Shown here: positions 1 to 35,477 of the stretch, piece after piece
Layout: the number at the start of each line of letters is the position of its first letter
Numbering within the stretch: position 1 is the first letter of the stretch
Assembly: GCA_013538715.1 (NCBI GenBank)
Contig: JACAFH010000003.1
Coordinates: 1-35,477 of the forward strand
Origin: Candidatus Nitrosothermus koennekei
GTDB taxonomy: Archaea; Thermoproteota; Nitrososphaeria; Nitrososphaerales; Nitrosocaldaceae
Reading direction: 5' to 3'
DNA: 35,477 nt
Translations under genes and position numbers: made by a program
The notes under the pieces: generated by a model
Told to the model about the DNA's origin: nothing
Seen by the model: the letters and a program-made list of their open reading frames with translations, nothing else
Database searches by the model: none

Positions 1-201
1 AATCTTTCTCCTAATCTCAATATCCCTAATTATTATGAAGTTCCATGGTTGAGAGAAACCAACAGATGGTGCATGATGAGCTGCGTCAATTATCTTTAGT
101 AATAAATTATCATCTATAGGCTTTGATATAAATTGCATCCTTACGTCTCTTCTACTATATATAGCCTTATATACTCCTTCTTTCTCTTCTTTACTAAACA
201 T
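1..201 (-). CDS. bluB: BluB-like 5,6-dimethylbenzimidazole synthase / nitroreductase family, partial (C-terminus outside window)
   Basis: The first 67 residues of a leftward gene are visible and the rest lies beyond base 1. The reading begins [20 protein letters not shown] and contains [16 protein letters not shown], the flavin-binding signature of BluB-type nitroreductases. BluB uses reduced FMN and oxygen to make 5,6-dimethylbenzimidazole, the lower ligand of cobalamin, in the cytosol. The ATG at 199-201 is preceded by a TATA-like AT tract centred about 27 nt upstream (223-234), which fits a leaderless start. Another FMN nitroreductase is possible because only the N-terminus is seen, but the APSVGFxQPWNF pattern favours BluB. 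Confidence 0.8.
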
Positions 202-222
202 ACAACCACCTTATGCAACTGC

Positions 223-234
223 ATTTTATTTAAT
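223..234 (-). promoter_or_regulatory. TATA-box-like promoter of the bluB-like gene
   Basis: On the minus strand this reads ATTAAATAAAAT. Its centre is about 27 nt upstream of the bluB-like ATG, the normal archaeal TATA spacing for a leaderless mRNA. Confidence 0.5.
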
Positions 235-429
235 CTATCCTTATGTATCTTTGTTCTCTTTCAAACATATATTATCTACATTTATCTGCTAATGCTATCA
301 TCATTACATTCTTCATTAACAAAAGATTACCTCTGCTATTTAATACATCTAGCATGACATAATATCTTATTCTGTTATAACCAGTGATAGTTATCATAAA
401 TGACGGACATACTAACATTAGCATTTAGT

Positions 430-603
430 CTAATGAAGGGTATGGGGAACAAAGCAATCGAGTTGAATATCAAAATATGAATCATCATCTAGCAATAAAT
501 TAGTTATCAATACATGCTCTACATTGCAGAAATGCTCAAGCTTATCTCTCAATATGCATGTTTTAGATGTATCTTGATATAAACATAATATAGCAAAGGA
601 CAT
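430..603 (-). CDS. Possible small ORF or gene remnant, 57 aa
   Basis: I do not recognise this frame. It starts with ATG at 601-603 (MSFAILCLYQDTSK...) and ends at a TAG at 430-432. Composition is mixed and protein-like, with charged residues spread through it and a DDD stretch. The same frame stays open upstream of the ATG for about 20 more codons without another obvious start, so it may be the C-terminal remnant of a longer gene. No promoter or ribosome-binding site was seen. Confidence 0.25.
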   Translation of the reverse strand: MSFAILCLYQDTSKTCILRDKLEHFCNVEHVLITNLLLDDDSYFDIQLDCFVPHTLH

Positions 604-915
604 TCTAAAATTGGGTCTTGAACAGAGATGAAATATCTTATCAACAAGATTAGTAGAGGAAGAAGCGCAGCCTTAGTTCACATGCTAATACTCTATTCTG
701 GTATTTATGTATCATTATGGTAATCTTTTAATCTCATTACTGGTAGGTTTATCTATTAAACTCAATGAACAAGTGTAAACCATTAGCTCAATACAACAAT
801 GTTGACACCTCTGATTATAATATATTACTAACATCCTCTATGTCATTAAAATTTTGTATGGTTTGAGTTAACTGCTACCTTTATATTCACATAGAATATA
901 AGTATATAATCAAGA

Positions 916-992
916 GGGCCGGTCGTCTAGCTGGTTAGGATGTCGCTCTGACACGGCGAAGGTCGAGAGTTCAAATCTCTCCCGGCCCACCA
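916..992 (+). tRNA. tRNA-Val (anticodon GAC), CCA encoded
   Basis: A complete cloverleaf can be written by hand. The acceptor GGGCCGG (916-922) pairs with CCGGCCC (982-988). The anticodon stem TCGCT/GGCGA encloses the loop CTGACAC, giving anticodon GAC. The T-stem GAGAG/CTCTC encloses TTCAAAT. Discriminator A989 is followed by an encoded CCA. No intron is needed. The gene sits directly before the 1003 direct repeat and the integrase gene, the usual position for an integration hot spot, although the repeat itself does not include the tRNA 3' end. Confidence 0.96.
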
Positions 993-1002
993 TTATTAAT
1001 TG

Positions 1003-1120
1003 ATATGTGTATAACTAGATGATAAAGCAGGATATGACTATGAACTAGCAAGGAGGTTCATTAATGCATTAAGGTTAGCAGGCATAGGAGAGTAAACTCA
1101 TATGCTCAATTCACATACAG
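1003..1120 (+). repeat. Direct repeat copy 1 (40-bp perfect core 1003-1042, degenerate to about 1120)
   Basis: The 40 bases at 1003-1042 are identical to 11761-11800. Beyond the core the copies diverge but stay alignable to about 1120 (11870 in copy 2). Read from 1015, this copy encodes LDDKAGYDYELARRFINALR followed by LAGIGE and a stop. Copy 2 encodes LDDKAGYDYASRFITKLA followed by GIGE and a stop. The length difference is a multiple of three, so both look like decayed pieces of a coding region. The copy lies between tRNA-Val and the integrase start. Confidence 0.8.
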
Positions 1121-1124
1121 GATA

Positions 1125-2261
1125 ATGGAGATAATACACGAGTCTGCAGGTAAGCATGCAGATCATATGACTAATACTGGTAAGCATGTGAATATAGCAA
1201 ACCTAACAAGGGAGGATATAGATAGGATAGCAAGTACAATAGTGAATAGGAAGGGTTGGAGTCTATCAACCATAACAATAGCATTAAGGACGTTAAAGAG
1301 GTTAGTCCATTATGCCAAAGAAGGGGAGATAGCAGAGGGTGAGGGTAACTACTGTGAAGAGGTTGCTAATATCAAGCCAGATCGATATAAGAGGCAAGCA
1401 ATGAAGAGGGAGACTGTAAGAGTAACTGACCTTCTAACCAAAGAGGAGTTCCTTAAACTCATTGAAGCAGTACCTAGAATCAGTAGGTATCCAGCAAGAG
1501 ATAGAGCATTACTATACGTTATGTATGAGTTTGCTGCTAGACCTAGTGAACTGCTTAATATGCGTATAGGTAACCTAATATTCTATGATGGCTATGTAGA
1601 GGTAACTAGTGAGGGTAAGACTGGTGTTAAGACCTTAACACTAGTAATCTCATATAATGCATTAAGGGAATGGTATGAGCAGCATCCATTAAAGAATGAT
1701 CCTAATGCTTACTTATGGTATAGTAAGCAGAAGAATAAGCAGGGAGAGTATAGGGTATCATATCAAAGGTTAAGGGTATTCCTGAAGAGACTAGCAGAGG
1801 AAGCAGGGATAAGGAAGAGGGTATGGCTCTATCTTATAAGACATACAGCATTAACGCATGTAGAGAAGGAGTATGGTTCCTCCATTACTGAAATGTATGG
1901 GAATTGGAGGAGAGGTTCACCTATACGCAACAGGTATATCCATTTAGCAAGTTCAGATCAGAGGGAAGCAGTGTTGAAGAGGTATGGGTTGCTTGCTAAT
2001 AATAATAGTAGTAATGGTAGTAATAGTAATGGTAGCATTATTGAACCAAAGAGGTGCTACCGTTGCAATACCCTTAATGAACCTAACGCTTACATTTGCA
2101 AATATTGTGGTCTTATCCTTGACACTAGATATGCTATGCAGAGGAAGAGAGAGGAAGAGGGGAAGAGGGAAGAGGAGAGGATAAGGGAGTTAGAGGATAG
2201 GTTAGCAAAGGTAACAGCATTGGTAGAGGAGTTGCTTAGGAGGCAAGATCAACAACAGTAG
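1125..2261 (+). CDS. Tyrosine recombinase / integrase with C-terminal zinc ribbon and coiled coil
   Basis: This is a site-specific recombinase of the phage-integrase family, 378 aa. Residues about 25-95 form a short core-binding domain. The catalytic domain shows Arg139 in AARPSELLNM, a likely Lys in SEGKTG (about 165), IRH at 238-240 and the probable nucleophile Tyr271 in RNRYIHL. The first His of the usual HxxRH box appears as Tyr236. A Ser/Asn-rich linker (about 291-304) leads to a zinc ribbon with Cys311, Cys314, Cys325 and Cys328, then an acidic/basic coiled coil to the end. This tail is outside the catalytic core and probably binds DNA or partners. The gene sits about 130 bp after tRNA-Val, so it is the likely integrase of the accessory region. 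Confidence 0.9.
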   Translation: MEIIHESAGKHADHMTNTGKHVNIANLTREDIDRIASTIVNRKGWSLSTITIALRTLKRLVHYAKEGEIAEGEGNYCEEVANIKPDRYKRQAMKRETVRVTDLLTKEEFLKLIEAVPRISRYPARDRALLYVMYEFAARPSELLNMRIGNLIFYDGYVEVTSEGKTGVKTLTLVISYNALREWYEQHPLKNDPNAYLWYSKQKNKQGEYRVSYQRLRVFLKRLAEEAGIRKRVWLYLIRHTALTHVEKEYGSSITEMYGNWRRGSPIRNRYIHLASSDQREAVLKRYGLLANNNSSNGSNSNGSIIEPKRCYRCNTLNEPNAYICKYCGLILDTRYAMQRKREEEGKREEERIRELEDRLAKVTALVEELLRRQDQQQ

Positions 2262-2345
2262 TAGTAACAGTAAGCAGTAGCAATAGCAGTAGCGGTAGCA
2301 ACAACAGCAGTAGCAACAGTATTAGCAGTAGTAATAGCAGCAATA
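2262..2345. repeat. AGY trinucleotide-rich tract after the integrase
   Basis: Immediately after the integrase stop the sequence is dominated by AGT/AGC/AAC triplets (for example GTAGTAGTAACAGTAAGCAG). A similar AAT/AGT/GGT-rich tract encodes the Asn/Ser/Gly linker inside the integrase (about 1995-2040). It looks like simple-sequence expansion and holds no gene. Confidence 0.6.
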
Positions 2346-2393
2346 TAAGAGTAAGAAGAGTATAAGAAAGAACAGTTTATTTATTTATTTATT

Positions 2394-2427
2394 ACTTAAC
2401 CTAGTTAAGTACTTAACCCTGTTAAGT
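2394..2427. repeat. Two adjacent 17-bp palindromes ACTTAAC-N3-GTTAAGT
   Basis: Positions 2394-2410 and 2411-2427 each read ACTTAAC-N3-GTTAAGT with perfect 7-bp arms, placed side by side with no spacer. Two dimer-sized sites in tandem look like an operator, a recombinase accessory site or an origin or partition element. The remaining 2428-2692 spacer holds the inverted repeat at 2462-2503, a purine-rich run (about 2560-2610) and the promoter of the next gene. Confidence 0.65.
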
Positions 2428-2461
2428 CGTTATTTCAATCTTACTAACTAAAACCATTCCC

Positions 2462-2503
2462 CGATCTTATACCTGTTAAAAATTGTGTTTAGTGATAAGA
2501 TCG
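2462..2503. repeat. Inverted repeat CGATCTTAT-N24-ATAAGATCG
   Basis: Perfect 9-bp arms at 2462-2470 and 2495-2503 flank 24 bp. The repeat is 35 bp downstream of the tandem palindromes and about 190 bp before the next gene. It could form a hairpin or act as a protein-binding pair. Confidence 0.55.
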
Positions 2504-2663
2504 TTATATTATAACATATATTCAACTTTAGAAGATTTTTCTTATCATGTATAGGATAGGGGAAGAAAGAAGGAAGAGGAAGGAAGAAGAAAGAAGAGTA
2601 TGTAGTACTACTAGAGAGAGTGAATGAGTAAGCAAGAGTAACTTACTTCCCTTACCTTACACC

Positions 2664-2670
2664 TTATATA
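2664..2670 (+). promoter_or_regulatory. TATA box of the first DUF3782-type gene
   Basis: TTATATA is centred 26 nt upstream of the GTG at 2693. This supports a leaderless transcript and the GTG start choice. Confidence 0.55.
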
Positions 2671-2692
2671 CTACTTCAACACAGTCTTACTT

Positions 2693-3379
2693 GTGCAGAA
2701 GGAAGAGTTGAAGAAGACATTGCTAGATATGCTTGAGCAGGATAAGGAGTTTAGGCATGCAGTAGCAGGGGCAATAGGCTATAAGGAGATACTGGATAGG
2801 ATAGTAAGGGTTGAGGAGAGGATTGCTAAGGTAGAAGAAGAGATAAAGGAGCTTAGAAGGGATATGGATACTAGATTCCTTAAGGTTGAGGAGAGGTTTG
2901 CTAAGGTAGAAGAAGAGATAAGGGATCTAATGGAAGAGAGTAATAGGTTAAGGCATGATATGCATGAAGGGTTCAAGCGTATGGATAAGAGACTAACATA
3001 CATAGAATCATTCATGGATAACATATCTGTTAGCATAGAGGATGAGGCAAGGGATATGATATCATATCTATTAAAGCAGAAGGGTATCACTCTTAATGTT
3101 ACAGATCTTGTACTACCAGATCTGGAGATAGATATCTATGCTGTAGATACTGATTACTGTATAGTAGGAGAGGCAAAGACTAGAGCAGTAAAGAAGGCAA
3201 TATTACAGATAGAGAAGGATATCAATAGATTATGCAAGAAGTATCCTCAATATGCAAGGAGCAAGGTAATAAGAGTAGTATATGCTATTAGAGCAATGCC
3301 AGATGCTATAGAAGAGGCAAAGAGAAGGGATATATGGTTGGTAACTGCTAGAGGTGAGTTGACAGAACTAAAGATATAA
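2693..3379 (+). CDS. Coiled-coil protein with C-terminal PD-(D/E)XK-like nuclease domain (DUF3782-type)
   Basis: The protein has 228 aa and starts with GTG. Residues 1-35 form a conserved head (KEFRHAVAGAIGYKEILDRI) shared almost exactly with the gene at 13908. Residues about 36-110 are a long coiled coil with repeated VEERxAKVEEEI units. The C-terminal domain (about 115-228) carries LEIDIYAV followed by CIVGEAKTR, a D...E-x-K arrangement typical of restriction-endonuclease-fold nucleases. Such coiled-coil plus nuclease-fold proteins are common in thermophilic archaea and cyanobacteria, but their function is unknown. It stands alone between the integrase and the leftward defence operon, so it may belong to the same island. 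Nuclease activity is inferred. Confidence 0.75.
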   Translation: MQKEELKKTLLDMLEQDKEFRHAVAGAIGYKEILDRIVRVEERIAKVEEEIKELRRDMDTRFLKVEERFAKVEEEIRDLMEESNRLRHDMHEGFKRMDKRLTYIESFMDNISVSIEDEARDMISYLLKQKGITLNVTDLVLPDLEIDIYAVDTDYCIVGEAKTRAVKKAILQIEKDINRLCKKYPQYARSKVIRVVYAIRAMPDAIEEAKRRDIWLVTARGELTELKI

Positions 3380-3422
3380 TGAATAGAGGATTACAACTAG
3401 GCAAAGCCGATAATATATGTAG

Positions 3423-6400
3423 TTACTGTTTTTGACAATATTGAACCCATGTATGACTCATAATTTTATGTATTAAAGTGTGTATTTCACTATCATCTTT
3501 CATGTTATTATAAGTTGTTGTTATTACTTTAATGTTATCTTCTTCTATTAGTTTCAATTCACAACATTCATCTTTTGATAAATCTCCTAATTGTCCTTTC
3601 CAATACAGTTGACTAAATCTATCATAATTTATTGGTTTAAGATATTTTGAACTACGATCTCGTAAATATTCTTGTGGCTTTTCATATAATTTATCTTCAT
3701 AAAACTTCTTTTTGAAATATAATTCATATACTAAGCAATCTCCCAATTGATCAAAATATTTAATAATATTATATTCTATTTTATCTTTAACATGCCTATT
3801 ATTAAGAAATAAAAGATAGTCTACAAGAATTCTATACGGTTCATCATTATTTAACTGAACTATAGGAATCTTTTCAACATATTGTTTAGTACGTCTATAT
3901 GCGTTTCCTAAAGACTGGCTGATATAATGGAAAAGACTCTCTATCAGCCTTGAATTTAAGATCAAAAGATAGGATTTTGGTAGGGTCATGAAGTAAGCAG
4001 TGTTTATTATATAGAAACCCTGATCATCCCAATAATACGAGGCTTCGCTAGAGATCTCTTGCCATATGATCTTTTCTCCCTCAAGCTCGTTATAATAATC
4101 ACATGGTCTTAACTCCCACCAGAAGTCACCTTTATCATATCTATTGCGTATCTCGTTATTTGTTTCAGCAATCGATAATAAATAGTCATAAATAGCGGGG
4201 TAATATTTCTTGAATATCATACTAGCAGTATTTTCATCTAAATTATTAATACCTGCTAATTTTTTGGTCAAACCTTGTGGTATGTTTAATAAGTATGTAT
4301 GTGAATATTCAATAGAATATCGTTTAATATCTTTACCAGTAAGACAAGGTTTTATTAGACATGCACTATTCTTATCTTTCTTTATCAACTTATCTTTTGT
4401 TTCCGTATCTATTACAAATGCTTTATTGAACCCAGTCTTAATACCCCCGTATATTTTTACATTTAATTCCTTTAAAGGTTTTGTATTTTCTTTTATATAA
4501 TGTTTGATTTCTTCTATACATTCAGGCATAAAAGTCCATGTAGTATCAAGATTCTTTTGTTTAATACGATAACTTATTTTTTCGACATTCTCTATATCTA
4601 CCAATTGTATAACTTTGCCGTAGACTATCTCATTGTTTTCTTGCGGTTGATCCTTTTGTAGTATATAGATTAATGTATCTACATTTGCGTTTTTAAAGAC
4701 TTTAATACGAAGATCAAGTATATTGATCAGTCTTATATGCTTTCTCAAGTAATCTCGAATTTTCCGCCCATACTTTGCTTGTATCCATTTATTAGTGATA
4801 ATGAAAGAATGATATCCTTTATCATTCATTATCTGGAGACTTCTTAATATAAAGAATATAGCAAGATCAAAACTGTCATCACTGATTGGACTATAAATTT
4901 GTTGTAAAAATCCTTTATAATTAAAAACATTATTAACAATCTTATTAATTTCTTCTTGTCTAATATAGGGAGGATTCCCTATGACTATATCGAATCCCCC
5001 TTTCTCTAGAAACACTTCAGGGAAGTGTAATAACCAATGGAATCTTTTAATCTTTTTTAAATCATCGAGTGTGATTCGATAGGTATCAACAAACTTCTTA
5101 TCTAGTTTTTCATTTAACTTTTCATCTATACAATGGAGTAATTTATTTAATGTTCTTGCATATTTGGTGCTAAGTGTTACTACAAATATATCAACTAACT
5201 TTGATTTAATCTTTAGTACTTCTTTTAGATCAGACCATGTTAGATACTGCTTTGATAGATAGTTATCTAATTCCTTTATATCCTCAATTATATTTATATA
5301 TAATTTATCCCTAATCTTCATTAAAAAATCATTAAATTCTTTCTCCTTAATTATACTCGAGATCTCCTCCTTTACATGTTGGAGTTCATTATTAACAAAA
5401 CTAAACAATGGTGGTTCCTCATATTTATTATTTGTAGTATCTGGCAGGTTAACATAACCTATTAGAGAATTACCAACCATTAGATTGAAATGTATATTTG
5501 GAAACCTTACATATGTATCTTCTTTAGCATTAAAATGCCTTGCTAGTGTAAGAAAGAGTCTAGCCTTTGCAATGTTTATCGCTGTAGGCATTATATCTAC
5601 ACCATATACATTCCTTGCAAGTAATATGAAGAATTTTACATATAAAGCAAATTTATTCTCATCATTTATTGTAGTAAGATCTATCTTTTCTAATTCTCCT
5701 CTATTATTTGCTATTACTATATCAAAGTTATTTAGATTAAGACTTCTTGCCTTCTTTATTACTTTCAGATATATATCTAATAGAACATCTATTGCACTCT
5801 CAAGAAAGTGTGCTGAGCCTACTGCAGGATCTACTATTTTTATATTCTTTATCTTTTTGAATATAAATCTAAGCATGGTTTCATCTGCATTCTCTATAAT
5901 ATTCTCTAGACTAGGGTAAGAAGAATTCTGTTTCTTATTAACTTCATCTAAAAGATATGGTTCTATAGTATTCTTACAGATATAACTTGTTATAGCCTCT
6001 GGCGTATAGTATGCACCTTTCTCTTTCTTCTCTTTGCCAGTTATTAACTTCTCATATAGAGAACCTATAACATATTCATCTACCTCATATTCTGTCCATT
6101 CTCTACTCTCAAATAGATTTAATAATGGAACATCTTCATCATAAAGTTCCTCAACATCTTTAGTAATTAACTTAGGTGTTGCTTCGTTATTATAAAAACA
6201 TTCATCTGGTATGTTTATACCTTTAGGCATCTCCGTACCATTAAGGAATACTGCAGGACCAACTATTACTACTTTACCTACTATATCATCTTTATAGTAT
6301 TTGTTGTCATCACTCTCATTAGATCCCTGTAGTTTATCGAATAGATACAGTAAGAATTCATAATAGCTTTTAAATTTGTTCGAATTGGTAGATATATAAC

Positions 6401-7121
6401 TTGTTATAGTACTCTTAGCTCCTCTTAATTCGTTGAACTTGGTTATAAAATATCTTCTATCATCATTTAAGAATCCCTTCTCTTGTAGATACCATAGTAT
6501 CATCATCTGCATCATGAAGTTATCTATGAACTCATCCTTTTCCTCTGTAACTCCTTTTATCTGTTTGGATATATATCTTTTGCATTTCTGATACAATTTA
6601 TAGAATTCCTCTATTAGATCGCTACGATCAAATAGTTTATTTATCTGTTGTTGTATTGAACTAATGCTTGATTCATCTTTCATATCTAAGAATTCTTTAA
6701 TCTTTCTTTTGAATAAAATACTCAATTTATCTATATTTTTAGTCATCTTTCTCCTATAATAGTAATCTTTTATGAATAACTTTTTCTCACCTTTATTATC
6801 AGTATAGAATAGAAAGATCAATCTTATGATATAACCAGTAGTCCCCATACTATACTTGCTACTAAAATACTCTATCACATTCTTTTCATTGCTTTCTACT
6901 AAAAGAAATCCTTCATATCTGTTGAGTCTATTATCGCATAACGCTGGTATTAGATAGAAATTATCATAATATTCACAAGATCCATCTATATCTATTGGTA
7001 TTTTCTTCTTCTTATATTTATTATCAAGTATAGCCTTTATAGTATTGTAATCTATCTTTATAGGTTCACTAATGTTGTCTTTCTTTCTTGTTGTTTTAAA
7101 GCTCATAATACCATCCCACAT
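3423..7121 (-). CDS. Large N6-adenine DNA methyltransferase with target-recognition region (Eco57I/PglX-like)
   Basis: This 1232-aa class gamma-type adenine methyltransferase should methylate DNA in a restriction-like defence system. An alpha-helical N-terminal part (1-360) precedes [10 protein letters not shown] (369-378), SAM motif [11 protein letters not shown] (431-440), a motif II region [12 protein letters not shown] (504-515) and the catalytic NPPY (716-719). The C-terminal third contains [20 protein letters not shown], typical of TaqI/Eco57I-type target recognition domains. I see no convincing PD-(D/E)XK nuclease in the N-terminus, so cleavage probably depends on the neighbouring PLD-helicase. 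The reading overlaps the helicase stop by 26 nt, or by 11 nt if Met6 (7106) is the start, indicating translational coupling. Confidence 0.88.
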
Positions 7122-10100
7122 GTACAGAAGATGGTTCTAGAGATGGTATAGTTATACCTCTGCTTCTAAAGTGTTCAAAGAGCGTGTTTATAACTACCCT
7201 TAGATCATTTATCTTTACTTGCGGTTCTTCATTTTTATTATTACTTATAGTTATAGAGTTAGTAAATGTAAGAATACCCTTTATCTCCTTTGATGATTGT
7301 ACTGGTAACATACCTATTATATTGGCAACAGTATAGAACTTATCGTCAAATGATTCATCTTCTTTATTTATTTCTTTGACTTTATCCTTCTCATTGACCA
7401 ACGCATTATATAGCTCTCTAAGAAATCCTTTCTGTTTATTCACTTCTTTGTTCTTCATATCCTCTACTATCTTCTCACATTTATCCTGCATAACTTTAAT
7501 ACATTCTATAGCCTTATCTACATTACTTATATGGCTTCTATTCTTTATTAAATCAAGAAATATTAAAGGAGTTTCATAAGTTATATTTATTGTATTCTTA
7601 TAATTTTCATCTACACCATCATTACCATAACCATCCAATGTGTCAGGTGTACTATTATCATGGCCGGTCTTCGTGTTATTACTTATATCTATACGCAGTA
7701 TCTTCTTATCTATCTTAGTTTGTCCTCTATAGAATTCGTATATACCTATGATCCTTTCACTATCGTTGCATGCTTTACTTATATAGGTATAGTAGGGGCT
7801 AGACCCCTTAGCCTTAATCAGATCTTTGACCTCTTCAAAGTCCTCTGGTCTATAATTGAGTTCATATTGGATTATATTGAGCAATTTGTACTCATCTATC
7901 TGCTCTTTAGGTATGCCTTTCGGTATAAACTGTTTAAAGTCTTCATCGAGTCCATATTCCTCAAGTTCTGTCATCTTCTTCTCTGATATACTCTTTATCT
8001 TCTCCCCAAATGTTTGGATGTTGATATCTTCATTTGGATGCAGTATTCTTACATCCTTACCTATTATTAATGTTATATCATCTATCTTCTCCTTAAGCTT
8101 CTGCAATACTCTAACAACAACATCTATCTCATCACTTGGTAAATAGTTTATAACAATGATATCCTTCTCATTACCTATTCTATTTACCCTTCCTACTCTT
8201 TGTACTATCACCATAGGATTCCATGGGAGGTCATAGTTAATTACAGCATCTGCATCTTGTAGGTTTACACCCTCGCTTAACACATCAGTAGAGATTAGTA
8301 TATGTATCTCATTATCATATGGTTGTGAGTTATTAATATAGTTAACAATGCCCTTCTCTCCATATCTATTTGCTATTGGTGCAAACCTTCTTATGTAGTT
8401 CATCTTTGTCTCAATATCTGTATCTCCCGTAACTAATCCTATTCTTACATTACCGTTAGCATTATTATCATATTTCAGCCATCTATGCAGTATGATCTCT
8501 TTGTTAACCCATTCCTTCAAGTTATGATAGAGATAGTAGGCAGTATCCTTGTATTGAGTGAATATAAGCACTTTCTTACCATATAATGAGGGTATATCAT
8601 TAAAATGTTGTGATCTCTTGCTTGGTTCATATAGTAGTTGTTTTAGTATCTCGAATTTTGGATCATCCTTGCCATATCTGTATACATATAGTTCTATATC
8701 CTCTTTTGGTAGTTTCTCTAGTGTTAATGGTCTACCTAGGGTATCCTTCTCCTTCATATCATCCAATATACACAATAGACCTTCTATCTTCTTTAGATCA
8801 CTATCTATATTATTAATCAATAACCTTAAACCGAGCATTAACTTAGAAAACTCATTCATAGTATTGTTAGCATAATTATTATTGTTGTTGGCAGGGTTAC
8901 TCTGTTTTTGCATATAATCTTCTGCATACTCCGTCATTATATCCTTGGCTTTTCTGAACCAATCCATATTCTTATAATTGCTCCCAATATCTATGTCTAC
9001 ATAGTATTCTTCACTAATCTCTTCAATCTCCTTCATAATATTGGCTTTATCCATAGCTTCTTTTATTACACATACCAAATCATCTTCATTCTTTATCTCA
9101 TGATATTTGCTAGCCAGAGTAGTATAGAATATCTTCTCTTTCTCATATAGCCTTCTCAGTGTGGTCTCAAATGAATAGATACCACTCTCTAACCTCTTAC
9201 CTAAGATTAATCTGAATAGATCAGCTATATCTATGTAACGTTTGGTAGTATTAACATCTTTATCTCTATCTCTCTGACTCTCCTTCGTTCTACTATCTAT
9301 CTCTATATCTACACTTGTATCCTCAAATACAACGAACCTTACCCCATATAGTTTAGTATACTCAAATACTATATTGTAAAGTTCTTCCCCTACCTTCTTT
9401 ACAAGATCTCTATATTTCTTAGTATAAAATGATTTACATTCTATACTATAGGGTTTAGGATCCTTAAATATTAATGGCTTATTGTTAATTGTTATATCCT
9501 TAAACTCTTCCATTATATATTTCCTAGTTCTCAATACCATTATCTCATCAAGTACTTTAGTCTTTAACTCATCAGCCTTCTTTAATAACTTATTCTTTAT
9601 CTCCTTGTCATTGGTCTTTGTATATTCTCTCTTTAGCTTTTGGTATTCACTTATTAGTTCTGGTACGTTAACTCCTTTCATATTAAAGGATGTAAATGCT
9701 ATATCAGTGAACAACCTTATCAGATTATATATATCATTTATAGAATTGTTTAGGGGTGTAGCGGTTAACAATATGAACTTATTAGAGAATCCATCATGCT
9801 TGTTTTGTAATAATCTAGCATTCTTCCATCTATTTGTGTTACTATTTCTATATTTGTGAGCCTCATCTATTATGAAGAGATCATATTCATCTGCTAACTC
9901 CTTTACTTCTCCCTCTTTCATCTTCTGGAATAAGCCGAGTGATATGAATCTTATCTTAGCTTTCTTCTCATGTGAATCATAGTTGGTAGCACTTAGTACG
10001 TATTCCTTATCATTGGGATAAACACATATACACCTCTTTACATAAGTCTTAAGGAAATTGTCAGATTTGATAAGTAGTTCTTCCCATTGAGCAATTATAG

Positions 10101-11109
10101 ATGGTGGTAATATTAAAAGAACTGAGGGTTCTTTCTCTATCTTATTATCCAACCAATGTGGGTACTTTCCACTTATGAACTCTTCTATTATCTTGCTAGC
10201 TATGTAACTTTTACCTAAACCTACAGAATCTGCTAGTATTACACCATTGTAATAGTTGATGATCTTAATTGCGTTTAACATACCAACAACCTGGAATTCT
10301 AACAGGATATCCTTCCTAACAAGCTCAAGTATCATACCTTCAAACCATCTATAGATGAGATATTTGAATAAAAGTTCAGGATCTTCTAGATATTGACCAA
10401 AGAGTGGGTACTTTTGATTTATTATTGTTGGTTGTATCTTTGCTTTCATGGTTACACCAGATACCTCTATAACCTTTATAAGATCCTCTCTAAACTCCAT
10501 GGAATCTTGCCATAGATCCTCGAACCATTTATCTAGGTGTTCAACATCTACATGATCAGTTATTAACACATTCAACTCCTTATTATTTGTCAGTCCTTCA
10601 GTAGTAAAGTTTGAGGAGCCAACTACTGCAACGCCTTTCGACTCATACATAGGCGTAGAATTTGTTATGAAGAGATATAGTTTAGCATGTAATCTTTGCT
10701 TATCATACAACCTAACATCTATAATTCCATTTGCTATTAAATTCCTTAACGATATTACTCTATTAATCTCTTCATCATTAAGATCCCTCTGTAGTTCTTC
10801 AAGCATTCTTGCCTTGAATAACTCTTTTAATCTATAACCAGCAACAAGCTCCTCCCTTGTAGGATATGTGGTTTCATTACCCATTACTATCCTTAAAAAG
10901 GGTTTTATGGTAAGGTATGAGGGTTCTGGAAAGTCATCCTTCACAAGGTTGAAGCCGGTAAGGAAGAAATAACCTATAGCAAATTTTGCTTCCTTGCAAT
11001 TTTTAAGCTGATACCTTATAACATCTACAAGCTTATTCGTAATATTATCTATTATTTTTTGATTCATGTATAGGATTGTATTCTCTTCTATCGTACTTAA
11101 GTAATTCAT
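7096..11109 (-). CDS. PLD-nuclease / SNF2-type superfamily 2 helicase fusion (defence-associated)
   Basis: The protein has 1337 aa. The N-terminal phospholipase-D-like nuclease domain (about 1-200) has HAKLYLF (His141, Lys143) and GSSNFT (164-169). The SF2 motor follows, with Walker [10 protein letters not shown] (293-301), Walker B IIDEAH (413-418), motif III TATP (449-452), motif V region [15 protein letters not shown] and arginine-finger motif [12 protein letters not shown] (about 970-979). The C-terminal 350 aa are unassigned. Such PLD-helicases pair with large adenine methyltransferases in archaeal and bacterial defence loci. The motor probably translocates on unmodified DNA and the PLD domain cuts it (inference). 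Met15 (11067) is an alternative start that reduces overlap with the upstream small ORF. DISARM-like in parts, but no drmA/drmB/drmC is present. Confidence 0.9.
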
Positions 11110-11191
11110 ATAAACGCTTATTCTGTCTTATCTCACGTTCAATCGCTCTAGTAACCTCTTCCTTGCTAGGTTTCATTTCCTTTATCTCCAT
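11045..11191 (-). CDS. Small ORF (48 aa) overlapping the start of the PLD-helicase
   Basis: I do not recognise this protein. It begins [20 protein letters not shown], is highly charged and is predicted helical. Its 3' end overlaps the helicase reading by 65 nt (23 nt if the helicase begins at Met15), in another frame. This is the overlap expected for translational coupling in a compact operon. The position resembles small antitoxin, regulator or adaptor subunits that precede large defence effectors, but the sequence itself gives no function. An ordinary annotation length cut-off would miss it. Confidence 0.55.
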
Positions 11192-11215
11192 ACTTGAATA
11201 AATGGTATAGGGCTG

Positions 11216-11386
11216 TTATAAAGTTAATGCTGAATCTAGTCTCTTAATATGTTTTCTTATCCATTCTCTCCTATCTCTAGATTGAAGTTCTTGCTTGCTG
11301 GTACTATGTAGTGCAATAAGGTTCCTATCCCTATCCCTGTTCTTGTTCTTGTTCTTGTTGCTACTGTTAGCTGGTTCTACACTCAT
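11216..11386 (-). CDS. Small ORF (56 aa) at the head of the defence operon
   Basis: This unrecognised small protein starts MSVEPANSSNKNKNKNRDRD. The N-terminus is a simple Asn/Lys/Arg/Asp repeat and the C-terminal half (LHSTSKQELQSRDRREWIRK) is basic and probably helical. Its stop is 24 nt upstream of the 48-aa ORF start, so it could be the first gene of the operon. The low-complexity first half weakens the case. A basic helical tail would suit nucleic-acid binding, but that is inference. Confidence 0.4.
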   Translation of the reverse strand: MSVEPANSSNKNKNKNRDRDRNLIALHSTSKQELQSRDRREWIRKHIKRLDSALTL

Positions 11387-11397
11387 TCATAATATAA

Positions 11398-11640
11398 TAT
11401 AGTAGCAGTGGTAGGGGGTAGGGGTAGAAGTAGAGGTAAGGGTAGAGGTAAAGGTAGTGATAGTAGTGGTGGTAGTAGGGGCAGGAAAGGTAGAGGTATC
11501 TGTTGACATGGATCTTCTTGAGGAGGTTCAACTGTAATAGTAGTAGTAACTGTTGATAGTTGTTAGAAGGTAAGAAAAGGTGTAGGATGGGTAGGAAAGA
11601 TAGGAGAGGTAAGAGTAGAAGGAATAAGAACAACTACTTC
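11398..11640. repeat. G-rich low-complexity tract (GGTAGNGG-like)
   Basis: The plus strand has many GGTAG/GGTAA units with G runs of three to five (about 11410-11500), then purine-rich stretches to 11640. The long minus-strand frame across it encodes only Leu/Tyr/His/Pro low-complexity sequence and is not a credible protein. The G runs could form a quadruplex. It lies upstream of the defence operon. Confidence 0.5.
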
Positions 11641-11760
11641 TATTCATTCTCTTTTTCTCCTTCTACATTAGAAGAAATATAAAACAATATACAGATATTA
11701 TCTTCGTCTTATTAAGGTTTATACAGATTTAAACCGAAAACGATAAATCTCCTAGACTCT

Positions 11761-11870
11761 ATATGTGTATAACTAGATGATAAAGCAGGATATGACTATG
11801 CAAGCAGATTCATAACAAAGTTAGCAGGTATAGGAGAGTAAAATCATACACTCAATTCTACACTATCAGA
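11761..11870 (+). repeat. Direct repeat copy 2 (40-bp perfect core 11761-11800)
   Basis: The core matches 1003-1042 in all 40 positions. Downstream homology continues in degenerate form, including TTAGCAGG-ATAGGAGAGTAAA and CTCAATTC. It decodes to the same short peptide tail as copy 1, ending GIGE and stop. Unlike copy 1 it is followed by no integrase and preceded by no tRNA. It lies about 370 bp beyond the head of the defence operon, so the two copies enclose 10.7 kb with the integrase, a nuclease-like gene and the defence genes. Confidence 0.8.
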
Positions 11871-12247
11871 TGATGCATGTATAGTAGAACTAAACTTGTA
11901 GAGGCAATATAATATTTCATGATTGATCTATCATCAATAATTGCTGATGATATAATAAGATTTGTTGGCTTATGCTATATGTATCAGCATTATCTAATAA
12001 ATACTATACATAGATGAGGTACAACTAATCAATACATTTGTTATTAAAGTATTGAATGTATTAATGTTACCTAACTTAGATTTGATGAGATAACATCACT
12101 AAGAACTTTTATCTTTAGATAAGGATAGAGAGTTATGCTATCTATTTAATGTATGGTATATCTGCCATTTCTCAAGAAGAAGAGGATTAGCAAAGTTATT
12201 CTATATAAACATCTATTATTTATCCATTAAATAAATAATATGATATT
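11871..12247. other. AT-rich intergenic region after repeat copy 2
   Basis: No convincing gene is visible. A 32-codon plus-strand frame near 11920-12020 (MIDLSSIIADDIIRFVGLCY...) is protein-like but short and may be a decayed fragment. The RTX-like gene ends at the right edge, with AT-rich sequence just beyond its stop. Confidence 0.35.
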
Positions 12248-13666
12248 TTATCTTCTTCTAGCATAAAGCATCATTACAGCAAGTGATGTTCCTATTATGC
12301 CTATTGCTCCCACCGCTAGCTCTGGTACAACGTTGAATGATGTATCGAATGTTGTTATGATAGGATCTCCAACCTCTGTAGTCAGTATTACTGTGTATGT
12401 TCCAGCAGTACTTGTATCACAACCTGTTCCTGTAAAGTCATCAGGATATGTTACTGTGAATGGACTTGGAGGCACTGTTTGTGGTAATGTACCAGTATAT
12501 GTACATTCACTATTAGCAGGTGATGGTGTTATTACTTTTAAGCCTGTTATCTTCACTGGAGTATCAACGCTAGATGAGAATATTATATCTACTGAACTTC
12601 CAATAGGTATAGGAGAAGAGCCTGCACTTGTACTTAATGTTGCTAAACTTGATATATCATCATATTCACAGTTTATTTCAGAATCTGGATCACTTGCACA
12701 TATATCTTGATTTCCTAGAGTTGATGTTTCTGCAACAACATCATCACCATCTATGCTGTCATTATTGACTATACCATCTTTAGCATTGATTACATCATTG
12801 CCTCCATTTGCTGTATCATTGCCAACATTTCCATATATATAATCTCCATAAAGATAATCATTGCCATCTCCTCCATCTAGTATATCATTGCTTCCAGTTA
12901 GTGTATCATTGCCATCAAATCCACCTATATTATCTCCAGCAAGCCAATCATTACCATCTCCTCCCTTTAGTATATCATTACCTCCAGTTAGTGTATCATC
13001 GCCATCCAATCCAACTATATAATCTCCAGAAAGCTCATCGTCACCAATTCCTCCCTTTAGTGTATCATTGCCTCCAGTTAGTGTATCATTGCCATCCCGT
13101 CCATCTATATCATCTCCAGCAAGCCAATCATTACCATCTCCTCCCTCTAGTGTATCATTCCCTCCAGTTAGTGTATCATTGCCATCATATCCAACTATAT
13201 AATCTCCATAAAGCCAATCAGCACCAGCATTACCACACAATATATCATCTCCTCCCTCTAGTGTATCATCACTAGAAGTTCCATCTATATTATCTCCCAC
13301 AAGCGTATCATTACCATCCAATCCAACTATAAAGTCATCTCCTTCCTTACCATATATCACATCATGATTGTTAGTACCAACTATCAAGTCATTGCTATTA
13401 GTGCCAGTGAATGGACTAGAAAAGGATGAAGAACCAGCAATCTTTATAGTATATGTGTTACTACCTATAGTAATGATATCTCCATCTTCATATACAGTAC
13501 CATCTACTTTAACCTCATCATTACCATCACTATCAAAGTTACCTAGCTCTATAATATGATTATTACAATCTACTGCTTGAGCATATACCATTCTAACATC
13601 TGTTATAGTCATTGATAACACAATTAGAAGTGTAGCAGCAATTATTATACTCTTTTTATTATCCAT
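12248..13666 (-). CDS. Secreted surface protein with RTX-like Ca-binding repeats and C-terminal sorting-type tail
   Basis: The protein has 472 aa. A signal peptide (about 1-30, ending MVYAQA) is followed by a small N-terminal region. A repeat region (about 85-300) is built from GNDTLTGGNDTLEGGDGNDW-type units that follow the hemolysin-type GGxGxDxUx calcium-binding pattern, fused to D-rich GDxI linkers. A beta-rich domain (about 335-440) follows. The last 25 residues are PELAVGAIG, a hydrophobic segment and ARRR, which resembles PEF-CTERM signals processed by archaeosortases. It is probably a calcium-stabilised cell-surface protein. RTX exporters are not adjacent, and the Sec-type signal peptide suggests a different route from bacterial RTX toxins. 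Nothing indicates a toxin domain. Confidence 0.85.
   Translation of the reverse strand: MDNKKSIIIAATLLIVLSMTITDVRMVYAQAVDCNNHIIELGNFDSDGNDEVKVDGTVYEDGDIITIGSNTYTIKIAGSSSFSSPFTGTNSNDLIVGTNNHDVIYGKEGDDFIVGLDGNDTLVGDNIDGTSSDDTLEGGDDILCGNAGADWLYGDYIVGYDGNDTLTGGNDTLEGGDGNDWLAGDDIDGRDGNDTLTGGNDTLKGGIGDDELSGDYIVGLDGDDTLTGGNDILKGGDGNDWLAGDNIGGFDGNDTLTGSNDILDGGDGNDYLYGDYIYGNVGNDTANGGNDVINAKDGIVNNDSIDGDDVVAETSTLGNQDICASDPDSEINCEYDDISSLATLSTSAGSSPIPIGSSVDIIFSSSVDTPVKITGLKVITPSPANSECTYTGTLPQTVPPSPFTVTYPDDFTGTGCDTSTAGTYTVILTTEVGDPIITTFDTSFNVVPELAVGAIGIIGTSLAVMMLYARRR
12820..13340 (-). repeat. 90-bp tandem repeats inside the RTX-like gene
   Basis: The segment CTCCAGTTAGTGTATCAT recurs with a strict 90-bp spacing (12983, 13073, 13163, with a variant at 12893). 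This corresponds to 30-residue units. Near-identical DNA implies recent unequal-crossover amplification. Confidence 0.8.
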
Positions 13667-13686
13667 ACAATATACATATTTCTTAT

Positions 13687-13694
13687 CTATATAT
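13687..13694 (-). promoter_or_regulatory. TATA box of the RTX-like gene
   Basis: A TATATATA element is centred about 25 nt upstream of the ATG at 13666 on the minus strand, consistent with leaderless transcription. The 13695-13878 spacer toward the next gene shows no other feature. Confidence 0.5.
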
Positions 13695-13878
13695 ACTTTT
13701 ATATAGATGCAAATTATCTAACATCTATCATATTTGTATAGATTATTATCTAGTTATGCTATAGTAATTCATCATTGTAACTCATACATCAAGATTATCT
13801 TCATTCATTATATGCCATTGCAATTGATGTGATCAAGATACAGTTTAATAGCATTATCGTAATATCGTGACATTATCC

Positions 13879-13885
13879 TTAAATA
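13879..13885 (+). promoter_or_regulatory. TATA box of the second DUF3782-type gene
   Basis: TTAAATA is centred 26 nt upstream of the ATG at 13908. Confidence 0.55.
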
Positions 13886-13907
13886 CAATTTTAACACAAT
13901 TTTACTC

Positions 13908-14801
13908 ATGCAGAGTAATGAACTGAAGAAGAAGTTCTTAGATATGTTAGAAGGGGATAAGGAGTTTAGGCATGCTGTAGCAGGTGCAATAGGCTACAAG
14001 GAGATACTGGATAGGTTTGCTGATTTAGAGGCTAGAATGGATGAGAGGTTTGCAAAGATTGAGGAAGAGATTAGAGATCTTAGAGAAGAAAGCAATAATC
14101 TTAGAAAGGATATGCAAGAAGGATTCAAGAGGCATGATGAGGAGTTTGTTAAGCTTAGACAGGATATGAATGAAGGATTCAAGAGGCATGATGAGGAGTT
14201 TGTTAAGCTTAGACAGGATATGAATGAAGGATTCAAGAGGCATGATGAGGAGTTTGTTAAGCTTAGACAGGATATGAATGAAGGGTTTAGAAGACATGAT
14301 GAGGAGTTTGTTAAGCTTAGACAGGATATGAATGAAGGGTTTAGAAGACATGATGAGGAGTTTGCTAGAGTATGGCAAAGTATAGAGAATCTTAGAAAGG
14401 ATATGAATGAAGGATTCAAGTATATGGATCTAAAGGTATCTGCATTAGGTGCAAGATGCATAATGAATGAGCAATCGGTTAGAGAAGCATTAAAGGGTAT
14501 AGTTGGGGAGGAGTTAGGCTATACTATAAGTGAATGGAATACTTATGATGATGAAGGTTATGTATATGGTTATCCTAGTAGCATACAATTAGATATAGTT
14601 GTTAGTAATGGTAAGATAATTGTTATAGAGATAGCATCACATATTAAGAGGAGTGATTCATTTATGCTTAAGAAGAAGGTAGAATTGTATAAGAAGAAGG
14701 AGGGTAAGGAGGTAAGTAAGATGATGTTTGTTACACCATTCATAGATGATGATGCTAGAGATGCATGCAATAGATTAGGTATAGAGGTTTATACAGCATA
14801 A
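13908..14801 (+). CDS. Coiled-coil protein with tandem 18-residue repeats and nuclease-fold C-terminus (DUF3782-type)
   Basis: The protein has 297 aa. The head (KEFRHAVAGAIGYKEILDR) matches that of the gene at 2693, so the two are paralogues. Residues about 73-162 consist of five 18-residue units of the form FKRHDEEFVKLRQDMNEG, giving a long coiled coil. The C-terminal domain (about 180-297) contains IQLDIVV and IIVIEIASH. This is the D...E part of a PD-(D/E)XK fold, but the usual Lys after E-x is not obvious, so catalysis is less certain than in the paralogue. The gene is monocistronic, with its own TATA box. Function is unknown. Confidence 0.75.
   Translation: MQSNELKKKFLDMLEGDKEFRHAVAGAIGYKEILDRFADLEARMDERFAKIEEEIRDLREESNNLRKDMQEGFKRHDEEFVKLRQDMNEGFKRHDEEFVKLRQDMNEGFKRHDEEFVKLRQDMNEGFRRHDEEFVKLRQDMNEGFRRHDEEFARVWQSIENLRKDMNEGFKYMDLKVSALGARCIMNEQSVREALKGIVGEELGYTISEWNTYDDEGYVYGYPSSIQLDIVVSNGKIIVIEIASHIKRSDSFMLKKKVELYKKKEGKEVSKMMFVTPFIDDDARDACNRLGIEVYTA
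14124..14393 (+). repeat. Five 54-bp tandem repeats in the coiled-coil gene
   Basis: Repeat units start at 14124, 14178, 14232, 14286 and 14340. The first two are essentially identical and the later ones carry a few changes (TTCAAGAGG becomes TTTAGAAGA); the fifth is the most diverged. Units encode 18 residues (7+11), so the coiled coil can lengthen or shorten without a frameshift. Confidence 0.9.
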
Positions 14802-15215
14802 GTTATAGTTTCAACCCTCATATTTCAATCCTACTATAGTTGATTCAAACGTGCTTGTGTGAACACACATAGAGACTATGTCTATAGACATGTGATTAAG
14901 GTAATGAGTGAAGCTAGAGTGTGTAACTATAATAACTAAATAACCCTCACGCTTGTTCAAAAAAATTTTCCTAATCTATATTTTTCTATTATAAACTTTC
15001 CTATACTCAAATAAATTACGCTTGATGCTATTAAGTTGTTAAGTGTATCATTTAGAGAGATTTTTTTGTTCACGCTTGATGCTATTAAGTTATTAAGTAA
15101 AGTGATACTTTAGTAGAGAGAAGAGAGTTTGAGATTATGATTATTAACTTTTGATATAATTATTAATAATACATATAAATCTTTCTATAAATAAAGAATA
15201 GCTTACGCTAGATAC
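14802..15215. other. Repeat-rich spacer between two convergent genes
   Basis: This 414-bp spacer holds no gene. It contains TGTGTGAACACACA (14856-14869, arms TGTGTG/CACACA), the perfect 14-bp palindrome ATGTCTATAGACAT (14878-14891) and two 27-bp direct repeats with one mismatch (15018-15044 and 15072-15098) beginning ACGCTTGATGCTATTAAGTT. A shorter match (ACGCTTG) lies at 14949-14955. A T-rich run lies between the direct repeats. The layout resembles a small plasmid origin or a partition/terminator region, next to the primase-helicase gene. Confidence 0.5.
15018..15098. repeat. Pair of 27-bp direct repeats, 54 bp apart
   Basis: 15018-15044 and 15072-15098 differ at a single base (TTGTTAAGT versus TTATTAAGT). 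They may be iterons of an integrated replicon or duplicated terminator elements at the end of the primase operon. Confidence 0.7.
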
Positions 15216-17789
15216 TTATTTGTCAGCAGCACTCTTTAGTTCACATACAGCAGAGTGATATACAAGCTCTTGCATTCTCTTTATCAAATCATCATCTTCA
15301 TACAATACCAACTCTGGTTCTTCTTTTGTTAGTGTTAGCATATCATTTATCATAATCTTCTTATTACAGAATATTGCAGGTGCATGTAACTCATTACATC
15401 TCTTACACATTATATGATTATCATAATCTACAAAGTATCTCTCAATGTAATTGATGATATTTATAAGTTCACTTATTTTATATGACTTTCTAGTGTTTAT
15501 GCTAGTATTGCTACTATCATCAGAGAGTTCATTGATTCTATCACTAAATTTGCATCTCAAGAGATATGTTATTACCTTATCTCTCTCTTTTTCATATTTA
15601 TGATCTGTTAGTAAGCCTCTATCTCTTAATCTTTTGCTAAATAATTGTTTTGTCATAACATCAATACCTTTAACTTTACAGAAGGTCTTGTAATATTCAT
15701 AAACAACTGCAAATTCAAGTCTTTCATTATCAGTCATTACTAGATACTTATCAACAAACTCTGTAAAGTTATCAATCTCCCATAACCACTCTGCAGTCTC
15801 ACTCTTCACTATATTAGGGATAGTTAATCCTTCTTGCATCACTCTTTGTAATGCTACTATCATTAGATTTAGAATACCTGAACTCTCTTGCAATAATATA
15901 TCAGCATAATTCTCTATCCTCTTCTCTTCAGGTATAACATAATCAAAGTTTATCATTACTAATCTTCTTAACATACCTAATGTAAATTCATGAATGATAG
16001 GTTTATTATTTGTCATAATGATTAAATGGAAGGTAGGTATAATCTCTATTGGATGATGGTATAATGCTCTTACAGATTTAGGTTCAAGTGATGTCATAGC
16101 CTTAAGATTTGCCTCATTTAAATAAACCTGTTTAGGCTCAGATATACATATTAGATGCTTATCTTTACTCTCAATCAACTCTGGATTCTTTCCTTCTACT
16201 TCATTAGCATTAATCATGCTTATGTTAGAGTATCTCATATAATCTCCTAATATGTTACTCATAACCTTCATTAGTGTGCTTTTACCATTTGCTCCAGAAC
16301 CATAGAAGATAAATGCCTTCTCTTCTCTCCTCTTCAATAAGAATGAACCTAATAATTGAACAAGGAATAATGCCTTCTCTTTATTGTTATTACAGATTGT
16401 TAGAATAAACTCTCTAAACTTATCACATTTAGCATTCTCATCATATGAGCAATTAATTGCTTTGGTTGGATAGTATCTCTTCACCTCTTCTAATGTTAGA
16501 GTCTTTATCTTATTGCTATTAACCTCAATAGCACAATTCTTTGCTAGTATGATATTATCAGGTATGCTGTTTAATGATTTACTATCAATGCTAAGGAATA
16601 TACTTAATGTTGCTATCAATTCATCAATTGATGACTTGCTCTTAGTTACATGTATGAAGTGCTCTAGATGCCTCTTACACTCTTCATAATTGATACACTT
16701 TAGTTCCTTCTTTATCTCTTCACAATAATTGATAAAATCATTAATTAGACTCTCCTTAGCATATTCATTAATCCATATGTTATTATCCCATTTTATCCAC
16801 TCCTCGATTTTTGATACGTATCTATAGTTATCAACAAACAATGCTCTCTCTATACCTCTCTTCCTCTCTGATAGAAGATATTTACATACAAACATATGTG
16901 CTACATTTATGTTATCATCATCACTATGAGTATTTTTGAATATCTCATTTATTGTCTTTATAACATCATCACTAATTCCTAACTCTCTTAAACCTTCTAT
17001 CCCTTTAACATTCTCTTTCTTATATGTCTCCTCTACTACTGTTAGCCTACTCTTAAGTTCTTCATCATTAAAGAAGTAGCATACATATCTACAGATCTTT
17101 AATGCTTCCTCTAATGTTATGCTATTCTTCATCACTGCTGATAGATAAAACCATAGATAATCTCTTTGACCATTGCTATAGTATTTTGCTAGAGCATAAG
17201 ATAACCTTATTATCCTCTCCAAAGTAGAGATAATAGCAAGTAATTTATCATTATCTATATGCTTAATCTTATCTATACCATTTATTATCTGATAATTCCT
17301 ATCAATATGAATAAAGTATCTCTTCTCAAAGTAAAGTTTTGCATCTAAAGAAGTATCTTTTGCTAGATTAATAACATCTCTATTCTTCAACTCTCCTCCA
17401 TCAATGAGGAAGTAGAAATGCATACCTCTAGGAGTATACTCTTTCATAGTATCTAACCCTTCTTCTATTAAGTAATGATCTATCAATAGAGAATATTCCT
17501 TGCTATCACAATCTATACCTATGATATAGTTAGAAGATCTTAACTTACCTAAGCGTATAGCAAATGTATTACAATTATACTTTGTTATATACTCTTCTAA
17601 CTCCTCTAATCTTGAGTATTCATCATATGAATAATGCTTATCTAATGGAAAGTCTTTGTATGGTGTCTTGTTCCATGCTTCCTTCTCATCATTATAGTAA
17701 TGATTGATAGGGATATGATCTATTCCATATCTATTCTCCCTTGCAAGTATCTCCCTTATCTCTTTCTGGCCGAATAATTCCGTCATCAT
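15216..17789 (-). CDS. Primase-helicase: N-terminal prim-pol (AEP) domain plus D5/SF3 helicase
   Basis: The protein has 857 aa and is the replication initiator type found in plasmids and proviruses. The N-terminal archaeo-eukaryotic primase domain has IIGIDCDS (Asp93, Asp95) and TPRGMHFYF (His124). A helical linker leads to an SF3 helicase with Walker A FYGSGANGKST (495-505), a Walker B-like LICISEP, sensor IIMTNNKP and a following RRLVMINFDY. The C-terminus carries a winged-helix-like region and CKRCNELH, half of a possible zinc site. Its ATG overlaps the stop of the upstream 126-aa gene in TAATG, so the two are translationally coupled. It strongly suggests that part of the accessory region is an integrated replicon. 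Confidence 0.92.
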   Translation of the reverse strand: MMTELFGQKEIREILARENRYGIDHIPINHYYNDEKEAWNKTPYKDFPLDKHYSYDEYSRLEELEEYITKYNCNTFAIRLGKLRSSNYIIGIDCDSKEYSLLIDHYLIEEGLDTMKEYTPRGMHFYFLIDGGELKNRDVINLAKDTSLDAKLYFEKRYFIHIDRNYQIINGIDKIKHIDNDKLLAIISTLERIIRLSYALAKYYSNGQRDYLWFYLSAVMKNSITLEEALKICRYVCYFFNDEELKSRLTVVEETYKKENVKGIEGLRELGISDDVIKTINEIFKNTHSDDDNINVAHMFVCKYLLSERKRGIERALFVDNYRYVSKIEEWIKWDNNIWINEYAKESLINDFINYCEEIKKELKCINYEECKRHLEHFIHVTKSKSSIDELIATLSIFLSIDSKSLNSIPDNIILAKNCAIEVNSNKIKTLTLEEVKRYYPTKAINCSYDENAKCDKFREFILTICNNNKEKALFLVQLLGSFLLKRREEKAFIFYGSGANGKSTLMKVMSNILGDYMRYSNISMINANEVEGKNPELIESKDKHLICISEPKQVYLNEANLKAMTSLEPKSVRALYHHPIEIIPTFHLIIMTNNKPIIHEFTLGMLRRLVMINFDYVIPEEKRIENYADILLQESSGILNLMIVALQRVMQEGLTIPNIVKSETAEWLWEIDNFTEFVDKYLVMTDNERLEFAVVYEYYKTFCKVKGIDVMTKQLFSKRLRDRGLLTDHKYEKERDKVITYLLRCKFSDRINELSDDSSNTSINTRKSYKISELINIINYIERYFVDYDNHIMCKRCNELHAPAIFCNKKIMINDMLTLTKEEPELVLYEDDDLIKRMQELVYHSAVCELKSAADK

Positions 17790-18169
17790 TAGCCATCAAC
17801 CTCCTTTATGTATCTCTCATAACATAATCTAGCAATATTCAACCATGCCTCAGCTAAGAATACACTAAGGTTATCAAATTTGCACAGTATAACACCCTTT
17901 GACATACTTGTGAATGTTCTAGCATATGCTTTGAGTTGTCTTATATCTACCAGAGCATCCCTTACATTTGTATTGATATAATTTATGCTATTCTTCCAAT
18001 CACTTTTGTTTGAGTATGTTAAATGTATATCTTGGTTTATGTTTGAGAATTTCTTACCGCTATATGTTAGAGAGTGAATATTGTTAAAAGCATAATTCAC
18101 ATTAAGGATATTACTGCTTATATTATTTACTTTATATATTCTTCGATAGGGTGGCGGAGTATCTTGCAT
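17789..18169 (-). CDS. Hypothetical 126-aa protein upstream of the primase-helicase
   Basis: I do not recognise this protein. It starts MQDTPPPYRRIYKVNNISSN, has a polar Asn/Ser-rich first half and a helical second half (ALVDIRQLKAYARTFTSMSK and FLAEAWLNIARLCYERY) that could support dimerisation. It shares one base with the primase start, so they form an operon. The start codon lies within the first copy of a repeated GGAGT(A)TCTTGCATAT motif that flanks a TATA-like sequence, suggesting repression of this operon by a DNA-binding protein, possibly this one (inference). Confidence 0.65.
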   Translation of the reverse strand: MQDTPPPYRRIYKVNNISSNILNVNYAFNNIHSLTYSGKKFSNINQDIHLTYSNKSDWKNSINYINTNVRDALVDIRQLKAYARTFTSMSKGVILCKFDNLSVFLAEAWLNIARLCYERYIKEVDG

Positions 18170-18295
18170 ATAGACCCCTCCTTATATAGGGACCAATATG
18201 CAAGAACTCCAGTAGGTATATCTCTCTAAGAGCCATACCTACCAGTGGATATAATATACCACCCTTCTTTAACGAAAAATGAATGGAGTTCTTGC
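18156..18295. promoter_or_regulatory. Three copies of GGAGTTCTTGC(ATAT) around the primase-operon promoter
   Basis: Copy A is at 18156-18171 (GGAGTATCTTGCATAT), copy B is inverted at 18196-18210 (ATATGCAAGAACTCC), and copy C is direct at 18285-18295 (GGAGTTCTTGC). A and B flank TATATA (18183-18188) almost symmetrically, and A covers the start codon of the 126-aa gene. Between B and C lies another hairpin with perfect arms GTAGGTAT/ATACCTAC. This looks like an operator or origin iteron set controlling the replication operon. Confidence 0.6.
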
Positions 18296-19108
18296 TCACT
18301 TTACTCACATCTCTGTAAATAATATACAGAGCATTCTTATAAAGTTTATCTCAAATGGCTTTGACACATTATTATGCTTTGATAGACATCCTAGCTACTA
18401 TTGACAGATTGTATGTCAATATCTTTAGTATGAGCTATTGTTTCTCTTTATACTAGTGTTCAAATCTTCTCTTTACTGCTGATATAATAGGCTAAATTTA
18501 TATTGATAGGAATAGTTTCCTCTTATACAGGAATACCATCTCCCTTCAAACCTTGCCTCCTCTCTTCCATCCTTTGGTATTACTCTTCAATGGTATGTAT
18601 GGAGATGCTCATGCTTTGCTATTATACTTCATACCTTTCTGGAAAGAATCCTTTATCAGCACATATATTACCATATGAAGAAGATGTTCTAGTATATGTT
18701 ATGCATACTAGAATCAGAATATATTGACGAACTATTGGCTAAAGAATACTTAGAGCATAAAGTATATGATACTGCATTAAAGTATGGGAAGTATACAATT
18801 AAAGATGGATTAGCATATAATGAGAATTACCCATATGTTATCAATAACATATGTAGCATATGAAGCATTATAATGAATAATCAATTAATAATTAAAAAAT
18901 ATAGTTCATATAATTAAGCTTATATACAAATAATGTTTTGTTACATAACTATCAAGATGTTTTTAATATACCCTTGACTATTGTATGGATTGGCATGTGT
19001 ATAATAGGTTAGTTATGATGAGACATTCTTTAAATTGGATAGATGAGAATGGATGATAGCAATAGACTAATGCAAAAGTAGATTATAAAATAAATAGATT
19101 ATAGATAA
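18170..19108. other. Long intergenic region with inverted repeats and decayed coding fragments
   Basis: After the operator-like repeats come two further inverted repeats: CTCTGTA-N7-TACAGAG (18311-18331) and ATTGACA-N7-TGTCAAT (18400-18420). Short protein-like frames occur at 18355 (MALTHYYALIDILATIDRLY, stop after about 33 codons) and 18696-18863. They look like pieces of one or more decayed genes, possibly of mobile origin, but I cannot assign a family. The 74-aa frame at 18503-18727 is not convincing. Confidence 0.4.
18696..18863 (+). CDS. Possible small protein or gene remnant, 55 aa
   Basis: I do not recognise this frame. It starts MLCILESEYIDELLAKEYLE and continues with a Tyr/Lys/Asn-rich stretch ending YVINNICSI. 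The amino-acid pattern is protein-like, with an amphipathic helix followed by a possible beta segment. A stop lies just upstream of the ATG. It stands alone in a decayed region, so a C-terminal remnant is as likely as a functional small gene. Confidence 0.3.
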   Translation: MLCILESEYIDELLAKEYLEHKVYDTALKYGKYTIKDGLAYNENYPYVINNICSI

Positions 19109-19705
19109 TCAAAACGCACTCTCAATACTACCTTTTGCTGTAAACTTTATACTAGTTAATTGAGTTCTACTTTCCCAGATTAATATTCTCCCTTTTAATC
19201 CATCATCACTATTGAGAACTCCCCATGTGATAACTTTACCATTTCTAGACAAGCCTTGGTCTATAATTGCATTTATGAATATCTTATCATTACTTATTCT
19301 TGCACTACCAGCTTCTATTATATATGTGCTATCATCTATAGTTATAGAACCACCTTGTATAAGATAATGACTCCTTATCCATAAGTTAATCTTTTGTTGC
19401 ATCTGCGTCATCATATCTTGTGACATACCCATACCCATGCCCATTCCTTGTCCCATATTCATCATTTGCATCATCATAGGCATTCCAAACATCATTGTTG
19501 GATCCATCATCATACTACCTCTTGACATCATCATAATACCTCTACTAAGAACAACCTCTAACTCAATATTATTACCTTGAGTATCATTACCTACAATGGT
19601 AACTATACTTACATCATCTTGTATATTGTCGTCTGTTTGAGCATATGAGTTATTTATAATTAGTATTGATAATAGAAAAGATGCTAGTATTATTGCTGCT
19701 CTCAT
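19109..19705 (-). CDS. Secreted or surface methionine-rich protein, possible copper binding
   Basis: Starting from the ATG at 19705 gives 198 aa. This start is preferred over the ATG at 19729 because a TATA-like element (19728-19742) lies about 28 nt upstream of 19705 and overlaps 19729. The N-terminus MRAAIILASFLLSILIINNS is a clear signal peptide, with cleavage probably after YAQ. Residues about 55-105 are extraordinarily rich in Met and Gly (SRGSMMMDPTMMFGMPMMMQ, GMGMGMGM). The C-terminal 85 residues look like a small beta domain. Clustered Met binds Cu(I) in several periplasmic copper proteins, so extracytoplasmic copper handling is plausible. The family is not recognised. Confidence 0.75.
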   Translation of the reverse strand: MRAAIILASFLLSILIINNSYAQTDDNIQDDVSIVTIVGNDTQGNNIELEVVLSRGIMMMSRGSMMMDPTMMFGMPMMMQMMNMGQGMGMGMGMSQDMMTQMQQKINLWIRSHYLIQGGSITIDDSTYIIEAGSARISNDKIFINAIIDQGLSRNGKVITWGVLNSDDGLKGRILIWESRTQLTSIKFTAKGSIESAF

Positions 19706-19727
19706 ATTTTTAATGTGAGTTTCTATC

Positions 19728-19742
19728 ATATAAATTTAATGC
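19728..19742 (-). promoter_or_regulatory. TATA-like promoter deciding the start of the Met-rich gene
   Basis: On the minus strand the sequence reads CATTAAATTTATATG, centred about 29 nt upstream of the ATG at 19705. It covers the alternative ATG at 19729, arguing against that start. Confidence 0.45.
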
Positions 19743-19856
19743 AATATTCATATGTATGAATCTTAATTTTATATTAAATGACCTTATAAATAATTATACC
19801 TTAATGTATTTATAATATATAACCTCATTATTATTAGTAGATCTCAGTGACTAAAA

Positions 19857-19866
19857 TATTTAAAAA
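19857..19866 (+). promoter_or_regulatory. TATA box of the Lrp-domain gene and TiaS
   Basis: TATTTAAAAA is centred about 27 nt upstream of the ATG at 19889, the spacing of a leaderless or near-leaderless transcript. Confidence 0.55.
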
Positions 19867-19888
19867 GAAGAGATTGTAATGATTTGAT

Positions 19889-20122
19889 ATGCCAAAAGCA
19901 TTTGTATTAATAAACGCTGAGATAGGCGCTGAAGATAAAGTTGTTGATGAATTAAAGAAGATAGAGAATGTTAAAGAGGTTTATGCAGTATATGGAGCAT
20001 ATGATGTAATAGCAAAGGTAGAGAGTGATAATATGGATAAAGTAAAAGAGACTATAACTTGGAAGATAAGAAGGTTAGAGAATGTTAGATCAACTCTAAC
20101 TATGATAGTGATAGAGAGCTAA
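19889..20122 (+). CDS. Stand-alone Lrp/AsnC ligand-binding (RAM) domain protein
   Basis: The protein has 77 aa and corresponds to the C-terminal regulation-of-amino-acid-metabolism domain alone, with no helix-turn-helix. It shows the beta-alpha-beta pattern MPKAFVLINAEIGAEDKVVD, then VKEVYAVYGAYDVIAKVE and VRSTLTMIVIES; the VYGAYDVIAKV strand is characteristic. Such single-domain proteins form dimers or higher oligomers and bind small ligands such as amino acids. It may modulate full-length Lrp proteins. The stop is 2 nt before tiaS, so the two are probably co-transcribed. Confidence 0.88.
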   Translation: MPKAFVLINAEIGAEDKVVDELKKIENVKEVYAVYGAYDVIAKVESDNMDKVKETITWKIRRLENVRSTLTMIVIES

Positions 20123-20124
20123 TC

Positions 20125-21432
20125 ATGCTTAGTATAGGGATAGATGATACCGATAGTAGTGAAGGTATGTGCACTACATACCTAGTCTTTAAGCTGATCC
20201 AATTTCTTATTAAAGAGAATGCAACCATAGTAGATTATCCACTATTGATAAGACTTAACCCAAATATCCCATGGAAGACTAGAGGTAATGGTGCATTATG
20301 TATTAGAGTTAAAGATATTGACGAGGATCGCCTCTTCATGCATCTAAAATACTTGATAGATACTTATGCTCATGTTGGTAAGAGATCAAATCCTGCAGTG
20401 GTAATATTCTCTGCAATAGATGATGAGGTTAGAGAATTTAGTAGGAAGGCATTATATACATTACTTAAGAGAAGCGAGGGATTCAGATTAGCAGAAAAGG
20501 CTGATAGAGTATACTTTAAAGGTAATGGTCAAGGTTTGATAGGAGCAATAGCAGCTGTTGGAAGTGTCCTTAACGAACATACATATGAATTATTGGCATA
20601 CCGTTATGCTAATAACTGTAAGAGGAAGAGGATATTATCTAAAGAAGATGTTATAGCAATGGATAAAGCAACATATCCATACACATTTAATAATTATGAT
20701 TATAATCATAATAGAATATTATTAACCCCCCATGGAAAAGATCCTGTATTCTTAGGTATAAGGGGTGAAGAACCAAATATATTAATACGAGCAATCAAGA
20801 TGCTGAAGATAGAAGAAGAGTTAGAAGGTTATACTATATTTAAGAGCAATCAAGGTACAAACGCTCATCTTACGAATAGAATAGAGACTCTTAAACCATA
20901 CACTTCTGGTTATATTGAAGGAAGTATAGAAGAATTATATGCTCACAAAGGAGGTCATACATTCTTTAGCATAAATGGTATAAGATGTGCAGTTTATGAA
21001 CCAACTGGATTATCTGCTGTAGCACAAAGATTAGTTAAGGGGGATATAGTTAGAGTTGGTGGGGGTATTAGAAAAGCATCAAAGAATCATCCAAGAGTTT
21101 TAAATGTTGAGTATATACAAGTATTAAAGTTAACGGATATTAAATTAACGCTAAATCCCATCTGTAGTTGTGGAAAGAGACTCAAGTCAGCTGGAAGGAA
21201 TAAAGGATATAAATGTGAGAGTTGCGATTTTAAAGGCTTCAAAGAAAGGGAAGAGGTTATAGTTAAGAGGGAAGATATAGATGAAAGGCTTTATATACCT
21301 ACACCAAAGGCTCATAGACATCTAACTAAACCACTACAAAGATATGGATTAAAGAGCAAGGATTATCCTCTCATTGATGGTTGGTATGTATCTAATCATG
21401 TAAAAGTAGCGGGGGGTGGATTTTCGGCTTGA
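20125..21432 (+). CDS. tiaS: tRNA(Ile2) 2-agmatinylcytidine synthetase TiaS
   Basis: TiaS attaches agmatine to C34 of the CAU-anticodon tRNA-Ile so that it reads AUA only. The protein has 435 aa, close to the family length. The N-terminus MLSIGIDDTDSSEGMCTTYL carries the GIDDTDS signature of the ATP-dependent catalytic domain. The middle includes NQGTNAHL, followed by an OB-fold region (about 250-330). A C-terminal zinc ribbon has Cys347, Cys349, Cys364 and Cys367. It follows the Lrp-domain gene by 2 nt. Its last 26 nt are antisense to the 3' part of the initiator tRNA-Met gene, including part of that tRNA's T-loop intron, which is an unusual gene overlap. Confidence 0.95.
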   Translation: MLSIGIDDTDSSEGMCTTYLVFKLIQFLIKENATIVDYPLLIRLNPNIPWKTRGNGALCIRVKDIDEDRLFMHLKYLIDTYAHVGKRSNPAVVIFSAIDDEVREFSRKALYTLLKRSEGFRLAEKADRVYFKGNGQGLIGAIAAVGSVLNEHTYELLAYRYANNCKRKRILSKEDVIAMDKATYPYTFNNYDYNHNRILLTPHGKDPVFLGIRGEEPNILIRAIKMLKIEEELEGYTIFKSNQGTNAHLTNRIETLKPYTSGYIEGSIEELYAHKGGHTFFSINGIRCAVYEPTGLSAVAQRLVKGDIVRVGGGIRKASKNHPRVLNVEYIQVLKLTDIKLTLNPICSCGKRLKSAGRNKGYKCESCDFKGFKEREEVIVKREDIDERLYIPTPKAHRHLTKPLQRYGLKSKDYPLIDGWYVSNHVKVAGGGFSA

Positions 21433-21434
21433 CT
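21421..21434 (-). other. Predicted tRNA intron 3 (T-loop, about 59/60) of tRNA-iMet
   Basis: Fourteen nt (AGTCAAGCCGAAAA) split TTCGAA from the T that closes the T-loop. A runs allow the boundary to shift by up to 2 nt. T-loop introns near 59/60 are known in some archaea. Confidence 0.8.
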
Positions 21435-21456
21435 TTCGAACCACCGTTCTGCGGGT

Positions 21457-21470
21457 TTCTTACTAGAAGT
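21457..21470 (-). other. Predicted tRNA intron 2 (canonical 37/38) of tRNA-iMet
   Basis: Fourteen nt (ACTTCTAGTAAGAA) interrupt the anticodon loop between A37 and A38. CTT pairs with AAG inside the insert, and the cuts TA^A and AA^A fall two bases into 3-nt bulges, matching a relaxed bulge-helix-bulge. Confidence 0.85.
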
Positions 21471-21501
21471 TATGAGCCCGCCGGGATACCTGACTTCCCC
21501 A

Positions 21502-21529
21502 CCCTTATAGGATAATCTCGCTACGGAAT
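21502..21529 (-). other. Predicted tRNA intron 1 (position 7/8) of tRNA-iMet
   Basis: These 28 nt separate G7 from T8. The boundary can slide by up to 3 nt because of G runs. TTCC near its 5' end can pair with AAGG near its 3' end, giving a 4-bp core like that of a relaxed bulge-helix-bulge. Exact cut sites are not certain. Confidence 0.8.
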
Positions 21530-21556
21530 CCCCGCTATACTTTCCATCTACAAGCA

Positions 21557-21568
21557 GTATATTAAATC
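21557..21568 (-). promoter_or_regulatory. TATA box of the tRNA-iMet gene
   Basis: The minus strand reads GATTTAATATAC, centred about 26 nt before the first tRNA nucleotide. Transcription would start at or near A1. Confidence 0.5.
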
Positions 21569-21611
21569 TTTATGATGAGCATTAAAATATGATACAAGTG
21601 ATAGATTGTAT

Positions 21612-22652
21612 ATGGAAAGGAAGAATATACTAATAGTAATAGCCATTATTGGTATGGTAATAATATCTGTTATAAATTTAACATTACCAAGAAATTCTCC
21701 ACCATTACCAGAATTAAGAAATAGAGTTGAGGTTATTGCAAGCAATCTAGTTGTGCCATGGGCTATAGATGTTATTGATGGCAAAGTGTTCTTTACAGAG
21801 AGGATAGGAAATCTTAAAGTTATTGAGAATGGCACTATTAAAACAATCTATAGTAGCAAGGTTGCAGAGATAGGAGAGGGAGGGATGTTAGGTTTAGCAT
21901 TAGATCCAGAATTCACTATAAATAATTATATATATGTATACTATACATACGTAGAAGAAGGTGAATTATGGAATAGAGTTGTTAGACTTGCAAAAGTTAA
22001 TGATACTTATCATGAATCTTTGATACTTATTGATAAGATCCCAGGAGCAGTTATACATAATGGAGGCAGGATAAAGTTTGGTCCTGATGGAATGCTATAT
22101 ATAACTACTGGTGATGCTAACAAACCAGAGCTTGCTCAAGATCTAAACTCATTGGCAGGTAAGATATTAAGGATACATAAGAATGGGAGTATACCAACTG
22201 ATAATCCCTTCAATTCTCCTATCTATAGCTATGGACATAGAAATCCACAGGGTATAGCATGGCATCCTATAACCAAAGAGTTGTATGAGAGTGAGCATGG
22301 AGAAGTTGCAAATGATGAGATCAATCTAATAATAGCTGGAAAGAACTACGGTTGGCCAATAGAAGAATGCTCTGTTAATAAATATGAGGAACCATTGTTT
22401 TGTTATCAAGTTGCAGTTGCACCGTCAGGTATGGCATTTTATAACAACGATCTATACATAGCAACTCTAAGAGGAGCGCATGTTGAAAGGTTTACAATGG
22501 AGAATGAAAGGAGTGAGTTTATAGCTGGAGTAGGAAGAATAAGAGATGTTGTTATAGATGGGGATTATATGTATATAGCAACTAGTAATAAGGATGGAAG
22601 AGGAAGTCCAAATACTGATGATGATAAGATTTTAAAGATATCATTACGATAA
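21612..22652 (+). CDS. Membrane-anchored PQQ-type sugar dehydrogenase (glucose/sorbosone dehydrogenase family)
   Basis: From the ATG at 21612 the protein has 346 aa. The in-frame TTG two codons upstream is less likely because a TATA-like ATTAAAATAT lies about 27 nt before 21612. The N-terminus is a hydrophobic segment (ILIVIAIIGMVIISVINLTL), so the enzyme is probably exported and anchored. The six-bladed propeller fold is indicated by LVVPWAIDV, HNGGRIKFGPDGMLYITTGD (the His of sGDH) and YGHRNPQGIAWHP (the catalytic/PQQ Arg region). It would oxidise an aldose, or the homologue may act on other compounds. PQQ biosynthesis genes are not in view, and many archaeal homologues lack a proven substrate. 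The hmgA gene follows after 7 nt. Confidence 0.85.
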   Translation: MERKNILIVIAIIGMVIISVINLTLPRNSPPLPELRNRVEVIASNLVVPWAIDVIDGKVFFTERIGNLKVIENGTIKTIYSSKVAEIGEGGMLGLALDPEFTINNYIYVYYTYVEEGELWNRVVRLAKVNDTYHESLILIDKIPGAVIHNGGRIKFGPDGMLYITTGDANKPELAQDLNSLAGKILRIHKNGSIPTDNPFNSPIYSYGHRNPQGIAWHPITKELYESEHGEVANDEINLIIAGKNYGWPIEECSVNKYEEPLFCYQVAVAPSGMAFYNNDLYIATLRGAHVERFTMENERSEFIAGVGRIRDVVIDGDYMYIATSNKDGRGSPNTDDDKILKISLR

Positions 22653-22659
22653 TAATAAC

Positions 22660-23880
22660 ATGAAGTTTTATGAGATGAGTGTAGAAGAACGTCTAAAGTT
22701 CTTGAGAGATAAATATTCTCTTACTGACGAGGAGATAGATGCCATAAGAAATGGTGGATTAGATATCGATAAAGCAAATCATATGGTTGAGAATGCTATA
22801 GGGATGATATCATTTCCATTAGGTATAGCAACAAACTTCTTTATCAATGGTAAGGAGTATCTTATACCAATGTCTATAGAAGAACCATCTGTTATAGCAG
22901 CTGCAAGCAAGGCTGCCAAGCTTACAAGGAGATTAGGAGGGTTTAAGAGTAATAGTGATGAACCCTATATGATAGGACAAATCCAAATAATTAATCTAAA
23001 GGATCCTTTAGATGCTGCTAAAAGAGTATTAGATACTAAAGATGCTATATTAGATATAGCTAACAGTAAGAGTCAGACATTGAAAAGGTTAAACGCAGGG
23101 GCAAAAGATCTCTCATATAAGATAATAGATTCTATGCTTATAGTAGAGTTACTTATTGATGTTAGAGATGCAATGGGTGCAAATATTATTAATACCATGT
23201 GTGAAGCAGTTGCTCCTTTAATTGAAGAGGTTACAGGAGGGAAAGTATTGTTAAGAATATTATCAAACTATTCTACAAGTAGAATTGCTAGAGCAGAAGC
23301 TAAGATTAGCAAGGATGAGCTGGGAGAGGAGGTTATAGATAACATCATTAATGCATATAGATTTGCTATACTTGATAAGTATAGGGCAGTTACACACAAC
23401 AAAGGTATAATGAATGGTATAATTGCAGTAGCAAATGCTTTAATGCAAGATTCTAGAGCAATAGAGGCAGCTGCTCATGCATATGCTTGTAGAAATGGCT
23501 ATAGTTCGTTAACAGACTGGAGCAAAGATGAGGATGGTAATTTGATAGGAAAGATAGAGTTACCATTAGCAGTAGGAACAATAGGAGGTGCAATTAATAT
23601 ACATCCAGTAGTTAAAGCATCTCTAAAGATATTAAATGTTAATAGCTCAAAAGAACTAGCAGCTGTTATGGCATCAGTAGGTTTAGCACAGAATCTTGCA
23701 GCGCTCTTAGCATTGTCAACTACTGGTATACAGAAAGGCCATATGAAGATGCATGCAAGGAATATAGCTATGTTAGCTGGTGCTAGAGGTTCTTTGATAG
23801 ATCTAGTATCAAAGATGATTTATGAAGAGAATAACATCACACTAGCAAGGGCTAAAGAGATACTAGCAAACTTAAAATAA
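22660..23880 (+). CDS. hmgA: Class II-type HMG-CoA reductase
   Basis: This enzyme reduces HMG-CoA to mevalonate for isoprenoid lipids. The protein has 406 aa. Catalytic residues of the class II (Pseudomonas mevalonii) pattern are all in place: Glu in IEEPSVIAAAS (74/75), Lys248 in HNKGIMNG, Asp264 in MQDSRAIEA (16 after the Lys) and His361 in QKGHMKMHARN. ENAIGMISFPLGIATNF and DAMGAN are also present. The motifs match class II rather than the class I form typical of most archaea. It is probably co-transcribed with the sugar dehydrogenase. The 3' end overlaps the convergent hypothetical gene by 9 nt. Confidence 0.95.
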   Translation: MKFYEMSVEERLKFLRDKYSLTDEEIDAIRNGGLDIDKANHMVENAIGMISFPLGIATNFFINGKEYLIPMSIEEPSVIAAASKAAKLTRRLGGFKSNSDEPYMIGQIQIINLKDPLDAAKRVLDTKDAILDIANSKSQTLKRLNAGAKDLSYKIIDSMLIVELLIDVRDAMGANIINTMCEAVAPLIEEVTGGKVLLRILSNYSTSRIARAEAKISKDELGEEVIDNIINAYRFAILDKYRAVTHNKGIMNGIIAVANALMQDSRAIEAAAHAYACRNGYSSLTDWSKDEDGNLIGKIELPLAVGTIGGAINIHPVVKASLKILNVNSSKELAAVMASVGLAQNLAALLALSTTGIQKGHMKMHARNIAMLAGARGSLIDLVSKMIYEENNITLARAKEILANLK

Positions 23881-24273
23881 TTTAAGATTATCTTTAAGAT
23901 CTTTTAGAGTAGAGAATACTTTTAATTCCTCATCACGTATATCCTTTATTGAGAGATCATTATAGTATCTCTCTAATAACTTGCCAGATGCTATCATAGG
24001 AATTGCTACCAAATTTGATATCATTGTAGGTTCAGGGATCCAGAATATTAATACACCAAGATTACGTATCTTACTTGCTATATTTGGAGCTCTATACAGC
24101 TCTTTTAGAGTCTTCTTAGTATTATTATCGTTCATAACTGAGATATATGATGTGTATAACTCTTCTCTTCTCTTTAGACTCTTTACTCTCTCATTTATCT
24201 TCCTCACTTCTTCTTTCATTGTCTCTATATATATTATAAAATGATAAGTTGTAATATTGAAGTATGTATACAA
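23872..24273 (-). CDS. Hypothetical protein, coiled-coil N-terminus and hydrophobic middle
   Basis: I do not recognise a family. The longest reading has 133 aa, but the first 18 residues (MYTYFNITTYHFIIYIET) look like untranslated sequence. An ATG at 24219 gives 115 aa starting MKEEVRKINERVKSLKRREE, which is a likelier start. Residues about 1-35 of the shorter form are a charged coiled coil. Residues about 50-80 include the hydrophobic segment NLGVLIFWIPEPTMISNLVA and may touch a membrane. The 3' end overlaps hmgA by 9 nt in convergent orientation. Confidence 0.65.
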   Translation of the reverse strand: MYTYFNITTYHFIIYIETMKEEVRKINERVKSLKRREELYTSYISVMNDNNTKKTLKELYRAPNIASKIRNLGVLIFWIPEPTMISNLVAIPMIASGKLLERYYNDLSIKDIRDEELKVFSTLKDLKDNLKLF

Positions 24274-24335
24274 ATATGTCTAGGAAGTAAGAGTATAAAG
24301 ATTAAACCTATATTATAGAAAGCGTTACTATTAGC

Positions 24336-24647
24336 ATGCTTGAGGATCTAAAGGTTAAAGCGTTGTTTCAGAATACTATAGATGTATGGATAACATTATG
24401 TAATGAGAGGAGTAAGGAATGGTATGATCTTGATGGTTATAGATCCTTCATAAGATATCTCAAGTATAATAATATAAGGATGAACAAGTTTCCATTATGT
24501 GTTAAAGAGAGCACTAGCATTGAGAGGGGGAGAGATAAAGTAGAATTTTTAGATAATTTATCTAGATTAAATAGTGAAGATGCAATGGTATATACAATAA
24601 AATTGGATACAAATACACTTAAAATTATAAGAGAATATAAAGGTTAA
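24336..24647 (+). CDS. Hypothetical protein, 103 aa
   Basis: No family is recognised. It begins MLEDLKVKALFQNTIDVWIT, is mixed alpha/beta by eye, contains no signal peptide or membrane segment, and ends in a beta-like AMVYTIKLDTNTLKIIREYK. A TATA-like TATATTATA lies about 24 nt before the ATG, consistent with a leaderless start and a real gene. It is upstream of tRNA-Ala on the same strand. Confidence 0.6.
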   Translation: MLEDLKVKALFQNTIDVWITLCNERSKEWYDLDGYRSFIRYLKYNNIRMNKFPLCVKESTSIERGRDKVEFLDNLSRLNSEDAMVYTIKLDTNTLKIIREYKG

Positions 24648-24687
24648 AATATATTTGAGAAGGAGAGTAGAGATGGATCGGTTAGAT

Positions 24688-24776
24688 GGGCCGGAGCTGA
24701 TACGGCCAATCGTCTAGCCTGGTAGGATGTTCCCTTGGCATGGGAGAGGTCGTGGGTTCAAATCCCACCCGGTCCA
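24688..24776 (+). tRNA. tRNA-Ala (anticodon GGC) with a predicted intron at position 7/8
   Basis: Acceptor GGGCCGG (24688-24694) pairs with CCGGTCC (24769-24775), giving the G3:U70 pair that identifies alanine tRNAs. The remaining arms are regular: D-arm 24712-24728, anticodon stem TTCCC/GGGAG with loop TTGGCAT (anticodon GGC), variable AGGTC, T-arm GTGGG-TTCAAAT-CCCAC and discriminator A24776. CCA is not encoded. The 15 nt at 24695-24709 sit between the acceptor stem and T8 and must be removed to restore a 74-nt tRNA. Taking the bases directly before T8 as the acceptor gives no pairing, which supports the intron. Confidence 0.92.
24695..24709 (+). other. Predicted non-canonical intron (position 7/8) of tRNA-Ala
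   Basis: The 15-nt insert AGCTGATACGGCCAA contains a perfect 4-bp mini-hairpin GCTG-ATA-CGGC (one G:U). The bases GGA and CAA flank it like the 3-nt bulges of an archaeal bulge-helix-bulge motif. A strict cut after the second bulge base would give a 14-nt intron and one extra base, so the right boundary is uncertain by 1 nt. Confidence 0.75.
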
Positions 24777-24820
24777 TTATCAACCTTACACTTAAAAATG
24801 TGTTATGCGTTACTTTATTC

Positions 24821-25624
24821 ATGGGTATTGATGTAATTGAAGAGCATGATATATTTTGGGAGCTGGCTGGCGAGATAAGAAGAAGCATACTCTTCAAATT
24901 AAGTGAGAGAAGTATGAAGCTATCCCAACTTGCTAAGATATTAGATGTGAGCATACAAGAAGTACATAGAAATATAGGTAGATTATTAGATGCAAGACTT
25001 GTAGAGAAGGATTCAGAAGGTTTCATATACTTAACTACATATGGTAAGACTATATTAACACAAATACCATCCTTTCAATTTCTTGAAAAGCATAGAACAT
25101 ATTTTGAGGAGCATATTCTGGGTGATTTACCAATGAAATTTGTGCAGAGAATAGGTGCATTAAATAATTCTGAACTTATTACTGGTGTAGTAGCAGTATT
25201 TGAGAGGTGGAAGAGTATGTATAATAATGCTAATAATAATATAATGGAGATTATGGCTCAAGTTCCATTGGATCTTATAGAACCACTAGTAGATAGAATC
25301 AGCAATGGTGTAAAATTCTCGTATATATTTGGCAAGAATACAATAATACCAAAGGGTAGAAGAGAGTTACTTAATAGATTAGGGTGGAATAATTTTATAG
25401 CAAAGGGTTTGGTAGAGAGGAGGATGATAAACAAAGTTCAAGTTATGGTTATAGTAACAGATCAAGAAGCTGGTGTGCTCTTTCCTGATAAGAAAGGTGA
25501 TACAGATATCAATGAAATGTTTTATAGTAAAGACAAACTATTTCATGAGTGGTGTATCGATTTCTTTAGATATACATGGTATGCTTCTGAGATATTTGAT
25601 GAGAATCTACTTAAAGAGGTATAA
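24821..25624 (+). CDS. Winged-helix transcriptional regulator with FilR1-type (DUF1724) C-terminal domain
   Basis: The ATG at 24821 is chosen because longer frames run back through tRNA-Ala and a TATA-like CTTAAAAATG is centred about 26 nt upstream. The protein then has 267 aa. Residues about 10-75 form a winged helix-turn-helix (EIRRSILFKLSERSMKLSQL, then ILDVSIQEVHRNIGRLLDAR). The C-terminal domain (about 90-267) resembles that of FilR1-type archaeal regulators, which sense an unknown ligand. No operator or target gene is evident. It ends 7 nt before the convergent lysS stop. Confidence 0.8.
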   Translation: MGIDVIEEHDIFWELAGEIRRSILFKLSERSMKLSQLAKILDVSIQEVHRNIGRLLDARLVEKDSEGFIYLTTYGKTILTQIPSFQFLEKHRTYFEEHILGDLPMKFVQRIGALNNSELITGVVAVFERWKSMYNNANNNIMEIMAQVPLDLIEPLVDRISNGVKFSYIFGKNTIIPKGRRELLNRLGWNNFIAKGLVERRMINKVQVMVIVTDQEAGVLFPDKKGDTDINEMFYSKDKLFHEWCIDFFRYTWYASEIFDENLLKEV

Positions 25625-25630
25625 CCAATC

Positions 25631-27208
25631 TCAGCTTGATATAGACTCTAATTCTCTTATGACTTTCTCCTTACCCATATCGCTAATATAATTACCTAAT
25701 CTAGGACCCTTATCAGAACCTAGTAATATGTTATAGATTATTCTAAAGAACTCTTTAGGTTCTATATTATTGCTTTTTGCAATATCGAATATACTTGACT
25801 GTATAATCTTTATATCATTCTCATTCTTTAAAACATTAATCAGCCCCTTTATAGCATTAATCTCATTCTCATTTAATGATATATTCAACTCTCTCTTTAC
25901 ACCAAAATCATCAGCCCAATTAGATGCGAGTCTTATTCTATTCTTAAGTTCTTCATTAACCTCTTTTATCATACCATATTTTTGTAGCCTTTTTATAACA
26001 AATTCTTCTCTATCTTCCTTTACTAGAGATGCTAGATTAATTAATAATTGATAGGGTATATGTATAGATGCACTTCTTACCTTAAGATTATTTATATATT
26101 CATACAAACCTCTCATCTTTATGCTCTTCATATCATTACTCTTGTTACTAAAATAATGCTCCTCGAGCATGTCATATTCATCCATTAGTTTAGGTATATC
26201 CTCAATGCTAATATTTCTAGTTCCTGCTATCCTCTTATATAGAAGTAATAGCAAAGACTGTGGAGAACCATATCTAAGCCAAACTTGAGGTGTAAATACA
26301 TTTCCAGCACTCTTACTTATCTTCTTACCTCCTTTATCTAAAAACATCTCATACTTTACATGCATAGGATGAGGATAATGTAGTATATTATCTGATATCC
26401 AATCGTTGACCTTTACACTATCTGCAATATCCTTACCATACGCTTCAAATCTAACATCGAACCTTCTCCATCTAGAAGCAAATTCTACTTTCCAACTTAG
26501 TTTACCATCATCTCTTCTTATATCAGCTTCTCCTTCATAATTACATCCTTCAATAAATCTATTCCTTATTGTAGTCCCTGTACATCTATACATAACCTTC
26601 TTCTCATCTTCTATATACTTGTAAGCCTCTGCAACATAGATCCTTTTGCAATTCTTACATACAGGAAAGTAAGGCAGTATATTTTTAAATTTGTCTTGTG
26701 ATACTAGCTCTTCTATCTTCGCCCCTATAAGAGAAGCATTTTTAAGAATAGTATCTATCTCGTTAATCATCAGACCTTGTTTATATGTATCTATACCTCT
26801 CTGAAATCTATATTTTATATCCAATCTATCTAAAGCATCTAGTAACATACTACTCATATGCATACCATAACTATCATGACAATTGAATGGATCTGGTATA
26901 CTTGAGACTGGTTTTGCTATATAATCATTTAACCACTCTGGTAATCCATGTGGAACCTTCCTTAAGCCATCCATATCATCTGAATATGCTATTAGCTCTG
27001 ACCTATAGCCTAGATTCTCTAACGCTAGTTTGACCCCATATGCTCTAACAGCATCTCCTAAACTACCTATATGAGGTATACCAGATGCTCCCAAACCACT
27101 CTCTACTCTAATTAGATCTAATGATCTTCCTTGTCTCTTCTCCCTCTCTATTATCTCATATGCTAATTTATCTAACCATGTACCTCTACCTATTATCCTT
27201 GCTTCCAT
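25631..27208 (-). CDS. lysS: Class I lysyl-tRNA synthetase
   Basis: This enzyme charges tRNA-Lys. The protein has 525 aa, the normal archaeal length. Class I signatures are ASGIPHIGSLGD (HIGH equivalent at about 45-48) and KKISKSAGN (KMSKS equivalent at 296-300). A zinc-type region has CKNC (184-187) and later Cys209 and Cys222. The alpha-helical C-terminal anticodon-binding cage follows. It is the class I form found in most archaea and a few bacteria, unlike the class II LysRS of most bacteria and eukaryotes. The stop of elp3 is 9 nt upstream, so it is the last gene of the cofG-to-lysS cluster. Confidence 0.96.
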   Translation of the reverse strand: MEARIIGRGTWLDKLAYEIIEREKRQGRSLDLIRVESGLGASGIPHIGSLGDAVRAYGVKLALENLGYRSELIAYSDDMDGLRKVPHGLPEWLNDYIAKPVSSIPDPFNCHDSYGMHMSSMLLDALDRLDIKYRFQRGIDTYKQGLMINEIDTILKNASLIGAKIEELVSQDKFKNILPYFPVCKNCKRIYVAEAYKYIEDEKKVMYRCTGTTIRNRFIEGCNYEGEADIRRDDGKLSWKVEFASRWRRFDVRFEAYGKDIADSVKVNDWISDNILHYPHPMHVKYEMFLDKGGKKISKSAGNVFTPQVWLRYGSPQSLLLLLYKRIAGTRNISIEDIPKLMDEYDMLEEHYFSNKSNDMKSIKMRGLYEYINNLKVRSASIHIPYQLLINLASLVKEDREEFVIKRLQKYGMIKEVNEELKNRIRLASNWADDFGVKRELNISLNENEINAIKGLINVLKNENDIKIIQSSIFDIAKSNNIEPKEFFRIIYNILLGSDKGPRLGNYISDMGKEKVIRELESISS

Positions 27209-27217
27209 ACTATCTCA

Positions 27218-28771
27218 CTATAGATACTTTACCATATATGGTCCTTCTAATATATATCCTAACCTTTTGTAATACTCCCTAGTTCCTATAGCACTTATCA
27301 CTATAATCTTCTCTCTCTTATGTTTTAATGCTACATTCTCAGCCTCATTCATTAATAATGCACCATATCCTTTATGTTGATAACTTGATGGATCCCTCTC
27401 GCCTAATGCTAATGCTCTACCATAAACATGTAACTCTCTAACTATAGCAGATCTGAATCCTCTTATCTCATCTCTATGAGCATCTTTGCTAGGTAATCTT
27501 AATCTTACAAATCCTAATAGTGTATCTTCATCCTCTAATGATATGAAGAACTCTTTTCCATCAGATGCTTCATATTCTTCCTTAATAATATTAGCGTTAT
27601 CTATTTTAGCATGTTTTAGTCCAGCCTCTCTGCATCTTATACAATTACACTTTTCTCCCATCTTGTTTAATCTCTCTAACACCAATTGTCTTATATTTCC
27701 ATGCTTAACTCCAGTTATTATCTCCTCTTTATCTACCTCTCTTTGCATCCTCATTATCCTCATCCACCTAGGTATCTTCCTCTTTACTTCTATCAATAAA
27801 TTTATCATATCTTCTTCGCTATATGGTTTGTATTCGCCTCTCATATACATCTCTTCTAATTTGGTATCCTTAATAACGAGGGTAGGATAGATCTTCATCA
27901 TATCTGGCTTGAAACGAGGATCACTAAACAATTGTATAAATGAATTATAATCCTCTTTTAGAGATGAACCAGGTAAGCCAGGCATCATATGTGCTACTAT
28001 CTTATAGCCAGAATCTCTTGCAGCTTTAAATGCATTTATCACATCTTCTAGATCATGACCTCTATTAACTATCTCATATACTTTATTATTTAATGTCTGC
28101 ACTCCTATCTCCACTTTAGTTGCACCATATCTAAGCATTAGATCTATATGCTCCATCTTACAATAATCTGGTTTTGTCTCTATAGTTAAGCCTACATTCC
28201 TACAATAAGCATGTTCATTAGCATTGATAGCCTCTTCTAAAGAGTTTGCTATGAATCCGTTAAGTGCATCATAACATGCTTTTATAAAATACTCTTGATA
28301 TATTTTAGGCATGAAGAGAAATGTTCCTCCAACTATTACAATCTCTACCTTACTTGTATCGTGTCCATATTCATTAAATTTCTCTAATTTTGACCTAACT
28401 TGCATGTAAGGATCAAAGTTATATCTTTGTGCTACAATGGTTGCTGGTGATGATTTAGTATAACTATTAGCAGTATTACTCTCTATACCACCTGGACAGT
28501 ATATGCATCTTCCATGAGGACATGCATATGGCATAGGCATTGCTGAGATTACTATTATACCAGATGCTGATCTTGCTGGACGGATCGTTAACATATGTCT
28601 AATGCTTTCATCCTTTACATACTTGAGTATATCAGATCTTTTTGGAATCTTATCTAAACCATATCTAGCTGATATACTCTTTATAATACGGTTTGCTTTC
28701 TCTACACTATCTATTCCATTCAAGCTATATGCAATCTCTTCACACGCAGAAAAATATGATTCGTTTGACAT
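27218..28771 (-). CDS. elp3: Elp3 tRNA U34 carboxymethyltransferase (radical SAM plus acetyltransferase)
   Basis: Elp3 adds a carboxymethyl group from acetyl-CoA to U34 of tRNAs. The protein has 517 aa. The radical SAM domain carries CPHGRCIYC (Cys84, Cys89, Cys92; the CX4CX2C spacing of Elp3). GGTFLFMPKIYQEYFIK, VEIGVQTLNN and MMPGLPGS are typical of the family. The C-terminal GNAT domain (about 390-517) has the acetyl-CoA loop YQHKGYGALLM. It lies 30 nt after purM, where a TATA-like TTATAATA may give it an additional promoter, and 9 nt before lysS, another tRNA-related gene. Confidence 0.96.
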   Translation of the reverse strand: MSNESYFSACEEIAYSLNGIDSVEKANRIIKSISARYGLDKIPKRSDILKYVKDESIRHMLTIRPARSASGIIVISAMPMPYACPHGRCIYCPGGIESNTANSYTKSSPATIVAQRYNFDPYMQVRSKLEKFNEYGHDTSKVEIVIVGGTFLFMPKIYQEYFIKACYDALNGFIANSLEEAINANEHAYCRNVGLTIETKPDYCKMEHIDLMLRYGATKVEIGVQTLNNKVYEIVNRGHDLEDVINAFKAARDSGYKIVAHMMPGLPGSSLKEDYNSFIQLFSDPRFKPDMMKIYPTLVIKDTKLEEMYMRGEYKPYSEEDMINLLIEVKRKIPRWMRIMRMQREVDKEEIITGVKHGNIRQLVLERLNKMGEKCNCIRCREAGLKHAKIDNANIIKEEYEASDGKEFFISLEDEDTLLGFVRLRLPSKDAHRDEIRGFRSAIVRELHVYGRALALGERDPSSYQHKGYGALLMNEAENVALKHKREKIIVISAIGTREYYKRLGYILEGPYMVKYL

Positions 28772-28801
28772 AAGACTCTCTTATTGTATTATAATAAAAG
28801 C

Positions 28802-29815
28802 CTAATCTATCTTTATGCTATTCACATATATCCCTCTTCCTTCCCTTATATAACCTAATAATCTACTCTTTACTCCATATCTCTTTAAGAGTGAGATAAC
28901 CTCGTCTACATATCCTTTCTCAATTACTATACAAAAACCTATACCCATGTTAAATGTTCTTAGCATCTCTCTCTCATTAATAGAAGCATGTTCTTGGATA
29001 AGTTTAAAGATTGATGGTACATAGTCTATCTTGATATCAAATCTATACCTTGTTAACCTTCTTAACTTGCTAAATGCTCCTCCAGTGATATGAGCCATCC
29101 CATGAATATTCTCTCTATGCTTCTCTAATAGTGCAAGAATAGGTTTAACATATATTGCTGTAGGTCGTAGTAATTCTAAACCTAAAGTACTTCTCAACCC
29201 TTTAATCTTCTCATCTAATCTATACTCTTTAAGTAATACCTTTCTTGCTAATGTATAACCATTAGAATGCAATCCGGTACTTTCTAATCCAATTATAGCA
29301 TCGCCTATCTTTATCTTCTCTCCAAGTATAACCTCATCCTTCTTTACTATCCCTATCATACTCCCAGCAAGATCAAATGAATTATCTCCATGTAATAGAT
29401 CTGGCATGATAGCTGTTTCGCCTCCTATGATAGATACATTGGACTCTCTTGCACCTTTTATCAAACCTTTCATTATCTCTTTAATTAAATACTCATTAGC
29501 CTCTTTTAGCATAAGATAATCTACAAATGCTAATGGTTTAGCACCTACACATATTATATCATTAGCATTCATAGCTATACAATCTATTCCTATCGTATTG
29601 AATCTGTTAAGCATTTGGGCGATCATAACCTTGCTACCTACTCCATCTGTATGCATAGCTATTATCTCATCATTAATAGCATATAATCCAGCATAATGCC
29701 CAAATCCAGAAATTACTTTATTATCAAACGTTGATGCTAATAATCTAGCAAAGTTCTTCTGAATATCTCTAACTTTATTTATATCAACACCAGCGTCTTT
29801 ATATGTATAAGGCAT
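28802..29815 (-). CDS. purM: Phosphoribosylformylglycinamidine cyclo-ligase (AIR synthetase) PurM
   Basis: PurM closes the imidazole ring in purine synthesis using ATP. The protein has 337 aa, a normal length. The start MPYTYKDAGVDI, HTDGVGSK (55-62), GIDCIAMNANDI (76-87), GAKPLAFVDYL and GGETAIMPDL are all family signatures. The spacing to pmbA is 16 nt, suggesting co-transcription. Partner pur genes are not adjacent. Confidence 0.96.
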   Translation of the reverse strand: MPYTYKDAGVDINKVRDIQKNFARLLASTFDNKVISGFGHYAGLYAINDEIIAMHTDGVGSKVMIAQMLNRFNTIGIDCIAMNANDIICVGAKPLAFVDYLMLKEANEYLIKEIMKGLIKGARESNVSIIGGETAIMPDLLHGDNSFDLAGSMIGIVKKDEVILGEKIKIGDAIIGLESTGLHSNGYTLARKVLLKEYRLDEKIKGLRSTLGLELLRPTAIYVKPILALLEKHRENIHGMAHITGGAFSKLRRLTRYRFDIKIDYVPSIFKLIQEHASINEREMLRTFNMGIGFCIVIEKGYVDEVISLLKRYGVKSRLLGYIREGRGIYVNSIKID

Positions 29816-29831
29816 ATTATAAACCTCTTTT

Positions 29832-31145
29832 CTATATAGGTATAGCCCTTATTTTATCAACTTTAATATAAGATGCTACGCAAGGAATTGCATGCCATTG
29901 TAACACTTGTTTCCTTTCTTTGCTTATAGCAGATATATTAAGCATGAAACGTTTAAGATTATCTATTATCCTAACCATCTTACAAGGATGTTTTATTTCT
30001 CCATTCTCTATAAGAAAGATACCACTTCTAGCAGTACATGAAAAATCTCCTTGCTCTGGATTTACTGGATAGGTATACCATAATCTTCCTACTAATAATC
30101 CCTTTCTTGTATCTTTAATCATCTCCTCTTTACTATATTCTCCTTCTTTTATAACTATATTATGCATTGAGGGTGTTATAGAAGGTTCAGAGGCTCTTCC
30201 AACTGGATAACCTACCCTTAATCCATTTGCAGTACTCTCTCTACTATCCTTACATGCATAAAAGGTGTCATATATTATATTCTTGAATATACCATCTTCT
30301 ATTAATGGCGTCCTTTTAGTCTCTAAACCCTCGTCATCAAAGGCTTTACTCCCTAATCCATCTTCAATCCTTCCATCATCATAGACTGTAAGGATCTCAC
30401 TTGCTATCTGCTCATCTAATCTATTGTATAAACAACTCCTCTTCTCTCTATACATCTTTGAATTAAAATTATATGCAAAGACAAATGATAACAGTTCGGC
30501 AAGTGCATATGGTTCAAATATAATACTATAATAATCTTCATCGCATCTCTTAGCATTTAAAGATCGTATAGCCATTTGTGAAGCATATTCTACAGCATCT
30601 AAATAATCGAATCTATTTAGAGTTCTAGAAGAACTAAACCCTACTCCACTTACATTATCCTTATCAGCGTTTATATTTGTTAGTATATATGTTGCTTTAT
30701 CGTTAAGGTTTACTCCATTACTATTTGTTAACTCTACTCTCTCCTTAATAAGATGAATACTACCAGAGAAATTATCTAACTTGAACTTATTTGCATGATT
30801 CAACATAGATTTAGATATTTCAAGATAATCTTCTATAGATAGATCATCTAATGCTTTGTCATAACCATTAAAAGGCTTTACATTACTAGTTGCAGGTAAA
30901 CCTTTCCACTCTTCATGTCTCTCTCCTTTTATATCAATATCTCTTAAAGATGTTTTATCTGATGATATCTTTATACCATTTATCCTCTTATCCTTCACTA
31001 TTCTTATTGCTACACCATCGTCTCTTATCCCCTTTGTCTCTATTACATGCTTATCTGCTATCCTTACAGTTAGGATCTCCTTCTCTATCTTATACACTTC
31101 TGCCTCATCTACATGTAATATACTTACTATCTCATCCGCTTCCAT
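29832..31145 (-). CDS. PmbA/TldE-like protein of the TldD/PmbA family
   Basis: The protein has 437 aa. TldD and TldE (PmbA) form a heterodimeric metalloprotease; TldE-type members lack the HExxxH zinc motif and none is visible here, so this is the TldE-like subunit. Signatures include DGVAIRIVKDKRINGI near the N-terminus, DDEGLETKRTPLIEDGIFKN in the middle and QGDFSCTARSGIFLIENGEI near the end. The substrate is unknown; bacterial homologues process peptides such as microcin precursors. The start overlaps the cofH stop by 14 nt. No TldD partner is adjacent, so it would have to be encoded elsewhere. Confidence 0.88.
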   Translation of the reverse strand: MEADEIVSILHVDEAEVYKIEKEILTVRIADKHVIETKGIRDDGVAIRIVKDKRINGIKISSDKTSLRDIDIKGERHEEWKGLPATSNVKPFNGYDKALDDLSIEDYLEISKSMLNHANKFKLDNFSGSIHLIKERVELTNSNGVNLNDKATYILTNINADKDNVSGVGFSSSRTLNRFDYLDAVEYASQMAIRSLNAKRCDEDYYSIIFEPYALAELLSFVFAYNFNSKMYREKRSCLYNRLDEQIASEILTVYDDGRIEDGLGSKAFDDEGLETKRTPLIEDGIFKNIIYDTFYACKDSRESTANGLRVGYPVGRASEPSITPSMHNIVIKEGEYSKEEMIKDTRKGLLVGRLWYTYPVNPEQGDFSCTARSGIFLIENGEIKHPCKMVRIIDNLKRFMLNISAISKERKQVLQWHAIPCVASYIKVDKIRAIPI

Positions 31146-32373
31146 ATCTCTTAAACCTAAACTTATCCATCTTTATCAATTCATGATATGAGCCAAATCT
31201 AGATGTATCATCTACAAGATCTAAAGGATCTATATGATTGTCATTAATTATCTTTATATTCTTATATGTAGTATCCCTTTCTGCTGGTATTCTATTAATA
31301 CTTTTTATTACACTTCTAATCTCTTTAGGTCTTAACAATTGACCGTTCTTTGATCCTGCTGCGAGAGATATACTCTCATTAATTAATGTACCCCCTAGAT
31401 CATTTGCTCCAGCATTGAGTATAGTCCTGGCCGTTTCTATTCCTTCTTTAACCCATGATACTTGAATATTATCTATATTATTAAGCATTAATCTAGCAAT
31501 TGCGTGCATCTTTATTGTATCATCTATACTAGGTCCATCTTTAATACCATCTACCAACTTGTATCTATACATAGGTGCTTCATGATATACAAAACTCAAT
31601 GGAACGAATTCTGTAAAACCTCTAGTCTCTTTCTGTATCTCTCTTATTAATGCTAGATGCTCTGCTCTATGCCTAGCATCTTCTATATGTCCATACATTA
31701 TTGTTGATGTAGTAGGTATACCTAGTTTATGGGCATATTTTATTATTCTTATCCACTCATCCTTACTTATCCTTCCTGGAGAGATCTTATCTCTTATCTC
31801 TTGATCTAATATCTCTGCAGCTGTTCCTGGTAATGAACCTAAGCCAGCTTCCTTAAGCATCTTTAGATAATCCTCAACACTTGTATCTGTTCTTATTGCT
31901 CCATATAATACCTCTTCAGGAGAGTAAGCGTGTATGTGAATGTCTGGAACTTCTCTCTTTATTGCTTTGCATATATCTATATATAGATATCCATCCATCT
32001 TTGGAGCTAAACCTGCTTGTATGCATACTTCAGTTGCTCCTAACATATAAGCTTCCTTTGCTCTTCTAACTATCTCTTCTATAGGCAAGAAGTAACCTTC
32101 TTCTTCTCTAAAATCCCTTGAAAAAGCACAGAAACCACATCTTTTTATACATACATTAGTAAAATTAATATTTCTATTTATAACATAAGTAATGAGATCC
32201 CCCACCTTCTTCTTTCTAACACTATCAGCAACTCTAGCAATAGCATTTACTTCATTACTATTAAATAACTCAATAGCATCTTTTACTGATAACTCTTTTC
32301 CATCAAGTGCTTTATCTAATATGCTTGCTACTATAGGATCCATATCATGTCTCTTTAACATATCCATCTTCAT
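31132..32373 (-). CDS. cofH: FO synthase subunit 2 (CofH)
   Basis: CofH uses radical SAM chemistry to join tyrosine to the flavin precursor, and together with CofG makes FO, the chromophore of coenzyme F420. The protein has 413 aa. The radical SAM cluster CIKRCGFCAF places Cys75, Cys79 and Cys82 in CX3CX2C. GATEVCIQAGL and EAGLGSLPGTAAEILDQEIR are strong family signatures. It overlaps cofG by 29 nt and pmbA by 14 nt. Confidence 0.95.
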   Translation of the reverse strand: MKMDMLKRHDMDPIVASILDKALDGKELSVKDAIELFNSNEVNAIARVADSVRKKKVGDLITYVINRNINFTNVCIKRCGFCAFSRDFREEEGYFLPIEEIVRRAKEAYMLGATEVCIQAGLAPKMDGYLYIDICKAIKREVPDIHIHAYSPEEVLYGAIRTDTSVEDYLKMLKEAGLGSLPGTAAEILDQEIRDKISPGRISKDEWIRIIKYAHKLGIPTTSTIMYGHIEDARHRAEHLALIREIQKETRGFTEFVPLSFVYHEAPMYRYKLVDGIKDGPSIDDTIKMHAIARLMLNNIDNIQVSWVKEGIETARTILNAGANDLGGTLINESISLAAGSKNGQLLRPKEIRSVIKSINRIPAERDTTYKNIKIINDNHIDPLDLVDDTSRFGSYHELIKMDKFRFKRYGSG

Positions 32374-33457
32374 CTATTATAGTGTTAATATATTTGAACA
32401 CTCTCTCGCTAAGCATATCATTCTTTATGAACTTTGGATATACAGGAAGTCTAGCTCTTAATCTATAACCTTTATCTTTAGTTATATATCTTAATTCATT
32501 TATATCTGGCCATGGCATCTCTGGATTAACATGGTCTATAGTTACTGGAGATATACCACCCCAATCATTTATTCCAGCATCAATATATCTAGCATAATCT
32601 GAGACTAAGTTTGGTGGTGCTTGAATATTCATGCTAGGCATAATTATTCTAGCTATTGCTACTATTCTTAACATATATTCTAATGAAGGTGCTTTGGCAT
32701 CTTTCATTGGTGTATTAGACTTTGGTACAAAATTCTGAATTATAACTTCTTGTATATGATTATACTTCTCATCTATCTCTCTAATTGTAAATAAAGAATC
32801 TATAACCTCATATATATTCTCGCCTATACCTATCAATAGCCCAGTAGTAAACGGTATTCTTAACCTGCCAGCATCTTCTATCATTTTGATTCTTGCCTTT
32901 GGATGCTTACTAGGTGCATATTCATGAGCCATACCATGATTCATAAGTCTTTCACTTACATTCTCAAGCATCAGTCCTAAACTAGGATTACTCTCTCTTA
33001 GTATACTCATCTCTCTACTATTTAATATACCAGCATTTGTATGTGGAAATAATCCTTGATCTAGTATCATCTCGCTTATGTAAGAGATGTATTCAACCAT
33101 ACTATTAAATCCATGAGTGTTTAGCCAATCTTTAATTAATTGATATCTCTGTTCTGGTCTCTCTCCAGTAACTAATAACGCTTCTGTACATTTATACTTT
33201 TTACCCATCTCCACTAATGATAAGACCTCTTTAGGTTGAAGTATTATACATGAATCATCTGGTTCTTTTTTATATGTGCAATAAGAGCACGTATCCCTAC
33301 ATAGATATGTTAAAGGTATGAATATTTTACGTGAATAACTTATTATATTACCTTTTTGAGCATCTCTAATACTCTTAGATATATTTAATAACTCATGAAG
33401 ATCTTTTGATATTAATTTGTAGACATCTTCTCTCTCTATACTATTTAGATTAAGCAT
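32345..33457 (-). CDS. cofG: FO synthase subunit 1 (CofG)
   Basis: CofG closes the deazaflavin ring from the CofH product to give FO, the F420 precursor. The protein has 370 aa. The iron-sulfur motif CRDTCSYC gives Cys53, Cys57 and Cys60. LVTGERPEQRY, LLIGIGENIYEV and FVPKSNTPM are family features, followed by GGISPVTIDHVNPEMPWP near the C-terminus. It is the first gene of the leftward cluster. A TATA-like element (33477-33488) is centred about 26 nt before its ATG. Confidence 0.95.
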   Translation of the reverse strand: MLNLNSIEREDVYKLISKDLHELLNISKSIRDAQKGNIISYSRKIFIPLTYLCRDTCSYCTYKKEPDDSCIILQPKEVLSLVEMGKKYKCTEALLVTGERPEQRYQLIKDWLNTHGFNSMVEYISYISEMILDQGLFPHTNAGILNSREMSILRESNPSLGLMLENVSERLMNHGMAHEYAPSKHPKARIKMIEDAGRLRIPFTTGLLIGIGENIYEVIDSLFTIREIDEKYNHIQEVIIQNFVPKSNTPMKDAKAPSLEYMLRIVAIARIIMPSMNIQAPPNLVSDYARYIDAGINDWGGISPVTIDHVNPEMPWPDINELRYITKDKGYRLRARLPVYPKFIKNDMLSERVFKYINTIIDEDGYVKET

Positions 33458-33476
33458 TACATAATATTCGTAAACT

Positions 33477-33488
33477 GTTAAATATATC
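33477..33488 (-). promoter_or_regulatory. TATA box of the cofG cluster
   Basis: The minus strand reads GATATATTTAAC, centred about 26 nt upstream of the cofG ATG at 33457. It lies at the very end of cheR, so the cofG transcript starts directly after the chemotaxis operon. Confidence 0.55.
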
Positions 33489-34258
33489 TATATCTTCATA
33501 TAGATGCGCTCTAGTGGCATTATGCATTTGTATAGATTAACAGAAGTATTTGTTACTATCTCTGATCTACCTAATATAAGGTATCCTTTTTCTTTTAATA
33601 ATCTATGAAATTTAATTAATAACTCATCACGTATATTCTGTTTAAAATATATCAATACATTCCTGCATACTATGATATCAAAGTTATTAGATGGTTGAGA
33701 TGTTATTATGTCTCCAACATTAAACTCTATTTTGTACTTTATAGTATCTGTTACCTTATAATGTGCCTCGTCATATTTTACAAAATATCTTTCAAGCAAT
33801 TCTTTACTTATATTACTTAATAGTTTAATATCATAAACTCCTTTCTTTGCATATTCTATAGCATTGTTGTTACGATCAGTTGCAAATATCTTATACCTTA
33901 TACCTTTTACTCTACTCATCTCTTCCATTATTATAGCAAGTGTATATGCCTCTTCTCCTGTTGCACAACCAGCACTCCATATCTTTATATATTCTGTATT
34001 AAAAGGGAGTTTTCCAATAGAATAGAATGTATCTTTATCTCTAAAAAATTCAGTTACATTTATACTGAGAGAATATATCAATTCTCTATATTCATTATTA
34101 TCATGACAAAGTAATTTAATATATTCTTCATAGTTCTCTAATCTCCTTACTCGTAATCTATTATCTATACGTCTTTTTATAAATGATTGATCATAGTATC
34201 TCAAATCTATACCTTTAGTATAGAGATAATCTACAATCTCTTCCATTTTATTAATCAA
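33488..34258 (-). CDS. cheR: Chemotaxis MCP methyltransferase CheR
   Basis: CheR methylates glutamates of chemoreceptors with SAM during adaptation. The protein has 256 aa. The N-terminal helical domain (IKRRIDNRLRVRRL) is followed by SINVTEFFRD (65-74), the SAM motif IWSAGCATGEEAYT (93-106), FATDRNNNAIEYAK and NVLIYF. A final GYLILGRSE matches the family. It overlaps cheD by 4 nt (ATGA type), so it is the third gene of a cheC-cheD-cheR operon. The downstream gene is cofG. Confidence 0.95.
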   Translation of the reverse strand: MINKMEEIVDYLYTKGIDLRYYDQSFIKRRIDNRLRVRRLENYEEYIKLLCHDNNEYRELIYSLSINVTEFFRDKDTFYSIGKLPFNTEYIKIWSAGCATGEEAYTLAIIMEEMSRVKGIRYKIFATDRNNNAIEYAKKGVYDIKLLSNISKELLERYFVKYDEAHYKVTDTIKYKIEFNVGDIITSQPSNNFDIIVCRNVLIYFKQNIRDELLIKFHRLLKEKGYLILGRSEIVTNTSVNLYKCIMPLERIYMKI

Positions 34259-34734
34259 ATTGTTTTCATCACACCCTTTGTAGATTTTATAATTAATTCA
34301 AAAGTATTCAAGTTAAATGTAATATGCCTCCCATAATTACCTCCAAGATCTTCTGCTACTATCCTTATGCCTTTATCATTTAGTATATTCTTTACAGCGT
34401 TTATATTATTTCTTCCTATGTTAAATAACTCACTACTAGAAGATGTAAATATTTGTGCACCTCCTGCAAGTTTAATATTCAACTCTTTTATGTTACTTCC
34501 TTTCTTCTCCATAATTTCTAAGATGCTTTCTATAGCGAGATCTGCATATTTACCCTTCTCTGACTTATTTCCATTCTTACATGTTGGTAATGCTATGTGT
34601 GCAGCACCTGTTATTCTTCTCTTCTGATCGTAGATATATAATGCTATACATGAACCTACAAATGTAGTAATGGCATCATATTCGTTATCAGTAACTATAT
34701 ATTCTCCCATTACAATATTTCTTACATTCTTCAT
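34255..34734 (-). CDS. cheD: Chemoreceptor glutamine deamidase CheD
   Basis: CheD deamidates glutamines in chemoreceptors and is controlled by CheC. The protein has 159 aa, the normal length. The catalytic Cys29 is in TFVGSCIALYI and His46 in GAAHIALP. LAGGAQIF, NIGRNN and EDLGGNYGRHITFN are conserved. It overlaps cheC and cheR by 4 nt each, so all three are co-translated. In Thermotoga and Bacillus CheD pairs with CheC to stimulate its phosphatase activity. Confidence 0.95.
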   Translation of the reverse strand: MKNVRNIVMGEYIVTDNEYDAITTFVGSCIALYIYDQKRRITGAAHIALPTCKNGNKSEKGKYADLAIESILEIMEKKGSNIKELNIKLAGGAQIFTSSSSELFNIGRNNINAVKNILNDKGIRIVAEDLGGNYGRHITFNLNTFELIIKSTKGVMKTI

Positions 34735-35321
34735 CTGCTATTCACTATATTTTTGATCTCTGTCGTATTAAATAAGAAGATGACGTTTAATGTTATATCA
34801 CTATTCTTACAACGCAAGATCTCGTTTAATACTAATATCTTTCCATTATCTGTATATTGCTCTAATGAAGCATATTGCAGTATAGTACGTAGAGTTTCAT
34901 TAGAAAAACCGGGAATTGAGCATTCTATGTTACGCTTCGTTATGTTGGATATAGAATTAGCAAATGCTCCTACAAGAAATATGTTTCCAACCTCTATTAG
35001 AGCAGATATTGCAAATTCGTCTATATTATTAATATTAGTTTGGAGTAATATCGAGGCTAGTTTCTTAGCCTCTTCATGTGTTATAAAATATATCATACTT
35101 ATATTAAGATCTTTACTTTCACATTTGATGTATATAGCATATATCTCACTATCTGATTGAAGACTAAATAAATTCTCCAGATCTTTCTGTTCCACTTCTC
35201 CTACAAAGTGTATATTATATTCAATCTCATCATTTAATAGCATTCTAAATATAGATTCCACCCTCCCTATACTAGCCATTGTTAAAACCTCTTTTATGTA
35301 ATCAACCTCGCTGATCATCAT
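34731..35321 (-). CDS. cheC: CheC-like CheY-P phosphatase / CheD partner
   Basis: CheC dephosphorylates CheY-P and binds CheD. The protein has 196 aa. One active-site helix is present: SALIEVGN (Glu110, Asn113) followed by IPGF (Pro137), matching the S/D-x3-E-x2-N...P pattern. The other site near the N-terminus is degenerate (ASIGRVESIFRML), lacking the Glu/Asn pair. It therefore looks like a single-site CheC. The start is preceded by an AT-rich TATA-like element (35338-35350). Confidence 0.85.
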   Translation of the reverse strand: MMISEVDYIKEVLTMASIGRVESIFRMLLNDEIEYNIHFVGEVEQKDLENLFSLQSDSEIYAIYIKCESKDLNISMIYFITHEEAKKLASILLQTNINNIDEFAISALIEVGNIFLVGAFANSISNITKRNIECSIPGFSNETLRTILQYASLEQYTDNGKILVLNEILRCKNSDITLNVIFLFNTTEIKNIVNSR

Positions 35322-35337
35322 TATTATATTTTGTATG

Positions 35338-35350
35338 ATATAATATAATC
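35338..35350 (-). promoter_or_regulatory. TATA-like promoter of the cheCDR operon
   Basis: The minus strand reads GATTATATTATAT, centred about 24 nt before the cheC ATG at 35321. Confidence 0.45.
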
Positions 35351-35435
35351 AAGTGTTTGTATTAGATATTACATACTTTAGGTTTATACCAATGATGCAT
35401 CTTATTAAATAATCTGATCAATAATATATAAAAAA

Positions 35436-35477
35436 TTATTTGTTTAACTCTTCTATGTATTTGAACCTAGCCATAGC
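35436..35477 (-). CDS. C-terminal tail of an unidentified gene (partial, runs off the window)
   Basis: The last 42 bases read AMARFKYIEELNK and a stop on the minus strand. Position suggests a further chemotaxis gene upstream of cheC (for example cheA or cheB), but 13 residues cannot identify it. The spacer to cheC is about 110 bp and contains the cheC promoter. Confidence 0.35.
   Translation of the reverse strand, partial: AMARFKYIEELNK

Follow-up and report, generated by a model that had tools for sequence, protein, structure and literature searches.

Archaeal bulge-helix-bulge (BHB) tRNA introns are short, have 3-nt bulges around a 4-bp helix, occur several per tRNA alongside two endonuclease paralogues, and include thaumarchaeotal cases (PMC4090602, PMC8450103). 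Archaeal tRNAs with several introns, or with introns in the acceptor region, are already known (PMC8450103, PMC4090602, PMC12397907), and an endonuclease of alpha2beta2 type has been reported for thaumarchaea (PMC3218864, PMC4090602). The permuted initiator tRNA of Thermofilum pendens is joined at 59/60 and 37/38 and has a promoter that lies unusually far away (PMC3218864), and in the split tRNAs of Nanoarchaeum and others leader pairing brings the BHB together (PMC4033280, PMC3218864). The locus described here resembles all three systems and also departs from each of them. Unlike in the known BHB introns, its first intron interrupts the acceptor stem itself, at 4/5, and is accompanied by a complementary strand in the leader, which we refer to as the guard strand. 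Unlike in Thermofilum pendens, the exons are in normal order and the long leader contains the guard strand. Finally, pairing in split tRNAs joins two transcripts, whereas here it takes place within a single transcript, between the leader and the 3' acceptor strand.

The window that we analyzed is the first 35,477 bp of a 185,164-bp contig, from the genome (34 contigs, 1.458 Mb) of a hot-spring archaeon of the Nitrosocaldaceae. We parsed tRNAs from stretches of the genome with our own cloverleaf/BHB parser, which misreads some genes with long introns or variable arms (the Trp-like L185 and L227, L184, L187) as well as several initiator genes of relatives (for example L107, L110-L114, L120-L123, L133-L136, L138). 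On the minus strand of the window lies an initiator tRNA-Met gene with three short introns (Table 1). Taking the three inserts out of 21407-21536 leaves a perfect and complete initiator cloverleaf with a 7-bp acceptor stem and a T-arm of GGTGG/CCACC. The marks of an initiator are all present, namely A1:U72, the anticodon stem GCGGG/CCCGC with its GGG/CCC block and the CAU anticodon, and the spliced sequence closely resembles initiator tRNAs of relatives. This bears out the identification made in the earlier note, and the BHB parse likewise agrees with its two 14-nt inserts at 37/38 and in the T-loop (59/60). Introns 1 and 3 have four paired positions in the central helix, and intron 2 has one C-A mismatch there. 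ARAGORN and Rfam at its gathering score both miss the gene, Rfam even at E=10. The earlier note had also raised the matter of a second, intronless initiator gene: none was found, and the genome, which is 96% complete, has a single occurrence of the initiator motifs. A split or permuted tRNA was rejected, as all exons are in normal order within 116 nt. The convergent gene at 20125-21432 of the window encodes TiaS (tRNA-Ile2 agmatidine synthetase), and its reading frame shares 26 bp with the 3' end of the initiator tRNA gene, which is on the opposite strand.

Table 1. Features of the initiator tRNA-Met gene, in 5' to 3' order on the minus strand, and of the tRNA-Ala(GGC) gene of the same window
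Feature	Position in window	Strand	Basis or remark
TATA-like box TTTAATAT	21559..21566	-	consensus scan; ~22 nt upstream of the guard strand; candidate promoter element only
Leader guard strand AGCGGGG	21530..21536	-	pairs 7/7 with 3' acceptor strand CCCCGCU
Leader linker ATTCCGT	21523..21529	-	ends in GU, which contributes to the central BHB helix of intron 1
Exon 1 AGCG, mature positions 1-4	21519..21522	-	parse and relatives
Intron 1 AGATTATCCTATAA, 14 nt, 4/5	21505..21518	-	BHB GUAG/CUAU, 3-nt bulges; compensatory change in relatives
Exon 2 GGGTGGGGAAGTCAGGTATCCCGGCGGGCTCATA, positions 5-37, CAU anticodon	21471..21504	-	parse
Intron 2 ACTTCTAGTAAGAA, 14 nt, 37/38	21457..21470	-	one C-A mismatch in central helix
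Exon 3 ACCCGCAGAACGGTGGTTCGAA, positions 38-59	21435..21456	-	parse
Intron 3 AGTCAAGCCGAAAA, 14 nt, 59/60	21421..21434	-	perfect UUCG/CGAA central helix
Exon 4 TCCACCCCCCGCTA, positions 60-73, CCCCGCU and discriminator A	21407..21420	-	parse
Guard strand GGATCGG of tRNA-Ala(GGC)	24675..24681	+	pairs 7/7 with CCGGUCC; A3 versus exon G3
tRNA-Ala(GGC)	24688..24776	+	exon 1 GGGCCGG 24688-24694, intron AGCTGATACGGCCAA 24695-24709, exon 2 24710-24776

By sequence alone, a first insert of 28 nt can slide anywhere from 4/5 to 7/8 because of runs of G. The earlier note had placed it at 7/8, with AGCGGGG (21536-21530) as the mature 5' acceptor strand. No BHB with cuts at 7/8 can be drawn in the initiator gene, since there is no central helix in that register, and the 3-4-3 BHB GUAG CG^A GA...UC CUAU AA^G sets a 14-nt intron at 4/5 instead. 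The same 4/5 BHB is found in six Nitrosocaldus species and in G007, a genome of another family, where the introns measure 18-59 nt. In one species the inner helix GGCAU/AUGCC has become GACAU/AUGUC, which is a compensatory change. With a first intron of 14 nt at 4/5, all three introns are 14 nt long, the mature 5' end lies at 21522 rather than at 21536, and AGCGGGG falls in the leader. Alternatively, this upstream AGCGGGG could be the true 5' exon, from which a 28-nt intron would be removed at 7/8, or at 4/5 without a change of the 3' splice site. The mature sequence in this genome would be identical, and a TATA-like box is at roughly the spacing required by a tRNA that begins with the upstream copy. 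The parser scores the 28-nt intron at 4/5 slightly above the 14-nt one (32.1 and 31.8, respectively), and the choice therefore rests on the relatives, whose upstream copy is often AGUGGGG, and on other tRNAs. In five of the six Nitrosocaldus genomes, an exon at the upstream copy would replace C3:G70 with U3:G70, and the compensatory helix beside the splice sites belongs to the shorter intron. These observations, together with those on alanine and glutamine tRNAs reported below, make the 28-nt intron highly improbable.

Most likely, then, the initiator gene bears three 14-nt introns (4/5, 37/38 and 59/60) that are predicted to be removed by a BHB splicing endonuclease. The genome encodes two endonuclease paralogues, each with both Pfam domains; the earlier note had suggested looking for EndA and a paralogue. 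The first (L009) can be aligned from end to end with archaeal endonucleases of known structure and has retained Tyr, His and Lys; the second (L010) has no His at the aligned site. As judged from these alignments, the pair would fit the alpha2beta2 type. Two or three introns are predicted in the initiator gene of 37 of the 45 parsed relatives, some of these parses being rough, and multi-intron initiator tRNAs are ordinary in this order (Nitrososphaerales). The earlier view that multi-intron tRNAs are rare outside Thermoproteales does not hold against these counts, nor against the thaumarchaeotal cases already known (PMC8450103). When we searched 400 genomes of the class for the pattern of the 4/5 initiator intron, which is blind to introns of the length seen in several Nitrosocaldus, we found it only in Nitrosocaldaceae and G007, plus G678, where it gave no tRNA parse.

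The guard strand offers the 3' acceptor strand a second complementary partner, and the initiator is not the only gene preceded by such a strand. Comparable leader elements lie ahead of tRNA-Ala(GGC) (24675), two serine and two glutamine tRNAs, all with an intron at positions 4-10. The tRNA-Ala(GGC) gene has a 15-nt intron at a true 7/8 position, with the guard strand six nt upstream of exon 1; Rfam scores this gene low, with a mismatched 5' strand placed at 24703. G3:U70 is the identity pair of alanine tRNAs. Since A3 replaces G3 in the upstream copy, which would lose this pair, the copy is unlikely to be the mature strand, and this speaks against reading upstream copies as exons. So do the glutamine genes, where the 10/11 intron lies after the inner copy and no BHB can be drawn that removes that copy and joins the leader copy straight to U8.

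To quantify the association, we compared each leader with the 3' acceptor strand of its own gene. Eight of the 41 tRNAs parsed in this genome have introns at mature positions 4-10. The best leader pairing is 7/7 for the initiator, Ala, Ser(UGA), Gln(UUG) and Gln(CUG), 6/7 for Ser(GCU), 5/7 for the elongator Met and 3/7 for the Trp-like L185. Thus, six of the eight early-intron genes pair at 6/7 or better, five of them at 7/7, compared with none at 7/7 among the 33 other tRNAs (mean 4.2). The early-intron mean of 6.1 exceeds the 4.6-4.7 obtained with shuffled leaders or with the acceptor strands of other tRNAs (maximum 5.5; P-value = 1.5e-4, label permutation). The two serine genes (L177 and L179, UGA and GCU) have the leader string GCGCTGGGATA in common despite differing introns and bodies. 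Three probable tRNA-Trp genes (L185, L227 and L252), whose anticodon is misread by the parser, have a long intron with ATGATG and CTGA-like strings. Some archaeal Trp introns carry a box C/D RNA, with strings like these.

We also detected guard strands in other genomes. In N. cavascurensis they precede Gln(UUG), the initiator and a CAU tRNA whose intron lies at 8 (6/7), with a partial one at Ser(UGA) and none at the early-intron Ala and elongator Met. The latter two, together with the early-intron Trp in our genome (3/7), are counter-examples to the guard rule. In another family of the order, two genomes carry a guard strand at the Ala orthologue (GGACCGG in G007, GGATCGG in G023) and at Gln, and G007 also has one at the initiator. 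A search for doubled AGCCCGG in 398 Thermoproteota genomes returned 26 genomes, a few of the matches not being early-intron Gln genes, compared with one match for the reversed control pattern. When Gln genes with a 10/11 intron were sought in Thermoproteota without using the guard strand, we found 21 places in 18 genomes and 11 genera. Each of the 21 leaders reaches at least 6/7, and 20 reach 7/7. The corresponding figures for Gln genes with no 10/11 intron are 6/30 and 1/30 (P-value = 5.5e-12, Fisher test, whose significance is overstated because Gln genes are related by descent and the counts are not independent). Two Gln(UUG) genes (L288 and L289) have an exact AGCCCGG leader copy and introns parsed at 22 and 38, with none at 10/11.

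The leader copy might instead be a functionless relic of the origin of the intron, for example of a short tandem duplication. The copies are exact in Gln, and the copy lies only a few bases from the exon that it resembles. A relic would not be expected to keep its pairing at 6/7 or better in all 21 Gln genes across 11 genera, nor to change mostly in ways that preserve pairing, as seen for Gln (AGCCCGG/GGCCCGG), the initiator (AGCGGGG/AGUGGGG) and Ala (GGAUCGG/GGACCGG). Initiator guard strands of relatives read AGUGGGG, AGCGGGA or GGCGGGG. Moreover, the Ala copy pairs through bases unlike those of the exon, both here and in the two genomes of another family, and linkers vary in length and sequence among guard-bearing genes. 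In the 21 Gln leaders the copy ends at the end of the acceptor stem, and the next base is never U, unlike in the tRNA. Retention across the phylum, mostly pairing-preserving changes, variable linkers and a copy that ends with the stem argue for constraint on the guard strand, and we consider a relic unlikely.

These data suggest how the guard strand may act. For introns from 4/5 to 10/11, the central helix of the BHB draws on the 5' acceptor strand or adjacent bases and competes with the acceptor stem. With its 7 nt complementary to the 3' acceptor strand, the guard strand would hold the latter in the precursor, leaving the true 5' strand free for the BHB with the ends of the precursor still kept in a stem. 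After excision of the intron, the true 5' strand would replace the guard strand, and the leader would then be cleaved off together with it, presumably by RNase P. We infer this role, and the final strand exchange, from the anatomy, conservation, early-intron association and predicted folding effect of the element. The explanation that we favor, and hold to be reasonably probable, is that the guard strand ties up the 3' acceptor strand and thereby lets the 5' strand form the BHB.

Predicted folding gives an indication of the effect of the leader. In ViennaRNA ensembles at 65 C, natural leaders raise the probability of the complete BHB over shuffled ones in 21 of 21 Gln genes, with a median of 12-fold. 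In this genome and that of N. cavascurensis, both Nitrosocaldaceae, they do so for most early-intron genes. Absolute probabilities are nonetheless low in most genes. The effect ranges from none, for the N. cavascurensis Ala and for its initiator compared with poly-A at 37 C, to six orders of magnitude for Ser(GCU), from 1.2e-6 with a poly-A leader to 0.93 at 37 C. In precursors, the predicted pairing of the guard strand with the 3' strand is 0.60-0.90 at 65 C, and that of the true strand at most 0.09 where it is able to pair. This predominance, and the possible extension of the initiator pairing into the trailer in Nitrosocaldus, would also be expected if the guard strand had another role on the 3' acceptor strand, such as protecting the 3' end, offering RNase Z or RNase P an acceptor-like stem before splicing, or ordering the steps. 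Such a role does not alone predict the rise in BHB formation and appears rather doubtful as the explanation; it is compatible with the release of the 5' strand for splicing, and both may hold. After splicing, the two-dimensional model still favors the guard over the true strand in most genes, and tertiary folding, trailer removal or leader cleavage must therefore drive the exchange. Strand exchange, which this model leaves unexplained, is the weakest step of our proposal.

In a crude consensus scan with several ambiguous cases, the median distance from the TATA-like box to the mature 5' end is 38.5 nt in early-intron genes and 27 nt in the others, a spacing consistent with transcripts that include the guard strand.

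Leader elements of this kind go together with 5'-proximal introns in many archaea and probably help the excision of these introns. A broader claim, towards which we lean only slightly, is that Thermoproteota tRNA genes with introns at 4-10 encode a guard strand that mimics the 5' acceptor strand, releases it for the BHB and gives way to it after splicing. This would be a cis-acting strand-exchange step of tRNA maturation, conserved throughout the phylum. We found no mention of such a leader element in the literature searched, which included few subscription papers; the element may be new, although its absence from these papers argues only weakly for this. Introns in or beside the acceptor stem create a folding conflict, as the same strand is needed both for splice-site recognition and for the acceptor stem. 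If our reading is true, a complementary strand encoded in the leader resolves this conflict and explains how such introns are tolerated in essential tRNAs. It would also provide a rule for annotating true 5' ends where general tRNA finders overlook or mislocate them.

What the first reader, a model, noticed from the sequence alone, without database searches (positions are those of the whole stretch)
24688..24776. tRNA-Ala(GGC) with a 15-nt insert between acceptor stem and D-arm; same 7/8 position as tRNA-iMet
The acceptor stem with the alanine-specific G3:U70 pair forms only across a 15-nt insert containing a GCTG/CGGC mini-hairpin flanked by 3-nt bulge-like sequence. Two tRNAs in one window with inserts at the same rare site suggest a lineage-specific intron position or an intron that has spread.
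Basis: partly seen in the sequence, partly recalled or inferred. Interest (0 to 1): 0.8.

Follow-up and report, generated by a model that had tools for sequence, protein, structure and literature searches.

The report
Leader-assisted splicing of an archaeal tRNA-Ala
A tRNA-Ala gene of a hot-spring ammonia-oxidising archaeon is interrupted by a 15-base intron right after its acceptor strand, and the RNA just upstream of the gene carries a short 'stand-in' strand that seems to hold the tRNA's 3' end while the intron is cut out; the same device accompanies most introns near this place in related archaea and seems not to have been described.

Summary
24688-24776 (+) is the only tRNA-Ala(GGC) gene found in a 96%-complete Ca. 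Nitrosothermus (Nitrosocaldaceae) genome. Acceptor strand GGGCCGG and exon 2 (from 24710) are split by AGCTGATACGGCCAA (24695-24709). Intron-bearing orthologues occur in three families; other orthologues are intronless. The window's tRNA-iMet has three introns; its 5' one fits 4/5, not 7/8.

New here: the leader holds TGGATCGG, complementary to the 3' acceptor end CCGGTCCA. Such a stand-in strand occurs in all 11 intron-bearing tRNA-Ala orthologues; in tRNA-Gln(TTG), in all 15 parsed intron genes plus two outside the order. Over four genomes, leaders of genes with introns at 10/11 or earlier pair with their own acceptor far better than others (-12.6 vs -4.4 kcal/mol, p=2e-10). In folding models the stand-in suppresses the acceptor stem (0.11 vs 0.74 with shuffled leaders) and favours the splice motif (0.35 vs 0.07). 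Best reading: a temporary acceptor helix that makes splicing possible and forces it before RNase P. Inferred from sequence and thermodynamics; no RNA data.

The parts
24674..24681 (+). Stand-in strand TGGATCGG in the 5' leader, complementary to acceptor 3' strand plus A73 (CCGGTCCA, 24769-24776); 8 pairs, one U-G; pairs A with U70 where exon 1 has G3
24682..24688 (+). BHB outer helix, 5' strand TTAGATG (last base is G1 of the tRNA), pairs with 24711-24717
   Evidence: MFE structure
24688..24694 (+). Exon 1: acceptor 5' strand GGGCCGG (positions 1-7); 24689-24692 GGCC is the BHB central helix 5' strand
24695..24709 (+). 15-nt intron AGCTGATACGGCCAA at 7/8; 24704-24707 GGCC is the central helix 3' strand; cuts GG^A and AA^T
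24710..24776 (+). Exon 2 of tRNA-Ala(GGC), positions 8-73
21407..21536 (-). tRNA-iMet(CAT) with three introns: 21505-21532 (28 nt, BHB register 4/5), 21456-21469 (canonical 37/38 region), 21421-21434 (59/60); no stand-in strand in its leader

Best explanation
24688-24776 is a functional tRNA-Ala(GGC) gene with a BHB intron at 7/8, to be cut by the two-subunit-type archaeal splicing endonuclease. Such an intron poses a folding problem: its BHB uses the 5' acceptor strand (GGCC) and the 5' D-stem strand, both of which have better partners in the tRNA. The leader solves it with a stand-in strand, TGGATCGG, that pairs with the 3' acceptor end CCGGTCCA. The precursor then folds as a tRNA-like clover: stand-in helix as acceptor stem, BHB hairpin in place of the D-arm, anticodon and T arms normal. 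This frees exon 1 for the BHB and should bar RNase P, which would otherwise remove the leader and with it the BHB outer helix; splicing must come first. After excision exon 1 displaces the stand-in and RNase P trims the leader. Shown from sequence: intron site, BHB, stand-in strand, its association with 5'-proximal introns, predicted folding effect. Inferred: transcription of the element, processing order, endonuclease action, the final strand exchange.
For: Excision restores a canonical tRNA-Ala matching intronless orthologues. TGGAYCG(G) is in all 11 distinct intron-bearing tRNA-Ala leaders against 30 intronless (dG -12.6 vs -5.2, p=1e-6); element-to-gene spacing varies from 6 to 32 nt while the element persists. 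tRNA-Gln(TTG) 10/11: all 15 parsed intron genes from five families, -14.6 vs -7.0, p=5e-6; tRNA-Ser(TGA) 8/9: 8 of 8, p=0.002; two further Gln genes of a family outside the order carry both features. Four genomes: 18 genes with introns at 10/11 or earlier vs 117 others, p=2e-10; re-pairing leaders with other acceptors, 0 of 20000 as good. Folding at 37 C: BHB 0.95 and acceptor 0.00; with the element deleted 0.00 and 1.00. Whole-leader shuffles lift acceptor pairing from 0.11 to 0.74 only in the 5'-intron group; other genes do not change. Two EndA genes and an archaeal RNase P RNA.
Against: No RNA data. Some 5'-intron genes lack a clear stand-in: this genome's iMet (predicted acceptor 0.95, BHB 0.00), Nitrosocaldus eMet, G007 Ser(GCT); this genome's eMet has only 5 pairs within the acceptor. 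A few intronless genes have complementary leaders (L306, L320, L128). For this very gene, shuffling the whole 40-nt leader is a weak test (acceptor 0.00 vs 0.23, 20% of shuffles as low); the targeted deletion or A8 replacement is clear. After splicing, the leader-bound fold is still predicted 8 kcal/mol below the cloverleaf at 37 C (4 at 75 C), so strand exchange needs tertiary contacts, modification or protein. For tRNA-Ala of the second family (G007, G023) the modelled BHB is weak though the acceptor is suppressed. A TATA-box shift expected for longer leaders is not significant (p=0.18). Genes share ancestry, so the p-values overstate independence.
Confidence: 0.75

Rival explanations
1. Ordinary non-canonical BHB intron; the leader complementarity is a relic of a 5' tRNA duplication made when the intron was inserted and has no function.
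For: Stand-ins resemble exon 1 and equal it in many Gln genes; a 5' tRNA fragment linked to intron gain is described in Caldiarchaeum (PMC3293823).
Against: Only the 6-8 nt facing the acceptor persist, in five or more families. Ala stand-ins have A3 (always) and T4 (all but G007) where exon 1 has G3 and C4, and both changes keep pairing with the 3' strand; differences that break pairing lie at helix ends; many stand-ins also match N73, which a copy of exon 1 would not. Predicted folding depends on it.
Confidence: 0.12
2. The stand-in strand is the true acceptor 5' strand: the mature tRNA begins at GGATCGG and a 28-nt intron containing GGGCCGG is removed.
For: Such a parse exists and scores second (36.7 vs 38.3).
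Against: It replaces the alanine identity pair G3:U70 by A3:U70, has a poor BHB (2.4 vs 4.0), and conflicts with intronless orthologues that keep GGGCCGG followed by TCGTCTAG.
Confidence: 0.04
3. Pseudogene or unspliced insert: the gene is dead or the mature RNA keeps the 15 nt.
For: No transcript evidence; MAG sequence.
Against: It is the sole Ala(GGC) gene found in a 96%-complete genome; exon identity and the site are conserved over three families while intron sequence and length (10-45 nt) vary.
Confidence: 0.03

Closest known systems
Archaeal non-canonical BHB tRNA introns (Thermoproteales, Thaumarchaeota)
   Same: 4-bp central helix, symmetric cuts in 3-nt bulges, short intron, several introns per gene, two-subunit EndA
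   Different: Reviews read here list sites such as 20/21, 22/23, 25/26, 30/31, 53/54, 59/60 and an extreme 3/4 (PMC4090602), not 7/8, 8/9 or 10/11; no leader partner for the 3' acceptor strand is described in them. A genome with the size I recall for Pyrobaculum calidifontis shows introns elsewhere and no such leaders.
Split (trans-spliced) tRNA halves of Nanoarchaeum and permuted tRNAs
   Same: Leader and trailer segments base-pair to build the splice motif (PMC4090602, PMC4033280)
   Different: There the extra pairing forms the BHB or joins two RNAs; here, in one transcript, it occupies the 3' acceptor strand so that a BHB elsewhere can form
Leader pairing with 3' RCCA in bacterial pre-tRNAs (PMC9433436)
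   Same: 5' leader pairs with the tRNA 3' end and hinders RNase P
   Different: There it lengthens an existing acceptor stem by 1-2 pairs; here it replaces the stem and goes with introns

Membership tests
Archaeal BHB tRNA intron | 4-bp central helix between two 3-nt bulges with cuts at like places | tested here: met
   GGCC:GGCC, GG^A and AA^T
Archaeal BHB tRNA intron | Helices on both sides of the bulges (strict hBHBh') | tested here: not met
   Outer helix of 7 bp present; no inner helix, the 5' bulge opens into a 9-nt loop, so it is a relaxed form. Orthologues with longer introns can form an inner helix.
Archaeal BHB tRNA intron | Excision restores a canonical tRNA | tested here: met
   ARAGORN tRNA-Ala(ggc) only after excision
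Archaeal BHB tRNA intron | Splicing endonuclease of broad-specificity type in the genome | tested here: met
   Two PF01974 genes, as expected for the alpha-beta type; assembly type not tested
Archaeal BHB tRNA intron | Cut and ligated in vivo | not testable with these tools
   No RNA data
Split tRNA | Halves encoded at separate loci | tested here: not met
   Both exons contiguous over 89 nt

The most novel reading that the evidence does not exclude
Probability: 0.6. Interest if true: 0.85.

Novelty: new variant of a known kind. Interest (0 to 1): 0.75.

Why it matters
It answers how an intron that ties up the acceptor strand can be spliced at all: the leader supplies a temporary partner for the 3' end. 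That gives tRNA leaders a coded function, predicts a fixed and reversed processing order, offers a marker for finding tRNA genes that scanners miss, and may explain how introns could settle in the acceptor and D region of archaeal tRNAs. The tRNA-Ala stand-in carries A opposite U70, so the precursor helix lacks the G3:U70 charging signal.

Tried and rejected
GCTG/CGGC mini-hairpin as BHB: rejected, not compatible with the splice sites. Stand-in as true acceptor strand: rejected (identity pair, weak BHB, orthologues). Spread of one intron: no shared intron sequence beyond BHB ends. A motif search for a shifted TATA box in leaders of intron genes gave a trend only (median -39 vs -31, p=0.18). 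Intron-internal GTAGCG as stand-in for iMet: partition function gives 0.00. A first run of my parser had a cache fault and was redone. Rfam scan calls the locus a weak tmRNA-like match below cut-off, rejected as a tRNA with insert. Generality outside Nitrososphaerales: in a presumed Pyrobaculum, 20 tRNA regions gave no confident intron at 10/11 or earlier and no such leaders; one other family in the phylum has both.

Full report
Identity and check. The window is contig C24:1-35477 of a 1,458,290-base, 34-contig genome. Contig count and the 185,164-base contig equal the scaffold count and N50 of a Ca. Nitrosothermus genome in Table 1 of PMC7819960, and named relatives of its LysS are Ca. Nitrosocaldus and other Thaumarchaeota. 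The locus reads leader-GGGCCGG-AGCTGATACGGCCAA-TCGTCTAG...CCGGTCCA. ARAGORN misses it. A parser that tries all BHB-compatible excisions against tRNA rules puts one 15-nt intron at 7/8, and the spliced form is recognised as tRNA-Ala(ggc).

The splice motif. Central helix G2-C5 with intron GGCC, bulges GGA and AAT cut as GG^A and AA^T, outer helix of leader TTAGATG and CGTCTAG, no inner helix. Genome-wide the same parser finds introns in 20 of 43 tRNA loci, 9 of them at 37/38, and also at 4/5, 7/8 (Ala GGC, Ser GCT), 8/9 (Ser TGA), 9/10 (eMet, Trp), 10/11 (Gln TTG; Gln CTG after a wider search), 22/23, 30/31, 59/60. iMet in the window has three.

Orthologues. The 7/8 intron of tRNA-Ala(GGC) occurs in Nitrosocaldaceae, a second family (G007, and G023 = SAT137), and a third (G041, G048, G055; introns of 10-12 nt); others are intronless with the same exon join.

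The leader element. TGGATCGG at 24674-24681 is complementary to CCGGTCCA. Over four genomes, leader (45 nt) to 3' acceptor (66-73) duplex energy is -12.6 kcal/mol in 18 genes with introns at 10/11 or earlier and -4.4 in 117 others, p=2e-10; the best-scoring 'other' gene, Gln(CTG) of this genome, was misparsed and belongs to the first group. Each leader fits its own acceptor: no permutation of 20000 did as well. Within orthologues the element follows the intron: Ala 11 with, 30 without; Gln(TTG) 15 with, 15 without (one of the latter, L294, appears to be a misparsed intron gene); Ser(TGA) 8 with, 6 without. It is also in two Gln genes of a family outside the order. Where stand-in and exon 1 differ inside the helix, pairing with the 3' strand is kept; mismatches are at helix ends; 13 of 20 distinct elements also pair with N73.

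Folding. For this precursor the BHB probability is 0.95 and the acceptor 0.00 at 37 C; deleting the element gives 0.00 and 1.00. Replacing the element with A8 in 18 genes raises acceptor pairing from 0.08 to 0.89 and lowers BHB from 0.33 to 0.02. Shuffling whole leaders changes acceptor pairing from 0.11 to 0.74 in the 5'-intron group, and not in genes with other introns (0.85, 0.85) or none (0.91, 0.87); for this gene alone that shuffle is a weak test, 0.00 against 0.23. tRNA-Trp (9/10) shows a variant: leader GCCATGCC faces the D-arm GGCATGGC, with BHB 0.58 against 0.04 when shuffled.

Mechanism and limits. The leader carries part of the BHB, so RNase P must act after splicing, against the order seen in M. 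kandleri (PMC3695527). Machinery is present: two EndA genes, RNase P RNA. Transcription of the element, order of steps and strand exchange are inferred; the last is uphill in the model. iMet of this genome, Nitrosocaldus eMet and G007 Ser(GCT) are exceptions. Prior work: eight text searches of the open library and targeted look-ups in the papers opened showed no mention of such a leader element; subscription papers, including the main Thermoproteales surveys, could not be read.

Noticed in passing
window 916-20000: tRNA-Val(GAC) is followed by an XerC-like integrase ORF, a large methylase/helicase pair (3423-11109) and a large ORF (15216-17789) resembling a plasmid-type primase-helicase; looks like an integrated element (judged by eye from the translations, no family search run). 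No second copy of the tRNA-Val 3' end was found in the window as attachment site.
   Followed up: partly
L349/L040 (G000 C9 about 140420): tRNA-Trp has a 9/10 intron and an anticodon intron with C/D-box-like motifs; its leader GCCATGCC is complementary to its D-arm GGCATGGC, a different target from the acceptor stand-ins.
   Followed up: partly
L128, L127 (tRNA-Ala, family f17); L306 (Gln); L320 (Ser): Intronless genes whose leaders are nonetheless complementary to the acceptor 3' strand; possible relics of lost introns or chance in GC-rich leaders.
   Followed up: no
L016 (G000 tRNA-Ala TGC), L216 and L221 (G001): Inserts that the parser places in or near the T-stem or anticodon loop with weak or ambiguous BHB; exact site unresolved.
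   Followed up: no
G001 L237 (tRNA-eMet): Leader lacks an acceptor stand-in but contains AGCCGGTT, complementary to the 5' anticodon stem; shuffling the leader lowers predicted BHB from 0.82 to 0.22.
   Followed up: partly
window 24682-25026 (-) and 24740-24824 (+): ORF calls overlap the tRNA-Ala gene; these look spurious (the + strand ORF likely starts later, near 24822).
   Followed up: no
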